The position numbers were made by a program, and so were the translations under genes. Below are positions 1 to 64,000 of a DNA stretch of 64,000 bases, in pieces. Within the stretch, counting starts at the first letter, position 1, and every line of letters begins with the position of its first letter. The notes beneath the pieces were generated by a model that did not search any database, was not told where the DNA came from, and saw nothing but the letters and a program-made list of their open reading frames with translations. This DNA comes from Hydrogenophaga sp. 2FB. GTDB lineage: Bacteria; Pseudomonadota; Gammaproteobacteria; Burkholderiales; Burkholderiaceae_C. The stretch covers positions 1 through 64,000 of the forward strand of contig NZ_SCML01000020.1 in NCBI RefSeq assembly GCF_005503365.1. Direction: 5' to 3'.

Positions 1-88
1 GTCGTCGGGGTGGGGGCGTACACTGTTTTTCACCGACACCACGCCCTGGCGCCGTCGCCTCTGGAGGACCCGTCCCATCGCCACGCCC

Positions 89-2656
89 ATGACCGTCACC
101 GCCACCCCCGAGACGTGGGTGTCCAAGCTGAGCCAATGGCGCCTGTGGGTCTATGCCGCCCTGGCCGTCCTCATGGGCGCGCTGGTGCTGCAGGCGGGCC
201 GCAAGCTCATGACGGAGCTGAGCTACGGCGACATCGAGAGCGCGGTGCGTGCCACGCCGGCCATGGCCTTGCTGCTGTCGGTGCTGGCGACGGCAGCCAG
301 TTATTACGCCCTCACGTTCTACGACCGCACGGCCCTGGCCTATGCGGGCGCGCAGCTGCCGCAGCGTGTCGTGGCCAAGACGGCGTTCATTGCCTATGCG
401 CTGTCCAACACCATCGGTCTGGGTGTGCTCACCGGCGGCGCGGTGCGCATGCGGCTGTATGGCGCGGCCGGGCTGGAAGCGGGGCTGGTCTCGCGCGCCA
501 TCGTGTTCAACGCAGCCGGCTTCGGCGTCGGTGTGGTGGTGGTGGGCGCGGCCGCGCTGGTCTGGGGCGCGGGCACGGTGCAGGCGGTGTTTGGCACGCC
601 ACCGGGTGTGTTGCGCGGGGTGGCGGTGGCGGTGCTGCTGGCGGCGGGTGCGTTCATCGGGTTTTGCCAGCGCGGGGGCGAGACGGTGTTCCGCGGCATG
701 GTGCTGCGCCTGCCGAGCGCGTCGCTGGCATCGCAGCAGTTGCTGATCTCGGCCATTGACGTGGTGGCCGCCGCGGCCGCGTTGTGGTTTCTGTTGCCTG
801 CGGGCGCGATCGGATTTCCGGCTTTTGTCGGCTTCTTCGCCTTGGCCATCGCGCTGGGCGTGATCAGCCATGTGCCCGGCGGCCTGGGGGTGTTCGAGGC
901 GGTGATGCTGCTCGCACTGGGCCACCATGTGCCAGCCGAGCAACTGGCCGCGGCGCTGGTGATGTTTCGCGTGGTCTATTACCTGCTGCCACTGGCGCTG
1001 GCGGTCACGCTGCTGACGAGCGCGGAATGGCAGCGCGGCGCGGCCACGCCGGTGGTGAAGGCCGCGGCCAGCCTGTCGCCGCTGCTGCTGTCGGCCTATA
1101 CCTGGGTGGTGGGGGTGGTGCTGCTGGTGTCGGGCGTGACGCCGGCCACGCAGGAGGCGACCGACTGGTTGTCGCGCACCCTGGCGCTGCCGGTGGTGGA
1201 GGCCGCGCACTTTCTGGGCAGCATCGCGGGGCTGGCGTTGCTGTTCGTGGCGCGCGGCATGTTCCTGCGGCTGGATGCGTCGTGGTGGGCCGGTCTGGCG
1301 CTGGCCTTGTTCAGCTTGCTGCTGTGCCTGCCCAAGGGCATTGCGCTGTCCGAGGGGGTGTTGCTGCTGGTGCTGGCCAGCTCGCTGGCCTTGTCGCGCA
1401 AGCAGTTCAACCGCCGCGCCGCGCTGTTCTCGCAGGCCTTCACCTGGGGCTGGCTCGCGGCTGTGGGCGCGGTGGTGCTGGCGATCACGGCATTGCTGTT
1501 CTTCGTCTACCGCGACGTGGACTATGCGAACCAGGTGTGGTGGCAGTTCGAGTTCGACGCTTACGCGCCGCGTTCGCTGCGCGCCTTGGTCGCCGTGTGC
1601 CTGATCACCCTGGTGGTGGCCTTGAGCCGCTTGTGGCGGCGGCCGCAGGCGGTGATGGTCAAGCCCGACAGCGGCGCGCTGGACCAGGCCGCGCGCATCG
1701 TGCGGGCCCAGCCTTCGGCGGGTGCGGGGCTGGTGATGATGGGCGACAAGAGCCTGATGGTGTCGGACTCGCAGCGCGCCTTCATCATGTTCGGGCGGCG
1801 CGGCCGCTCGTGGGTGGCGCTGTACGACCCGGTCGGGCCGCAGAGCGAGTGGACCGAGCTGGTATGGCGCTTCGTCGAGCAGGCGCGCGAGTCGGGCGGG
1901 CGCGCCGCGTTCTACCAGGTGCGCGCCGAAGGGTTGCCGGTGTACCTCGATGCTGGCCTGCGCGTGCACAAGCTGGGCGAATGCGCGCTGGTGGACTTGC
2001 CCAGCTTCAGCCTGCAGGGCAAGCAGCGCGCGAACCTGCGCCACGGGGTGGCGCGTGCGCAGCGCGAGGGCCTGAGCTTCGAGGTGCTCGCGCCGGACGC
2101 CGTGGCGGCTGTGTACGGCGAATTGCAGGCGGTCTCGGACGCGTGGCTGAGCGACCACCAGACGGCGGAAAAGGCGTTCTCGCTCGGCGCGTTCCGCCGC
2201 GACTACGTGCTGCGCCAACCGGTGGCGGTGGTGCGACAGGGCGAGCGCATCGTGGCCTTCGCCACGCTGCTGCGCACCGACCAGCCCGTGGAGGCCAGCG
2301 TGGACCTGATGCGCCAGCTGCCCGACGCCCCGCGCAGCGCAATGGACTTCCTGTTCGCGCAGGTCATCCTGCACTTCAAGGCCGAAGGCCTGCAGCGCTT
2401 CAACCTCGGCATGGTGCCGCTCTCGGGCATGGCGCAGCACCCGCTCGCGCCGAACTGGCACCGCCTGGGGCGCCTGCTGTTCAACCACGGCGAGAACTTC
2501 TACAACTTCCAGGGCCTGCGCGCGTTCAAGGAAAAGTTCGACCCGGTGTGGGAGCCGCGTTACCTCGCATCGCCCGGTGGCTTTGCGCCGTTTTTCATTC
2601 TTGCCGACGTGGCCGCGCTGATCGCGGGTGGCCTGCGCCGGGTGATCGCCAAATGA
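89..2656 (+). CDS. mprF: Bifunctional lysylphosphatidylglycerol flippase/synthetase (MprF/LpiA family)
   Basis: The 855-residue product has the full MprF layout. About 500 N-terminal residues form many hydrophobic segments (flippase domain). A soluble C-terminal DUF2156 domain from about residue 540 transfers an amino acid from aminoacyl-tRNA to phosphatidylglycerol. The C-terminus carries family-typical blocks such as RANLRHGVARAQREGL and the FNHGENFYNFQGLRAFKEKF region. In the family, the lipid lowers the negative charge of the inner membrane and raises resistance to acid and cationic peptides. A purine-rich GGAGGA lies 12 bases before the chosen ATG. The stop overlaps the next start (ATGA), so it is translationally coupled to the AcvB-like gene, as in lpiA-acvB operons. 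The donated amino acid cannot be read from sequence. Confidence 0.9.
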   Translation: MTVTATPETWVSKLSQWRLWVYAALAVLMGALVLQAGRKLMTELSYGDIESAVRATPAMALLLSVLATAASYYALTFYDRTALAYAGAQLPQRVVAKTAFIAYALSNTIGLGVLTGGAVRMRLYGAAGLEAGLVSRAIVFNAAGFGVGVVVVGAAALVWGAGTVQAVFGTPPGVLRGVAVAVLLAAGAFIGFCQRGGETVFRGMVLRLPSASLASQQLLISAIDVVAAAAALWFLLPAGAIGFPAFVGFFALAIALGVISHVPGGLGVFEAVMLLALGHHVPAEQLAAALVMFRVVYYLLPLALAVTLLTSAEWQRGAATPVVKAAASLSPLLLSAYTWVVGVVLLVSGVTPATQEATDWLSRTLALPVVEAAHFLGSIAGLALLFVARGMFLRLDASWWAGLALALFSLLLCLPKGIALSEGVLLLVLASSLALSRKQFNRRAALFSQAFTWGWLAAVGAVVLAITALLFFVYRDVDYANQVWWQFEFDAYAPRSLRALVAVCLITLVVALSRLWRRPQAVMVKPDSGALDQAARIVRAQPSAGAGLVMMGDKSLMVSDSQRAFIMFGRRGRSWVALYDPVGPQSEWTELVWRFVEQARESGGRAAFYQVRAEGLPVYLDAGLRVHKLGECALVDLPSFSLQGKQRANLRHGVARAQREGLSFEVLAPDAVAAVYGELQAVSDAWLSDHQTAEKAFSLGAFRRDYVLRQPVAVVRQGERIVAFATLLRTDQPVEASVDLMRQLPDAPRSAMDFLFAQVILHFKAEGLQRFNLGMVPLSGMAQHPLAPNWHRLGRLLFNHGENFYNFQGLRAFKEKFDPVWEPRYLASPGGFAPFFILADVAALIAGGLRRVIAK

Positions 2657-4068
2657 AGACCTCTTTGCTTTTCAACATCTGCGTGGGGGTGGCCTTGTGT
2701 GGGCCCGGCCTGGCGCTCGCGCAAGCGCCGGCCAAGCCGGCTGCCGCTTCGGCCGCCCGTGCCGCCGAGACCCTGTCGCATGGCCATTTCAAGAACGTCG
2801 CGCTCTATCGGCCCCAGGGCGACGCGAAGGCCTTCGTGCTGCTCCTCTCGGGTGACGGCGGTTGGACGCCCACGCTCGCGGCACAGGCGCAGGCCCTGGC
2901 CGGGCAGGGCGCGCTGGTGGCCGGCATCCACACGCCGCGCCTGCTGGCCGCGCTCACCAAGGACGGTGGCGATTGCCTGCTGCCCGATGGCGACCTGGAA
3001 AACCTCTCGCACTTCCTGCAGGGCTACGCGCGCCTGCCGGCCTACTTCCCGCCCTTGCTGGTGGGCGAGGGGCAGGGCGGCGCGCTGGCCTACGCCATGC
3101 TCGCGCAAGCGCCGGCGGGCACCTTCGGCGGCGCGGTGTCGATGGGGTTCTGCCCGACGCTGGCGGTGAAGCGGCCGCTGTGCAAGGGTGAGGGTGTGCA
3201 CTTCGCGCGCGGTGCCTCGCGTGCTTCGATCCACCTGTTGCCGTCGCCCCAACTGCCCGCGCCCTGGACGGTGTTGCAACGCGACGGAGACAAGGCCTGC
3301 GCGCCCTCGGCGGTGCAGGCCTTCGTCGCGCAGGTACGGGGCGCCGAGTGGGTGAACGCGACCGGTGCCGACGCCACGCCCGCGCTGCTGGAGGCGCAAC
3401 GCAAGCTCGGCCACGCGCCCGCCGTGGCCGCCGTGACGGCACCCGCGCCCGACACCGGCGTGGCCGATCTGCCGCTGGTGCCCGTGCCGTCCACGGGCAC
3501 ATCGGACACCTTTGCCGTGCTGCTCTCGGGCGACGGCGGCTGGGCTGGCATCGACAAGGACCTGGCGGCCAAGTTCTCGGCCGCCGGTGTGCCGGTGGTG
3601 GGCTGGGATTCGCTGCGCTACTTCTGGTCGGCGCGCACGCCCGAGGGCCTGGCGCAGGACCTGGACCGCGTGCTGCGCAGCTACGCCGCGCAATGGAAGA
3701 AGGGCCGCGCGCTGCTGATCGGCTATTCACAAGGCGCGGACGTGCTGCCGTTCGCGGTGCCGCGCCTATCCGCCGCCTCGCGCGGTCTGGTGGCGCACAC
3801 GGTGCTGATCGGGCCCGGCGAGAAAGCCTCGTTCGAATTCCGCCTGAGCAACTGGCTCAAGCGCGACAGCGCCGGCCGACCGCTCAAGCCCGAACTGCAG
3901 AAGCTCACGGCCGCCAATACCCTGTGCGTTTACGGCACCGACGACCGCGACACCATCTGCCCGCGCGTGCCCACCGACCAGGTGACGCGCGTGCCGCTGC
4001 CCGGCGACCACCACTTCAACGGCGCGTACCAGAAGTTGGCCGACGAGATCCTGCTGCGCACGCGCTGA
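2653..4068 (+). CDS. acvB: AcvB/VirJ-family periplasmic hydrolase, probable lysyl-phosphatidylglycerol hydrolase
   Basis: 471 residues with a signal peptide (cleavage likely after ALA around residue 23). The protein is an internal duplication: LLLSGDGGW near residues 63-71 is repeated as VLLSGDGGW near 288-296. The second half has a nucleophile elbow GYSQGAD with Ser359 and a candidate catalytic His in GDHHFNG near 453. At the equivalent place the first half reads GEGQGG, so it lacks the serine and is probably non-catalytic. AcvB of Agrobacterium, encoded behind lpiA, is known to hydrolyse aminoacylated phosphatidylglycerol. The same gene order here, with an ATGA overlap to mprF, supports that role. 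The two-domain length matches AcvB rather than the shorter VirJ. Confidence 0.82.
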   Translation: MKTSLLFNICVGVALCGPGLALAQAPAKPAAASAARAAETLSHGHFKNVALYRPQGDAKAFVLLLSGDGGWTPTLAAQAQALAGQGALVAGIHTPRLLAALTKDGGDCLLPDGDLENLSHFLQGYARLPAYFPPLLVGEGQGGALAYAMLAQAPAGTFGGAVSMGFCPTLAVKRPLCKGEGVHFARGASRASIHLLPSPQLPAPWTVLQRDGDKACAPSAVQAFVAQVRGAEWVNATGADATPALLEAQRKLGHAPAVAAVTAPAPDTGVADLPLVPVPSTGTSDTFAVLLSGDGGWAGIDKDLAAKFSAAGVPVVGWDSLRYFWSARTPEGLAQDLDRVLRSYAAQWKKGRALLIGYSQGADVLPFAVPRLSAASRGLVAHTVLIGPGEKASFEFRLSNWLKRDSAGRPLKPELQKLTAANTLCVYGTDDRDTICPRVPTDQVTRVPLPGDHHFNGAYQKLADEILLRTR

Positions 4069-4077
4069 GGCGCGGTC

Positions 4078-4671
4078 TCAGGCCGAGAGCCGCTGCCCGG
4101 CCCAGATCGCCTGCTCCACCACGCCCCGCACGCCCAGGCGCGCCGACTCGGCGAACAGCTGGCCTTCAGGGTCGAAGGCCTCGTTGGCGCGGGACAGCGC
4201 GAACTGCTTCGGCGTCAGCCAGCACTGCAAATTCAATAGCATTGGGCTAAGGTGGGATAAGCTTCTCAGGCCACCCAGGGCGCCCGGCGAGGCGCTGAGC
4301 AGGCCCACCACCTTGCCTTCGAACGGCTTGATGCCGTTGGTCCACTCGGGGTCGGACTTGACCGGGCTGGACACCCAGTCGATGGTGTTCTTGAGCAGGC
4401 CGGTGTAGCTGCCGTTGTACTCGGGCGAGCAGATCACCCAGGCCGGATGGGCATGGAAGATTTCCTTGAGGCGGATGGCGGCGGCCGGCGTGCCACGCGC
4501 TTCCAGGTCGGCGTTGTAGATCGGAAGTTCGTAGTCGGCCAGTTCGATGTGGGTGACCTGGGCGCCCGCGTTGCGCGCCATGTCGGCGGCGATGTGGGCC
4601 AGGCGGCGGTTGTGGGACTGGGCGCGGGTGCTGCCCGCGAAGATCAGAAGAGGGAGGGGCTTGGAGGTCAT
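4078..4671 (-). CDS. NAD(P)H-dependent FMN reductase family protein
   Basis: 197 residues of flavodoxin-like fold. The N-terminal [15 protein letters not shown] is the FMN phosphate-binding loop (GSxRxxSxN type), and [18 protein letters not shown] is the conserved flavin-contacting segment of this NADPH-dependent FMN/azo/quinone reductase family. The enzyme reduces FMN, quinones or similar acceptors with NAD(P)H in the cytoplasm; the physiological acceptor is not evident. The start at MTSKPL is chosen because upstream codons have no family similarity and run into the intergenic region. It is divergent from mnmG with about 100 bases between them. Confidence 0.85.
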
Positions 4672-4772
4672 GCGGCGATTGTCGGTGGGCGGGGCGCAAG
4701 ATGCCCATCGGTGGGACAATCCTGGGTTGCCCGGGGCGCCGGGCCGCAGCACTTTTCCAAGCGATCACCACC

Positions 4773-6743
4773 ATGTTGTACCCACAGGAATTCGATGTCA
4801 TCGTCGTCGGCGGCGGGCACGCCGGCACCGAGGCCGCGCTGGCCGCCGCGCGCATGGGCTGCGCCACGCTGCTGCTCACGCACAACATCGAAACCCTGGG
4901 CCAGATGAGCTGCAACCCGTCGATCGGCGGCATCGGCAAGGGCCACCTGGTGAAAGAGGTGGACGCGCTGGGCGGCGCGATGGCGCTGGCCACAGACGAA
5001 GGCGGCATCCAGTTCCGCATCCTCAACAGCTCCAAAGGCCCGGCCGTGCGCGCCACGCGCGCCCAGGCCGACCGCGTGCTCTACAAGGCCGCGATCCGCC
5101 GCACGCTGGAGAACCAGCCCAACCTCTGGCTGTTCCAGCAGGCGGTGGACGACCTGATGGTGGAGGGCGACCGCGTGGTGGGCGCGGTGACGCAGGTCGG
5201 CATCTGTTTCCGGGGCCGCACCGTGGTGCTGACGGCCGGCACTTTCCTCGACGGCAAGATCCACGTCGGCCTGAACAACTACGCCGCCGGCCGTGCTGGT
5301 GACCCGCCGGCCGTCTCGCTCTCGGCCCGCTTGAAAGAGCTGAAGCTGCCGCAGGGCCGCCTGAAAACCGGCACGCCGCCGCGGCTGGACGGCCGCAGCA
5401 TCGACTACTCGAAATGCACCGAGCAACCGGGCGACGGCGTGCCCGGCGGCATGAACGCGGACCGGCCGGTGCCGGTGTTCAGCTTCATGGGCAGCACGGC
5501 GATGCACCCGCGCCAGGTGCCGTGCTGGATCACGCACACCAATCAGCGCACGCACGACATCATCCGCTCCGGCTTCGACCGCAGCCCCATGTTCACCGGC
5601 AAGATCGAGGGCGTGGGCCCGCGCTACTGCCCGAGCGTGGAAGACAAGATCAACCGCTTCGCCGACAAGGACAGCCACCAGATCTTCCTGGAACCCGAGG
5701 GCCTGACCACGCACGAGGTCTACCCCAACGGCATTTCCACCAGTCTGCCGTTCGACATCCAGTACCAGTTGGTGCGCAGCATGCCGGGGCTGGAAAACGC
5801 GCACATCCTGCGCCCGGGCTACGCCATCGAATACGACTACTTCGACCCGCGCTCGCTCAAGAACAGTTTCGAGACCCGGCAAATCAACGGCTTGTTCTTT
5901 GCCGGCCAGATCAACGGAACCACCGGTTATGAAGAGGCCGCGGCCCAAGGCCTGTTCGCCGGCATCAACGCCGCGCTGCAATGCCGGGGCGAGGAATCCT
6001 GGCTGCCGCGCCGCGACGAGGCCTACCTCGGCGTGCTGGTCGACGACCTCGTCACCCAGGGCGTGACCGAGCCCTACCGCATGTTCACCAGCCGCGCCGA
6101 GTTCCGCCTGCAGCTGCGCGAAGACAACGCCGACATGCGCCTGACCGAAGCCGGTCGCCGCCTCGGCCTGGTGGGGGATGCGCAGTGGGATGCGTTCTGC
6201 CGCAAGCGCGAAGCTGTTTCACGTGAAACAGAGCGTCTGAAGAGCACCTGGGTGAACCCGCGCAACTTGCCTGCCGAAGAGAGCGAGCGCGTGTTGGGCA
6301 AGGCGATCGAACACGAACACAACCTGTTCGATTTGCTGCGCCGACCCGGTGTGGCGTATTCGGAGCTGGTGGGCATGGACGGTGGGAAATACACCGCGCC
6401 GCAGGTTTCACGTGAAACACTCGCCGATTTGCTGGAGCCGGTGGTGGAGCAGCTGGAAATCGCCGCCAAGTATTCCGGTTACATCGACCGCCAGAAAAAC
6501 GAGGTGGAGCGCGCCGCCCACTACGAAGGCCTGAAGCTGCCGGCCGACCTGGACTACCTGCAGGTGGTGGCGCTCTCGTTCGAGGCCCGCCAGAAGCTGG
6601 CCAAGCACCGGCCCGAGACCCTGGGCCAGGCCTCGCGCATTTCGGGCATCACGCCGGCGAGCATTTCCCTGTTGCTGATCCACCTGAAGAAGGGCGGCTT
6701 CAAGGGCTTCGCCACCTTGCCCTCTGCGGACATCGCCGCATGA
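4773..6743 (+). CDS. mnmG: tRNA uridine-5-carboxymethylaminomethyl modification enzyme MnmG (GidA)
   Basis: 656 residues, the normal MnmG length. The N-terminal FAD-binding dinucleotide fold is [21 protein letters not shown], followed by [21 protein letters not shown] and the C-terminal helical domain. With MnmE it installs the cmnm5 group on the wobble uridine of several tRNAs. The coding sequence contains two parS-like 16-mers that each force a VSRET peptide. It overlaps rsmG by four bases (ATGA) and starts the mnmG-rsmG-lysE-parA-parB block. Confidence 0.97.
6215..6230. other. parS: parS centromere site 1 (perfect consensus, inside mnmG)
   Basis: TGTTTCACGTGAAACA is a perfect 16-bp palindrome identical to the widely conserved bacterial parS consensus bound by ParB. 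It lies in the mnmG reading frame about 3.2 kb upstream of parB. Confidence 0.92.
6404..6419. other. parS: parS-like site 2 (one mismatch, inside mnmG)
   Basis: GGTTTCACGTGAAACA differs from the parS consensus only at the first base. It sits 189 bases after site 1, again within mnmG and again encoding VSRET. Confidence 0.85.
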
Positions 6744-7417
6744 GCGACTTGCGCACCACCCTGCAGGCTGGCCTGCAGCAGCTCAAGCTCGACCTCGACG
6801 CGCGCCAAGTCGACCTCTTGCTCGCTTATCTGGGGCTGCTGCAGAAGTGGAACAATGTCTACAACCTGACGGCGGTGCGCGACCCGGTCGAGATGGTGAC
6901 GCACCACCTGCTCGACAGCCTGGCCGCCATCGGCCCGTTGCACCTGCAGACGGAGGGCAGGGCGCTGCATCTGCTGGACGTGGGCTCGGGTGGCGGCCTG
7001 CCGGGCGTGGTGATCGCCATCGTTTGCCCGCAGATCCAGGTGAGCTGCGTGGACACCGTGGCCAAGAAGGCCGCCTTCATCCAGCAGGCGGCCGCCACGC
7101 TCCAGTTGTCCAACCTGCGCGGCATCCACGCCCGGGTGGAAACGCTCAATGCCCTCTCCGGGCAAGGCTATGACGTGATCTGCTCGCGGGCGTTCGCCTC
7201 GCTGGCGGACTTCGTCAACTGGTCGCGCAGCGCGCTCAATCCCGACGGCGGCGTGTGGATGGCCATGAAGGGCAAATACCCGACCGACGAACTCGCGGTC
7301 CTGAAAACCGACGCCCCTGCGGTGGACGTGTTTCACGTGGAACAGCTCCAGGTGCCCGGCCTGGATGCCGAGCGTTGCATCGTCTGGATGCGGCCGGCCG
7401 CTGGCGCCGTGGCCTGA
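6740..7417 (+). CDS. rsmG: 16S rRNA (guanine527-N7)-methyltransferase RsmG (GidB)
   Basis: 225 residues. [19 protein letters not shown] and the SAM-binding glycine loop [17 protein letters not shown] (about residues 77-93) are diagnostic for RsmG, which methylates N7 of G527 in the 16S rRNA 530 loop. The start ATG overlaps the mnmG stop (ATGA), implying translational coupling. The 3' part contains a third parS-like site encoding VFHVEQ. Confidence 0.96.
7329..7344. other. parS: parS-like site 3 (one mismatch, inside rsmG)
   Basis: TGTTTCACGTGGAACA matches the parS consensus except for G at position 12. It lies in frame in rsmG, 802 bases before parA. Confidence 0.78.
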
Positions 7418-7507
7418 GTGTCACACCCCGGCGGACCGGGGCGCTGGAAGAGGGGCGGGCACCAAACCCTCACGTAAACTCGACCCTCCACTTCACGGGG
7501 TTCCACC

Positions 7508-8122
7508 ATGTTCGGCATCGCAGATTACGGCGCTTTTGTGGCCGCCATCATCGTCTTTCTGGCCATTCCGGGGCCGGGCAATCTGGCGCTGATCACCTCC
7601 ACCGGCAAGGGCGGTATCCGCGGCGGCATGGCCGCCACTTTTGGCGTGATCGCGGGGGACCAGGTGCTGATGTGGCTGGCAGTGGCTGGCGTGGCGGCCC
7701 TGTTGGCGGCCTATCCGGCGGCGTTCAGCGCGGTGCAGTGGCTGGGCGCGGCTTACCTGGCCTGGTTGGGCTGGAAGATGCTCAGCGCCAAGCCGGGTGA
7801 TGCGCCGGTGCTCAACATCCGCCCGCGCCAGTATTTCCAGCAGGCGGCCGTCATCACCTTGCTCAACCCGAAGGCCATCGTGTTCTACATGGCCTTCTTC
7901 CCGCTGTTCGTGGACCCGGCCCGCCACCAGGGCCTGGCCACCTTCGGCGCGATGGCCGTCACCGTGGCCATCCTGACCTTTCTGTATGGCCTGACGGCCG
8001 TGCTGCTGACCCACTTCCTGGCCGCGCGCATGCGCGCCAACCCCACCATCGGCCGCACGCTGGAAAAGCTGGCGGGTGTCTTTCTCATCGGTTTCGGCAT
8101 CAAGCTGGCCCTCTCCAAATAA
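7508..8122 (+). CDS. LysE/RhtB family amino-acid exporter
   Basis: 204 residues with about six hydrophobic segments and the family's N-terminal signature IPGPGNLALITSTGKGGIRGG followed by a membrane-embedded GVIAGD. LysE/RhtB proteins export amino acids or related small molecules across the inner membrane; the substrate is not readable. It sits between rsmG and parA, with parA starting eight bases after its stop, so it is probably cotranscribed with the partition genes. Confidence 0.88.
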   Translation: MFGIADYGAFVAAIIVFLAIPGPGNLALITSTGKGGIRGGMAATFGVIAGDQVLMWLAVAGVAALLAAYPAAFSAVQWLGAAYLAWLGWKMLSAKPGDAPVLNIRPRQYFQQAAVITLLNPKAIVFYMAFFPLFVDPARHQGLATFGAMAVTVAILTFLYGLTAVLLTHFLAARMRANPTIGRTLEKLAGVFLIGFGIKLALSK

Positions 8123-8130
8123 GAAGCACG

Positions 8131-8901
8131 ATGGCCAAAATCTTTTGTGTCGCGAACCAGAAGGGCGGCGTCGGCAAGACCACCACCACCGTCAACCTGG
8201 CGGCCGGTCTGGCCAAGGTGGGCCAACGGGTGTTGATGGTCGACCTCGACCCCCAGGGAAATGCCACCATGGGGTCGAGCGTCGACAAGCGGCAGATGGC
8301 GCTGTCGGTGTACGACGTGTTGCTGGAGTCGGCGTCGGTGGCCGAGGCGGCGGTGTTTTCGGAGAAGTGCGGTTACCACGTGCTCGGCGCCAACCGCGAG
8401 TTGGCCGGGGCGGAAGTGGAGTTGGTCGAGGTCGAGCGGCGTGAGAAACGCCTGAAGACCGCGCTGGCCGAAGTGGCCGACAGCTACGACTTCGTGCTGA
8501 TCGACTGCCCGCCGTCCTTGAGCATGTTGACCCTCAATGGCCTGTGCGCGGCGCACGGCGTGATCGTGCCCATGCAGTGCGAGTATTTCGCGCTCGAAGG
8601 CCTCACCGATCTGGTCAACACCATCAAGCAGGTGCACGCCAACCTGAACAGAGACCTGGCCATCATCGGCCTGCTGCGCGTCATGTTCGACCCGCGCATC
8701 ACCCTGCAGCAGCAGGTGAGCGACCAGCTCAAGGCCCACTTTGGCGACAAGGTGTTCAACACCGTGATCCCGCGCAACGTGCGCCTGGCCGAAGCGCCCA
8801 GCTACGGCCTGCCCGGCGTGGTGTTCGACCCGGCGGCCCGTGGCAGCCAGGCCTTCATCGCTTTCGCCAAGGAAATGGTCGAACGCATCGAGAAGCTATA
8901 G
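8131..8901 (+). CDS. parA: Chromosome partitioning ATPase ParA (Soj)
   Basis: 256 residues. The deviant Walker A motif KGGVGKTTT at residues 11-19 includes the signature lysine of the MinD/ParA class, and VLIDCPPSL is Walker B. ParA binds DNA non-specifically as an ATP dimer and, together with ParB on parS, segregates the origin region. The next gene and parB follow on the same strand. A parS-like site lies just past the stop. Confidence 0.97.
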   Translation: MAKIFCVANQKGGVGKTTTTVNLAAGLAKVGQRVLMVDLDPQGNATMGSSVDKRQMALSVYDVLLESASVAEAAVFSEKCGYHVLGANRELAGAEVELVEVERREKRLKTALAEVADSYDFVLIDCPPSLSMLTLNGLCAAHGVIVPMQCEYFALEGLTDLVNTIKQVHANLNRDLAIIGLLRVMFDPRITLQQQVSDQLKAHFGDKVFNTVIPRNVRLAEAPSYGLPGVVFDPAARGSQAFIAFAKEMVERIEKL

Positions 8902-8905
8902 GACG

Positions 8906-8921
8906 TGTTTCACGTGAAACC
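8906..8921. other. parS: parS-like site 4 (one mismatch, between parA and the hydrolase gene)
   Basis: TGTTTCACGTGAAACC differs from the consensus only at the last base. It overlaps the start region of the downstream hydrolase gene, so ParB binding here could affect its expression. Confidence 0.85.
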
Positions 8922-9453
8922 TGACAACGTCCTCATCCTGCCGGGATGGCAGAACAGCGGCCCGGACCACTGGCAAAGCCGCTGGGAGCGCACTTACGGC
9001 TACCGCCGCGTTGACCAGCACGACTGGATGCACCCCAAGCGCGGCGACTGGATCGCCCGACTGGAAGAGGTGCTGCTGGGCTGCGACGAACCCGCCGTGC
9101 TGGTGGCGCACAGCCTGGGTTGCCTGCACACGGCGGCTTGGGCCTCTCATTCGCAGAACACTGGCCGCGTGAAGGCCGCGTTGCTGGTGGCCCCGGGCGA
9201 CGCGGAGCGCGAAGACATGCGCCCGGTGTTGCCGAGCTGGTCGCCGATTCCCCTGCAACGCCTACCGTTTCCCAGCGTGCTGGTCGGCAGCCGCAACGAC
9301 CCGTATTGCAGCTTCGAGCGCGCCCAGACGTTTGCCATGGCCTGGGGTGCGCGCTTTGTCGACCTGGGCGACGCCGGCCACATCAACGCCGAGTCCGGCC
9401 TGGGCGACTGGGCGGCGGGCCACGCGGTGCTGGCCGAACTCCTGAATCTCTGA
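8914..9453 (+). CDS. RBBP9/YdeN-family alpha/beta hydrolase
   Basis: About 179 residues. The start MKPDNVLILPGWQNSGPDHWQ is typical of the RBBP9/YdeN serine hydrolase family. The nucleophile elbow is VAHSLGC and a likely catalytic His lies in GDAGHINAESGLGDW. I chose the GTG at 8914 because an AGGA at 8900-8903 is 10 bases upstream. An in-frame GTG at 8905 (MFHVKPDN) is the alternative but has no usable ribosome-binding site. Both starts lie inside or beside parS site 4. The gene sits between parA and parB; no partition role is known for it. Confidence 0.83.
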   Translation: MKPDNVLILPGWQNSGPDHWQSRWERTYGYRRVDQHDWMHPKRGDWIARLEEVLLGCDEPAVLVAHSLGCLHTAAWASHSQNTGRVKAALLVAPGDAEREDMRPVLPSWSPIPLQRLPFPSVLVGSRNDPYCSFERAQTFAMAWGARFVDLGDAGHINAESGLGDWAAGHAVLAELLNL

Positions 9454-9480
9454 ACCGAACTTTTGAAGGCAAGACGACCC

Positions 9481-10401
9481 ATGGTCACCAAAAAACCCAA
9501 GGGCCTCGGCCGCGGACTCGAAGCCCTGCTGGGCCCCAAGGTGGAAGAGGGCGCAACGGCGCAGGCCGCCGTGGCCGGCTCGCCCAACGCGCTGCCGCTG
9601 ACCGAACTGGTCGCCGGCATCTACCAGCCGCGCACGCGCATGGACGAGGGCGCGCTGTACGAGCTGGCGGAGTCGATCAAGGCCCAGGGCGTGATGCAGC
9701 CGATCCTGGTGCGCCAGCTGGCCGACGGCCCGAACGCCGGCAAATACGAAATCATCGCGGGCGAGCGGCGCTTCCGTGCGTCGAAGCTGGCCGGCCTGGA
9801 CAGCGTGCCCGTGCTGGTGCGCGACGTGCCCAACGAGTCCGCCGCGGCCATGGCGCTGATCGAGAACATCCAGCGCGAAGACCTCAACCCGCTGGAAGAG
9901 GCCCATGGCTTGCAACGCCTGGTGAAAGAGTTTGGGCTTACTCACGAGCAGGCTGCCCAGGCGGTGGGCCGCTCGCGCAGCGCCGCGAGCAACCTGCTGC
10001 GCCTGCTGCAACTGGCCGAGCCGGTGCAGACCATGTTGATGGCCGGCGACCTCGACATGGGCCACGCGCGCGCGCTGCTGGCCCTGGACAAGGCCAGTCA
10101 GATCACGGCCGGCAACCAGATCTCGGCCAGGAAAATGTCGGTGCGCGAAGCCGAGAGCCTGGTGAAAAAGCTCGGTGCCGAGTTCGCGCTCGCACCGCAA
10201 AAGCTCAAGAAAGAGAAGTCGCGCGACATCCGCCGCGTGGAAGAAGAGCTGGCCGACCTGCTGACCGCCGAGGTCGAGGTGCGGGTGAAGAAGCGCGTGA
10301 AGCGCCACGGCCGCTTCGAAGAGATGGGCGAACTGGCAATTCAGTTCGGCTCGCTGGACGAGCTCAACGGCCTGATCGACAAGCTGCGCGGCGCGCGCTG
10401 A
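9481..10401 (+). CDS. parB: Chromosome partitioning protein ParB (Spo0J), CTPase and parS-binding protein
   Basis: 306 residues. The N-terminal region has IAGERRFRASKLAGL, the GERRxRA-type motif now known as the CTP-binding box. A helix-turn-helix follows (LTHEQAAQAVGRSRSAASNL) and then a C-terminal dimerisation segment. ParB loads at parS, spreads as a CTP-dependent clamp and recruits ParA and SMC. The start MVTKKPKGLGRGLEALLG is the usual ParB N-terminus with GAAGG upstream; the upstream in-frame ATG at 9463 would add six untypical residues. Four candidate parS sites lie within 3.3 kb. Confidence 0.97.
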   Translation: MVTKKPKGLGRGLEALLGPKVEEGATAQAAVAGSPNALPLTELVAGIYQPRTRMDEGALYELAESIKAQGVMQPILVRQLADGPNAGKYEIIAGERRFRASKLAGLDSVPVLVRDVPNESAAAMALIENIQREDLNPLEEAHGLQRLVKEFGLTHEQAAQAVGRSRSAASNLLRLLQLAEPVQTMLMAGDLDMGHARALLALDKASQITAGNQISARKMSVREAESLVKKLGAEFALAPQKLKKEKSRDIRRVEEELADLLTAEVEVRVKKRVKRHGRFEEMGELAIQFGSLDELNGLIDKLRGAR

Positions 10402-10402
10402 T

Positions 10403-11491
10403 TCAATCGCGGTTGCGGCGCTCGTCGCCGCGCCCGTTGCCGCCGCGCCCTCGTTCTTCCTCGAACCGCCGCTGACCGGGCTGCTCGCGGTCCTGACCCC
10501 GGTTCATGGGCTCGGCGCGTGTGGGCTGTTGCTGCTGTTGGGGTGGTTGCCGAGGCTGAAAGTCTGGTTGCCTCGGTGATTGCCATTGTGGTTGTTGCCG
10601 GGGCTCGGGCGCCGCGCGCCGTTCGGGTGCTTCAGGTCGGCGCTGCTCGGGTTCGAAGGGGCGCATCGGCGGCTGCGCCTCGCGCCTGTCGAAGCGAGGT
10701 TCGTTGCGCTCGACGGGCATGGGCGGCCGCTCGGCGCGCTCGGGTCGGCGCACACCGTCGGGCTCTCGTGGCGCCACCTGTTGCGGGGGCGCGGCGCGTT
10801 CGTCGAAGCGGGGTCCCGGGCGGTCCTGGCGCGGCATCGGCGCTGGTTCAACCCGATCGGGCCGGCGCACTTCCTCCCGCTGCAGCGGTCGGTTGTCGGG
10901 CCGTTGCGGTGATGCTGGCGGTGGCGGGGCCGCAAGCTGCGCCCGCACCGTCGGGTTGCGGGGCTGGTAGCGGTAGTGGTCGTTGCGGATGCGGTCTTGC
11001 ACCGCGAATTGCGGGTAGCGGCTCTGCGGGTACTTGCGCTGGTAGTCCGGCAGGGGAGCGGGGGCGGGTGCCTTGGCGCGGTCCCAGTGGTCCCACCCCG
11101 AGCGGCGCTGCGCCCAGCCGGGTCCCCAGTGATCACCCCAGCGCGGCGGCGCGTCGACCCGCCAGTAGGTGAAGTACATGGGCGGTCGGCGGTAGTAACG
11201 CACCGGCACGCGCAGCAGGTACACCGGCACGTACTCGGGTCCGATGATGAACCACGGTCCGTTGTACCAGCTGCTGTAGTACCAGTTGTCGTCCTCGAAG
11301 ACCCAGTACAGGCCGTCGTAGAAGAAGAAATTGCCCTGCACCTCTGGCGCGTAGTACACCGGGTAGCCGGGCACGAGTTGCAGTTGCGGGTACACCGGCA
11401 GGTGGATACCGATGTTGACGTAGACCTGGGCCTGCGCCGCGGGAGGGACGGGCAGCAGCAGGAGCGGCAGGGCGAGGAGCAGGTGGCGCAT
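10403..11491 (-). CDS. YXWGXW-repeat secreted protein with Pro/Arg/Gln-rich tail
   Basis: 362 residues with a clear signal peptide (MRHLLLALPLLLLPVPPAAQAQ). A compact aromatic region follows (about residues 22-130, rich in Tyr/Trp, including VFEDDNWYYSSWYNGPWFI and RWGDHWGPGW), resembling the YXWGXW domain. The remaining 230 residues are low-complexity, rich in Pro, Arg, Gln and Glu, and probably disordered. The product is presumably periplasmic or envelope-associated; no enzyme activity is known for the family. The stop is one base past the parB stop, tail to tail. Confidence 0.75.
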   Translation of the reverse strand: MRHLLLALPLLLLPVPPAAQAQVYVNIGIHLPVYPQLQLVPGYPVYYAPEVQGNFFFYDGLYWVFEDDNWYYSSWYNGPWFIIGPEYVPVYLLRVPVRYYRRPPMYFTYWRVDAPPRWGDHWGPGWAQRRSGWDHWDRAKAPAPAPLPDYQRKYPQSRYPQFAVQDRIRNDHYRYQPRNPTVRAQLAAPPPPASPQRPDNRPLQREEVRRPDRVEPAPMPRQDRPGPRFDERAAPPQQVAPREPDGVRRPERAERPPMPVERNEPRFDRREAQPPMRPFEPEQRRPEAPERRAAPEPRQQPQWQSPRQPDFQPRQPPQQQQQPTRAEPMNRGQDREQPGQRRFEEERGRGGNGRGDERRNRD

Positions 11492-11709
11492 GGCGGTCTC
11501 GATCCATCGAACGTGCTCACGCCACGGGCCTGCCGCGGAATGCGTGGGTCGGGCGCGAGCCACAGGATCAACATACGCCGAGGAGCGGGTGCGGTCAATG
11601 CGCTGGCGCACACACCCTGATCCGCTGCGCCGCCGGCCTGGCCGCTGAATGCAAGGGGCGTTCCAGCGGCTCAGCGCATGCCCAGGCCGGTCGGACCCGG
11701 ACGGACACA
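11492..11709. other. 218-base intergenic region upstream of the YXWGXW gene
   Basis: Lies between the start of the YXWGXW gene and the end of phoD, both on the minus strand. It should hold the promoter of the former and the transcript end of the latter. I see no convincing hairpin with a U-tract, RNA gene or short coding sequence here. Confidence 0.4.
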
Positions 11710-13332
11710 TCAACCCACTTGCTCGGTACCCGGTCGGCGGTCGTTCACGACGAAGCGCGCGAGCGTGCTCACGCCGCTGGCCTCTTTGCTCACGTCGTCC
11801 AGCACGCGCAAGCTCGTGGTCCATTCCGTGGGCGTGACGTCGGCGATCACATAGCCGCGCTGGTCGCTGCGCGCCAACAGGATGTGCGGGTTCTTCGCGC
11901 GGATGGCATCGGTGGTCGACTGCGCCACGCCGCTGGCCGAGCTGAGCGAGGTGCCGCAGAACTCGCTGGCGATCACCGGTGAATCGGGCCGCGCGAAATC
12001 GGCATGCACTTGGCACACATAGTTTTGATGGATGTCGCCGCCCAGAAAGACCGCATTGCGCGGTGCCTTGGCCTGCATCGCGTCCAGCACGCGCTGGCGC
12101 GCGGCCGGGTAGCCGTCCCACGTGTTGGGGTTGAAACTCTCTTCGGGCGCGGCCTTGTAGTTGCGCTGCGAGAAGATGGTCTGCTGCGCCAGCACGCTCC
12201 AGCGCGTGCGCTCGCCCGCGGCATCCTGCGCCAGGCCCTCGTCGAGCCACCGCTCCTGCACGGTGCCCAGCAGGGTGCGCTTGGGGTCGGCGCGCGCGGG
12301 GCAGGTCTGGTTGGAGATGGCGCCGCCCGCACGTTCGCCGGGCACGCGACACGCCTCCAGGTCGCGGAACTGCCGCGTGTCCATCATGTGGAAGGTGGCC
12401 AGGCGGCCGTAGGACGTGCGCGAATGGACACGCACGGCCTCGTTCGAGCCCAGGCCTTGCAGACCGCTCACGAGCGCGCTCGCGCGCAAGGGCATGTTCT
12501 CGTAGAAGGCCTGGTAGCCGCCCTGGCGGCGTTGCAGGAACGACGCCTCGCTGCCCGTGCCGAACAGGCCGGCGTAGTCGTTCTGCACTTCATGGTCGTC
12601 CCAGCTCACCACCCAGGGGCACGCCCGGTGCATCGCCTGCAGGTGCGGATCGCTCTTGTACAGCGCGTAGCGGTCGCGGTAGTCCTGCAGGTTCTCCGCC
12701 AGGCGCAGCGTGTGCGTGCGCGCCAGCGGTGTGGCAGGCGGCCTGGCCGGCATGGCGTATTCGTAGATGTAGTCGCCCAGGAACAGCACCAGGTCTGGGT
12801 TGTCCTTGGCCATGTGGCGGTAGCCGGCGTAATGGCCTTGCTCCCAGCGCTGGCAGGAGGCGTAGGCCAGGCGCATGCGCGCCACCAGCGCATCGGCGGC
12901 GGGCACGGTGCGGGTGCGCGCCACGGGGGTGACCGCGTCGCCATGCATGAAGCGGTAGAAGTACCAGCGGTCGGGCCGCAGGCCCGTCACCTCCACGTGC
13001 ACGCTGTGACCCAGCGCCGGCTCGGCCGTGGCCTGGCCCGATTGCACGATGCGCGTGAAGGCTTCGTCGTCCGCCACCTGCCATTGCACGGTCACGGGAC
13101 CGGTCAGCGGCGCGCCCTCGTGGGCCGCGCTCGCGATGCCGGGCACGGGGCCGCCCAGCAAGCGCGTCCACAGCACGAAGCCGTCCGCGCTGGGTGCGCC
13201 GCTGGCCACGCCCAGGGGAAAGAGGTGGCGCTGCCGCAGCGTCTGGGACCAGGCCCAGCGCGGCAGGCTGGTGGCCACGGCCGAGGCCGCAGCGAGGCGC
13301 AGCAGATCCCGCCGGTTCGATGGGTGTGTCAC
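11710..13332 (-). CDS. phoD: Alkaline phosphatase D (PhoD-like phosphodiesterase/phosphatase)
   Basis: 540 residues. The N-terminus NRRDLLRLAAASAVATS is a twin-arginine signal, so the enzyme is probably exported folded. PhoD metallophosphatase landmarks follow: GVASGAPSADGFVLWTRL, YASCQRWEQGHYAGYRHMA, FLGDYIYEYA, SWDDHEVQNDYAG and FLGGDIHQNYVC, giving the Asp/His metal ligands. PhoD enzymes are Ca/Fe-dependent phosphatases and phosphodiesterases used in phosphate scavenging. The start codon is GTG with GGGAGG three bases upstream. No Pho box is evident. Confidence 0.92.
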   Translation of the reverse strand: MTHPSNRRDLLRLAAASAVATSLPRWAWSQTLRQRHLFPLGVASGAPSADGFVLWTRLLGGPVPGIASAAHEGAPLTGPVTVQWQVADDEAFTRIVQSGQATAEPALGHSVHVEVTGLRPDRWYFYRFMHGDAVTPVARTRTVPAADALVARMRLAYASCQRWEQGHYAGYRHMAKDNPDLVLFLGDYIYEYAMPARPPATPLARTHTLRLAENLQDYRDRYALYKSDPHLQAMHRACPWVVSWDDHEVQNDYAGLFGTGSEASFLQRRQGGYQAFYENMPLRASALVSGLQGLGSNEAVRVHSRTSYGRLATFHMMDTRQFRDLEACRVPGERAGGAISNQTCPARADPKRTLLGTVQERWLDEGLAQDAAGERTRWSVLAQQTIFSQRNYKAAPEESFNPNTWDGYPAARQRVLDAMQAKAPRNAVFLGGDIHQNYVCQVHADFARPDSPVIASEFCGTSLSSASGVAQSTTDAIRAKNPHILLARSDQRGYVIADVTPTEWTTSLRVLDDVSKEASGVSTLARFVVNDRRPGTEQVG

Positions 13333-13386
13333 TTTCCTCCCACTTGCGCAACGCGCGTCGCGCCCCGCTGAGTGCCGGGGTGCGGC

Positions 13387-14826
13387 TCAGAGCGCGAAGA
13401 TCTTCCCCGGGTTCAGGATGTTGTCCGGGTCGAGCGCGCGCTTGATGGTGCGCATCATGTCGACCGCGCCGGCGCCGGCTTCGGTGACCAGGAAGTCCAT
13501 CTTGTGCAGACCCACGCCGTGCTCGCCGGTGCAGGTGCCTTCCAGGCTGAGCGCGCGCGCCACCAGCTTGTGGTTGAGCTCCTCGGCCAGCGTGTGTTCC
13601 TCGGGCTTGTGGGGGTCGATCAGGTAACCGAAGTGGAAGTTGCCGTCGCCCACGTGGCCGACCAGGAAATACGGCAGGCCCGAGGCGTCGGCCTCGGCCA
13701 CCGAGTCGAGCAGGCAGTCGGCCAGGCGCGAGATCGGCACGCAGGTATCGGTGGAGATCGCGCGGCAGCCCGGCTTGCTCTGGATCGCGGCAAAGTAGGC
13801 GTTGTGCCGCGCAGTCCACAGGCGCGTGCGCTCCTCCGGCGTGTCGGCCCATTCGAACGCGTTGCCGCCGAATTCGCTGGCGATCTCCTGCACCGTCTCG
13901 GCCTGCTCCTTCACGCTCAATGGCGAGCCGTGGAACTCCATGAGCAACATGTTTTCTTCGCGCAGGCCCAGCTTGCTGTGCACGTTGACCATGCGCACGC
14001 TGTTGTGGTCGATCAGCTCGCAGCGCGCAATGGGCACGCCCAGCTGGATCACCTGGATGACGGTGCGCACGGCGGCCTCGATGGTCGGGAACGAGCAGGT
14101 GGCGGCCGAAATGGCTTCGGGCAGGGGATAGAGCTTGAGCGTGATTTCGGTGATCACGCCCAACGTGCCTTCGCTGCCCACCATCAGGCGCGTGAGGTCG
14201 TAGCCGGCGCTGCTTTTCTTGGCGCGGGACCCCGTGCGGATGACCTCGCCGCGCGCCGTGACCACTTCGAGCGCGAGCGCGTTGTCGCGCATGGTGCCGT
14301 AGCGCACCGCGTTCGTGCCGCTGGCGCGTGTGGCGCACATGCCGCCGATGGAAGCGTCCGCGCCCGGGTCGATCGGGAAGAACAGGCCTTCGCTCTTGAC
14401 CGCCTCGTTGACGGCCTTGCGCGTCACGCCGGGCTGCACCGTCACCGTGAGGTCTTCGGCGTTGATCGACAGCACGTTGTTCATGCGGCTCAGGTCGATG
14501 CTGATGCCGCCTTGCACCGCGAGCAGGTGGCCTTCGAGCGACGAGCCCGCGCCAAAGGGAATCACCGGAACCCGGTACTGCGCGGCCAGTGCGACGGTGT
14601 CGGCCACGTCCTGCGTGCTTTGCGCGAAGACCACCGCCACCGGGGGCGGCACCTCGTAGACCGACTCGTCGCGGCCATGTTGTTCGCGCACCGCCATCGC
14701 GGTGGAACACTGGGCGCCAAACCGGGCCTGCAGCGCCGCGAGGAACTCGGGTGCAATGGCGCGCTGGTGGACCTCGGGCGCGAGATGGTTCAGGGTGGCG
14801 GGGGCGTTCATGGGGCTTGTCTCCAA
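13387..14826 (-). CDS. FAD-binding D-lactate/glycolate-type oxidoreductase (GlcD/DLD family)
   Basis: 479 residues. An N-terminal PCMH-type FAD-binding domain carries VPVIPFGAGSSLEGHLLAV and the GADASIGGMCATRASGTNAV loop. The C-terminal FAD-oxidase domain has VGHVGDGNFHF (metal/active-site His) and TCTGEHGVGLHKM. The family oxidises D-2-hydroxyacids such as D-lactate or glycolate and passes electrons to cytochrome c or quinone. METSPMNAP may start at either Met (14826 or 14811). A close paralogue lies at 62201-63649. Substrate is not determinable from sequence. Confidence 0.88.
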   Translation of the reverse strand: METSPMNAPATLNHLAPEVHQRAIAPEFLAALQARFGAQCSTAMAVREQHGRDESVYEVPPPVAVVFAQSTQDVADTVALAAQYRVPVIPFGAGSSLEGHLLAVQGGISIDLSRMNNVLSINAEDLTVTVQPGVTRKAVNEAVKSEGLFFPIDPGADASIGGMCATRASGTNAVRYGTMRDNALALEVVTARGEVIRTGSRAKKSSAGYDLTRLMVGSEGTLGVITEITLKLYPLPEAISAATCSFPTIEAAVRTVIQVIQLGVPIARCELIDHNSVRMVNVHSKLGLREENMLLMEFHGSPLSVKEQAETVQEIASEFGGNAFEWADTPEERTRLWTARHNAYFAAIQSKPGCRAISTDTCVPISRLADCLLDSVAEADASGLPYFLVGHVGDGNFHFGYLIDPHKPEEHTLAEELNHKLVARALSLEGTCTGEHGVGLHKMDFLVTEAGAGAVDMMRTIKRALDPDNILNPGKIFAL

Positions 14827-14896
14827 TCGCGGTGGGGAAATCCGCCGGCCAGTTTACGCCCTGGCACCGCCCCTGTGCGGCGCCTCGCAGGCCCCA

Positions 14897-15124
14897 TCAG
14901 AGCCGCTGCGCCGTGGGGACGATCGTGCGGGAAGACAAGGGGACCGGGCGGGGCGCATCGGTCAGGCGCGAGGGCGTGAACGCCGAGATGGCATGGCGCG
15001 TGGGCGGGGCGACCTGCACGCTGACGATACCGGCCAGTCCCAGCGCGCAGGCGGCGATCAGTCGCACGCTGCGTTGCTCGAATTCGGAAACGGACAAAGG
15101 GGACTGGATGCGAAATCGGGACAT
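14897..15124 (-). CDS. Small single-span membrane protein of unknown function
   Basis: 75 residues. One hydrophobic segment, VRLIAACALGLAGIVSVQVA (about residues 20-39), follows a polar N-terminus; the tail is Ser/Pro/Arg-rich. A good AGGAG lies eight bases before the ATG, which supports real translation. No family recognised. It stands alone, upstream of the minus-strand oxidase gene and divergent from the adenosyltransferase gene. Confidence 0.6.
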   Translation of the reverse strand: MSRFRIQSPLSVSEFEQRSVRLIAACALGLAGIVSVQVAPPTRHAISAFTPSRLTDAPRPVPLSSRTIVPTAQRL

Positions 15125-15337
15125 GAGAGGACTCCTGTCGAAAGGTTGGAACGAGGGGGCATTACCGCCCGGTTCGCGCCCATGTGCCAGCGCTTTTGCC
15201 TGCCGTTGCCTGCGTCAATAGTCCTTTGCCTCGCTCACATTTCCCTGCATGTCGTTACGGGTGCACCCGCTCACGCACAATGGGTGCCGTTTCAAGGTTT
15301 TACATCCATCCGCAGCGAGAAAGAGAGAGGCAAACCC
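15125..15337. other. 213-base divergent intergenic region upstream of the adenosyltransferase gene
   Basis: Separates the small membrane protein gene from the cobalamin adenosyltransferase gene and must contain promoters for both. I looked for B12-riboswitch features and did not find them. AGAGAGAGG just before 15338 is the likely ribosome-binding site. Confidence 0.35.
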
Positions 15338-15907
15338 ATGGGCAACCGACTTACCCAGATCGCCACCCGCACCGGCGACGCCGGCACCACCGGCCTGGGC
15401 GACAACACCCGCGTCTCCAAGGACAGCCTGCGCGTGCACGCGATGGGCGATGTCGACGAACTCAACTCGCACATCGGCATGCTGCTGTGCGAAGACGTGC
15501 CCGACGGCGTGCGGCTGGTGCTGGTGGAGATCCAGCACCAGCTCTTCAACCTGGGCGGCGAGCTGTCCATTCCCGGTTTCGAGTTGCTCAAGCCCGAGGC
15601 CGTGCTCGCGCTCGACCAGGCGCTGGCGACCTACAACGAAACGCTGCCGCGGCTGCAGGAGTTCATCCTGCCCGCGGGCAACCGCGCGGCCAGCCAGGCG
15701 CACGTGTGCCGCACCGTGGCGCGCCGCGCCGAACGCGCCGTGGTGGCGCTGGGCGACGCGGAAGATCTGAAGGAAACACCGCGCCAGTACCTCAACCGCC
15801 TGAGCGATCTGATGTTCGTGCTCGCGCGCGTGCTCAACCGCATGAACGGCGGCGACGACGTGTACTGGAAGAGCGAGCGCCTGGCCAAGTCCAACGACGC
15901 ACCATGA
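15338..15907 (+). CDS. PduO-type cob(I)alamin adenosyltransferase
   Basis: 189 residues. The N-terminal ATP-binding signature ATRTGDAGTTGLGDNTRVSKD and the C-terminal PAGNRAASQAHVCRTVARRAER and YLNRLSDLMFVLARV are diagnostic of the PduO/MMAB class, which makes adenosylcobalamin from cob(I)alamin and ATP. It overlaps the next gene by four bases (ATGA). No B12-dependent mutase lies nearby, although half of a B12-dependent methionine synthase is in the window. Confidence 0.93.
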   Translation: MGNRLTQIATRTGDAGTTGLGDNTRVSKDSLRVHAMGDVDELNSHIGMLLCEDVPDGVRLVLVEIQHQLFNLGGELSIPGFELLKPEAVLALDQALATYNETLPRLQEFILPAGNRAASQAHVCRTVARRAERAVVALGDAEDLKETPRQYLNRLSDLMFVLARVLNRMNGGDDVYWKSERLAKSNDAP

Positions 15908-16257
15908 AAGCCACGGCGCTGGTGGCACTGGGCGTCGCTGCCCTGTGCGTGGGTCCTGCGGTGGCGCAGGGCAAGAAGGCGGCCAACAACAAGCCCAGCG
16001 AAGTGACGCTGGTGTGCGAGGCCGCCTACCAGCCCGCGCGCACCACCTGGACGCGCAGCGTGCGCATCGGCTACGACAAGAAGCGCGTGCGCTCGGTGCA
16101 CATCGACGGCGTGCCGGTCTACAGCTTCTCGGTGCAGGACACGGTGATCCTCACCTCGATCGACAACGAGCGCATCCAGATCGACACCGCCACCCAGACC
16201 TGGACCAGCGATTTTCGTGGGCAGGCGACCGCGCAGGGGCGGTGCGAGCGGAGTTAG
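15904..16257 (+). CDS. Conserved exported protein of unknown function
   Basis: 117 residues with a signal peptide (MKATALVALGVAALCVGPAVAQ). The mature part is about 95 residues, apparently beta-rich, with one cysteine pair candidate (VCEAAY and GRCERS). No family recognised. The start overlaps the adenosyltransferase stop (ATGA), so it is translationally coupled, but nothing in it suggests a cobalamin role. Confidence 0.72.
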   Translation: MKATALVALGVAALCVGPAVAQGKKAANNKPSEVTLVCEAAYQPARTTWTRSVRIGYDKKRVRSVHIDGVPVYSFSVQDTVILTSIDNERIQIDTATQTWTSDFRGQATAQGRCERS

Positions 16258-16281
16258 CGGAACTGGCCGCGGCACGCGGCG

Positions 16282-18561
<2,280 letters not shown>

Positions 18562-18646
18562 GGCCCGATTACAGACCCTGGAGTTGCTTCAGGGTCAAGC
18601 GGCCCCGCCGGATAGCCCTGACGCCAGGGGCGTCTTTCGCGTGGGC

Positions 18647-19069
18647 TTACCTCGGTGCCAACACCGCCATCGTGATCCGCGAGACGCAGGTCAACTCGCC
18701 CGCGTCGTTCGTCAGGTCGATCTGCCAGACCTGCGTGGTGCGCCCGACGTGCACCGGGCGTGTGATGCCGGTCACCCAGCCGCTGATGGCGCCCTTCAGG
18801 TGGTTGGCGTTGATGTCCAGCCCCACCGCGCGGTGGCCTTCGGGGCAGCTGTAGGCCGCGCCGCACGAGCCCAGCGTTTCCGCCAGCACCACGCTCACAC
18901 CGCCGTGCAGCAGGCCGTAGGGCTGTTTGGTGCGCGTGTCGACCGGCACGCGCGCGCGGATGAAGTCGGGACCGACCTCGAGGAATTCGATGCCGAGGTG
19001 CTGCACGGCGGTGCCGTGGTGGATGGCGGTCAGTTCTTCCACCGAGATGGGTTTTTTCCAGAGGGACAA
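18647..19069 (-). CDS. Hotdog-fold thioesterase (MenI/YdiI-like)
   Basis: 140 residues. HHGTAVQHLGIEFLEVG, then PYGLLHGGVSVVLAETLGSCGA with the catalytic-type Glu, and GLDINANHLKGA are typical of acyl-CoA thioesterases of the YdiI/MenI/PaaI group. I chose a TTG start at 19069 (MSLWKKPISVEEL) because AGGAG lies eight bases upstream and the length then equals the family's usual 137-145. Upstream in-frame ATGs would add about 50 residues with no family similarity. Substrate unknown. Confidence 0.85.
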   Translation of the reverse strand: MSLWKKPISVEELTAIHHGTAVQHLGIEFLEVGPDFIRARVPVDTRTKQPYGLLHGGVSVVLAETLGSCGAAYSCPEGHRAVGLDINANHLKGAISGWVTGITRPVHVGRTTQVWQIDLTNDAGELTCVSRITMAVLAPR

Positions 19070-19187
19070 GGTCGGGCTCCTGTGAGTGAGGCCACCACTA
19101 TAGGAAATATCCGGCGCCCCACGCGGCATGCACCTACACGGCAAGTCCGGCCGCGCCCGCAGGATGCACCCTGGAGCACCGTCCGCC

Positions 19188-20468
19188 ATGAAACCCGCCA
19201 CCCGCCGTTGGGTCATTGCCGCCACCGCCCTCGTCGCGCTGTTGGTGGCGGGGGTGTGGCTGGTGGCGCGGTCCTACGTGCCCAGCAACGAAGAACTCGC
19301 GCGACGGGTCGAGAAGGAATTTGAAGAACGCCTGGGGCATCCGCTCGTCGTGCGGGAAGCGCGCTGGCGTGTGCGCGGCACGCCGGTGATCGAGCTGCTG
19401 GACGCGCACACCGTTCAGCCTGGCGACGAGGCGATTCGCATGCGCCGCCTGGCCATCTATCCCCAACTCTTGCCCTTGCTGGACAAGCGCCTCGTCATCG
19501 ACCGCCTGGAGATCGACGGCGCCGAGGTGCCGCGCGGGGCATTGGCCGCCTACCGCAACCGGACGCAGGATGCGCAGGGCGCCACGGTGGTGCTGCGATC
19601 CCTGGTCTTCAAGGACCTGACGTACACCTCGTACAGCGGCGTGCCCGTGCGTTACGACGGTGAGATCGCGTTCGACGACACCGACCGCCTGCCGCGCCGC
19701 CTGCTGCTGCGCCGTCCCGAGGCCCGCAGCGCGGCCGTGCTGGAGGCCACGCGCGAGGGCAAGACCGACGACGGCGCCGATGTCTACCGGCTGCAGCTGC
19801 AGGCCGGTGGCGGTACGGCGCGCGGCCAGGCGCGGCTGGCCATCTCGAAGCGGGGCCACATGACGCTCACGGGCGAACTGTCGCCGCGCCAGGTGGAGAT
19901 ACAGGCCCTGCTCGAGAGCTTCAACCGGCGCGCCTTCATCGGTGGCCTGGCATCGGGCGAGACCACGCTGCGCGCCGAGGGCGAGACCGTGGGTGAGCTG
20001 TTTCGCGCACTGCGCACGCGCAGCACCTTGCAGGTGGAGCGCGCACGCCTGTTGCGCATCGACCTGGACAAGGCGGTCAAATCGCTGGGCGAAGACCGCG
20101 CCGGCGAGACGCCGCTGGACAGCCTGGGTGGCGTCATGGTCACGCAGAACACGGCCCAGGGCCTGAAGACCACGTTCACGCAGGTGAAGGCGGTGGCCGA
20201 CACCTACAGCGCCACCGGCGAGGCCACGCTGTACCGCGGCCAGATCGAAGCGCGGGGCAGGCTGGAAGCGGGTGGCGGCGTGGTGGAAGTGCCTTTCGCG
20301 GCGCACGGGCCGACACGGGACCCCACCTTCGAGATGGCCTGGGGCTCGATCGCCGGGGCAGCCATCGGCACGGCGGTCTTGCCCGGCATCGGGACCTTCC
20401 TGGGGGCCAAGATCGGCGGGGCGATGAGCGATCCGCCGCCGACCCCGCCGCCGCGTCAGCGGCGGTGA
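19188..20468 (+). CDS. AsmA-like inner-membrane-anchored protein
   Basis: 426 residues. One N-terminal transmembrane helix (WVIAATALVALLVAGVWLVA) is followed by a long beta-rich periplasmic region with AsmA-like patterns such as VIDRLEIDGAEVPRG. The extreme C-terminus has a Gly/Ala hydrophobic stretch (GSIAGAAIGTAVLPGIGTFL) and a Pro-rich tail. AsmA-type proteins act in the envelope, some as lipid-transfer bridges, but assignment here rests on weak pattern similarity. Starts at 19128 and 19164 are possible; 19188 has GGAG nearby and leads directly into the anchor. Confidence 0.62.
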   Translation: MKPATRRWVIAATALVALLVAGVWLVARSYVPSNEELARRVEKEFEERLGHPLVVREARWRVRGTPVIELLDAHTVQPGDEAIRMRRLAIYPQLLPLLDKRLVIDRLEIDGAEVPRGALAAYRNRTQDAQGATVVLRSLVFKDLTYTSYSGVPVRYDGEIAFDDTDRLPRRLLLRRPEARSAAVLEATREGKTDDGADVYRLQLQAGGGTARGQARLAISKRGHMTLTGELSPRQVEIQALLESFNRRAFIGGLASGETTLRAEGETVGELFRALRTRSTLQVERARLLRIDLDKAVKSLGEDRAGETPLDSLGGVMVTQNTAQGLKTTFTQVKAVADTYSATGEATLYRGQIEARGRLEAGGGVVEVPFAAHGPTRDPTFEMAWGSIAGAAIGTAVLPGIGTFLGAKIGGAMSDPPPTPPPRQRR

Positions 20469-20471
20469 GGC

Positions 20472-21782
20472 TCAGCCCTCGCCGCGAGCGCGCGCGGTGC
20501 CACCGCGGTTGAGCAAGGCGTACAGGATGATCGCGCCAAAGGTCGCCGTTCCGATGCCACCCAGCGCGAAGCCGCCGAACTTCAGCGTGTAGTCGCCGGT
20601 GCCGAGGATCAGCGTGATCGCCGCCACCAGCAGGTTCTTGTTGTCGGAGAAGTCGACCTTGTTGTCGACCCAGATCTTCGCGCCGGCGATGGCGATCAGG
20701 CCGAACACCACGATGGACACGCCACCCATCACGGCCAGCGGAATGGCCTGGATCAGTGCACCGAACTTCGGCGAGAAACCCAGCAGCACCGCCATGAGGC
20801 CCGCCACGAAGAAGATGGCGGTGGAGTAGATCTTGGTCGCGGCCATCACACCGATGTTCTCGGCGTAGGTGGTCACGCCCGTGCCGCCCGCGCTGCCGGC
20901 CACCATGGTGGCCACGCCGTCGCCGATGAAGGCGCGGCCCATGTACTGGTCCAGGTTGCGCCCGGTCATGGCGGTCACGGCCTTGATGTGGCCCAGGTTC
21001 TCCGCCACCAGGATGATGGCCACCGGCGCGATCAGCAGCATGGCGTTCATCTCGAACACCGGCTTGCTGAAGTTGGGCATGCCCAACCACGCCGCATTGG
21101 CGATGCCCGAGAGGTCCAGCGGCTTGCCCATGCCGAGCCCATTGGTGAGCACGGCGTAGATGAGGCTCGCGATGATCAGGCCCATGAGGATCAGCAGGCG
21201 CTGCAGCATCCCGCGCGTGAACACCGCCACCAGCGCCACGCAGACGAAGGTGATGCCCTGCATCCACGCGTCGAAGCCGGTGGGTGCCATGTTCTTGATC
21301 GGGATGCCAGCCAGGTTCAAGCCGATCACCGCCACCACCGCGCCGGTGACCACGGGGGGCATGAAGCGCTCGATCCAGCCCGTGCCCACGGCTTGCACGA
21401 TGACGCCGATGAGGGTGTAGACCAGGCCGCAGGCGATGATGCCGCCGAGCGCCACGCCCAGGTTGGCGTTGGGGCCAGGGCCGGCGTAGCCGCTGGCCGC
21501 AATCACCACGCCGATGAAGGCGAAGCTCGAGCCGAGGTAGCTCGGCACCTTGCCGCCGGTGACGATGAAGAAGATGAGGGTGCCGATGCCGCTCATGAGG
21601 ATGGCGACGTTGGGGTCGAAGCCCATGAGGATGGGCGCGAGCACGGTGGCGCCAAACATGGCGATCAAATGCTGAATGCCCATCACGCCGGTCTGCGGCC
21701 AGGGCAATCGCTCGTCGGGCGCGATCACGCCGCCGTTGTTGAGCGTGGATGCGCTCTTCTCCGTCCAGTTGAACAATCCCAT
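20472..21782 (-). CDS. uraA: Uracil/xanthine permease, NCS2 family (UraA-like)
   Basis: 436 residues, about 14 membrane segments. NCS2 landmarks include the half-helix region AENLGHIKAVTAMTG (Glu and His of the nucleobase site) and TYAENIGVMAATKIYST. The family imports uracil or purine bases with protons. The ATG at 21782 has AGGAGAAGACCGC directly upstream; a longer frame to 21869 is not needed. The start faces the 327-base region shared with the Bug receptor gene. Confidence 0.92.
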   Translation of the reverse strand: MGLFNWTEKSASTLNNGGVIAPDERLPWPQTGVMGIQHLIAMFGATVLAPILMGFDPNVAILMSGIGTLIFFIVTGGKVPSYLGSSFAFIGVVIAASGYAGPGPNANLGVALGGIIACGLVYTLIGVIVQAVGTGWIERFMPPVVTGAVVAVIGLNLAGIPIKNMAPTGFDAWMQGITFVCVALVAVFTRGMLQRLLILMGLIIASLIYAVLTNGLGMGKPLDLSGIANAAWLGMPNFSKPVFEMNAMLLIAPVAIILVAENLGHIKAVTAMTGRNLDQYMGRAFIGDGVATMVAGSAGGTGVTTYAENIGVMAATKIYSTAIFFVAGLMAVLLGFSPKFGALIQAIPLAVMGGVSIVVFGLIAIAGAKIWVDNKVDFSDNKNLLVAAITLILGTGDYTLKFGGFALGGIGTATFGAIILYALLNRGGTARARGEG

Positions 21783-22109
21783 GCGGTCTTCTCCTCGTTG
21801 TTGATGTTGCTTGTCGGGCGCGGCTGCGCCGGCGGGCATTGTGCCCGGCAAATACCCCAGGGTGTTCATCCGCAGAAACCCGGCACCTGGTCAAAGTTGA
21901 CCGTCGCCCTCCATTCGTCCCGAGCCTCCTGGATCGCAGCGAGACGATCGGGCCATTGTCTGCGCAATGCGCAAAACCGGCTTGTTCCAAGCGGGTGTGG
22001 CCGCCAGAATTTGCAGGCTGTTGGATGCGACACGCTGGCTTGCCAGGTGCGCATCGGGCAGGCGGGCTTCGTGCCCGAACTTCTGCAACCTTTGTGAGCG
22101 CTGAAAAAT
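21783..22109. promoter_or_regulatory. Divergent uraA / Bug-receptor intergenic region with a GGTCAA dyad
   Basis: 327 bases with no credible gene. At 21889-21902 it holds GGTCAAAGTTGACC, two 6-bp inverted arms around AG, a plausible operator. Promoters for both neighbours must lie here. Short frames through it lack ribosome-binding sites and similarity. Confidence 0.4.
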
Positions 22110-23072
22110 ATGAAGAGACGAGAACTCCTGGGATACGCATCCCTGCTGGCGGCACCCCTCATGGCGCGTGCCGAGGACTATCCGAGCATGCCGATCAGTC
22201 TGGTCACGCCCCTGGCGGCGGGCGACGCCGCCGATCGCGCCGCGCGCCTCATGGGCCAGGAGCTTTCGCGCTTGCTGAGCACGGTCGTCACGGTGGTGAA
22301 CCGACCGGGCGCGGGGGGCTCGCTGGGCACGCAGTCTGTCGTCCGCGCCCCCAAGGACGGGTACACGCTGCTGTATGCGCAAAACAGTCCGCTGACCATC
22401 CGGCGCGTGATCGAGCCGGAGGCCGCCAACTACGATCCGTTGAAAGACCTGGTGCCGTTGGCGTTGACCACGCGCAGCCCGTCGGTTCTGGTGGTGCACA
22501 AAGATGCGCCCTTCAAGACCTTGAAGGAGATGGTCGAGCACGCGTCGCGCAACCCCAACAGCGTTCGCGTCGGCAATGCCGGTCCTGGCTCCGTGGGAGA
22601 CATCAGCGTCCAGCAGATCAACTCGGCCGCCGGCACCACGCTGACCTCCGTCAACTACAAGGGTGCGGCACCCGCGATCACCGATCTCCTCGGTGGCCAT
22701 ATCGAGGGCGTGATCCTGGCCCTCGGCGCGGTGAGCACGCACATGCGCAGCGGCAACTTGCGCGCCTTGGCGATCTCCTCGCCATTTCCCGAATTTCCCA
22801 CTGTGCCGACGCTGCGCCAGCTGGGTTACAAGGCCGACATTCTGGGCGTGTGGTTCGGTTTCTTCATGCCGGCCGGTGTGCCCAAGGCCGTGGTCGACAA
22901 GGTCGTGACCGCGCTCGAAGACGTGACGCGCAACACCAGCATCTCGGCCCAGCTGCTGCCGGCCGGGATCGTGCAGGAGTGGGGTTCGGGCCGCGCGCTG
23001 TCCGACGAGATTTCCAACGAGTTCAGGGCCGTGAGCGAGTTGCTCCGCCCCTCGGCCAAGGCCACCAAATGA
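22110..23072 (+). CDS. Bug-family (TTT-type) periplasmic solute-binding protein
   Basis: 320 residues with signal peptide (MKRRELLGYASLLAAPLMARA). The body has the Bug/TctC signatures VTPLAAGDAADRAARLM, VNRPGAGGSLGTQSV and KDGYTLLYAQNS, typical of receptors for carboxylates and aromatic acids in Burkholderiales. No TctA/TctB membrane components lie beside it, as is common for orphan Bug receptors. The FAD monooxygenase gene overlaps its stop by four bases (ATGA), so receptor and enzyme are coupled and probably share a substrate. Confidence 0.92.
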   Translation: MKRRELLGYASLLAAPLMARAEDYPSMPISLVTPLAAGDAADRAARLMGQELSRLLSTVVTVVNRPGAGGSLGTQSVVRAPKDGYTLLYAQNSPLTIRRVIEPEAANYDPLKDLVPLALTTRSPSVLVVHKDAPFKTLKEMVEHASRNPNSVRVGNAGPGSVGDISVQQINSAAGTTLTSVNYKGAAPAITDLLGGHIEGVILALGAVSTHMRSGNLRALAISSPFPEFPTVPTLRQLGYKADILGVWFGFFMPAGVPKAVVDKVVTALEDVTRNTSISAQLLPAGIVQEWGSGRALSDEISNEFRAVSELLRPSAKATK

Positions 23073-24280
23073 AAGATGTTGCTGTGAAATCCAAACGTAT
23101 GCACGTAGCCATCGTGGGCGGTGGCATGGGCGGTCTGGCCGCGGCCGTGGCCTTGTCTCACCGAGGCATCAGCGTCGCGGTGTACGAACAGTCGGGCGTG
23201 CTGCGCGAGGTGGGGGCCGGCGTGTTCATCTATCCCAACAGCTTGCGGCAGATGGAGCGCATGGGCCTGGGCGATGCGCTCGCCCGCGTCGGCGCCAGGG
23301 TGGGCGCCGGCTCCGAGTACTACCGGATGGACGGCTCCGTGGTCGGCAAGATCCTGACCACCGACTCCAGCGGCTGGAACGGGATGTACGGCATGCACCG
23401 CGCCGACATCCTCAAGGTGCTGGCCGACGCACTGCCCGCGGGCGCGATCCACACCGGCCACAAGTGCATCGGCTTCAGCCAGGACGAGGCCGGCGCGCAT
23501 CTGAGCTTCGAGAATGGCGAGGTCGCGCACGCCGATGCCGTGATCGCGGCCGATGGCATCAACTCGGTCCTGCAGAAGCACGTGGTGGAGCCCTCGGCTC
23601 CCGAGTACGCGGGTTTTCGCGCCTACCGTGGACTGATTGCGGCCGACAAACTGCCCGACTGGCGCCGCGAGGCGCACCAGGTCTGGATGGGCGATGGCAA
23701 GCACTTCATGGTGTTCCCGGTGCGCGGCGGCGAGCTGCTGAACTATGTCGGCTTCGTGCCGACCTCCAGCGAGACGGCCGAGTCCTGGTCCGCCGTCGGT
23801 GACCGCGACGAACTCGCCGCAGCGTTTGCCGGCTGGGACCCGCGCGTGACCCATCTGCTGGAGAAGGTCGAGACCTGCTTCTGGTGGGGCCTCTACGACC
23901 GCAAGCCGCTGGGCCAGTGGGTGAACGGTCGCCTGGCATTGCTCGGTGACGCCGCCCACCCGATGCTGCCGCACCTGGGGCAGGGCGCCAACCAGGCGAT
24001 CGAAGATGGCACCGCCCTGGCCGTGATCCTGCAGGCCTGCACGCAAGACACGCCGGTGCACGAGGCACTCAAACGGTACGAGGCGCTGCGGCAACCGCGG
24101 ACGTCCATGGTGCAGGCCGAAGCGCGCAAGAACGGTCTGCGCTACGACTCGAAGTACGCGGACCTGGCACAACGCGACAAGGAGATCGCCAACTCCGCGC
24201 AGCTGCGCCGATCCCTCTACGACCACGACATCGAGCAGGAGACCCTCAAGTTTCTGAGCCTCGATGGGGTGGCCGCATAA
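23069..24280 (+). CDS. Group A FAD-dependent aromatic monooxygenase (salicylate / 6-hydroxynicotinate hydroxylase-like)
   Basis: 403 residues. All three FAD/NADH motifs are present: GxGxxG as VAIVGGGMGGLAAAVALSH, the DG motif VIAADGINSVLQKHV and the GD motif LALLGDAAHPMLPHLGQGANQAIEDG. Members hydroxylate an aromatic or heteroaromatic acid with NAD(P)H and O2. The family includes salicylate 1-hydroxylase, 3-hydroxybenzoate 6-hydroxylase and NicC. Sequence alone does not fix the substrate. The coupled Bug receptor supports an imported aromatic acid. It converges on fumarylacetoacetase seven bases downstream. Confidence 0.88.
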   Translation: MKDVAVKSKRMHVAIVGGGMGGLAAAVALSHRGISVAVYEQSGVLREVGAGVFIYPNSLRQMERMGLGDALARVGARVGAGSEYYRMDGSVVGKILTTDSSGWNGMYGMHRADILKVLADALPAGAIHTGHKCIGFSQDEAGAHLSFENGEVAHADAVIAADGINSVLQKHVVEPSAPEYAGFRAYRGLIAADKLPDWRREAHQVWMGDGKHFMVFPVRGGELLNYVGFVPTSSETAESWSAVGDRDELAAAFAGWDPRVTHLLEKVETCFWWGLYDRKPLGQWVNGRLALLGDAAHPMLPHLGQGANQAIEDGTALAVILQACTQDTPVHEALKRYEALRQPRTSMVQAEARKNGLRYDSKYADLAQRDKEIANSAQLRRSLYDHDIEQETLKFLSLDGVAA

Positions 24281-24286
24281 GGGTCC

Positions 24287-25609
24287 TCATCCCACCGCCG
24301 GCAGCACCTCGCCACGGCTTTCGCCAAAGCCGATGCGCGCAGCGCCCGGCTTCTCGCACCAGCCGCGCAGGATCACGGTGTCGCCGTCTTCGAGGAAGCG
24401 GCGCTCGCCACCAATGCCCGGCAAGGGCACGGCGCGCGTGCCACCGACGCTCAGTTCCACGATCGCGCCGGCTTCCGACGCCGTGGGGCCCGAGATCGTG
24501 CCGGTGCCCAACAGGTCGCCCGGTTGCAGGTTGCAGCCGCCGACGGTGTGCTGCGTGAGCATCTGCGCGATGGTCCAGTACTGGTGCCTGAAGCTCGTGG
24601 CCGAGAGACGGTCGGGCGCGACGCCGCGTGTGCGGTGTTCGCGCGACTCGAGTTGCACTTCGAGTTGCACGTCCACGCCGCCGCGCTCGGTGTTCGCCGC
24701 GCTGTCCAGGTAGGCCAGTGGCTGCGGTTCGTCGGCCGGGTGCGCGAACGGCACGCGGTAGGGCGCGAGCGCTTCCATGCTCACGATCCAGGGCGACACC
24801 GTGGTGCAGAAGTTCTTGCCCAGGAACGGGCCGAGGGGCGCCATCTCCCAAAACTGGTGGTCGCGCGCGGACCAGTCGTTGAGCAGGCACATGCCGAAGA
24901 TGTGTTGCTCGGCCTCGGCCATCGGAATCGGTTCGCCCATGGCATTGCCCGGGCCGACGTAGAAGCCCATCTCAAGCTCGTAGTCGAGCCGCTTGCACGC
25001 GCCGTACACCGGGGCGCTCGCCCCGGGCGGCATGGCCTGTCCCATCGGGCGGCGGAAGGCGGTGCCGCTGATGACGACGCTGGAGGCGCGGCCATGGTAC
25101 GCGATCGGGATCCACTGGAAGTTGGACGTGAGCGGGTCGTCCGGACGCATCACGCGGCCGACGTTGCGCGCGTGGTGGATCGAGGTGTAGAAGTCGGTGT
25201 AGTCGCCGATGCGCGTGGGCAGTCGGTGTTCCACCTCGGCCTGCGGCACCAGGCTGGCGCGCAGCGCGCTCACGCCGGGGCCGCTCGCGCCGGCCTTGAG
25301 CAGATCGAACAGCGCGTGGCGCAGGGCACGCCAGGCCGCGGGCCCCATGGCCAGGAAGTCGTTGAGCGCGTCGCCCGCGCAGGCATTCGCGGCCTGTGCG
25401 GCTGGGCCCGACACCGCGTTGTCGCGCGCGATGGCGGCCAGGTCGATCACCTGATCGCCGATCGCCACGCCGCCGCGAAACGCCTCGCCCGAACCCTTGC
25501 GGCGGAAGACACCGAAGGGCAGGTTCTGAATCGGGAAGTCGGTGCCCGGTGCGTGGGCCGATTCGAGCCAGCTGCGGGTGTTGACGTCGTGGGTGTGGTT
25601 GAGTTGCAT
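24287..25609 (-). CDS. fahA: Fumarylacetoacetase
   Basis: 440 residues, slightly longer than the usual 420-430. Characteristic blocks are DYTDFYTSIHHARNVGRVMR, YHGRASSVVISGTAFRRP, DYELEMGFYVG and LLNDWSARDHQFWEMAPLGPFL, which hold the metal-binding acidic residues. It splits 4-fumarylacetoacetate into fumarate and acetoacetate, the last step of homogentisate breakdown. No homogentisate dioxygenase is adjacent. Instead it is last in a TetR-led operon with an ABC importer and cyclase. The start is MQLNHTHDV; an upstream in-frame ATG would add 16 residues encoded by the repeat. Confidence 0.93.
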   Translation of the reverse strand: MQLNHTHDVNTRSWLESAHAPGTDFPIQNLPFGVFRRKGSGEAFRGGVAIGDQVIDLAAIARDNAVSGPAAQAANACAGDALNDFLAMGPAAWRALRHALFDLLKAGASGPGVSALRASLVPQAEVEHRLPTRIGDYTDFYTSIHHARNVGRVMRPDDPLTSNFQWIPIAYHGRASSVVISGTAFRRPMGQAMPPGASAPVYGACKRLDYELEMGFYVGPGNAMGEPIPMAEAEQHIFGMCLLNDWSARDHQFWEMAPLGPFLGKNFCTTVSPWIVSMEALAPYRVPFAHPADEPQPLAYLDSAANTERGGVDVQLEVQLESREHRTRGVAPDRLSATSFRHQYWTIAQMLTQHTVGGCNLQPGDLLGTGTISGPTASEAGAIVELSVGGTRAVPLPGIGGERRFLEDGDTVILRGWCEKPGAARIGFGESRGEVLPAVG

Positions 25610-25644
25610 GAGGTGTCCTGTGCGTGAGAAGAATGATCCGGCGC

Positions 25645-25711
25645 CGGGCCGCCCCAAGCCGGATCAGCCCCCGCGGGGGGCAGCGACCCGCGCAGCGGCG
25701 CAGCGTGGGGG
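25645..25711 (+). repeat. Interspersed GC-rich intergenic repeat, copy A
   Basis: Starts with GGGCCGCCCCAAG, continues through GGATCAG and the hairpin CCCCCGCGGGGGG, and ends in GTGGGGG at the stop codon of the cyclase gene. A second copy in inverted orientation lies at 34654-34711. Its hairpin core could act in transcript termination or processing between cyclase and fahA. Confidence 0.75.
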
Positions 25712-26518
25712 CTATGCAGTGGCCTGCAATGCGTCGTCGAAGATGGCGACCGCGCGCGTCCAGCCGGCGGACGCGCCACGGATCTTGTGCGGGAAGCAGG
25801 AGATGGTGAAACCCGTGGGCGGCAGGGCTTCGAGGTTGTGCAGCTTCTCGATGTGGCAGTAGCCGATGTCGCGCCCGGCCTTGTGGCCTTCCCAGATCAG
25901 GCCGGCGTCCTGCGTGGCGGCGTACTTCTGCGCGGTGTACACGAAGGGCGCGTCCCAGCTCCAGGCATCGGTGCCGGTCAGGCGCACGCCGCGCTCCAGC
26001 AAATACATGGTCGCTTCGTAGCCCATACCGCAGCCGGCCGACACGAAATCGTTGTGGCCATAGCGCGAGCCGGCGCGCGTGTTCACCACCACGATCTCCA
26101 GTGGGCTCAGGGTGTGGCCGATGCGCGCCAGTTCGGCCTCCACGTCGGCCGCGGTCACCACGTAGCCGTCTTCGAAATGGCGGAAGTCCAGCTTCACGCC
26201 CGGCTGGAAGCACCACTCCAGCGGCACCTCGTCGATGGTGATGGCCGGCTTCTTCTCGCCCAGTGCCTTGTCCATGGTGCTGTGGAAGTGGTAGGGCGCG
26301 TCCAGGTGCGTGCCGTTGTGGGTGGACAGCTGCACCATCTCCACCGCCCAGACGTCGCCATCCGGCAGGTCTTCCTGCTTCAAGCCGGGGAAGAAGGGCG
26401 CCATCTGCTCGAACGAGTTCTTGTGGTCGAAGTACTGGATCTTGGGCGCGAACGCGGGCGGGTCGCTCACCACGTCGTTTTCAAGGTAGATGGACAGGTC
26501 GACGAATTTGCGGGGCAT
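25712..26518 (-). CDS. Cyclase-family metal-dependent hydrolase (KynB-like fold)
   Basis: 268 residues. The motif STHNGTHLDAPYHFH is the HxGTHxDxPxH metal-binding signature of the cyclase family (kynurenine formamidase, isatin hydrolase). The family hydrolyses amides, lactams or cyclic imides using Zn or Mn. KynB itself is shorter (about 210 residues), so the reaction here is uncertain. It lies between the ABC permease (29-base gap) and fahA in the TetR operon, which suggests it acts on the imported compound. The start is well placed after GGAGAACAACC. Confidence 0.85.
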   Translation of the reverse strand: MPRKFVDLSIYLENDVVSDPPAFAPKIQYFDHKNSFEQMAPFFPGLKQEDLPDGDVWAVEMVQLSTHNGTHLDAPYHFHSTMDKALGEKKPAITIDEVPLEWCFQPGVKLDFRHFEDGYVVTAADVEAELARIGHTLSPLEIVVVNTRAGSRYGHNDFVSAGCGMGYEATMYLLERGVRLTGTDAWSWDAPFVYTAQKYAATQDAGLIWEGHKAGRDIGYCHIEKLHNLEALPPTGFTISCFPHKIRGASAGWTRAVAIFDDALQATA

Positions 26519-26547
26519 GGTTGTTCTCCGTGGGGGCGAGGTGAAAT

Positions 26548-27324
26548 TCAGGGGCGCTGCCAGCGCAGCAAGGAGCGTTCGGCCAGTGCGAGCACCACGT
26601 TGCTCGCAAAGCCGAGCACACCGAGCAGCACGATGCCGGCGAACAGGTCGCTGGCCTGGAACGAGCGCGCGGCGAGCAGCACGGCCTGGCCCAGGCCGTC
26701 TTGCGAGGCGATCATTTCGCCCACCACCGAGACGATGAGCGAGACCGTCATCGACAGCCGCATGCCGGCCAGGATGTCGGGCATGGCGTTGGGCAGGCCG
26801 ATCTTGAGCACGAAGGCCAGGTGGCTCAACTCCAGCGAGCGCGAGACCTCGCGCAGCTGCTTGTGCACGTTCGCCAGGCCGTGCAGCGTGGCCAGCAGCA
26901 CCGGCCACATCGCACCGAACGCCACCACGGCCAGCACCATGCCGCCCGAGAGGCCGAACAGCGCAATGGCCAGCGGCATCACGGCCGAGGCGGGCAAGGG
27001 GCGGATGAACTCCAGCGTGGGTGCGAGCCATTCGCTGGCGCGTCGGGAGCTGCCGATGAGCGCACCCAAGGCAATGCCCAGCGCGCTGGCGAGCACCCAG
27101 CCGCTGAACATGCGGCTGAGCGTGGCCCAGGTGTAGCGGGCGAGGTCGCCACCGGCCAGGCCTTGCACCAGGCTTTGCAGCGTGGCTTGTGGTGTCGGCA
27201 AGAAGGCGCGGTTGACCCAGCCGCTGGTGCTGAGCGCCCACCACAGGGCGATGAAGGCCGCGAGCACGAAGACGGAGCCAGAGGCGTTGCCGATGGCGGC
27301 GAGGGACCGTTGTGTCTTGTTCAT
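26548..27324 (-). CDS. ABC transporter permease, NitT/TauT (SsuC) type
   Basis: 258 residues, about six membrane segments, with the EAA-type loop EVSRSLELSHLAFVLKIGLPNAMPDI that contacts the ATPase. One of two permeases of a NitT/TauT-class importer for small organic anions. Its ATG overlaps the stop of the upstream permease (ATGA), so the two are translationally coupled and probably form a heterodimer. Confidence 0.92.
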   Translation of the reverse strand: MNKTQRSLAAIGNASGSVFVLAAFIALWWALSTSGWVNRAFLPTPQATLQSLVQGLAGGDLARYTWATLSRMFSGWVLASALGIALGALIGSSRRASEWLAPTLEFIRPLPASAVMPLAIALFGLSGGMVLAVVAFGAMWPVLLATLHGLANVHKQLREVSRSLELSHLAFVLKIGLPNAMPDILAGMRLSMTVSLIVSVVGEMIASQDGLGQAVLLAARSFQASDLFAGIVLLGVLGFASNVVLALAERSLLRWQRP

Positions 27325-28076
27325 GCGGCCTGCTCCCCCATGCGGCGCGCGACGTGGCGTTGCAAGGCCAGCGCACCGACGTTGATGACGTAGCCCACGA
27401 CACCGATCCACACCAGCCAGGCCAGCATCAGCGCCGGGTCCAGGCTTTGCTGCGCGATCATCATGGCGTAGCCCATGCCGTGCGGGTTGGCCGCGATCTC
27501 CACCGTGACGGCGACCACCAGCGCGATCGCCACACCCAGCCGCAGCGCGACGAACAGGCGCGGCACGATGGCCGGGCCGATGATCCAGGCGAAGCGCTGG
27601 CGCGGCGTGAGTTCGAGCGCGCGCGCCACCTCGAGCAGGCGCGGTTCGACCTGCGTGACCGCCGCCTGCGTGAGCACCAGCATGGGCCACAGGCAGGCGA
27701 AGGCGACCACGCTGAGCTCCATGCGCAGGCCGAAGCCGAACACCAGCATGGCCAACGGAATCAGCGCCACCGAAGGAATCGGCCGCGCCACTTCCACACT
27801 CAGAAAGCCCAGCCGCGCGGCGCGCCGGGACAAGCCGAGCAGCGTGCCCAGCAGCAGGCCGCCGAGTGCGCCAATCAACAGGCCGAGCGCGGCGGTGCCG
27901 AGCGTGAACGCGGTGGCTTCGAACAACGAACCATCGGTGATGGCGCCACCAAAGGCGCGCAACGCGGCCGAGGGTGGGGCGATGGCATCGCTGCCCTGGC
28001 CGGTGGTGCGCGCCCAGATTTCCAGCGCGCCGATCAGCAGCGCGGGGACCGCGAGCGATTTCAGGATCTTCACCAT
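27321..28076 (-). CDS. ABC transporter permease, NitT/TauT (SsuC) type
   Basis: 251 residues from MVKILKS. Membrane segments and the EAA loop EVARALELTPRQRFAWIIGPAIVPRL place it beside the other permease as the second channel subunit. The ATG at 28076 is five bases from the ATPase stop. A TTG at 28085 overlapping that stop is an alternative start. Confidence 0.92.
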   Translation of the reverse strand: MVKILKSLAVPALLIGALEIWARTTGQGSDAIAPPSAALRAFGGAITDGSLFEATAFTLGTAALGLLIGALGGLLLGTLLGLSRRAARLGFLSVEVARPIPSVALIPLAMLVFGFGLRMELSVVAFACLWPMLVLTQAAVTQVEPRLLEVARALELTPRQRFAWIIGPAIVPRLFVALRLGVAIALVVAVTVEIAANPHGMGYAMMIAQQSLDPALMLAWLVWIGVVGYVINVGALALQRHVARRMGEQAA

Positions 28077-28081
28077 GGCGC

Positions 28082-28849
28082 TCAATGTCCCAGGTAGTGG
28101 TACAGCTCGCGGCGCAGGCGCAAAAATTCCGGATGCTCTTTGGTGCTGAGCTGGTCGCGCGGTTGCGGCAGCGGCACGTCGATCAACGCGGCCAGGCTGG
28201 GCGCTTCGGCCGTGGGATTGGCGCGCAGGGCGATCACGCGGTCGCCCAGGTACAGCGCCTCTTCCAGGTCGTGCGTCACGAACATCACGGTCAGGCCTTC
28301 CTCGCGCACCAGGCGCGCGAGTTCGTCCTGCAGCGTCTCGCGCGTCATCGCGTCGAGTGCGCCGAAGGGCTCGTCCATCATCATCACGTCGGGCCGCTGC
28401 GCGAGGCAGCGCGCGATCTGCACGCGCTGCTGCATGCCACCCGAAAGCTGTGCCGGAAACTTCTGCGCGTGCGCGCTCAGCCCCACCGTCTTCAGCACAT
28501 GCGCGATGCGCGCGGGCCGCTCGGCCGTGGGCACGTTCGCCGCTTCCAGCGCCAGGCTCACGTTGGCCTGCACCGTGCGCCAGGGCAGCAGGGCGCGCCC
28601 GTAGTCCTGGAACACGAAGGCCACTTCGCGGCTGGGGCCGGTGATGGCCGCGCCCTTGCGGCGCACACTGCCGTGGCTCGGCGTCACGAAGCCCGCGGCG
28701 GCGCGCAGCAGCGTGGTCTTGCCGCAGCCCGACGGGCCGATCACGCAGACGAACTCGCCGCGTTTCACCGTGAGGTCGATCGGCGAGAGGATCTGGCGGC
28801 CGCCCAGTTCGATGGCCACGCCGTCAAAGTGCAGAACGGTGTCGGTCAT
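28082..28849 (-). CDS. ABC transporter ATP-binding protein, NitT/TauT (SsuB) type
   Basis: 255 residues. Walker A GPSGCGKTTL (about residues 39-48), Q-loop FQDYGRALLPW, signature LSGGMQQRV, Walker B VMMMDEPFGALD and switch His THDLEEA are all intact. LLPW after the Q-loop is typical of the nitrate/sulfonate/taurine ATPase subfamily. It powers the two permeases that follow. Confidence 0.95.
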   Translation of the reverse strand: MTDTVLHFDGVAIELGGRQILSPIDLTVKRGEFVCVIGPSGCGKTTLLRAAAGFVTPSHGSVRRKGAAITGPSREVAFVFQDYGRALLPWRTVQANVSLALEAANVPTAERPARIAHVLKTVGLSAHAQKFPAQLSGGMQQRVQIARCLAQRPDVMMMDEPFGALDAMTRETLQDELARLVREEGLTVMFVTHDLEEALYLGDRVIALRANPTAEAPSLAALIDVPLPQPRDQLSTKEHPEFLRLRRELYHYLGH

Positions 28850-28881
28850 CGCGGGAGCGGACGCGTGGTGTTCGGCGTGCT

Positions 28882-29823
28882 TCACTTGGCGATCAGGCGC
28901 GCAACGTCGGGCAGCGACTTGAGCATGTCCTGGTCCTTCATGAGGTTGACCCAGTAGGTGAGCTGCTTCTCGGTCACCACTGGCGCGGGCGGCGAAATCT
29001 GCGCCTTGGCGAGCACCTCGGGTGGCAGCTTGATGTACTTGCCGATGGCCGCGCGCACGGTGGCGTCGTTCTTCGGCTGCACCATGAAGGCGGCGGCTTC
29101 CTGCACCGCTTCGCGGAAGCCGCGCGCGGCGGCCGGGTTCTTGGCCACCCAGTCGCGTTTGGCCACGTGGATGATGGTGGGCTGGCCCTCCGGCAGGAAG
29201 GTCGAGTAGTACGAGGCCACGTAGCCCACGCCGGTGTCGGTGATGCGGCTCATGAACGGGTCGGCGCTGACCACGGCATCCACCGAACCGCCGCGCAGCA
29301 GGTCGCCGTGCTGCGGGAAGGCGGCTTCGACGAAGTTCACCTTCCTGTAGTCCACGCCCTGGTCCTTGAGCCAGGCGCGGAAGGTCACGTGCAGGAAGGC
29401 GCCCAGGCCCGGCACGCCGATCTTCTTGCCCACGCAGTCCTTGGCGCTGCGGATGCCGCTGCCAGCCTTGGCGATCAGGCCAAAGGCGGTGATGTTCTTC
29501 GAGGTCACGCCCGCGCCGGCCACGGCCACGTGGTCCAGCCCGCCGTCGACCGACTGCAGGAACACGCTGGGCGTGGGGCCGCCGATCTGCAGCGAGTCGG
29601 CCTGCACGGCCGCGGGGATGGTGGAGTTGATCGGGATGAATTTCAGTTCCACGTCGAGCGCGCGCTTCTTGAAGTAGCCGTTCTCGGCGGCCACGAACAC
29701 CGAGGCGAAGTCGGTCACGGCGGTGTAGCCGAACACGATCCGGGTGTTGCTCTGCGCGAAGGCCGGCAGGCTCAGGGCTGCGGGAACGCTGGCCAGTGCG
29801 GCCAGGGCGGTGCGTCGTTTCAT
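28882..29823 (-). CDS. ABC transporter substrate-binding protein (NitT/TauT, SsuA-like)
   Basis: 313 residues with a signal peptide (MKRRTALAALASVPAALSLPAFAQS). The start of the mature domain, IVFGYTAVTDFASVFVAAENGYFKK, and the GVPGLGAFLHVTF segment fit the SsuA/THI5-like periplasmic fold. The ligand cannot be read, but the operon context (cyclase, fumarylacetoacetase) suggests an aromatic or cyclic compound. The start ATG has AAGGAG nearby and overlaps the TetR stop (ATGA). Confidence 0.9.
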   Translation of the reverse strand: MKRRTALAALASVPAALSLPAFAQSNTRIVFGYTAVTDFASVFVAAENGYFKKRALDVELKFIPINSTIPAAVQADSLQIGGPTPSVFLQSVDGGLDHVAVAGAGVTSKNITAFGLIAKAGSGIRSAKDCVGKKIGVPGLGAFLHVTFRAWLKDQGVDYRKVNFVEAAFPQHGDLLRGGSVDAVVSADPFMSRITDTGVGYVASYYSTFLPEGQPTIIHVAKRDWVAKNPAAARGFREAVQEAAAFMVQPKNDATVRAAIGKYIKLPPEVLAKAQISPPAPVVTEKQLTYWVNLMKDQDMLKSLPDVARLIAK

Positions 29824-30542
29824 GTGGGTCTCCTTTTGGGTGTGGATGGCGAACGTGTGGGGGGCGGGGCGGGCAGCGCGGCGCGCAGACCACCGACGAT
29901 GAAGCGCACCAGGCGCTCGGCGGCGGCCGGGTCGTTGGCGCGGTTCTGGTGGTGCGAGAGGCGCTCGACGCGGTTGTCCACCAGGTGGTGCAGCAAGGCG
30001 CCGAGCGCGAACTGGTAGCCCCAGGCCACGTCGGCGCGCGTGCTGTGGGGCAGGGCGGTGTGGATGGCGTCGATGAAGCGGTGCGCCAGCGGATCGAAGA
30101 AATCGTGCAGGACGCGCTCGGCTTCTTCGCTGTTGTAGGCCAGCTCGCGGCCCACGAGCTGCGCGTAGAACTGCCCCTCGGGACTGGAACGCATGCGGAT
30201 CACCGGGTCGACAAAGGCTTCGACGATGCGCGTGAGCGTCTGCGGATCGGCCGGGTTCTGCGCGGCCACGTCCAGCGCGCTCAGCCGCTCTTCGATGGTA
30301 TGGCCCCAGCTCGCGAAGACGGCGTGGAAGAGGTCCTGTTTCGGCCCGTAGTAATAGGCCACCAGCGCCAGCGGCACGCCCGCCTCTTCGGCGATCTGAC
30401 GGATCGTCACGCCGTGGTAGCCGCGCTGCGCAAACAACTTCTCGGCCGCGAGCAGGATGGCCTGCTGCCGGTCCGGGCGCGGGGCGGCATCGCTCTTTCG
30501 GCGAGCGGCGGTGGATGGCGCGGTCTTGCGGGCGGTGGGCAT
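29820..30542 (-). CDS. TetR/AcrR-family transcriptional regulator
   Basis: 240 residues. The N-terminal helix-turn-helix is ILLAAEKLFAQRGYHGVTIRQIAEEAGVPLALVAYYYGPKQDLF; a ligand-binding helical domain of the type in PF17937-like families follows. It heads the operon with the ABC importer, cyclase and fahA, overlapping the receptor gene by four bases. Directly upstream are two 17-bp direct repeats likely to be its operators, facing the divergent acetoacetyl-CoA synthetase gene. Start MPTARK is preferred; a longer frame would read through those repeats. Confidence 0.9.
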   Translation of the reverse strand: MPTARKTAPSTAARRKSDAAPRPDRQQAILLAAEKLFAQRGYHGVTIRQIAEEAGVPLALVAYYYGPKQDLFHAVFASWGHTIEERLSALDVAAQNPADPQTLTRIVEAFVDPVIRMRSSPEGQFYAQLVGRELAYNSEEAERVLHDFFDPLAHRFIDAIHTALPHSTRADVAWGYQFALGALLHHLVDNRVERLSHHQNRANDPAAAERLVRFIVGGLRAALPAPPPTRSPSTPKRRPT

Positions 30543-30549
30543 GGCGATA

Positions 30550-30566
30550 TTGAACACTTGTACAAA
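30550..30566. promoter_or_regulatory. Candidate TetR operator, repeat unit 1
   Basis: TTGAACACTTGTACAAA lies eight bases upstream of the TetR start codon. It contains the 8-bp palindrome TTGTACAA and is nearly identical to the second unit 21 bp away, two helical turns. Confidence 0.65.
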
Positions 30567-30570
30567 AATG

Positions 30571-30587
30571 TTGAACACCCGTACAAA
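30571..30587. promoter_or_regulatory. Candidate TetR operator, repeat unit 2
   Basis: TTGAACACCCGTACAAA matches unit 1 at 15 of 17 positions. It is placed so that a regulator bound here would cover the promoters of both the TetR operon and the divergent acetoacetyl-CoA synthetase gene. Confidence 0.65.
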
Positions 30588-30674
30588 CCCTGGTGGGCGG
30601 TCTCGCCCATGCAACGCCGGACAACCGCAAAAACCCTAGGCGTGGCGCACTCGGCCGCGGTCTAAGCTCAGACC

Positions 30675-32756
30675 ATGAACGCGCCCCACGTCCCCCAGAT
30701 CCGCCTGTACCAACAATGGCTCGCCGAACACCGCGGCCTGCACTTCGACAGCTACGACGCGCTCTGGCGTTGGTCTACCACCGACCTCGACGGCTTCTGG
30801 CAAAGCATCTGGGACTACTTCGAACTGCAGTCGCCCACGCCGCACACCGCCGTGCTGGCGAAAAACGTGATGCCCGGCGCGCAGTGGTTCACCGGCGCGC
30901 GCGTGAACTACGCGCAGCAGGTGTTTCGCCACGCGCAGCCCGCGCACGAGGCCGGTTTTGCGGCCGTCGTCAGCCGCAACGAAAAGGGCCGGCAGGTTGA
31001 ATTGAGCTGGCCCGAGTTGCGCCGCCAGGTGGCCTCGCTCGCGCAGCACCTGCAGGCGCAAGGCGTGCAACCGGGCGACCGCGTGGCGGCCTACCTGCCG
31101 AACATTCCGGAAGCGATGGTGGCCTTCCTGGCCACGGTGTCGCTCGGTGCGGTGTGGAGCATCTGCGCGCCCGACATGGGCACGAACGCCGTGCTCGACC
31201 GCTTTCGCCAGATCGAACCGGTGGTGCTGATCGCCTGCGATGGCGTGACCTACGCCGGGCGCGACCACGAGCGGCTGGGCGTGGTGGCCGAGTTGCGCGC
31301 GGCCTTGCCCACGGTGCGCCACGTGGTGATGCACACCAACCTGGCCGAGGACGCAGCGGCGCAGGCCGCGGCGCTGCAAGCCGCCGCGCCTTGCGCGAGC
31401 TTTGCCGCGGCGACCGCGCGCGACGATGCCGCCACCGCCGCCTTCGAACCCGTGTGGCTGCCGTTCGACCACCCGCTGTGGATCGTCTATTCCAGCGGCA
31501 CCACCGGCCTGCCCAAGCCCATCGTGCACGGCCATGGCGGCACCCTGATCGTCGGCCTGGCGTTGAAGAACCTGCACAACGACGTGGGCTGCAGCTACCA
31601 GCCCAACAGCTGGGGCGAGCGCTTCCACTGGTACAGCTCCACCGGCTGGGTGATGTGGAACGCGCAGACCAGCGGCCTGCTCAACGGCACCACCTGCGTG
31701 ATCTACGACGGCAACCCCGGCGGCAGCAAGGACAAGCCCGACTGGACCACGCTGTGGCGCTTCGCGGCCGAGCAGGGCGTGACCTTCTTCGGGGCCGGCG
31801 CGGCGTTTTTTGCCAACTGCCTCAAGTCGGGCGTGGACCTCGCGGCGTGTGGCGATCTTTCGGCCGTGCGCGCGCTCGGCACCACGGGATCTCCACTGTC
31901 GGAGGACGCTCAGCGCTGGGGCACGGCGCAGTTCCGCCGCATCGCGCGCAGCGCGGCGCAGCAGGACATCTGGTGGTGCAACATCAGCGGCGGCACGGAC
32001 TTCGCCGGTGCCTTCATCGGCGGCCACCGCGAGTTGCCGCAAACACCCGGGCGCATGCAATGCCGCCTGCTGGGCTGCGCGGTCGAGGCGTGGAACGAAC
32101 AGGGCCAGCCGGTGATCGACGAGGTGGGCGAGCTCGTGTGCGCGCAGCCCATCCCGTCGATGCCGCTGTACTTCGTGGGCGACCCGGACAACCGGCGTTT
32201 GATCGGCAGCTACTTCGACGCCTACCCACCCGGCCAGGGCCGCAAGCCCGGCGGCGGTGACCTCGACGCCGAGGCCGGCGCGGTCTGGCGCCACGGCGAC
32301 TGGCTGCGCATCCACACCGACGGCTCGTGCGTGATCTATGGCCGCTCCGACGCCACCATCAACCGCCATGGCCTGCGCATGGGCACGAGCGAGCTTTACA
32401 GCGCGGTGGAGGCCCTGCCCGAGGTGATGGACTCGATGGTGGTCGACCTCGAGTACCTGGGGCGCGAGAGCTACATGCCGCTGTTCGTGGTGCTGCGCGA
32501 AGGACTCACGCTCGACGCCGCCACGCAGCAGCGCATCAACGACAGCATCAAGACCGCGCTGTCACCGCGCTTCGTGCCCAACGCCATCTTCCAGGTGGCC
32601 GAGATTCCGCGCACGCTTTCCGGCAAGAAGCAGGAACTGCCGATCAAGAAACTGCTGCTCGGCCAGCCGCTGGAGAAAGTCATCAACCGCGAGGCGATGG
32701 CCAATCCGGGGAGCCTGGACTGGTATGTGAGGTTCGCGGCGGCACGGGGCGCCTGA
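30675..32756 (+). CDS. aacS: Acetoacetyl-CoA synthetase (acetoacetate-CoA ligase)
   Basis: 693 residues. The adenylation core has IVYSSGTTGLPKPIVHGHGG (ATP loop), GWVMWNAQTSGLLNGTT and YGRSDATINRHGLRMGTSE near the C-terminal hinge, with the conserved Lys in LSGKKQELPIKK. The N-terminal extension with ALWRWSTTDLDGFWQSIWDYF and the length match AacS rather than acetyl-CoA synthetase. It converts acetoacetate, ATP and CoA to acetoacetyl-CoA. It is divergent from the TetR operon that encodes fumarylacetoacetase, a source of acetoacetate. Confidence 0.93.
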   Translation: MNAPHVPQIRLYQQWLAEHRGLHFDSYDALWRWSTTDLDGFWQSIWDYFELQSPTPHTAVLAKNVMPGAQWFTGARVNYAQQVFRHAQPAHEAGFAAVVSRNEKGRQVELSWPELRRQVASLAQHLQAQGVQPGDRVAAYLPNIPEAMVAFLATVSLGAVWSICAPDMGTNAVLDRFRQIEPVVLIACDGVTYAGRDHERLGVVAELRAALPTVRHVVMHTNLAEDAAAQAAALQAAAPCASFAAATARDDAATAAFEPVWLPFDHPLWIVYSSGTTGLPKPIVHGHGGTLIVGLALKNLHNDVGCSYQPNSWGERFHWYSSTGWVMWNAQTSGLLNGTTCVIYDGNPGGSKDKPDWTTLWRFAAEQGVTFFGAGAAFFANCLKSGVDLAACGDLSAVRALGTTGSPLSEDAQRWGTAQFRRIARSAAQQDIWWCNISGGTDFAGAFIGGHRELPQTPGRMQCRLLGCAVEAWNEQGQPVIDEVGELVCAQPIPSMPLYFVGDPDNRRLIGSYFDAYPPGQGRKPGGGDLDAEAGAVWRHGDWLRIHTDGSCVIYGRSDATINRHGLRMGTSELYSAVEALPEVMDSMVVDLEYLGRESYMPLFVVLREGLTLDAATQQRINDSIKTALSPRFVPNAIFQVAEIPRTLSGKKQELPIKKLLLGQPLEKVINREAMANPGSLDWYVRFAAARGA

Positions 32757-32759
32757 GCA

Positions 32760-33182
32760 TCACAGCGTGAACAGCTTGACCACGCCCCAGGCCACCACGC
32801 CCACCTGCACGACGTTGAGCAGCATGCCCGTGAGGTGCAACCGCCGAAACTGAGCGATCGCGGTGGCGTCGCCGCTGTTGATCCGCTCCCGCAGCGCGTC
32901 CATGCGCGGGATGACCCAGCGGTGCAGCGAAAACGCCAACGCGGCCACACCGGCCATGGCCAGGGACAACCCGATGCGGCCGATCGCGATCTGCGCCAAC
33001 GCGCCGATGCTGGCGGCGATCGCGATCACGGTGTAGTAGTGGTGGAACAGCCCCCGAATGAAACGCGCGTCTTGCGGCGTGTCGTGTTTGAGGATCAGCA
33101 AGGGTGGCGATGCGAAGGTGAAGAACAGCATCGGAAAGAGCAGCGCGACCGCCGACAACGCGGCGATGAGTTTGGGTAGCAC
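32760..33182 (-). CDS. DUF4149-like four-helix membrane protein
   Basis: 140 residues with four hydrophobic segments and the mid-protein LHRWVIPRMDALRER that resembles DUF4149/TMEM205-type proteins. Function unknown. The GTG at 33182 is preferred because AGGAG lies seven bases upstream; a longer frame to 33221 adds a basic leader without its own ribosome-binding site. It is tail to tail with aacS, three bases apart. Confidence 0.68.
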   Translation of the reverse strand: MLPKLIAALSAVALLFPMLFFTFASPPLLILKHDTPQDARFIRGLFHHYYTVIAIAASIGALAQIAIGRIGLSLAMAGVAALAFSLHRWVIPRMDALRERINSGDATAIAQFRRLHLTGMLLNVVQVGVVAWGVVKLFTL

Positions 33183-33285
33183 CTGGACTCTCCTTGTCGC
33201 CGCTTTGGGGCGCTGCGCCATCGCGGAATGAGCGAGCGGCCGAAATCCTCACGCGCTGGACTGACGAGGGACTTACATAGGCCCC

Positions 33286-34188
33286 TCAGCGCTTCGACAC
33301 CAGCACGATCCCCACCGCCACCCCGACCAGCGCCACCACCAGCTGCGGCGTGAGCGGCTCGCCCAGCAGCACCACGCCGAACACCAGCGCGAACACGGGC
33401 GTGAGGAAGGTGAAGGTCGACATCTGCGTGGCCGGGTAGTGGCGCAGCATCCACATCCAGGCGAGGTAACTGGCGAACGCGCCGATCACCGTTTGCAGTG
33501 CCACCGAGCCCCAGGCCATTGCGGAGTAGTCGAAACCCCAGCGCTCGCCCAACGCCAGCGAGATCACCGGCGCCACCAGGGCCGTGACGCCGAGTTGGTA
33601 GAACAGGGTTTTTTCCGCGCTGGCCGAGCTGAGCCGCGTGGCGCGGATGGTCAGCGTGGTCAGGCCCCAGAGCAGGCCCGCCGCCAGCCCCATCAGGTCG
33701 CCGCGCCATTGGCCCACCGCCGGCGAGCTGTGCAGGAAGCCTTCGCTGAAGGCGATGGCCACGGCGATGAAGGCCAGCGTCAGGCCGATCCACTGCACCT
33801 GGCGCAGCCGCTCGCCGGGTACCACGCGCGGCAGCAGGATCGCCACCACGAAAGGGCTGGTGTAAAGGAACACCGTCAGGCGCGAGGCGCTGGTGTGCAT
33901 CAGGCCCAGGTAGATGAAGCAGAACTCGCCCGCGAACAACAAGCCGGCCAGCACACCAGCGCGCAAGGTGCCGTCGCGCTGGAACAGCGGCACGCCGCGC
34001 GCCGCGCACCAGGCCCAGAGCAGCGCGGTGGCGCCCACCATGCGGATGGACGCCTGCCACAGCGGTGGAATCTCCGCCACCGCGAACTTGATCAGGATCT
34101 GCTGAAAGCCCCAGAAGGCGCAGCAGACCACGAGCAGGGTGATCGCGAGGGCGTCGAGGTGGTTCTTGCGCTGGGGCGGTGTGGTCAT
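33286..34188 (-). CDS. DMT-superfamily EamA-domain transporter
   Basis: 300 residues with ten predicted membrane segments in two EamA repeats, including the C-terminal YLAWMWMLRHYPATQMSTF and FLTPVFALVFGVVLLGEPLT. EamA proteins export metabolites or amino acids; substrate unknown. It lies downstream of the MarR gene on the same strand, 36 bases away, so it may share the flavin reductase-MarR transcript. Confidence 0.9.
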   Translation of the reverse strand: MTTPPQRKNHLDALAITLLVVCCAFWGFQQILIKFAVAEIPPLWQASIRMVGATALLWAWCAARGVPLFQRDGTLRAGVLAGLLFAGEFCFIYLGLMHTSASRLTVFLYTSPFVVAILLPRVVPGERLRQVQWIGLTLAFIAVAIAFSEGFLHSSPAVGQWRGDLMGLAAGLLWGLTTLTIRATRLSSASAEKTLFYQLGVTALVAPVISLALGERWGFDYSAMAWGSVALQTVIGAFASYLAWMWMLRHYPATQMSTFTFLTPVFALVFGVVLLGEPLTPQLVVALVGVAVGIVLVSKR

Positions 34189-34224
34189 GCGGGCGATTGT
34201 CGGTGTGCGTGGTGGCCCCGTCTG

Positions 34225-34734
34225 TCACAGGGGCTTGGGTTGCGCGAGCCGGCGCAGTTGCGCTTTGAGCCGACGCACCTCGGCCGCGCTCAATGTGCCC
34301 AGCGCCGCGGCCTCGTGCTCGCGCGCCTGCGCGATCAGCGGCGTCACCTTCTTCTGCCCGGCCGCGGTGATGCTCACCAGCGTGCGGCGCTGGTCGGCCG
34401 GGTCGTCGCGCAGCGTCACCCAGCCTTGGGCGGCCAGGCGCTGCACGAGTTTGGTCACGGTGGGTTGCTGGCTCAGCACCTCGAACGCCAGCTGGCCCAC
34501 CGGCATGGGCGGCTGTGCGCTGAGGGTGGCCAGCACGCGCCATTCGATACTGCTCAGTCCGGCCTCGCGCACCACGGCGTCGAAGTCCTTGAACAAGGCG
34601 TGGTTCGCCTGGCCCAGGAGGTAGCCCAGGTAGTCGTTCACGAAGCGAGTCGTGCCCCCATGCTCCGCCGCTGCCCCCTGCGGGGGCTGATCCGCCTTGG
34701 GGCGGCCAGGCGGCGGCTCGGCTCGGCTGCTCAC
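34225..34734 (-). CDS. MarR-family transcriptional regulator
   Basis: 169 residues if started at the GTG that overlaps the flavin reductase stop (GTGA); the conserved part begins FVNDYLGYLLGQANHALFKDFD. A winged helix with LAFEVLSQQPTVTKLVQRLAAQGWVTLRDDPADQRRTLVSIT is diagnostic. The first 30 residues come entirely from an interspersed repeat. A shorter GTG start at 34641 is equally plausible. In picolinate and nicotinate clusters a MarR protein (PicR, NicR) represses the ring-cleavage genes, the likely role here. Confidence 0.87.
   Translation of the reverse strand: MSSRAEPPPGRPKADQPPQGAAAEHGGTTRFVNDYLGYLLGQANHALFKDFDAVVREAGLSSIEWRVLATLSAQPPMPVGQLAFEVLSQQPTVTKLVQRLAAQGWVTLRDDPADQRRTLVSITAAGQKKVTPLIAQAREHEAAALGTLSAAEVRRLKAQLRRLAQPKPL
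34654..34711 (-). repeat. Interspersed GC-rich repeat, copy B
   Basis: Read on the minus strand it repeats copy A at 25645: GGCCGCCCCAAG, GGATCAG, a CCCCCGCAGGGGG hairpin, then CAGCGG and TGGGGG. It fills the 5' end of the MarR gene between the flavin reductase stop and the conserved MarR domain. Confidence 0.75.
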
Positions 34735-35252
34735 AACGGATGCTCGGTGTAGAAGCGCCCCCCATGGAACAGCAGGGGCGAGGCCTCGGGCCGGTGGTTG
34801 CAGCGTTCCACCTCGCCCACGAAGATCACGTGGTCGCCCTCGGCGTACTGGCTGCGGTTGAAGCATTCGAACGTCGCGGCCGCGCCATCGAGCAGCGGCG
34901 CGCCGCTGGCGCCGCCGGTGAAACCCACGCCGGCCCAGCGGTCGGTGCCGCGCGCGGCGAACTGTTCGGCCAGCGCCTGCTGGTCAGCGGCGAGCACGTT
35001 GATCGCGTAGTGGCGGCCGTTGGAAAACGCGGCCATCGAACCCGCCGCACGCGCCAGGCTCCAGAGCACCAGCGGGGGCGACAGCGACACGGAGTTGAAC
35101 GAATTGGCGGTCAGGCCGACGAGCTCACCGCTGTCGGTGCGCGCCGTCACGATCGTCACCCCCGTGGCGAACATGCCCAATGAAGCGCGGAATTCCAGCG
35201 CCGAAAAATCGGGAGGGCGGGCCTGCAGGCCAGCGGAACGGGCAGGGGACAT
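34731..35252 (-). CDS. Flavin reductase (HpaC/RutF-like FMN-binding split-barrel)
   Basis: 173 residues. FRASLGMFATGVTIVTARTDSGE and GLTANSFNSVSLSPPLVLWSL are the FMN-contacting signatures of the NADH:flavin oxidoreductase partners of two-component monooxygenases. It delivers reduced FMN or FAD to an oxygenase. It is divergent from the NicX-like dioxygenase gene and transcribed with the MarR regulator, so its partner is probably in this cluster. The acyl-CoA-dehydrogenase-fold protein at 38464 is the best candidate. Confidence 0.9.
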   Translation of the reverse strand: MSPARSAGLQARPPDFSALEFRASLGMFATGVTIVTARTDSGELVGLTANSFNSVSLSPPLVLWSLARAAGSMAAFSNGRHYAINVLAADQQALAEQFAARGTDRWAGVGFTGGASGAPLLDGAAATFECFNRSQYAEGDHVIFVGEVERCNHRPEASPLLFHGGRFYTEHPL

Positions 35253-35264
35253 GGTTGGAATTTA

Positions 35265-35278
35265 CATGAAAATTCATG
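35265..35278. promoter_or_regulatory. Candidate MarR operator in the divergent flavin reductase / NicX promoter
   Basis: CATGAAAATTCATG is a 6-2-6 inverted repeat centred in the 54-base gap between the two start codons, in an AT-rich patch that probably holds both promoters. Size and placement fit a MarR dimer site. Confidence 0.55.
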
Positions 35279-35306
35279 AATAATGGGGCGACAAGGAGAC
35301 AAGCCC

Positions 35307-36362
35307 ATGCTGCAGGAGCGGACAGAACCCGCCTGGATCGACGCCTTCGAAACCGTGCTGCGCCGCTGCGCTGTGCAGCCCGGCGACACGGTGGCCATTC
35401 TCGGTGAAACCCAGAGCCGGCCGGTTTTGCTGGCGCTGGCGCAGTTGGCGGCGGCCCGCGTGGGCGCGCGCACCTTCACGCTCACGCTGCCGTCGGTGTT
35501 CGCCGCAGCGGGCGAGCCGGTGTCGCGCTCCACGGGCGCCAGCCCCGTCATCCAGCAGCTCGCGCCCGTCATCGCGGCATTGGCGGGCTGCACGCTGGTG
35601 CTGGACTGCACGGTCGAGGGCCTGATGCACGCGCCCGAGCTGCCGGCGATTCTGAAAGGCAATGGCAGCGCGCAGCCGCGCATCGTCTACGTGAGCAACG
35701 AACACCCCGAGGCGCTGATGCGCCTGCTGCCCGACGACGCCACCGAAGCGCGCGTGAAAGACCATGTGAAGCGCCTGCGCGGCGCCAGGACCATGCGTGT
35801 CACGTCGGCCGCGGGCACCGACCTGAGCATCTCGCTGCAGGGCGCGGTGGCCGGCGGGAACTGGGGCAGCACCACGCGCCCCGGCACGCTCACGCACTGG
35901 CCCGGTGGCCTGGTGCTGGCATTCCCCGCGGCCGGCAGCGTGAACGGCACGCTGGTGCTGGCCGAGGGCGATGTCAACCTCACCTTCAAGCGCTACGTCG
36001 AACGCGCGATCACGCTCACCATCGAGAACGACCACGTCACGCGCATCGACGGCAGCGGCGTGGACGCCGAGCTGCTGCGCAGCCATTACGCGGCCTGGAA
36101 CGAAAAGGAAGCCTACGCGGTGAGCCACATCGGATATGGATTGAACGACGCCGCGCGCTGGGACAGCATGGCGCTCTACGACAAGCGCGATTTCAACGGC
36201 ACCGAGCTGCGCGCCTTCGCCGGCAACTTTCTCTACAGCACCGGCGCGAACGAAGTCGCGGGCCGGCACACACGCGGGCATTTCGACTTTCCCTTGCGCC
36301 ACTGCACGGTGCAGCTCGACGGCGCCACGGTGATCGACGCCGGTCAGGTGGTGGCCGCATGA
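35307..36362 (+). CDS. nicX: NicX-like 2,5-dihydroxypyridine 5,6-dioxygenase
   Basis: 351 residues, the length of NicX (about 350). Family blocks include GTLVLAEGDVNLTFKRYVER, the SHIGYGL histidine and the GHFDFPLRHC segment supplying a second His and an Asp for the iron site. NicX cleaves 2,5-dihydroxypyridine to N-formylmaleamate in nicotinate and related pyridine pathways. AAGGAG lies eight bases before the ATG at 35307; the in-frame ATG at 35283 lacks one. The next gene overlaps by four bases. The N-terminal 120 residues diverge from NicX, so the ring substrate may differ. Confidence 0.82.
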   Translation: MLQERTEPAWIDAFETVLRRCAVQPGDTVAILGETQSRPVLLALAQLAAARVGARTFTLTLPSVFAAAGEPVSRSTGASPVIQQLAPVIAALAGCTLVLDCTVEGLMHAPELPAILKGNGSAQPRIVYVSNEHPEALMRLLPDDATEARVKDHVKRLRGARTMRVTSAAGTDLSISLQGAVAGGNWGSTTRPGTLTHWPGGLVLAFPAAGSVNGTLVLAEGDVNLTFKRYVERAITLTIENDHVTRIDGSGVDAELLRSHYAAWNEKEAYAVSHIGYGLNDAARWDSMALYDKRDFNGTELRAFAGNFLYSTGANEVAGRHTRGHFDFPLRHCTVQLDGATVIDAGQVVAA

Positions 36363-37153
36363 TCCCGAAGTTCACGACCCTGGGCAGCGGCCCCACCGTG
36401 TTGATGTTGCACGGCATCGGGGGCGGACACGTCGCGTTCGCGCCGCAGGTGGAAACGCTGGCCAATGCCGGCTACCGCGCGGTGGCCTGGGACATGCCCG
36501 GCTATGGCCACAGCGCGCCCATCGAGCCCTACACCTTCAAGGGCCTGGCGCAGAGCTGCCTCGACCTCATCGACGCCTTGCAGTGCGAACACGTGGTGCT
36601 GCTCGGCCACAGCATGGGCGGCATGGTGGCGCAAGAGGTAGTGGCGCGCTGGCCGGAGCGCGTGAGCCGGCTGGTGCTGTGCGGCACATCGGCCGCGTTC
36701 GGCAAGCGCACCGACGGCCGCAGCGCCGACGCGTGGGCGCAGCAGTTCATCGCGCAGCGCACCGCGCCGCTGGACGCAGGCCAGAGCATGGCCGACGTGG
36801 CGCAAAAGCTGGTGCCGCAAATGGTCGGCCCGGGCGCGCTGCCCGAAGGCCTGCGGCTGGCCGAGCATTGCATGGCGGGCGTGCCCGCGGCCACCTACCG
36901 CCGCGCGCTGGACTGCCTCGTCACCTTCGACCGCCAGTCCGCCCTGGGCCGCATCGGCGTGCCCACGCTGCTCGTCGGCGGCGAGTTCGACCGCGTCGCC
37001 GCGCCGGCCGTGATGCAGCAGATGGCGCAAGCCATAACGCACGCGCACTACGCCGAACTCAAGGGCATTGGCCACCTGATGAACCTGGAAGCACCCGAAG
37101 AATTCGACGGGTTGTTGCTCGATTTCCTGGCGCAGACGCGCGCCGTGCATTGA
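36359..37153 (+). CDS. Alpha/beta hydrolase, candidate N-formylmaleamate deformylase (NicD/PicE role)
   Basis: 264 residues, canonical alpha/beta hydrolase: oxyanion segment LMLHGIGGGH, nucleophile elbow LLGHSMGGMVAQEV (Ser about residue 85), late Asp in VGGEFDRVAAP and catalytic His in GIGHLMNLEAPEEF. Its ATG overlaps the NicX stop (ATGA). In nicotinate and picolinate degradation the step after NicX is N-formylmaleamate deformylation by an enzyme of this fold. The role is inferred from position, not from specific sequence similarity. Confidence 0.75.
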   Translation: MIPKFTTLGSGPTVLMLHGIGGGHVAFAPQVETLANAGYRAVAWDMPGYGHSAPIEPYTFKGLAQSCLDLIDALQCEHVVLLGHSMGGMVAQEVVARWPERVSRLVLCGTSAAFGKRTDGRSADAWAQQFIAQRTAPLDAGQSMADVAQKLVPQMVGPGALPEGLRLAEHCMAGVPAATYRRALDCLVTFDRQSALGRIGVPTLLVGGEFDRVAAPAVMQQMAQAITHAHYAELKGIGHLMNLEAPEEFDGLLLDFLAQTRAVH

Positions 37154-37182
37154 CCTCACCCGCCGCGCGCAAGGAGAAGGCC

Positions 37183-38424
37183 ATGAAACGTTTGCAGACC
37201 AGCGTGATGGCCATCCTCTTGCTGGGCGCGGGCGCAAGCCTCGCCGAGCCCGACGAAGCCTTGCTCGGCCAGGGGCAGGGCTATCCGGTCGGCAGCATCC
37301 AGACCTGGGCGCGAAACCCCTACCGCGTGGGGTCGTGGTCCGCCCTGGACCAGGTGCCTGGCGTGCGGGTCAACCGCGTCGCGCCGTCGTCGCAGGTGCG
37401 CCCGCTGCCGCCGATGGCGCAGCCGCCGGCCCTGCGCTACCGCTACCGCAACCTCGGCTATTCGATCGACGAGTACCTCGACCGCCAGCGCGCCACGGGC
37501 CTGCTCATCCTGAAGGACGGGCAGGTCGTGGCCGAGCGCTACCGCTACGCGCGGCCACCCACGGCGCGCTTTGTGTCGTTCTCCATGGCCAAGAGCGTGG
37601 TCTCTCTGCTGGTGGGCGTGGCGCACGCGCAGGGGCTGATCGCTTCGCTGGACGACCCCGCCGAGAAGTACGCCAAAGACCTCGCGGGCACACCTTATGG
37701 CGCCACCAGCCTGCGGCATTTGCTCAACATGTCCTCGGGCCTGACGTTCACGGAGCGCTACGACGGCAACGACGACGTGATGCGGATGGGCCGCGCTTTC
37801 GTGGCCGATCCGCAAGGTTCGATGGCCGTGTTGAAGACGATCCAGCAGCGGCACGCGCCCGAAGGTGAGCGGTTCGTGTACGCCAGCGCCGAGACCGAGG
37901 TGCTCGGCTACGCGCTGCGCGGCGCCACCGGGAGAAGCCTGGCGGGGCTGACGCAGTCGTGGTTGTGGGAGCCGATGGGCGCCGAGCACGAAGCGTTCTG
38001 GCGCACGGGCGCCGATGGCCAGGAAGGTGCGTTCGGCTTCTTCAACGCGAGCCTGCGCGATTGGGGTCGGCTCGGCGCGCTGCTGGCCGAAGACGGCCAG
38101 GTGGCAGGGCGCCAGGTCGTGCCGCGCGACTACCTGCTCGCGGGCACGGACGCCGCGCAACTGCCCGCTGCCTTGAAGCCCGGACGCGCCACGCCGTATT
38201 TCGGCTATGGCCACCAGTTCTGGGTGTTGCCCATGAAGGAGCGCACGTTCGTGATGCAGGGTGTGCACGGGCAGCGCCTGTACGTGCAGCCGGCCAGCCG
38301 CACCGTGATGGTGATCACCTCGGTGTGGGAGCACCCGGCCGGCGCGGCGACCGAAGGGCCGTCGCGCGAAACCGATGCGCTGTGGCGCGGCGTGTTGACC
38401 TCCCTGGGCGCCCGCACCGACTGA
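37183..38424 (+). CDS. Beta-lactamase-fold serine hydrolase, exported (6-aminohexanoate-dimer hydrolase-like)
   Basis: 413 residues with a signal peptide (MKRLQTSVMAILLLGAGASLA). The SxxK active site is SMAK in FVSFSMAKSVVSLL, the second motif is YAS in RFVYASAETEVLG, and a C-terminal HGQRLY region stands where KTG or HxG occurs. This is the class C beta-lactamase/esterase group that includes NylB-type amide hydrolases; the substrate is unknown. AAGGAG precedes the ATG. It follows the NicX pair by 29 bases and may be cotranscribed. Confidence 0.85.
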   Translation: MKRLQTSVMAILLLGAGASLAEPDEALLGQGQGYPVGSIQTWARNPYRVGSWSALDQVPGVRVNRVAPSSQVRPLPPMAQPPALRYRYRNLGYSIDEYLDRQRATGLLILKDGQVVAERYRYARPPTARFVSFSMAKSVVSLLVGVAHAQGLIASLDDPAEKYAKDLAGTPYGATSLRHLLNMSSGLTFTERYDGNDDVMRMGRAFVADPQGSMAVLKTIQQRHAPEGERFVYASAETEVLGYALRGATGRSLAGLTQSWLWEPMGAEHEAFWRTGADGQEGAFGFFNASLRDWGRLGALLAEDGQVAGRQVVPRDYLLAGTDAAQLPAALKPGRATPYFGYGHQFWVLPMKERTFVMQGVHGQRLYVQPASRTVMVITSVWEHPAGAATEGPSRETDALWRGVLTSLGARTD

Positions 38425-38463
38425 GACCCCGTTCGACCACCGACCTGACCACGGAACACCGCC

Positions 38464-39720
38464 ATGGACGCCTTGCCTTCCCTCAGCTTCACCCCCGCCG
38501 TGGGCGACCTGCCGTTCACGCCTTTGCAACGCGATCTGCTCGCCAGGGCCCACGCGCTCGGTCGCGACCGCTTCGCCGCGCGCGCCGCGCAGTGGGACCG
38601 CGAGGCCAGCTTCCCGTTCGCCAACTACGACGACCTGCGCGAGGCCGGCTTCCTCAAGCTCTGCGTGCCCACGGCGCACGGTGGCCTGGGCGCCGACTAC
38701 GCCACCTACATGATGGTGGCGGCCGAGATCGGCCGCTTCTGCGGCGCCACCGCGCTCACCTGGAACATGCACATCTGCAGCACCATGTGGACCGGCGTGC
38801 TGGCCGACGGCATCGCCATGACCGACGCCCAACGCGCCGAGCACCTGGCGCGCCGCGAGCTGCATTTCAAGCGCATCGTGGACGACGGCGCGGTCTACGC
38901 CCAACCCTTCAGCGAAGGCAGCGCCGCCGCCGCGGGCCGTGCGCCCTTCGGCACCACCGCGAGAAAAGTGGAAGGCGGCTGGCTCGTCAACGGTCGCAAG
39001 ATTTTCGCCAGCCTCTCGGGCGCTGCCGACTACTACGGCATCCTTTGCACCGAAGACAAGGGCGACCACCACCCCGACGCGCGCGACACGCTCTACATCA
39101 GCGTGCCCGCCACCAGCGCGGGCTTCTCCATCAGCGGCGAGTGGGACCCGCTCGGCATGCGCGGCACCGTCAGCCGCAACCTCGCGTTCCAGGACGTGTT
39201 CGTGAGCGACGCCGAGCAGCTCATGCCACGCGGCATCTACTTCAAGGGCGCGCAGACCTGGCCCGCCATGTTCTTCACGCTCGCGCCCACCTACCTCGGC
39301 GTGGCCACCGCGGCCTACGACTTCACGGTGAAGTACCTGCGGGGCGAAGTTGAGGGCGAACCGCCCGTGAAGCGCCGGCAGTACCCCACCAAGCAGATCG
39401 CGGTGGCGCAGATGCGCATCCAGCTGGAGAGCATGAAGAGCCTCTTCGCGCGCGCCATCGCCGAGGCCCAACCCAACCCGTCGAAGGATCAGAAACTGCG
39501 CCTGTACGCCGCGCACTACAGCGTGATGGAAGGCGCCAACGACATCGCGCGCCTGGCCCTGCGCACCTGCGGCGGCCAGAGCATGATGAAGCACCTGCCC
39601 CTGGAACGCCTGTACCGCGACAGCCGCTGCGGCGCGCTCATGCTGCCGTGGACGGCCGAACTCATCCTCGATCGCATGGGCCGCGAGACGCTGTACGAGG
39701 CGGGCGAGAAAGACGACTGA
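38464..39720 (+). CDS. Acyl-CoA dehydrogenase-fold flavoprotein (possible two-component monooxygenase)
   Basis: 418 residues. All three ACAD domains are present: helical N-terminus to CVPTAHGGLGADYATY, a beta domain with WDPLGMRGTVSRNLAFQDV and a C-terminal helical domain with LRTCGGQSMMKHLPLERLYRDSRCG. Where most acyl-CoA dehydrogenases have the catalytic Glu (YEGTNE) this reads LPWTAE, with Pro aligned to Glu. That argues against ordinary acyl-CoA dehydrogenation, unless the base sits elsewhere as in isovaleryl-CoA dehydrogenase. ACAD-fold flavin monooxygenases use a separate flavin reductase, and one is encoded at 34731. Confidence 0.82.
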   Translation: MDALPSLSFTPAVGDLPFTPLQRDLLARAHALGRDRFAARAAQWDREASFPFANYDDLREAGFLKLCVPTAHGGLGADYATYMMVAAEIGRFCGATALTWNMHICSTMWTGVLADGIAMTDAQRAEHLARRELHFKRIVDDGAVYAQPFSEGSAAAAGRAPFGTTARKVEGGWLVNGRKIFASLSGAADYYGILCTEDKGDHHPDARDTLYISVPATSAGFSISGEWDPLGMRGTVSRNLAFQDVFVSDAEQLMPRGIYFKGAQTWPAMFFTLAPTYLGVATAAYDFTVKYLRGEVEGEPPVKRRQYPTKQIAVAQMRIQLESMKSLFARAIAEAQPNPSKDQKLRLYAAHYSVMEGANDIARLALRTCGGQSMMKHLPLERLYRDSRCGALMLPWTAELILDRMGRETLYEAGEKDD

Positions 39721-39743
39721 AGGTCGGTGCCTAGAATGCGGCG

Positions 39744-40616
39744 ATGCACTGTGCCCCACTGCCTCGCCGCCACCCGTCGCTGACCATTGCGCTGGGCGGT
39801 TTGCTGTTGGCAACGAGCGCCTTCGCGGCGTCGCCCTTGCGCGGTCCCGCGCACCACCGCACCGTGGCCACGGAGAACCCCTGCGCGGCCCTGGTGGCGC
39901 GCCTGCCCAACCTGAAACGCCCGCTGTGCGACGCGGCGGCGCTGCGCGCCACCACCGGCCGCTCGGTGAAAGGGCGCACGCTGTACGCGCGCGACGTGGC
40001 GGCCCCCGATGCGAAGTTGCGCGTGCTGGTCATCGGCGCCATGCACGGCGACGAGCTGTCCTCGGCGGCGGTCGCGCTGCACTGGATCCAGCTCGCGGTC
40101 CAGGCACCCGCCAACGCACACTGGCGCTTCCTTCCCGTGCTCAACCCCGATGGCCTCCTGGTGCGTCCCGCGCGGCGCACCAACGCCAACGGCGTCGACC
40201 TGAACCGCAACTTCCCCACGCCGAACTGGGAACGCGACGCCAGGATCTATTGGGAACAGCGCACGCGCAAAGACCCGCGCCGCTGGCCCGGGCCGAAGCC
40301 ACTGTCGGAGCCCGAGTCGCGCTTCCTGCACGAAGAGATGGCGCGCTTCGACCCGCACCTGATCGTGAGCATCCACGCGCCCTACGGCGTGCTCGATTTC
40401 GATGGCCCGGGCGCGCCACCGCCCAAGCTCGGTCGCCTGTTCCTCGACCAGGTCGGCATCTTCCCCGGCAGCCTCGGCCACTACGGTGGCGTGCACCAGG
40501 GCATGCCGGTGGTCACCGTCGAATTGCCCAACGGATTTCGCACGCCGCTGGATTCGGAAATGCGCCAGATGTGGCTGGACCTGCACGGCTGGATGGGCGA
40601 GCGGCTGAGGCCCTGA
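39744..40616 (+). CDS. M14-family zinc carboxypeptidase (murein peptide amidase MpaA-like), exported
   Basis: 290 residues with an N-terminal signal (LTIALGGLLLATSAFA). Zinc ligands appear as His and Glu in GAMHGDELSSA and the third His in VSIHAPYG. VDLNRNFPT is the substrate-binding block and the catalytic Glu is in VTVELPNGF. MpaA-type enzymes trim peptidoglycan tripeptides; an exported version may act in the periplasm. It does not obviously belong to the pyridine cluster. Tail to tail with the LysR gene, four bases apart. Confidence 0.85.
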   Translation: MHCAPLPRRHPSLTIALGGLLLATSAFAASPLRGPAHHRTVATENPCAALVARLPNLKRPLCDAAALRATTGRSVKGRTLYARDVAAPDAKLRVLVIGAMHGDELSSAAVALHWIQLAVQAPANAHWRFLPVLNPDGLLVRPARRTNANGVDLNRNFPTPNWERDARIYWEQRTRKDPRRWPGPKPLSEPESRFLHEEMARFDPHLIVSIHAPYGVLDFDGPGAPPPKLGRLFLDQVGIFPGSLGHYGGVHQGMPVVTVELPNGFRTPLDSEMRQMWLDLHGWMGERLRP

Positions 40617-40620
40617 GCCT

Positions 40621-41556
40621 TCATCCACTCGCGCCGCCGCTGACCAGCGACCACAGCGCCTCGGCCGACGCGGTCATCTCGCCCGGCTGCCGGTACAGCC
40701 GGATCTGCACGTCCAGCGCCCAGTTGTCGCCACCCGCCACCGCCAGCTGTCCGCTCTGCAATTCGGCGGCCACCAGACTGCGCGGCAGCCAGGCGATGCC
40801 CCGACCCTCCAGCGCCATGGTCTTGAGCACCACCGCATGGTGCGCGGAGAACACCGTGCGATGCGGCGCATCGCCACCGAGCCGCGAACGCAGGCCGGTC
40901 TGCAGCAGGCGGCCGAGCCCGGCGGAAGGGTGGTACGCGAGGATCGGCAGGTCGTCCTTGGCCGACGCGCTATCCAGGTGGAACGCGGGTGTGCCATCGG
41001 CCTGCGCGGCGGCCACCGGCAGTAGCGTGTCCTGGCCCACCGCGCGCATCGGGTGGCCGGACGCCTCCAGCCGCCCCGGCACCGACGGGTGGCCGTGGCA
41101 CAGCAGAAAGTGCACGCCGCGCTGCAGCATCAGGTCTTCGCAGGCTTCGAGGTTGTTGGAATGCATCTGCACCGTGCGCGGCCCGAGCGTCTGCTCCAGG
41201 CGCGAGAACCACCCGGGGAAGAAGGCGAACGACAGCACGTGCGTGGCCGCGAAGCGCAGGCCGGTGGCGGCCTCGTCGTGCGCCTCGCGTGTCTTGAGGC
41301 GCGCGGCCTCAAGACGGCCCAGCAGGTCTTCCAGCAAGGGCTTGAAGCGCTCACCGGCCGGCGTGAGCACGGCGGGGTGCGCGCTGCGGTCGAACAGGGC
41401 CACGCCGGTCCACTCTTCGAGCGAGCGGATGTGACGGCTGAACGCGGGTTGCGCGATGAAGCGCGCCTTGGCCGCGCGCGAGAAGCTACCGGTCTCGGCC
41501 AGCACGAGGAAATCCTCCAGCCATTCGAGGTCGAGGGGTCGGTTGCCGGGGCCCAT
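40621..41556 (-). CDS. LysR-family regulator, divergent from D-tartrate dehydratase
   Basis: 311 residues. LEWLEDFLVLAETGSFSRAAKARFIAQPAFSRHIRSLEE is a LysR helix-turn-helix, followed by a periplasmic-binding-protein-like effector domain. Divergent arrangement with a 108-base gap to the tarD-like gene suggests it activates that gene in response to tartrate or a related sugar acid. The ATG at 41556 places the helix-turn-helix at the usual position; further upstream residues are not family-like. Confidence 0.9.
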   Translation of the reverse strand: MGPGNRPLDLEWLEDFLVLAETGSFSRAAKARFIAQPAFSRHIRSLEEWTGVALFDRSAHPAVLTPAGERFKPLLEDLLGRLEAARLKTREAHDEAATGLRFAATHVLSFAFFPGWFSRLEQTLGPRTVQMHSNNLEACEDLMLQRGVHFLLCHGHPSVPGRLEASGHPMRAVGQDTLLPVAAAQADGTPAFHLDSASAKDDLPILAYHPSAGLGRLLQTGLRSRLGGDAPHRTVFSAHHAVVLKTMALEGRGIAWLPRSLVAAELQSGQLAVAGGDNWALDVQIRLYRQPGEMTASAEALWSLVSGGASG

Positions 41557-41664
41557 GGATGGAGGTGCTTTCGCGCAGATAGATGTATGCGTTTCGGGTA
41601 TTGGACGCGTCGCGGTCCGTGGGAAATGATGCCACCCATTCCTTACCCACCCCGAGACGCCCGC

Positions 41665-42831
41665 ATGAAAATCGTCGACATCGCCGAGTCCACCCGCCCG
41701 ATCAAATCGGACATCCGCAACGCCTACATCGATTTTTCGAAGATGACCCTGAGCCTGGTGGCCGTGGTCACCGACGTGATCCGCGATGGCCAACCGGTGA
41801 TCGGCTACGGCTTCAACTCCAACGGCCGCTACGGCCAGGGCGGCCTGATCCGCGACCGTTTTCGCCCGCGCGTGCTCGAAGCCGACCCGGCGAGCCTGCT
41901 CGATGAAACCGGCGACAACCTTGACCCGCACAAGGTCTGGGCACAGATGATGATCAACGAGAAGCCCGGCGGCCACGGCGAGCGCTCGGTGGCAGTCGGC
42001 ACCATCGACATGGCGGTGTGGGACGCGGTGGCCAAGATCGCCGGCAAGCCGCTGTACCAGCTGCTCGCCGAGCGTTACGGCACCGGCACGCCCAACCCGC
42101 GCGTGTTCGTTTACGCCGCCGGTGGTTACTACTACCCGGGCAAAGGCCTGGATGGTCTGCGCAAGGAGATGGAGAGTTACCTGGCGCGCGGTTACTCGGT
42201 GGTGAAGATGAAGATCGGCGGTGCCTCGCTCGCCGACGACTGCGAGCGCATCGAGTCCGTGCTGAAGATCCTCGGCCCGGGCCAGCAGCTCGCGGTGGAC
42301 GCCAACGGCCGCTTCGATCTCAAGACCGCGCTCGACTACGGCAAGGCGATGTCGCAGTACCCGCTGTTCTGGTACGAAGAAGCCGGCGACCCGCTCGACT
42401 ACGAACTGCAAGCCCGGCTCGGCGAGGTCTACCAGGGCCCGATGGCCACGGGCGAAAACCTGTTCTCGATGCAGGACGCGCGCAACCTGATCCGCCACGG
42501 CGGCATGCGCCCGGACCGCGACTGGCTGCAGTTCGACTGCGCGCTGAGCTACGGCCTGGTCGAGTACCTGCGCACGCTCGACATGCTCAAGGAAAACGGC
42601 TGGTCGCCCAGCCGTTGCATCCCGCACGGCGGCCACCAGATGTCGCTGGCCATTGCTGCGGGGCTTGGGTTGGGCGGCAACGAGAGCTACCCGGACCTGT
42701 TCCGGCCTTACGGCGGTTTCCCCGACGGCGTGAAGGTGGAGCAGGGTTACGTGACCTTGCCACCGCTGCCGGGCATCGGCTTCGAAGGCAAATCCGATCT
42801 CATCACCGAGATGCGCGCACTGGCTTCGTGA
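41665..42831 (+). CDS. tarD: D(-)-tartrate dehydratase (enolase superfamily, TarD-like)
   Basis: 388 residues, the TarD length. IRNAYIDFSKMTLSLVAVV, GYGFNSNGRYGQGGLIRDRF, MINEKPGGHGERSVAVGT, the KMKIGG catalytic Lys, DANGRF metal ligand and the SRCIPHGGHQMSLAIAAG catalytic His block closely follow Bradyrhizobium TarD. The enzyme dehydrates D-tartrate to oxaloacetate with Mg. Its last 29 bases overlap the end of the convergent dadA-like gene. No dedicated tartrate transporter is in the window. Confidence 0.9.
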   Translation: MKIVDIAESTRPIKSDIRNAYIDFSKMTLSLVAVVTDVIRDGQPVIGYGFNSNGRYGQGGLIRDRFRPRVLEADPASLLDETGDNLDPHKVWAQMMINEKPGGHGERSVAVGTIDMAVWDAVAKIAGKPLYQLLAERYGTGTPNPRVFVYAAGGYYYPGKGLDGLRKEMESYLARGYSVVKMKIGGASLADDCERIESVLKILGPGQQLAVDANGRFDLKTALDYGKAMSQYPLFWYEEAGDPLDYELQARLGEVYQGPMATGENLFSMQDARNLIRHGGMRPDRDWLQFDCALSYGLVEYLRTLDMLKENGWSPSRCIPHGGHQMSLAIAAGLGLGGNESYPDLFRPYGGFPDGVKVEQGYVTLPPLPGIGFEGKSDLITEMRALAS

Positions 42832-44158
42832 GCGGGGCGGCGTGCGTGGCCTGGCGTGCGCGTGCCGCGTCCATGCCGTGGAAGCCGAAGTTCATCGCGG
42901 GCTGCTCGCCGCTGATGAGTTCGGCCATCGCCTTGCCCGAGCCCGCGCCGTGCGTCCAGCCCAGCGTGCCGTGGCCGGCGTTGATCCAGAGCTTGCGCAG
43001 CTTCGTGCGGCCGATCAGCGGAATGTTGGTCGGCGTGGCGGGGCGCAGTCCACACCAGAATTGCGGGTCGCCGCCTTGCTCGGGCGTGCGCGTGTCGGCC
43101 ACGCCGGGGAACACCTGCTCGATGCGGCGCACCAGCATCTCGCAGCGCTTGCGCGCCAGCGGTGTATCAAGCGAGAGATCGAAGCCGCCCAGTTCGATGG
43201 TGCCGGCCACGCGCAACTGATTGCCCAGGCGCGAGATGGCGCATTTCATCTGGTCGTCGAGCATGCTCACCGAAGGCGCGCGCTCTGGCTGCAGCAGCGG
43301 CAGCGTCGCGCTATAGCCTTTGCCGGGGTAGATCGGCACGTGCACGCCCACCGACTTGAGCAGTGGCGTGGAGTACGAGCCGCAGGCCACCACGAACGCG
43401 TCGGCCCTGAGCGCGCGCGCCGCACCGATGGCGCGATCGCGCACTCGCACCTGGCGCACCTCGCGGCCGTCGCTTTCGATGCGCTCGATGTCGTGGCCGA
43501 ACAGCAGTTGCGCGCCACGCTGGCCGCAGCGGGCCGCGAGCTGTTGCGTGAACACGCGCGCATCGCCCGACTCGTCGCTCTTCGTGAAGGTGCCGCCGAC
43601 GATGCGCTCGCCAAAGGACTTCAGCGCGGGTTCGATCTTCAACAGCTCATCGCGCGAGACCACGCGGCGTTGCACGCCAAAGCGCTGCATCACAGCGGCG
43701 GCATCGGACGCGCCATCGAACGCTTTCTGGTCGGTGTAGTAGTGCGCGATGCCGCGTTCCAGGCGGTTGTATTCGATGCCCGTCTCGGCCACCACGTCCT
43801 TCAGCGCCGCATGGCTGTACGCGCCCAGCGCCACGAGTTGCGCCACGTTGCGCACGAAGGCCGCGTCGTTGCACTGCGCGAGGAACTGCAGGCCCCAGCG
43901 CCACTGGTCCCAGTCGAGCTGCGGGCGGAACAGCAGCGGCGACTCGTCGGAGAACATCCACTTCAGCGTCTTGAGCGGCGCGTCCTTGTTGGCCCAGGGT
44001 TCGCAGTAGCTCACCGAAATCTGCGCCGCGTTGGCGAAGCTGGTTTCCAGCGCGGCATCAGCCTGCCGATCGACCAGGGTGACGTCGTGCCCGCGTTGCA
44101 GCAGGTGCCACGCTGTGCTGATGCCGATGATGCCTGCGCCCAATACCGTGACTTGCAT
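42803..44158 (-). CDS. dadA: FAD-dependent D-amino-acid dehydrogenase (DadA family)
   Basis: 451 residues. N-terminal FAD fold VTVLGAGIIGISTAWHLLQRG, then the SFANAAQISVSYCEPWAN block and the C-terminal GLRPATPTNIPLIGRTKLRKLWINAGHGTLGWT typical of DadA. It deaminates D-amino acids (classically D-alanine) to the keto acid and reduces quinone. A GGAG lies eight bases before the ATG. It is divergent from an ArgP-like gene, and its C-terminal end overlaps tarD tail to tail. No alanine racemase (dadX) follows. Confidence 0.9.
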   Translation of the reverse strand: MQVTVLGAGIIGISTAWHLLQRGHDVTLVDRQADAALETSFANAAQISVSYCEPWANKDAPLKTLKWMFSDESPLLFRPQLDWDQWRWGLQFLAQCNDAAFVRNVAQLVALGAYSHAALKDVVAETGIEYNRLERGIAHYYTDQKAFDGASDAAAVMQRFGVQRRVVSRDELLKIEPALKSFGERIVGGTFTKSDESGDARVFTQQLAARCGQRGAQLLFGHDIERIESDGREVRQVRVRDRAIGAARALRADAFVVACGSYSTPLLKSVGVHVPIYPGKGYSATLPLLQPERAPSVSMLDDQMKCAISRLGNQLRVAGTIELGGFDLSLDTPLARKRCEMLVRRIEQVFPGVADTRTPEQGGDPQFWCGLRPATPTNIPLIGRTKLRKLWINAGHGTLGWTHGAGSGKAMAELISGEQPAMNFGFHGMDAARARQATHAAPLTKPVRASR

Positions 44159-44305
44159 GGTCCGCTCCAGAGAAGGAAGGGTGAATGGCCGCAGTATCGA
44201 AAATATCGGGTTCTTGGTGAAGCGAAATTAAACTAACATTACGTTCATCAGAATGACTTATGTGCAGGCCACAAGCCGCGCACACCCCGTTTGCCGGAGG
44301 TTTCC
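44159..44305. promoter_or_regulatory. Divergent dadA / argP intergenic region
   Basis: 147 bases, unusually AT-rich around 44200-44265 relative to the rest of the window. It must contain both promoters; no operator could be defined with confidence. Confidence 0.4.
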
Positions 44306-45235
44306 ATGAGCACCTTTGACCCTGACGCCCTTGAATGTCTGGCCGCCATCATCGAAGAGGGCGGCTTCGAGCGGGCCGCGCAGCGCCTCTCCATCACCCA
44401 GTCGGCCGTGTCGCAGCGCCTGCGCGCGCTGGAGGCGCAGGTGGGCACGGTGCTGATCGTGCGCAGCCGCCCGCTCAAGCCGACGGCGGCGGGCCAGCTC
44501 ATGCTCAAGCACGCCAAGATGATGCGGCTGCTGCGCGCCGACCTCGAGAAAGATCTGAAGGAACTCGCGCCCAGTTCCACCGGCCACGGCCGCGACGAAG
44601 AGCGCATTTCGGTGGCCATCAACGCCGACAGCATCGCGACCTGGGCGCTGCCCGCGCTCGACGCGTTGGCCAAAGGCGGTCTGCCGATCGAAATCATCAC
44701 CGACGACCAGGAGTTCACCCACGAGTGGCTGCGCGAAGGTCAGGTGCTGGGCTGTGTGACCTCGCTCGGCCAGGCGCTGCGCGGCTGCAAGATGGAAGCG
44801 CTGGGGACCATGGACTACGTGGCTGTGGCGCAGGCGGACTACGCCGCCGAGCACCTGCCCAAAGGATTGAATGCGCACAACTTCCACAAGCTGCCGTTCG
44901 TGGCGTTCAACCGCAAGGACAACCTGCAGCACGGCTTCGTCGCCAAGGCCTTCGGCCTGCCGCGCGTGATGCTCAAGCAGCTGTTCGTGCCCTCCAGCGA
45001 AGGCCAGGTGCGCGCGGTGCAGGCGGGTTGGGGGGTCAGCGTGGTGCCCGAGTTGCGCGTGCGCGATCTGCTCACGCGTGGCGAGCTGGTGAACCTCGCG
45101 CCACGCCATCGGCTGGGCGTGGACTTGCACTGGCATTGCTGGAACCTCAACTCCGACGTGCTCGACGCGTTGAGCACGGCGCTGCGCCGCGCCGCCGCGC
45201 AGAACCTTCGCGCCGCCGAGTCGGCCGCCGCCTGA
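44306..45235 (+). CDS. argP: LysR-family ArgP (IciA)-like regulator
   Basis: 309 residues. DALECLAAIIEEGGFERAAQRLSITQSAVSQRLRALE is the helix-turn-helix, with the extra residues characteristic of ArgP. The effector domain includes VPSSEGQVRAVQAGWGVSVVPE. ArgP proteins sense lysine and arginine and usually control an exporter; here the divergent target is a D-amino-acid dehydrogenase. GGAGG lies five bases before the ATG; an upstream in-frame TTG at 44291 is less likely. A strong hairpin follows the stop. Confidence 0.88.
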   Translation: MSTFDPDALECLAAIIEEGGFERAAQRLSITQSAVSQRLRALEAQVGTVLIVRSRPLKPTAAGQLMLKHAKMMRLLRADLEKDLKELAPSSTGHGRDEERISVAINADSIATWALPALDALAKGGLPIEIITDDQEFTHEWLREGQVLGCVTSLGQALRGCKMEALGTMDYVAVAQADYAAEHLPKGLNAHNFHKLPFVAFNRKDNLQHGFVAKAFGLPRVMLKQLFVPSSEGQVRAVQAGWGVSVVPELRVRDLLTRGELVNLAPRHRLGVDLHWHCWNLNSDVLDALSTALRRAAAQNLRAAESAAA

Positions 45236-45240
45236 AAAAG

Positions 45241-45267
45241 CAAAAGGCCCGCAACGCGGGCCTTTTG
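45241..45267. terminator. Bidirectional terminator between argP and the universal stress gene
   Basis: A perfect 12-bp stem (CAAAAGGCCCGC / GCGGGCCTTTTG) around AAC, with A-tract and T-tract in the stem, sits between two convergent genes. Confidence 0.8.
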
Positions 45268-45287
45268 CGGGGCGAAGGGGCGCGAGG

Positions 45288-45710
45288 TCAGCGCACCAGC
45301 AGCACCGGCACGCCGCAATGCGCAAGCACCTGCGTGGCGACCGAGCCCATCACCAGGTTGGCCAGGGCGCTGTGGCCGTGCGAGCCCATCACCAGCAGGT
45401 CGAACTTGCCACCGTCGGCCGCCTTGGAAATCTGTTCGCCGGGCGCGCCCACCTTGTGGAGGGTCTTGGCCTCGATGCCGCTGCGCTTGAGAAGCTGGAG
45501 CGCCGCCCCGGTGACCTTGGCGGACTCTTCTTCGTAGTATTCGTTGACCGTCTCCGCACCCACCGCCGCGCGCGCGCGCGCAGGCAGCGGGGCTTGCACG
45601 GTGATCAGGGTGTAGTCGTTGTCGGAGCCAAACATGGCGTCGTGCGCGGCCAGGTAAGCCAGCATCTTCTCGGTGTACGCACTGCCATCGACAGCCAGCA
45701 AGATCTTCAT
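45288..45710 (-). CDS. Universal stress protein (UspA family)
   Basis: 140 residues. MKILLAVDGSAYTEKMLAYL and the nucleotide-binding MGSHGHSALANLVMGSVATQVLAHCGVPVLLV (G2xG9xGS/T pattern) identify an ATP-binding UspA domain. Such proteins respond to stress or energy state; target unknown. AAAGGAG lies eight bases before the start. Confidence 0.93.
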   Translation of the reverse strand: MKILLAVDGSAYTEKMLAYLAAHDAMFGSDNDYTLITVQAPLPARARAAVGAETVNEYYEEESAKVTGAALQLLKRSGIEAKTLHKVGAPGEQISKAADGGKFDLLVMGSHGHSALANLVMGSVATQVLAHCGVPVLLVR

Positions 45711-45781
45711 GAGGTCATCTCCTTTGGGGGTTGCATCAAAGGCCAGTGTATGTCGTCGCGCGCGAAGGGTTTTGCGCTGGC

Positions 45782-46579
45782 TCAAAGAGAGGGCGCATGG
45801 GCGCGCTCGGGCACCACGATCAGCTGCTGTGGAAGGAAGCCGTCCTGTTCGTTCTTCACCGCGTAACCCAAGGGGTTGGCGACGATGCGGCAGCGACCCA
45901 CGCGCACGTCGGTGGGGCAATGCAGGTGGCCGTGCAGCCAGAGATCGGCCTGCGCCAACCAATCGTCCAGCCCGTTGCAGAAACCCGCGGTGCCCGGGCT
46001 CAGGCCGTAGCGCGGGTCGGCGCTGTGCAGCGTGGGCGCGAAGTGTGTCACCACGACGGTCGGGCCCTCGAACGGTTCGGCCAGGGCGTTGCGCAACCAG
46101 TGCTGGCATTCCAGCGCCAGCTCGCGCATGGCCTGGGCGTCGAAGAGCCGCCCACCACGGCGGCCCGCCATCTTCACGAGGTAGTGGTTGGCGGCGCGGT
46201 AGGCCTTCTCGCGTTCGCCGAGCGCGTCGTAGTCGCTCCACAGCGTGGTGCCGACGAAGCGCACACCTTGCAGCACACGCGTTTCGCGCTCCAGCCAGAT
46301 CAGGCCCAGGCGCTCGCAGGTCTTGCGCAGCCGGTCGTGGGCGTCGTCCACGTCGAGCGCGTCGTACTCGTGGTTGCCGGGCACGAACAACACCGGCACC
46401 GGCCAGTGGGCAAAGCGGCTCAGGCCCCAGTCGGCCTCGCCCATGGCGCTGCCGTCGCGGCGCAGTTGGTAAGAGCCGACGTCACCCGCGAGCACCAGCA
46501 GATCGGCGCCGGGGGCGGGCGTGGGGACGAAGTCCGGGTTGGCTTCGAGGTGCAGGTCGCTGAGCAGCTGAAGTTTCAT
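45782..46579 (-). CDS. Calcineurin-like metallophosphoesterase
   Basis: 265 residues. Metal-binding motifs in order: SDLHLE, AGDVGS, PGNHEYD, THFAPT and GHLH, i.e. the full di-metal phosphoesterase set. It cleaves phosphomono- or diesters; the substrate is unknown. Starts at MKLQLLSDLHLE, 71 bases upstream of the stress-protein gene's start and on the same strand. Confidence 0.9.
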   Translation of the reverse strand: MKLQLLSDLHLEANPDFVPTPAPGADLLVLAGDVGSYQLRRDGSAMGEADWGLSRFAHWPVPVLFVPGNHEYDALDVDDAHDRLRKTCERLGLIWLERETRVLQGVRFVGTTLWSDYDALGEREKAYRAANHYLVKMAGRRGGRLFDAQAMRELALECQHWLRNALAEPFEGPTVVVTHFAPTLHSADPRYGLSPGTAGFCNGLDDWLAQADLWLHGHLHCPTDVRVGRCRIVANPLGYAVKNEQDGFLPQQLIVVPERAHAPSL

Positions 46580-46602
46580 GCGCGCATTGTGGGCCAGGGC
46601 GT

Positions 46603-47613
46603 TCAAGCCTTGGGTGGACGAGGGCGTTTCGCGGCGGGTGGGGCGTTCGTGGGCTCGGTGGCGCGAAATTCGATGGCCGACGCGCGCGCCACGGCCTCCC
46701 GCAGCCAGCGGTGGGCGGTGTTGTGTGTGGCGTTCCGGTGCCACAGCGAATCCACATGCACCGGGGGCACCTGCAGCGGCAGCTCGCACGCCGCGAGCTC
46801 ATGCTCCATGCCGGTGGCGCCCACGAAGTGGCGCGGCAGCACGGTGAGCATGTCGGTCGTGGCCACCACGCGGCCAGCTGTGAAGAACTGATTGACCGTG
46901 AGCACCACGCGGCGCTTGCGCGACATCGCCGCGAGCGCCTCGTCCACGAACCCGAACGGGCGGCCCGAGAAACTCACCAGCAAATGGCGCGCCTCGCAAT
47001 ATTCGTCCAGGCTCAAGGGTTTACCGGCCAGGGGATGGCCGCGCCGCATAACCACCACGTACTCGCCGACGTACAGCTGTTGATGGTGGAAGTTCGGGTT
47101 GTGCTCCTGCAGGTGCAGCGCGCCCAGCTCGGCCAGCACGCCAGGGAAATAGCCGATGGCCAGATCCACCGTGCCGGACTCGAGCAGGTCCCGCGGATCG
47201 CGCGTGGTCAGCGGAAGTATGCGCAGGTTCGCGCCCGGCGCTTCGCTGTCGAAGATGTCCATCAGCGCCGGCATGAGCTTGGCGGCGGTGGCATCGGCCA
47301 TCGCCAGCAGGAAGGCGTTGCGCGCGCTGGCCGGCTCGAAGGTGCCGGGCGCGAGCGACTCGCGCAGCAAGTGAAGGGCGTCGCGCACCGTGGGCCACAG
47401 CGTCAGCGCGGCTGGTGTGGGCTCCACGCCATAGCCCGAACGCCGCACCAGGTCGTCGCCCAGCACGTCGCGCAGGCGGCGCAGCGCGTTGCTCACGGCC
47501 GGCTGCGTCATCGCGAGGTTGTGGGCCGCGCGCGTGAGGTTGCGCTCGGTCATCACCTCGTCGAAGACGCGCAGCAAGTTCAGGTCCAGGGTGCGGAAAT
47601 TGAGGTCATTCAT
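46603..47613 (-). CDS. LysR-family regulator (NodD/NahR-like)
   Basis: 336 residues. RTLDLNLLRVFDEVMTERNLTRAAHNLAMTQPAVSNALRRLRD is the NahR/NodD-type helix-turn-helix; the effector domain follows and the tail is Pro/Lys/Arg-rich. A dyad matching a LysR box overlaps its own start codon, which suggests autoregulation. The probable target is the divergent gene at 47717. An adjacent GTG one codon upstream is an alternative start. Confidence 0.9.
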   Translation of the reverse strand: MNDLNFRTLDLNLLRVFDEVMTERNLTRAAHNLAMTQPAVSNALRRLRDVLGDDLVRRSGYGVEPTPAALTLWPTVRDALHLLRESLAPGTFEPASARNAFLLAMADATAAKLMPALMDIFDSEAPGANLRILPLTTRDPRDLLESGTVDLAIGYFPGVLAELGALHLQEHNPNFHHQQLYVGEYVVVMRRGHPLAGKPLSLDEYCEARHLLVSFSGRPFGFVDEALAAMSRKRRVVLTVNQFFTAGRVVATTDMLTVLPRHFVGATGMEHELAACELPLQVPPVHVDSLWHRNATHNTAHRWLREAVARASAIEFRATEPTNAPPAAKRPRPPKA

Positions 47614-47626
47614 CACTGTTGTGAAT
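47608..47626. promoter_or_regulatory. Candidate LysR box at the start of the LysR gene
   Basis: ATTCATCACTGTTGTGAAT is an imperfect 19-bp dyad (arms ATTCAxxAC and GTxxTGAAT) with the T-N11-A geometry; a third half-site ATTCATCA lies at 47630. It overlaps the LysR gene's start codon and lies 90 bases before the divergent gene. Confidence 0.5.
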
Positions 47627-47716
47627 GTAATTCATCATAAAGATAAAGTGGGAGGATATGAGGGTTTCCCCTAACATTCGGGTGTCCAAAAGACATTTAC
47701 CCCAAAGGAGTTCGCC

Positions 47717-48289
47717 ATGAGCACATTCGCATCCCATCCTTCTGCCCCGCTGGGCTCGCGCCCGGCATCCGCCCCTGCGCACAAGGGGGTTGAGGGCGTT
47801 CGTCGCCGCGGCGAAAACACGCGCGGCCTGGCCGCCATGTTGCTGGCCGCCGTGCTGGCTGCCCTGGTGGTCGCCGCCGACCGCCTGATCAGCACCTGGG
47901 CCGACGACCAATTGTTCCTCGCCTGGGTCCTTCTGTGGGTGGTCGTGTTCGCCGGCATGGCCCTGTTTGCCGACACCGCCCGCTCGCTGGCCCGTCGCGC
48001 CGTGGTGGCGCTGGACGGTTGGTCGCAGGCCCTGGCCGAAGCGCGCGCCGAAACCCGTCTGTGGGAACTGGCCCGCATGGACCACCGCCTGATGACCGAA
48101 TTGCAAGCGGCCCGCACGCGCGCGCAGGACGAGCAGGAGGTCGTGGCAGCGCCTGTGCAGCAGTCCTTTGACGACGCCCTGGCGCCGCTGGGCCTGCCCG
48201 AAGCGCCCAAGGTCCTCGAGCAGGTGCTGAGCCACTGGGAGCGCGTGGGCATGGCCCGCGCCCGCAGGCAGCTGGCGCAATACTACTGA
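47717..48289 (+). CDS. Two-span membrane protein of unknown function
   Basis: 190 residues. Two hydrophobic helices (GLAAMLLAAVLAALVVAA and LFLAWVLLWVVVFAGMALFA) lie near residues 37-82. A charged, probably helical cytoplasmic C-terminus rich in Ala/Arg/Glu follows (WSQALAEARAETRLWELARM). No family recognised. AAAGGAG precedes the start. It is divergent from a LysR regulator and ends at a strong terminator. Confidence 0.8.
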   Translation: MSTFASHPSAPLGSRPASAPAHKGVEGVRRRGENTRGLAAMLLAAVLAALVVAADRLISTWADDQLFLAWVLLWVVVFAGMALFADTARSLARRAVVALDGWSQALAEARAETRLWELARMDHRLMTELQAARTRAQDEQEVVAAPVQQSFDDALAPLGLPEAPKVLEQVLSHWERVGMARARRQLAQYY

Positions 48290-48305
48290 CGCGCCAAGCG
48301 CCCAT

Positions 48306-48341
48306 AAAAAAACGCCACCGGTTTCCGGTGGCGTTTTTTTT
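48306..48341. terminator. Strong bidirectional rho-independent terminator
   Basis: A perfect 16-bp stem (7 A + CGCCACCGG / CCGGTGGCG + 7 T) around TTT, followed by one more T, between the convergent membrane-protein gene and pckG. Confidence 0.93.
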
Positions 48342-48357
48342 GCTCGGCCGACGTGTC

Positions 48358-50217
48358 TCAGGCGGCCAGGCGTTTTTCGATCGCGGCCTTGGTTTCCTCC
48401 AGCTCGCGCGGCAGGTGGTACGCCAGCTGGGTGAACAGCTCGCTGTGCAGGCCCAGTTCCTCGGCCCAGGCCGCCTTGTCGATGTGGGTCACGGTGCGGT
48501 ACTGATCGGCCGAGAAGTTCAGGCCTTCCCAGTGGATGTCCTCGAAGCGCGGGCTCACGCCAAAAGCGTGTTCGACACCGGCGCCGGCCTGGCCTTCCAG
48601 GCGGTCGATCATCCACTTCAGCACGCGCATGTTTTCGCCGAAGCCGGGCCAGACGAACTTGCCGGCCTCGTCTTTGCGGAACCAGTTCACGCAGAAGATG
48701 CCCGGCAGCTTGGCGCCCTGGGCGGCCAGCTTGTTGCCCACATCCAGCCAGTGCTGGAAGTAATCGCTCATGTTGTAGCCGGTGAACGGCAGCATGGCGA
48801 AGGGGTCGCGGCGCACCACGCCTTGGGCGCCAAAGGCGGCGGCGGTGGTTTCCGAACCCATGGTGGCGGCCATGTAGACGCCCTCGGTCCAGTTGCGCGC
48901 TTCGGTCACCAGCGGCACGGTGGTCGAGCGGCGGCCACCGAAGATGAAGGCGTCGATCGCCACGCCAGCGGGGTCGTCCCAGGCGGCGTCCAGCGCGGGG
49001 TTGTTGGTGGCGGCGACAGTGAAGCGGGCGTTGGGGTGGGCGGCCTTGGCGCCGGTTTCCCTGGCGATCTGCGGCGTCCAGTCCTTGCCTTGCCAGTCGA
49101 TGGCGTGGGCCGGGGCGTCGCCCATGCCTTCCCACCACACGTCGCCGTCGTCGGTCAGCGCGACGTTGGTGAAGATCACGTCACGGTCCAGGCTGGACAT
49201 GCAATTGGGGTTGGTCGCCGTGTTGGTGCCCGGTGCCACGCCAAAGTAGCCGGCTTCGGGGTTGATCGCGTACAGGCGGCCGTCCTGGCCCGGCTTGATC
49301 CAGGCGATGTCGTCGCCAATGGTCGTGACCTTCCAGCCTTCAAAGCCCTTGGGCGGGATCAACATGGCGAAGTTGGTCTTGCCGCAGGCGCTGGGGAAGG
49401 CCGCGGCCACGTGGTACTTCTTGCCTTGGGGGTTGGTCACGCCCAGGATCAGCATGTGTTCGGCCAGCCAGCCCTGGCGCTTGCCCATGGTGGACGCGAT
49501 GCGCAGCGCGAAGCACTTCTTGCCCAGCAGCGCGTTGCCGCCGTAGCCCGAGCCGTAGCTCCAGATTTCGCGGGTCTCGGGGTAGTGGACGATGTACTTG
49601 ATGGTCGGGTTGCAGGGCCAGGTGGTCTTGTCGGTTTCACCTTCGGCCAGCGGCGCGCCCACGGTGTGCACGCAGGGCACGAATTCGCCGTCGCTGCCGA
49701 GCACGTCGTACACGGCCTTGCCCATGCGGGTCATGAGCTTCATGTTGACCGCCACATAGGCGCTGTCGGAGAGCTCGATGCCGACGTGGGCGATCGGGCT
49801 GCCCAGCGGGCCCATGCTGAAAGGCACCACGTACATGGTGCGACCGCGCATGCAGCCGTCAAACAGCGGCTGCAGCGTGGCGCGCATTTCGGCCGGGGCT
49901 TTCCAGTTGTTGGTCGGGCCGGCGTCTTCCTGCTGGGCCGAGCAGATGAAGGTGCGGTCTTCGACGCGCGCCACGTCCGACGGGTCGGAGCAAGCCAGGA
50001 AGCTGTTGGGCCGTTTCACCGGGTCGAGCTTCTTCAGCGTGCCCGCGTCCACGAGCTGCTGGCACAGGCGGGCGTATTCCTCTTCGCTGCCGTCGCACCA
50101 GACGATCTGGTCAGGCTTGCACAGCGCGGCCATGTCGGCCACCCAGGCGATCAGCCGGGCGTTCTTTACATAGGAGGGGGTGTTGAGGGCCAGGCCCTGC
50201 ATCACAGGTGAGTTCAT
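48358..50217 (-). CDS. pckG: Phosphoenolpyruvate carboxykinase (GTP)
   Basis: 619 residues, normal for the GTP-dependent class. [19 protein letters not shown] is the kinase-1a P-loop, [29 protein letters not shown] the kinase-2 and substrate region, and [14 protein letters not shown] the conserved PEPCK segment. It converts oxaloacetate and GTP to PEP, CO2 and GDP, the entry to gluconeogenesis from organic acids such as those made by the catabolic clusters here. GGAG lies eight bases before the ATG at 50217. Confidence 0.97.
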
Positions 50218-50435
50218 GGAATCGGCTCCAGAAGTTTGTAAAGCGGTGCACCTCAGAGACACCGACAGCCGCAAGCGTCAGGGGTGACGCGGCGGCTGTC
50301 GAAAGGGTCCCTTCGGGAAAGGGGCGGGCCTCGTCTGCAAGCAGGCCAATGCTGCAATTTTATGAAAGGGACCGGCGGGTTACCAACCCGTTACATGCAA
50401 AACCCGCATAACGTGATGCATGAGACGCCTGGCCG
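50218..50435. promoter_or_regulatory. Upstream region of pckG
   Basis: About 218 bases between the pckG start and the terminator of the next minus-strand gene. It should hold the pckG promoter and leader. The leader includes short GC-rich inverted repeats near 50262-50305 (GACAGCCGC / GCGGCTGTC) that could fold; no known riboswitch class was recognised. Confidence 0.4.
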
Positions 50436-50438
50436 GCC

Positions 50439-50477
50439 AAAAGAAAAGCCGAAGGCCCCGGTCGGGGCGTTCGGCTT
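50439..50477 (-). terminator. Rho-independent terminator of the 47-residue protein gene
   Basis: A stem of AAGCCGAA plus GCCCC paired with GGGGC plus TTCGGCTT; on the minus strand it is followed by TTTTCTTTTGG. Lies 20 bases past the small gene's stop. Confidence 0.85.
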
Positions 50478-50497
50478 GGGCGGAGGCGCTGAACGGA

Positions 50498-50641
50498 TCA
50501 GGCCATGAACACAGCGATGAAGGCCAGCAGGAACATGAGCACGCCGCCGGCGATGGGCAGGACGACGGGCATGTAAGGGACGATGGACTCCACCAGGTCG
50601 TCGGAATGTTCGCTGGGCGTGTGGCTTTCGTGCTTGGACAT
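50498..50641 (-). CDS. Small single-span membrane protein (47 aa)
   Basis: The reading frame encodes 47 residues: a polar acidic N-terminus (MSKHESHTPSEHSDDLVESI) then one membrane helix (VVLPIAGGVLMFLLAFIAVF) ending in MA. CGGAG lies about ten bases upstream and a clear terminator follows, so this is a self-contained transcription unit. Function unknown. It is easily missed by length cut-offs. Confidence 0.8.
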   Translation of the reverse strand: MSKHESHTPSEHSDDLVESIVPYMPVVLPIAGGVLMFLLAFIAVFMA

Positions 50642-50701
50642 GGTGCGGGGCTCCGTCAGGGGTTCAAAACTCCTGCGATTTTACGGGATGGGGCTGCGAC
50701 C

Positions 50702-51130
50702 TCAGAGCAGGGCGTAGGTGGTGCTGGCGCGGCACACGCTGCGGCCATCGTTCGCGCCGCAGATGTCGATTTCGCCGAACGCCAGGTTTTTGCCCGCGCG
50801 GATCACGCGCGCGGTGATGCGCGCATCCTGCCCCGAGAGCGGTTTGAGGAAGCTGGTGTTGAGCTGCACCGTGGTCATGGGCCGGTGGGAGCCCAGTTGC
50901 GTGACGATGGCCAGCACCATGGCGGTGTCGGCGGCCGCCATCATGGCCTGGCCGCACAGCATGCCGCCCACGCGTGAGAGCTGGTCGCTTTGCGGCAGCA
51001 CCAACGTCACTTCGCCGTCGGCAAACGATGCCACTTTCAGACCCATGGCCTGGATCCAGGGCGCGAACCACTCGGCCAGCAGGCCCTGGAGCAACTCGTG
51101 GGTGATGGCTGTGTCGGGGTTCTGCGCCAT
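50702..51130 (-). CDS. PaaI-family hotdog thioesterase
   Basis: 142 residues. RVGGMLCGQAMMAAADTAMVLAIV corresponds to the PaaI HGG-type active-site helix with Cys in place of His (LCGQ), and TTVQLNTSFLKPLSGQDARI is the second conserved block. Such proteins cleave acyl-CoA thioesters; substrate unknown. Four bases downstream of the channel gene on the same strand, so probably cotranscribed. Confidence 0.85.
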   Translation of the reverse strand: MAQNPDTAITHELLQGLLAEWFAPWIQAMGLKVASFADGEVTLVLPQSDQLSRVGGMLCGQAMMAAADTAMVLAIVTQLGSHRPMTTVQLNTSFLKPLSGQDARITARVIRAGKNLAFGEIDICGANDGRSVCRASTTYALL

Positions 51131-51134
51131 GCGC

Positions 51135-52595
51135 TCATTCCCCGCGGCGGAACCGGGAGAGCCAATGCTCCATCAGCTTGCCAGCGGCTTCGCGCCCGCC
51201 CAGGCCGAAGGACAGGGCGACGGCCACCGCGACCGCGCCCAGCGTGAGGCCGAAGGCGAGGTTGACGATGTCGTCGGCAATGCCCATGGCGCGCAGGCCC
51301 ATGGCGATCACGAGGGCCAGGATGGCGTAGCGGCCAATGCGCGCCAGGCCCTTGGTGCCGGGGCCGCTGGCGCGGTCGATGGCGTCGTAGGCGAGGTTGG
51401 CGAGCCAGAAGCCGATCACCAGGATCGCCGAGCCGAGCAGGATGTCGCCGCCAAAGCGGATGAAGCTCGACACGATGCCGCTGACCTGGCCGAAGCCGAG
51501 CTGCGCGGCCGCTTCCACGGTGGCAAACAGCATGGCGAAGAACAGCACCACGCGGCCCACGGCGGTGGAGGCGCTGGTGTTCTCGAAGGCGTGCGCCATG
51601 TTCACGCGGGCGGGCAGGGTGTCAAAGCCCAGCGTGGCCAGCAGACTGGCCAGCAGCTTGCTGGCGAACGAGGCCACCAGCCAGGTGACCACCAGGATCA
51701 GCGCGGCGGCGATGAGGTGCGGCACCGCCTGCAGGATCAGGTTGAGCATGTCGGTGGCGGGCCTGGAGATGGCTTCGATCTTGAGCGCGTCGAGCGCGGC
51801 GATCAGCGAGGGCAGGAACACCGCCACGAAGACCAGCATGCCGATCACGCGCGAGAGGCTCACCGTGTCGACCAGGCCGGCCTGGTGGCCAAGCTTGTCC
51901 ACGCCCGCCGTGCGGCTGAGGTGGGAGGTGAGGTTGCGCAGCACGGTGGCCACGATCCAGCCCACGCCGCCGATCACGAAAGCCGCCAACGCGTTGGGCA
52001 GCATGTCCAGCGTTTTGGTCACCATGTGGCGCAGCGGATCGAGCAGGCCTTCCATTTGCAGCGCGCCCAGCACGGCGGGCACGAACAGCAGGATCACCAA
52101 CCAGAACAGCGCACCCGAGAGGCTTTCGCTGATGGGCGACATGTCCGCATGTTCGGACAGCGTTTCGTCGAGCGTGGTCTTGTCCAGCAGCTTCTGCGAC
52201 AGCGCGCGCACCACGCTGGCCACCAGCCAACCCAGGAGCGCCAGCATCAACCCGCCGATGATGCGCGGCGCGTACTCGAAGAGCTGCGTGGTGAAGACCG
52301 AGAACGGGCCGGAGACGATCGTCAGGTTCAGCGAGTTGAACACCGCGACCAGGGTGAGCAGGATCACGATCCAGAACAGGGCGAGCGCGACCGCGCCCTC
52401 GATGTCCACGCGCGTGTTGGTGAGCTTGCCGAAGCGGTGGTTGACGCCCACGAAGCCCAGGCTCTTGCGCGTGGCCGCGCGCACGACCACCGCGATGAGC
52501 CAGCCCAGGATGAAGATGGCGAGCGCGCCGAGCAGTTGCGGGATGTGCGTACCCAGCGTGTTCTGCAGCGAATTCCAAAGCGTGTTGGTGTCCAT
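51135..52595 (-). CDS. CmpX-like mechanosensitive-channel-related membrane protein
   Basis: 486 residues with repeated membrane-helix units, each a hydrophobic pair with a GWLxA/GWxxA motif (LGWLIAVVVRAATRK, LGWLVASVVRALSQK, GVGWIVATVLRNL, VTWLVASFASKLL, IGFWLANLAYDAI). This is the conserved TM-helix repeat of CmpX-type proteins rather than a classical MscS core. CmpX affects envelope stress signalling in Pseudomonas. The C-terminal half carries an MscS-like glycine/alanine helix (LTLGAVAVAVALSFGLGG). AGGAGG precedes the start. Confidence 0.87.
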   Translation of the reverse strand: MDTNTLWNSLQNTLGTHIPQLLGALAIFILGWLIAVVVRAATRKSLGFVGVNHRFGKLTNTRVDIEGAVALALFWIVILLTLVAVFNSLNLTIVSGPFSVFTTQLFEYAPRIIGGLMLALLGWLVASVVRALSQKLLDKTTLDETLSEHADMSPISESLSGALFWLVILLFVPAVLGALQMEGLLDPLRHMVTKTLDMLPNALAAFVIGGVGWIVATVLRNLTSHLSRTAGVDKLGHQAGLVDTVSLSRVIGMLVFVAVFLPSLIAALDALKIEAISRPATDMLNLILQAVPHLIAAALILVVTWLVASFASKLLASLLATLGFDTLPARVNMAHAFENTSASTAVGRVVLFFAMLFATVEAAAQLGFGQVSGIVSSFIRFGGDILLGSAILVIGFWLANLAYDAIDRASGPGTKGLARIGRYAILALVIAMGLRAMGIADDIVNLAFGLTLGAVAVAVALSFGLGGREAAGKLMEHWLSRFRRGE

Positions 52596-52683
52596 CGGTC
52601 CCTCCTGGTTGTGTTGGCAGTGCGGCGCATGATGTCAGAGCCGCCGCCACAGCGTCAACCTCCACGCGCCGCGGCGCGTGGTC

Positions 52684-53889
52684 TTACATGGGGACGATCG
52701 CAGCGTCAAAGCCCGCTTCGCGCAGGCGTGAGATGACGAGATCGATGTGTTCACGTCCACGCGTTTGCAGCACGAGCTCGATGGCCACGTTCTGCGCCGC
52801 CAGCAGCGTGAACGCGCGCTGGTGGTGAACCTCGTTGATGTTGGCCCCGGCCTCGGCCACCGTGGCCGTGATGCGCGCGAGGTTGCCCGGCACGTCGCGC
52901 GCGTTCACCTGAATGCGCGCGAGCCGACCGGCGCGCACCATGCCGCGCTCGATGATGGAGGCCAGCAGCATCGGGTCGATGTTGCCGCCGCACAGCACCA
53001 GGCCCACGCGCTGGCCGGCAAAACGCTCCGGGTGTTTGATGAGGGCGGCCAGGCCGGCGGCGCCCGCGCCTTCCACCAGCGTTTTTTCGATCTCCAGCAG
53101 CATCACGATGGCCTGCTCGATGTCGCCCTCGTCGACCAGCAGCAGCTCATCGACCCGGCGCCGCACGATGGCTTCGGTGATCACGCCCGGCGTGCCCACG
53201 GCAATGCCTTCGGCAATCGTGCTCGTGCCCTGCGGCAGGCTGGTGCCCTGAATGGCGTTGACCATGGCGGGAAAACGCTCGGTCTGCACGCCGACGATGC
53301 GGATGTCTGGGCGGATGGCCTTGGCCGCCGTGGCGATGCCGGCGATCAGGCCGCCGCCGCCGATGGCCACCACCAGCGTGTCCAGGTCGGGCTGTTCGCG
53401 CAGCATCTCCAGCGCGAGCGTGCCCTGGCCGGCCACGATGGCTTCGTCGTCGTACGGGTGCACGAACACCAGGCCTTCGCGCTCGGCGAGTTCTCGCGCA
53501 TGCGAACGCGACGCATCCAGCGTGTCGCCGTGCAACACCACCTCGGCGCCGAAGCCGCGCGTGCGCTCCACCTTCACGCCCGGCGTGAAACGCGGCATGA
53601 CGATCACCGCGCGCAGGCCCAGGCGCTGCGCATGGTAGGCCACGCCCTGGGCGTGGTTGCCCGCGCTCATGGCGACCACGCCGCGCGCGCGCTCGTCGGC
53701 CGTGAGTTGCGAGAGCTTGTTGCACGCGCCGCGCTCCTTGAACGAGGCGGTGTATTGCAGGTTCTCGAACTTCAGGAACACCTGACAGCCGGTGAGCTGG
53801 GAAATGGTGCGCGACTCGACGAATGGCGTGTCGAGCACATGCCCTTTCAGACGGGCGGCGGCGGCTTCAATGTCGGCGAGTTGCAGCAT
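52684..53889 (-). CDS. ilvA: Threonine ammonia-lyase with C-terminal ACT domain
   Basis: 401 residues. The PLP Lys is in LQYTASFKERGACNKL; AIGGGGLIAGIA is the phosphate-binding loop. The C-terminal 80 residues form one ACT domain (VNARDVPGNLARITATVAEAGANINEVHHQRAF). This length and single ACT domain match the short threonine dehydratase form found in many Proteobacteria. It makes 2-oxobutanoate from threonine. The start MLQLADIEAA is the family start; longer frames are untypical. Confidence 0.93.
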   Translation of the reverse strand: MLQLADIEAAAARLKGHVLDTPFVESRTISQLTGCQVFLKFENLQYTASFKERGACNKLSQLTADERARGVVAMSAGNHAQGVAYHAQRLGLRAVIVMPRFTPGVKVERTRGFGAEVVLHGDTLDASRSHARELAEREGLVFVHPYDDEAIVAGQGTLALEMLREQPDLDTLVVAIGGGGLIAGIATAAKAIRPDIRIVGVQTERFPAMVNAIQGTSLPQGTSTIAEGIAVGTPGVITEAIVRRRVDELLLVDEGDIEQAIVMLLEIEKTLVEGAGAAGLAALIKHPERFAGQRVGLVLCGGNIDPMLLASIIERGMVRAGRLARIQVNARDVPGNLARITATVAEAGANINEVHHQRAFTLLAAQNVAIELVLQTRGREHIDLVISRLREAGFDAAIVPM

Positions 53890-54044
53890 GGCGCGATTGT
53901 GGCGCAGCCGTTGTGCAGCGCCATGAGGGCAAAGCCTGACAAATTGCCCGAACACGCCGTATCACTCTCTTCCATGATTCATCAAGCTGGGTTATGGTCC
54001 GCTCAAATGCCAACCCAAGGGCCGGCAGTTCAGGAGGTGTCTGG

Positions 54045-56438
54045 ATGAACAAGCGCTCGCCGCAGTCTGCGGTACTGGCGGTTCGCACCGTCCCCGATGC
54101 GCGCGAGGGCCGCGGCCCGATCGCGGGCGAGGGGCGTGTGTTCGTGCCGCACGGTTTGCGCCAGGCGCCTGTGCTCGACCTCATGTGCTCGCACTTCGTG
54201 CTCACGCTGGCCGCGCGCCAGGGCCCGCGCTTCAATGTGCGGCGCGACCTCAACACCTTGCTCTCGCTCGCCGGCCGGCACCTGGTGTGGCCGCAGACCG
54301 TGCTGCTGCGCCTGCGCGAATTCCTGCAGCGCCGTTGCAAGGACAACGAACTCTGGAGCGGCCACGATGGCCTGACCACCAACGCCTTCATGGAACGCTA
54401 TGGCGTCTGGCGCGGCCCTTATGAAGAAGGCACGCTGTTCTTCTACCTGGACGAGTACGCCAAGGAGTCGCCGAAAGACCTGCTGTCGGTCCTGGCGGTC
54501 ACCGGTGAATGGCTGAGCCACTCGTTGAAGAAGCAGTCCACGCTGGTGGAAAAGAACATCGATGCGCTCGCCGGCCTGCTGCAGCTCAATCGCGCCGAGC
54601 GCGCGCTGCTGCTCTACGGCACGCTCGCGCGCTACCAGCGCGACCTGCGCTCCATTCTGGTCGAGTTCAAGGTGAACAACGCACCCGAGGCCTATGCGGC
54701 GATCGCCGATGTGGCGGGTGTGAAGGCCAGCGAGGTCGGCGAAGCGCTGCGCGCCGGCTCGCGCCTGGAGCGGATCGGCATGGTGGAGAACCTGATCTCC
54801 GAACACAACATCACCGACCTGGCCGACCTGATGAAGGTCAGCGAAAAACTGCCGCCGGTGCTGATGCGGGAGTACCGCACGCAGAGCGAGCTGATGGCGG
54901 TGTTCACCCGACCCGCCGCGCGCTCGGCGCTGAGCGAAAAGGACTTCGACTACGTGGGCGAAGACGTGCGCCTGCTCTGCGGCCTGCTGCGCGAAGCGGT
55001 GGCGCGCAAGGAGCCGGGCGTGAACGTGCTGCTCTACGGCCCGCCCGGCACCGGCAAGACCGAACTGGCGCGCGTGGTGGCCAACGCCGCCGGCCTGGAA
55101 CTGTTTGAAGTGGAGTACGCCGACCGCGACGGCAACGCGCTCTCTGGCCGCGACCGCTACCGCTCGCTGCAGATCGCGCAGGTGTTCCTCAAAGGCACGG
55201 CGCATTCGGCGTTGCTGTTCGACGAAGTGGAAGACGTGTTCCCGCCGATCTCCAGCGAGGCCGCGCAGATCATGGCGCGCGCCGAACACGTGGCCGCGCC
55301 GCACACCGGCAGCGTGAGCGGCAAGGCCTGGGTCAACCAGATCCTGGAAACCAATGCCGTGCCCACGCTGTGGGTGACCAACCGCATCGAACAGATCGAC
55401 CCGGCGTTTCGCCGCCGCTTCGCCTACCACCTCGAGCTCAAGAGCCCGCCGCCCGGCGCGCGCGAGCAACTGGTGCGCAAGACGCTGGAGAGCGCGCCGG
55501 TGTCCGACGCGCTGGTGGCGCGGCTGACCGAACGCAAGGGCCTCACGCCTGCGCAGATACGCACCGCGCTGCGCTTCGCGCAACTGGCCGCGAGCCCCGC
55601 CAAACCCAAGGCCCGGCGCAGCAGCAAGGCGCCGCTGTTGCTGGACGACCTCATCGAGCGCCAGCTCAAGAACGCCGACCTCGCCCTGGGCCGCAAGCCC
55701 GATCTGCTGCAGCGCCCCAGCGTCACGCAGTACAGCCTGGACATGCTCCACATCGAGACGCGCCACGAACTGCCGCGCGTGATCGCCGCGCTCAAGGCGC
55801 GTGGCCACGGTTGCCTGTGTTTCCATGGCGCACCCGGCACCGGCAAGACCGCGCTCGCCGAGCACATCGCGCAGCAGCTGGAGCGCCCGCTGATGATCCG
55901 CCGCGCGAGCGACCTGATCAGCAAATTCGTGGGTGAAACCGAGCAGCAGATGGCCGCGATGTTCCGCGAAGCCGAGGCCGAGAAAGCCGTGCTGTTGCTC
56001 GACGAGGCCGACAGCTTCCTGCAGGACCGCCGCGGCGCGCAACGCACGTACGAAGTGACCGAAGTCAACGAAATGCTGCAGGGCATGGAGCGCTTTGCCG
56101 GCATCTTCATCTGCACCACCAACCTGATGGACAGCATCGATCAGGCCGCGTTGCGGCGCTTCACGTTCAAGATCCGCTTCAAGCCGCTGACGTCGGCGCA
56201 GCGCCAGAAAATGTTTGTGGTCGAAGCGCTGGACGGCGACGCATCGAAACTGGAGCCGGCACACGCCGCGCGGCTGACCAAGCTCGATCAGCTGTGTCCG
56301 GGCGATTTCGCGGCGGTGAAGCGGCAGGTGGAAATTCTGGCGGAAGCGCTGGCGCCAGAGGAGTTCATCGCTCAGCTCGAAGCCGAGCACCGCATCAAAC
56401 CCGAGGTGCGCGAAGCCCGGGGCATCGGCTTTACCTGA
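54045..56438 (+). CDS. Tandem AAA+ ATPase of unknown function
   Basis: 797 residues with two AAA modules. A mostly helical N-terminal region of about 310 residues has no recognised domain. Module 1: Walker A GPPGTGKTE at residue 332, Walker B LLFDEVED with Asp near 393, sensor VTNRIEQIDPAFRRRF with an Arg finger. Module 2: Walker A GAPGTGKTA at 595, Walker B LLLDEADS near 653, sensor TTNLMDSIDQAALRRF. Both modules look catalytically complete. AGGAGG lies eight bases before the ATG at 54045. It resembles no Clp, Lon or FtsH layout and has no protease or Zn domain. Not recognised beyond the AAA family. Confidence 0.88.
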   Translation: MNKRSPQSAVLAVRTVPDAREGRGPIAGEGRVFVPHGLRQAPVLDLMCSHFVLTLAARQGPRFNVRRDLNTLLSLAGRHLVWPQTVLLRLREFLQRRCKDNELWSGHDGLTTNAFMERYGVWRGPYEEGTLFFYLDEYAKESPKDLLSVLAVTGEWLSHSLKKQSTLVEKNIDALAGLLQLNRAERALLLYGTLARYQRDLRSILVEFKVNNAPEAYAAIADVAGVKASEVGEALRAGSRLERIGMVENLISEHNITDLADLMKVSEKLPPVLMREYRTQSELMAVFTRPAARSALSEKDFDYVGEDVRLLCGLLREAVARKEPGVNVLLYGPPGTGKTELARVVANAAGLELFEVEYADRDGNALSGRDRYRSLQIAQVFLKGTAHSALLFDEVEDVFPPISSEAAQIMARAEHVAAPHTGSVSGKAWVNQILETNAVPTLWVTNRIEQIDPAFRRRFAYHLELKSPPPGAREQLVRKTLESAPVSDALVARLTERKGLTPAQIRTALRFAQLAASPAKPKARRSSKAPLLLDDLIERQLKNADLALGRKPDLLQRPSVTQYSLDMLHIETRHELPRVIAALKARGHGCLCFHGAPGTGKTALAEHIAQQLERPLMIRRASDLISKFVGETEQQMAAMFREAEAEKAVLLLDEADSFLQDRRGAQRTYEVTEVNEMLQGMERFAGIFICTTNLMDSIDQAALRRFTFKIRFKPLTSAQRQKMFVVEALDGDASKLEPAHAARLTKLDQLCPGDFAAVKRQVEILAEALAPEEFIAQLEAEHRIKPEVREARGIGFT

Positions 56439-56457
56439 GCGCAGGCGCGGCGGGCCT

Positions 56458-56802
56458 TCAGTGCATCAGGGCCATCGGGCCCGTGGGCAGTTCGTCCGAC
56501 GAATAGTCGGGGTGGTGGGTCATGAAGAAGCGCAGCTTCTGGTCCAGGCGGGACAGGCGGACGGTGGCCACGCTTTCGCAATGGTGCTTGGAGATCAACT
56601 CGAACAGCTTGCTGCGCATGAACCACAGGTCTTTGGGCGTCAGGCAGGACGCCAACGCCGACTGCAAACGGGTGCGCACCGGGTCCTTGATGTCGGCCAT
56701 CGCTTGGTGAAATTCGTCGACAAGAAAGTCCAGCTCCAGCACCTGCGTGTCGTGGTACTCGGCTTTCTGGGTCTTGCCAAACCATGGCAACTTGAAAAAC
56801 AT
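56458..56802 (-). CDS. Conserved protein of unknown function (114 aa)
   Basis: 114 residues, no membrane segment. It begins MFFKLPWFGKTQKAEYHDTQ and is helix-rich with TPKDLWFMRSKLFELISKHH, ending SSDELPTGPMALMH. GGGAG lies seven bases before the ATG. It converges on the tandem-AAA gene 19 bases away. No family recognised. Confidence 0.75.
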   Translation of the reverse strand: MFFKLPWFGKTQKAEYHDTQVLELDFLVDEFHQAMADIKDPVRTRLQSALASCLTPKDLWFMRSKLFELISKHHCESVATVRLSRLDQKLRFFMTHHPDYSSDELPTGPMALMH

Positions 56803-56964
56803 GAAGCGCTCCCGTCGATGTCCGGGCCGAGGAGGAACCCCCCGGCTACATCAGAAACATCGGCTTGAGGGGCGACGGCTTGAGCGGCTGCCTGGGGCTG
56901 ACCGACGGGCGGTCGGCACATTCACACCTTGGTTGTCAGGGGCGAATGCAGGCTGCGGATCGCC

Positions 56965-58878
<1,914 letters not shown>

Positions 58879-58882
58879 GGGC

Positions 58883-59302
58883 TTACATCTGCTCCCATGG
58901 CAGGCCATCAAAACGCCAGCCATTGATGCTGGAGCGTTTGAAGGCATCGTTGAGCTCGCCCTCGAAACCGTGCAGCACGTGCGCCACGTCGCGGAAGCCG
59001 GCGGCCTCGAGCGCCTGGCCCGCATCCAGCGTGCGCTTGCCACTGCGGCAGATCAGCAGCACCGGGCGGTCCTTGCGGCCCGCCTCTTCTTCCACCGCGG
59101 CCGCAAAACGCGTCGGGTCGGGCGTGAGGTCGGGGTATTCGTACCAGGGGATGTTCTCCACGCCGGGCGGGCGACCCACATAGAGCGATTCGATTTCCAT
59201 GCGCACGTCCACGAACAACGGGGGTTCTTCGCCGCGGGCGGCGCGCGACTCGCGTTCGGCCTGCAGCCAGGCCCAGGCCTGCTGGGGCGTGAGGTGTTTC
59301 AT
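58883..59302 (-). CDS. Rhodanese-domain protein
   Basis: 139 residues. The catalytic Cys loop is [13 protein letters not shown], with [19 protein letters not shown] and the [18 protein letters not shown] tail typical of single-domain rhodaneses in this group. It transfers or binds sulfane sulfur. Expected to be cotranscribed with recQ (four-base gap). The start [10 protein letters not shown] is chosen; a longer frame adds untypical residues. Confidence 0.9.
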
Positions 59303-59382
59303 GCCGGGTATTGTCGGGGAATTCGCAGGGCCACCGATCTGGCGGGCGGCCGGGCGCGGGGGGGCTTTCATACAATCCCGGC

Positions 59383-60429
59383 ATGAACGCCCCTGCCTAC
59401 ACCCGCGCGCAAGCGCTGCCCGAGATCCTGAAGCAACGCATCGCCATCCTCGATGGCGCCATGGGCACCATGATCCAGCGCTTCAAACTCGGTGAGGCCG
59501 AGTACCGCGGTGAGCGCTTCAAGGACTTCCACAAGGACGTGAAGGGCAACAACGAGCTGCTCAGCCTGACGCGCCCCGATGTCATTCGCGACATCCACGA
59601 GGGCTACCTGGCCGCTGGCGCCGATTTGATCGAGACCAACACCTTCGGCGCGACCACCATCGCGCAGGACGACTACGAAATGGCCCATCTGGCGCGCGAG
59701 ATGAACGTGGCCTCGGCGCGGCTCGCCCGCGCCGCCTGCGACAAGTTCAGCACGCCCGACAAACCGCGCTTCGTCGCGGGTGCCCTCGGCCCCACGCCCA
59801 AGACGGCGAGCATCAGCCCCGACGTGAACGACGCGGGCGCGCGCAACGTCACCTTCGAGCAGCTGCGCGCGGCCTACCTGGAACAGATCGAAGGCCTGGT
59901 CGAAGGCGGGGCCGACGTGCTGCTGGTCGAAACCATTTTCGACACGCTCAACGCCAAGGCGGCGCTGTTCGCCATCGACGAATTCTTCGAGCAATCCGGG
60001 CAGCGCCTGCCGATCATCATCAGCGGCACCGTGACCGACGCCTCCGGCCGCATCCTCAGCGGCCAGACCGTGACCGCGTTCTGGGCCAGCGTGCGCCATC
60101 TGCAACCCCTGGCCGTGGGCCTGAACTGCGCGCTGGGCGCGGCCCTGATGCGGCCGTACATCCAGGAACTGGCCAAGGTCGCGGGCGACACCTTCATCAG
60201 CTGCTACCCCAACGCCGGCCTGCCCAACCCGATGAGCGACACCGGTTTCGACGAAACGCCCGCCGACACCAGCCGCCTGTTGCGCGAGTTCGCCGCCGAA
60301 GGCCTGGTGAACATCGTGGGAGGCTGTTGCGGCACCACGCCCGACCACATCGCCGCCATTCACCAGAGCGTGAACCCGCTGGCGCCACGCGCGCTCAAGC
60401 GCGATTACTTCTACAAAGAAGCGGCCTGA
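59383..60429 (+). CDS. Homocysteine S-methyltransferase domain protein (MetH N-terminal half)
   Basis: 348 residues equal to the homocysteine-binding module of cobalamin-dependent methionine synthase. It begins [15 protein letters not shown]; the three zinc cysteines are Cys249 (GLNCALG) and Cys315-Cys316 (GGCCGTT). The folate, cobalamin and reactivation domains are absent: the frame ends after YFYKEAA, and the next gene is on the other strand. In several Comamonadaceae MetH is encoded as two proteins; the second half is not in this window. Zinc site intact, so it is not a pseudogene remnant. Confidence 0.9.
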
Positions 60430-60436
60430 ACGGTCG

Positions 60437-61060
60437 TCAGTCCAGATCCGGCACCAGCCGGTTGATTTCTTCCTGCATGCTCTGCACCAGCTGGCCGTAG
60501 AGCTGCAGCTTGCCGTCGGTTTCGCGCAGGCGCCGGCTCAGGCGCAGCGCCACCGCGCTCAGCAGCTTGGCGGCGGTGGTGGGTTCTTCGGCGATCATGG
60601 CTTCGAGCGCGGCGCGCGTGAGCACGGCGCAGCGCACGTCGGTGCTCGCCGTGCAGGTGGCCGAGCGGGCCGCGCCGTCCATCAGCGACATTTCGCCCAT
60701 GAGATGGCCCGGGCCGAGCACGTTCACCGTCAGCGGTGAGATGCGGCTCACCGTCACCGTCTCGACCGTGACTTCACCGTCGACCACCAGGGCCATGAAG
60801 CCGTCGTCGCCGCTGTTGCCGCTGGCACCCTGGCGGATGATGGCCTCGCCCTCGGCGCACTGGCGCATCTCCATGTAGCCCACCACCGTGAGCGCTTCTT
60901 CCTTGCTGAGCTGGATCAGCGCGTTGGCCGAGCGCAGGAAATGCGCGGCACGCTGCGCGGTGGCCGAGGCGTTGACACGGGCGCGCCGGACACTGGTGTG
61001 GCGCTTGCGGGCGGTGGCGACCTTGTCGGATGCGCCAAACAGAGCAGTGAACAGGGCCAT
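60437..61060 (-). CDS. Stand-alone cyclic-nucleotide-binding (cNMP) domain protein
   Basis: 207 residues. The cNMP fold is present (DGEVTVETVTV, PGHLMGEMSLMDGAARSATCTA resembling the phosphate-binding cassette), but no helix-turn-helix follows; the C-terminus is a helical LRETDGKLQLYGQLVQSMQEEI. So it is a probable signal-binding protein rather than a Crp-type regulator. The partner is unknown. The start MALFTALFGAS is favoured over an upstream Met in the divergent LysR region. Confidence 0.82.
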   Translation of the reverse strand: MALFTALFGASDKVATARKRHTSVRRARVNASATAQRAAHFLRSANALIQLSKEEALTVVGYMEMRQCAEGEAIIRQGASGNSGDDGFMALVVDGEVTVETVTVSRISPLTVNVLGPGHLMGEMSLMDGAARSATCTASTDVRCAVLTRAALEAMIAEEPTTAAKLLSAVALRLSRRLRETDGKLQLYGQLVQSMQEEINRLVPDLD

Positions 61061-61173
61061 CGCAAATACCCGGGAAAAGTGGACAAATGCAGTGATTGTC
61101 GTGTGTTCCGGGCTGGAGCAACACCTTGGCTCACCATCGTGGAGAATGCACCGACCTCTTCGCAGGAGCAACG

Positions 61174-62094
61174 ATGGAAATCCGCCAGCTTCGATACTTC
61201 CTCAAGATCGCCGATTTCGGAAGCCTCTCGAAGGCTGCGCAGGTGCTCTATGTGGCGCAACCCGCGCTCAGCCAGCAGATGACCCAGCTGGAAGCGGAAC
61301 TGGGTCAGCAACTGCTGCACCGCAAGTACAACGGCGTGCAGATGTCGGAGCAGGGCGAGGTTTTCTACCGACACGCGCAGAGCATCCTCAAGCAGATTGA
61401 CGAGCTGCCCAACATGGTCCGGCAGGCCGGGGTGGCGTTCACCGGGGTTGTGACGGTGGGCTTGCCGCAGAGCACCGCCGTGCAGTACGCCATGCACCTG
61501 CTCGACGCGGTGGGCAAGGCGCACGAGGGCGTTTCGCTGGAGTTCTTCGACGAGATCAGCGGCAACCTGTTGCGCGGCCTGGACAGCGGGCGTTTTGACC
61601 TCGCCGTGATCGTCAGCGACCAGGATGCGAAGCTTCTCGACGCCGAGCCGCTCATGGACGAAGAGCTGTTCCTCGTCGCCACCGCCGACAAGAAGTTGCC
61701 CGCCACGGTGAACGTGTCCGACCTGAGCAAGCATGTCCTGGCGCTGCCGGGCGTGCACCACGGCGTGAGGGCGCTGGTGGAAGAGGCCGCGCGTGCCGTC
61801 GGCAGCCCGTTGCCCCGGCCCTTCATCGTGGCCAACTCGATGAGCATCATGCGCAAGGCGATCGAGAGCGGCGTGGCGGCGGGCATCATGCCTTGGGCGG
61901 CCGTGAGCGATCTGATCGCCACCGGCCACCTCCAGGCGGTGCCCCTGGTGCCCAAGCTGACCCGGCGTGTGCATGTGTGCAGTGCCAGGGATGGCTCGCT
62001 GTCCCTGGCCGCGCAAGCGGTGAAGCTTCTCTTGCTCGAAACCACGCGCGAGCGGGTCAGGAGCGGGGCGTGGCAAGGCGTCGAATTGTTATAG
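61174..62094 (+). CDS. LysR-family regulator (NAC/CBL/BenM-like)
   Basis: 306 residues. MEIRQLRYFLKIADFGSLSKAAQVLYVAQPALSQQMTQLE is the helix-turn-helix; the effector domain follows. AGGAG lies six bases before the ATG. It is on the same strand as and 106 bases upstream of the FAD-linked oxidase, which it may control. Confidence 0.92.
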   Translation: MEIRQLRYFLKIADFGSLSKAAQVLYVAQPALSQQMTQLEAELGQQLLHRKYNGVQMSEQGEVFYRHAQSILKQIDELPNMVRQAGVAFTGVVTVGLPQSTAVQYAMHLLDAVGKAHEGVSLEFFDEISGNLLRGLDSGRFDLAVIVSDQDAKLLDAEPLMDEELFLVATADKKLPATVNVSDLSKHVLALPGVHHGVRALVEEAARAVGSPLPRPFIVANSMSIMRKAIESGVAAGIMPWAAVSDLIATGHLQAVPLVPKLTRRVHVCSARDGSLSLAAQAVKLLLLETTRERVRSGAWQGVELL

Positions 62095-62200
62095 CCCTGA
62101 ACGCTACCCCTAGACGCAATCCGTATTTCTCATGGCGGGAGCCGCCTCCTAGACTGATTCCTGTCAACAACTGGAATACAGCGTGAAGGAGATCGACGCC

Positions 62201-63649
62201 ATGTCCGCAGTGCTCACCCCCCAACATCCTTCCACCATGGCCGACAGCGCAGACCGCTCCGGCCTGCCTCGCGCATTGGTCGAGTGGCTATCGAACATTC
62301 TCGGAGACCGTTTCACCACCAACGCCGCCGTGTGTCTGGAGCACGGATCCGACGAGTCGGCCTACGAGCCGTGCCCGCCTCAGGCCGTGGCTTTCCCCGG
62401 ATCCACCAACGAAGTGGCGCTGATCGTGCAGGCCTGTGTCGCGCACCGCGTGCCGGTCATACCCTTCGGCATCGGGTCGTCCATCGAGGGCCACCTGCTG
62501 GCGGTGCATGGCGGCGTGTCCATCGACATGTCGCGCATGAACCAGGTGATCGAAGTGCGGGCCGAAGACCTCACGGCCAAAGTCCAGGCGGGCGTGACCC
62601 GCGAGGCGCTGAACAAGGCGCTCGCGCACACCGGCTTCTTCTTCTCGGTGGATCCGGGCGCCAACGCCACCATCGGTGGCATGGTGGCCACGGCCGCGTC
62701 CGGAACCAACACCGTGCGCTATGGAACCATGCGCGACAACGTTCTGTCCTTGACAGTGGTCACACCGCAAGGGCAGGTAATCCGCACCGCGCGGCGAGCG
62801 CGCAAGTCCTCTGCCGGCTACTGCCTCACGCAGTTGTTCACCGGCTCGGAAGGCACGCTGGGCATCATCACGGAAGTGGTGGTCAAACTGCATCCGCAGC
62901 CCGAAGCCATTGCCGCCGCGGTGGTTCATTTCCCGAGCGTGGGCGCCGCGGTCGATACCGTGATCCAGGCCATTCAGCTCGGTGTGCCGCTGGCGCGCGC
63001 CGAATTGCTCGACGCCATGACCATCAAGGCCGTCAACCTGCACAGCAGGACCACGCTGGCGGTGGAGCCCACCTTGTTCCTGGAATTCAGCGGCTCGACG
63101 GCGCAAGTCGAAGAGCAGAGCGCGGCCTTGCAAAGCCTGGTGGAAGACAACGGTGGCGGTGACTTCCAGTGGGCCACGCGGCCCGAAGAGCGCAGCCGTC
63201 TCTGGACGCCTCGGCACCATGCCTATTTCGCCTGCCTTCAATTGCGCCCAGGCTGCCGTTCATTCACCACCGACGCCTGCGTGCCCATTTCGGTGCTGGC
63301 CGAATGCCTCACCGAAACCGTGGCCGACATTCAGGCCAGCGGCCTGCAGGCACCCGTGTTCGGCCACGTGGGCGATGGCAACTTCCACTGCCTGTTGCTG
63401 GTGGACCCCGGCAACCCCGAAGAAGTGAAGACCGCCGAAGCGGTGAGCGAGCGGCTGATGCGCCGCGCCATCCGGTACGACGGCACCTGCTCCGGCGAGC
63501 ACGGCGTTGGCCTGCACAAAATGCCGTATCTCGAAGAAGAGCATGGCGCGGCCACGGTAGACGTGATGCGCCGTATCAAGCGTGCGCTGGACCCGCTCAA
63601 CATCATGAACCCCGGGAAGGTGGTTCATGTGCAGGTCGGAGCCGCTTAG
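62201..63649 (+). CDS. FAD-binding D-2-hydroxyacid oxidoreductase (GlcD/DLD family), paralogue
   Basis: 482 residues, same architecture as the protein at 13387: VPVIPFGIGSSIEGHLLAVHGG, GANATIGGMVATAASGTNTV, GHVGDGNFHCLLL and TCSGEHGVGLHKM. It differs in the N-terminal 35 residues and in having Cys in YCLTQL. AAGGAG lies nine bases before the ATG at 62201; an in-frame GTG at 62183 would lack one. Its stop overlaps the pirin stop by four bases, tail to tail. A LysR gene lies just upstream, unlike the paralogue. Confidence 0.88.
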   Translation: MSAVLTPQHPSTMADSADRSGLPRALVEWLSNILGDRFTTNAAVCLEHGSDESAYEPCPPQAVAFPGSTNEVALIVQACVAHRVPVIPFGIGSSIEGHLLAVHGGVSIDMSRMNQVIEVRAEDLTAKVQAGVTREALNKALAHTGFFFSVDPGANATIGGMVATAASGTNTVRYGTMRDNVLSLTVVTPQGQVIRTARRARKSSAGYCLTQLFTGSEGTLGIITEVVVKLHPQPEAIAAAVVHFPSVGAAVDTVIQAIQLGVPLARAELLDAMTIKAVNLHSRTTLAVEPTLFLEFSGSTAQVEEQSAALQSLVEDNGGGDFQWATRPEERSRLWTPRHHAYFACLQLRPGCRSFTTDACVPISVLAECLTETVADIQASGLQAPVFGHVGDGNFHCLLLVDPGNPEEVKTAEAVSERLMRRAIRYDGTCSGEHGVGLHKMPYLEEEHGAATVDVMRRIKRALDPLNIMNPGKVVHVQVGAA

Positions 63650-64000
63650 CCCGGCAACGGAATCCATTCCTTGTCGTCACCCGGCGGCAGCGGGATGCGG
63701 CCAGCGGCCCAATCGGCCTTGGCTTCCTCGATGCGTTCCTTGCGCGAGGACACGAAGTTCCAGAAGATGTGGCGCTCGCCCAGGGGCTCGCCACCGAAGA
63801 CCATCAGTGTGGCCTTGGTGCGCGCGGTGATCACCGCATCGGTGTCGTCACCGAACACCAGCAACTGGCCCGGCACGTACGTCTCGCCCTCGTACTCGAC
63901 CTCGCCGCGCGCCACGTAAGCCGCCTGTTCGCTGTAGCCGCCCGGCAACGTCAGGCGCGCGCCCGGTTGCCATTCGGTGTGCAGATAGAACAGCGGCGAG
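63646..64000 (-). CDS. Pirin-family protein, 5' end cut by the window edge
   Basis: At least 117 C-terminal residues, from SPLFYLHTEWQPGARLTLP through EQAAYVARGEVEYEGE and FGGEPLGERHIFWNFVSSRKERIEEAK, typical of the pirin C-terminal cupin. The N-terminal cupin with the metal site is beyond position 64000. Some pirins act as quercetinases or transcription cofactors. Confidence 0.88.
   Translation of the reverse strand, partial: SPLFYLHTEWQPGARLTLPGGYSEQAAYVARGEVEYEGETYVPGQLLVFGDDTDAVITARTKATLMVFGGEPLGERHIFWNFVSSRKERIEEAKADWAAGRIPLPPGDDKEWIPLPG

Follow-up and report, generated by a model that had tools for sequence, protein, structure and literature searches.

Several described ATPases carry two tandem classical AAA modules, among them p97/VCP-Cdc48, Rix7, NVL and Drg1 (AFG2), and the N-domain of the CDC48 family is a double-psi-barrel. 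Other AAA proteins are known from defence systems, for example IetA, which in the IetAS system is accompanied by an adjacent subtilisin-like protein, IetS. The names and roles of the AAA motifs (Walker, sensor-1, arginine finger, pore loop) are used below as is customary. The gene analysed here lies in a 64,000-nucleotide stretch of the Hydrogenophaga sp. 2FB genome (the whole stretch is referred to as the window) and had been singled out, in an initial annotation made from the letters alone, as a tandem-AAA ATPase that might be an undescribed remodelling machine. Its features are collected in Table 1.

Table 1. Positions in the window of the tandem-AAA ATPase gene, its parts and an adjacent open reading frame.
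Feature	Positions	Strand	Remarks
Ribosome-binding site AGGAGG	54032-54037	+	7 bases 5' of the ATG at 54045
Tandem-AAA ATPase gene	54045-56438	+	797 codons and stop, uninterrupted frame; Pfam, dN/dS
Helical N-terminal stretch, residues 32-165	54138-54539	+	no counterpart of residues 32 to about 107 among distant relatives (profile comparison)
Family-wide N-domain, residues 166-295	54540-54929	+	in relatives weakly similar to the winged-helix variant PF22977
D1 AAA module, residues 296-515	54930-55590	+	Walker A 332-339, Walker B 390-394, N446, RR 457-458; without aromatic pore-loop motif
D2 AAA module and C-terminal part, residues 559-797	55720-56435	+	Walker A 595-602, pore loop KFVG 627-630 (aromatic), Walker B 650-654, N693, RR 704-705
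114-aa ORF	56461-56802	-	between the ATPase gene and recQ; no Pfam match

The protein start is similar in relatives (MNKRT in L022, MAKRS in L074). The opposite strand of the gene is also open; homology to the ATPase was found on the + strand. Compared with nine chosen Hydrogenophaga-type loci, the ATPase gene had a dN/dS of 0.056-0.21, which was below that of ilvA in eight of the nine loci, of recQ and of the PEP carboxykinase gene in all nine, and of the MscS-type gene in all seven loci where the latter is present. The frame on the + strand is therefore under selection, and the ATPase gene is under strong purifying selection. Elsewhere in the Hydrogenophaga sp. 2FB genome, the best match to the protein covered the AAA core alone, and a DNA search of E. 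coli at the distant setting gave no match to the gene.

The presence of two complete AAA modules, proposed in the initial annotation, was confirmed. The Pfam AAA family (PF00004) matched the protein twice (E 6.5e-46 for the protein), and Walker A, Walker B, the sensor-1 polar residue and the arginine-finger region were found in both D1 and D2, as in tandem (type II) classical AAA proteins. That the modules differ in their sensor and arginine regions, as the initial annotation noticed, was also borne out by motif comparison. D1 and D2 are only 26% identical over 179 columns; therefore, they are no recent duplicates of one another and are old partners.

Conservation of the motifs was read from an alignment of 30 chosen rows (A1); a second alignment (A2) had 45 rows. 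In the 30 rows formed by four core proteins (the window type) and 26 relatives, K601, D653, E654, N693, R704 and R705 of D2 were invariant. In D1, K338, D393 and R458 were present in all 30 rows and E394, N446 and R457 in 29, the single exception being a relative with a broken D1 (L143). In the pore-loop segment, 29 rows have an aromatic-[VIL]-G motif in D2 and one row has it in D1, where the segment is mostly acidic (for example D-x-D-G). One module with a threading loop and one that keeps its ATPase residues and has no such loop suggest a p97-like remodeller, which would form a two-tier hexamer of p97/Cdc48 build and may act as an ATP-driven unfoldase or disassembly factor with no protease attached. 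D2, with its aromatic pore loop and all catalytic residues checked, would be the pulling (threading) ring; D1 would be the supporting ring, and probably assembles, gates or paces the machine, because its ATPase residues are kept and the aromatic pore-loop motif is absent.

The AlphaFold2 model of the full protein had a mean pLDDT of 74.5 and a pTM of 0.40. Predicted D2 could be superimposed on D1 of p97 (Z about 19, rmsd 3.0 over 211 residues, about 20% identity). When D1 and D2 were jointly aligned to p97 the rmsd rose to 13-15, and with this value and the pTM of 0.40 the mutual placement of the two modules in the model is unsupported. Residues 1-29 formed a low-confidence tail, followed by helices from about residue 36 to 320, with the best scores at 31-160; folded separately, residues 32-300 gave a poor model (pLDDT 49.5). 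The listings of solved structures and of folds were filled by AAA domains, so that families absent from them mean nothing.

The region in front of D1 had been regarded as a single, unannotated helical domain of 310 residues. It proved to be neither one domain nor without relatives: besides the low-confidence tail, it comprises at least two parts, a longer helical stretch and a segment shared by the wider family, and this later part matched the N-domain of the distant relatives at 97.9% in a profile comparison. The family-wide part begins at about residue 165 for most relatives, with tblastn matches starting from residue 103 to beyond 280 and the profile match from about residue 108. In the rows of A1, 196-294 residues precede the D1 Walker A in relatives vs 321-338 in core proteins; the core N-terminus is therefore longer. 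One family member, on the minus strand of locus L118 (G400, 1450-4506), has an open frame of 1019 residues and perhaps a long N-terminal addition.

A profile search of the N-terminal part, which had been proposed as a check, gave a divided result. The N-part of the window protein itself matched nothing in the Pfam scan, PF22977 included. Ten N-parts were scanned: PF22977 was matched by L141 (19.1 bits, E 0.0011, below the curated 27 bits) and by L137 (12.1 bits, E 0.15, also under the cut-off). Profile to profile, the N-domain of the relatives aligned with PF22977 at 88.6% (E 2.7e-6, for a single comparison), comparisons with a WYL profile serving as negative controls (0.1-0.3%); the core N-domain profile compared with PF22977 proteins reached 0.3%. 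The link to PF22977 thus rests on the relatives, since the protein's own N-part is unmatched and the core profile scored at this level. The AAA ATPases that carry PF22977 share this N-domain likeness with the relatives, and differ from the present family in having one Walker A per frame in seven of eight loci (none by pattern in the eighth), as well as in their distance from the core N-domain. The claim that the protein has no DNA-binding domain is therefore insecure, given the weak winged-helix likeness of the relatives, its own N-part being unmatched. On the N-terminal face of the proposed hexamer, the winged-helix-like segment and the longer helical stretch may choose the substrate.

This weak likeness raises the question of whether a winged-helix-like N-domain binds DNA and lets the ring act on DNA or on nucleic-acid-bound complexes, such as those of replication or repair. 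Island partners of the relatives, described below, are often nucleases and helicases, and recQ is a near neighbour of the window gene, both of which would suit such a role. The PF22977 match is nevertheless under the cut-off in relatives and absent for the window protein, recQ is convergent and on the other strand, and a pore loop with an aromatic residue is the kind that threads proteins. We therefore hold action on nucleic acids to be very improbable, and retain the protein remodeller proposed above.

Comparison with known families was based on the best 25 of 53 Pfam, the best 25 of 95 NCBIfam and the best 25 of 48 PHROG matches. Among the best 25 Pfam and the best 25 NCBIfam families all matches fell within the AAA region, those of the FtsH and Lon models being due to their AAA part only, in agreement with the proposed absence of a protease or peptidase domain. 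The solved structures among the matches listed (p97/Cdc48, Rix7, NVL, Drg1) were likewise matched in their AAA cores only: the window protein has the two tandem modules of these proteins and a D2 that fits p97 D1, and differs from them in that the matches lie in the AAA parts, with about 20% identity, and that its D1 has no aromatic pore-loop motif. Membership of the CDC48 family (TIGR01243) was rejected at 84.9 bits vs a cut-off of 802.65, and the N-part is predicted to be helical in the full model. IetA is similar to the AAA core of D2 (E 3.6e-43) but its models, of 262-395 positions, match within the AAA core, and membership was rejected at 135.3 bits vs the equivalog cut-off of 510. The annotation of the regions opened names no subtilisin-like gene, and none of the seven window neighbours scanned with Pfam matched an IetS-type protein. 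D2 also resembles TRIP13 defence-system models, and here too the match is in the AAA core.

The only family among the matches listed that spans the N-domain and both modules was phrog_10401 ('ATPase', phage-derived), which aligned with residues 155-796 over profile positions 71-667 of 667 (E 2.6e-102); it differs from the window protein in that the match begins only at residue 155. The family phrog_10401 has no assigned function, and no full-length similarity to a characterised AAA protein was found among the matches listed. No account of this ATPase family was found in the portions consulted of the open-access literature, PMC12839542 and PMC12458937 included. In conclusion, the AAA machine is a familiar one, and its combination with this N-domain, the island company of the relatives and the fixed core branch are without description in the open-access literature searched. 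The proposal of an undescribed remodelling machine is accordingly plausible, 'undescribed' agreeing with this search and 'remodelling' being suggested by the motifs.

The ATPase is near-universal in Hydrogenophaga, as it was found in 41 of 44 good genomes and in 60 of 67 overall. Within the organism's own bacterial family 126 of 200 genomes matched at E 1e-40, ten of which have, as read from the table, only relatives of 32-38% identity. Close copies (>50% identity) were confined to this family, apart from a short 53% piece (L123) in one genome of the class. The chromosomal setting of the core copies is also constant: an ilvA-like gene is found in divergent orientation at 71 of 80 core loci and recQ in convergent orientation at 67, and 11 of the 13 loci without recQ have less than 2.3 kb of contig downstream. 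A gene kept at a fixed place in nearly every Hydrogenophaga genome must have a useful role. Carriage of the window copy by a mobile element, or its recent insertion, was rejected because of synteny across genera.

In the window both flanking genes, in this ilvA-like and recQ setting, are on the opposite strand; therefore, the ATPase gene is probably transcribed alone. Seven window neighbours were scanned with Pfam and matched PEPCK, 4HBT, a mechanosensitive (MS) channel, a PLP enzyme, a RecQ-type helicase and a homocysteine S-methyltransferase, the 114-aa ORF being unmatched. This ORF was found at 24 of the 80 core loci, all among the closest. A core-type copy, 73% identical, was observed on a plasmid of Diaphorobacter sp. 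HDW4B (L136, 6001-8295; replicon of 761 kb), where tail-fibre and DNA polymerase II genes lie upstream of it; the core gene has thus apparently moved on at least one occasion.

The relatives, which are 24-41% identical to the window ATPase, are patchily distributed and often plasmid-borne. At E 1e-30, 21 of the 274 class genomes matched, two of them from the same genus; with the PHROG profile, matches at 1e-40 were obtained in 37 of the 249 phylum genomes, many of them partial and in the AAA region, and in none of the 14 control genomes. Matches were found in 1056 plasmid records, of which two at 80% cover. In viral contigs the protein query alone found no confirmed relative and the alignment query found 80 loci, mostly AAA-core matches; L162-L165, L167 and L169 were used in A2 and L162-L163 in the region counts. 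Sixteen plasmid regions were opened (plasmid matches H40-H41 and H49 onward were left out), comprising L136, two regions without annotation and 13 annotated regions of relatives.

WYL-domain proteins were encoded in 10 of these 13 regions. The other neighbours were PD-(D/E)XK nucleases, UvrD, SNF2 or DEAD helicases, a PLD protein, HEPN, ADP-ribosylglycohydrolase, Sir2 and DUF2779 proteins, and in one region BREX pglZ and brxD lay beside the relative. From the 13 annotated regions (L137-L148, L150), taken as discovery data, 49 neighbour queries were drawn and applied to a test set of 25 other regions (L149, L151, L162, L163, L242-L262) and to a random control of 20 regions from 10 genomes, placed at round-number coordinates. 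WYL was found in 13 of the 25 test regions, with agreement between tblastn and a ten-protein WYL profile, vs none of the 20 random regions; this has a chance of 7e-5 if regions are independent, an independence that is incomplete because the relative regions come in part from one genome or are near copies. Overall, WYL was present in 23 of 38 relative regions, in none of 81 core regions and in none of the 20 random regions; four of the 15 relative regions without WYL (L243, L249, L257, L163) are shorter than 11 kb. The view that the ATPase has no obvious partner gene is therefore correct for the window copy and incorrect for the wider family, as the neighbourhood analysis suggested for relatives has revealed.

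Partners other than WYL differ between regions. In the 38 regions, source regions counted, DUF2779 was found in seven, HEPN, large PD-(D/E)XK, UvrD and Sir2 in five each, and ADP-ribosylglycohydrolase in four. None of the 49 queries matched in the 20 random regions, and in the 80 core loci UvrD only was matched, at two loci (L049, L064). A protease partner was rejected: none recurs in the annotated regions opened and none is among the 49 queries. When ten island neighbours were submitted to PADLOC, WYL, several helicase models (best 9e-21, partial), a weak ZacB and one weak Cas4 were recognised, four neighbours were unmatched, and no complete known defence system was recognised among the ten. 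WYL proteins are found outside defence too. For CBASS, an immune system, control by a WYL factor is reported in PMC9122588.

Some regions of relatives have an unusual organization. Two divergent family ATPase copies lie about 1.9 kb apart in L250 (G421, 6258-8078 and 9993-11855; WYL match at 1945-2895), and L256 (G405) has two family copies within 20 kb (92-1900 and 14376-16088), with ADP-ribosylglycohydrolase and DUF2779 matches between them and a WYL match alongside. In L140 (9820-15585), L148 (8533-14542) and L141 (11395-15737) the ATPase stands next to a row that encodes a protein of some 400-470 residues, a PLD-like protein of about 650 residues and a helicase. The rows of L140 and L148 are alike by sequence and that of L141 by annotation order only; with weak PADLOC matches to ZacB, ZacC, DrmD and DpdE, this row is possibly an undescribed defence set. 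On a Leisingera thetidis plasmid (L142, 6590-8593) the annotation splits the ATPase into two adjacent pieces, and this copy is perhaps broken; WYL and ADP-ribosylglycohydrolase genes lie alongside.

The defence-type company of the relatives, together with the resemblance of D2 to the IetA and TRIP13 models, would also be expected if the core gene itself had an antiphage or anti-plasmid activity, acting alone and fixed in the bacterial family, and the island relatives acted with partners. We consider this improbable, as the gene is near-universal in the genus, has a fixed place and a dN/dS as low as that of household genes; in addition, the Pfam-matched window neighbours are metabolic, channel or repair genes, and the similarity to IetA and TRIP13 falls within the AAA core, the IetA match being far below its cut-off.

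A tree of 63 rows placed 16 core proteins (15 loci chosen from 80, and the window protein) on one side of a branch with a support of 100. Rows of 560 residues or less, L116 (short) and L142 were kept out of this tree, and fragments L122-L126, L130-L133 and L135 were never entered. Core branches are short and those of relatives mostly long. The tree is unrooted, a midpoint root was used for drawing, and the rows beside the core clade, on long branches, were flagged as unsure. WYL is absent from the regions of the two nearest to the core clade, L143 and L257 (10.4 kb in the case of L257), and the next nearest, L138, has WYL 256 bases from the ATPase; WYL may therefore have been lost before domestication.

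The reverse course, in which an old bacterial household remodeller, engaged in p97-like protein quality control or in complex disassembly, was later captured by islands, accounts equally for motifs, synteny and selection, and the tree has no true root with which to oppose it. Core copies nevertheless form a single shallow clade amid deep, diverse relatives, and copies above 50% identity are, bar the short L123 piece, limited to one bacterial family. We regard this course as rather unlikely. The order 'island first, household later' is itself a reading and not a result, because the root is a midpoint only and long branches adjoin the core.

We give about even credence to the reading that combines these observations, namely a p97-like two-tier hexameric remodeller of a WYL-linked, defence-type family, a stand-alone copy of which became fixed in Comamonadaceae. 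The family is patchy, and its other members lie in defence-island company, with WYL, nucleases and helicases of various kinds, HEPN, Sir2 or ADP-ribosylglycohydrolase; one lineage would have gained a longer N-terminus, lost its WYL neighbour and settled as a single gene that is fixed and for the most part inherited vertically. Against it, a household gene spreading into islands would look alike. A broader proposal, which we put forward tentatively as possible and on the doubtful side, is that this tandem-AAA motor is common to WYL-regulated mix-and-match islands, its partners there (nucleases, helicases, HEPN, Sir2 and ADP-ribosylglycohydrolase) being interchangeable, and that in Comamonadaceae one copy was turned to household use, its longer N-terminus choosing the substrate. 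The function of the ATPase is named by none of the libraries searched. Should the relatives in islands prove to be a motor common to WYL-regulated systems, undescribed defence systems could be sought with them as a marker, and the core copy would offer a testable case of a defence component turned household protein.
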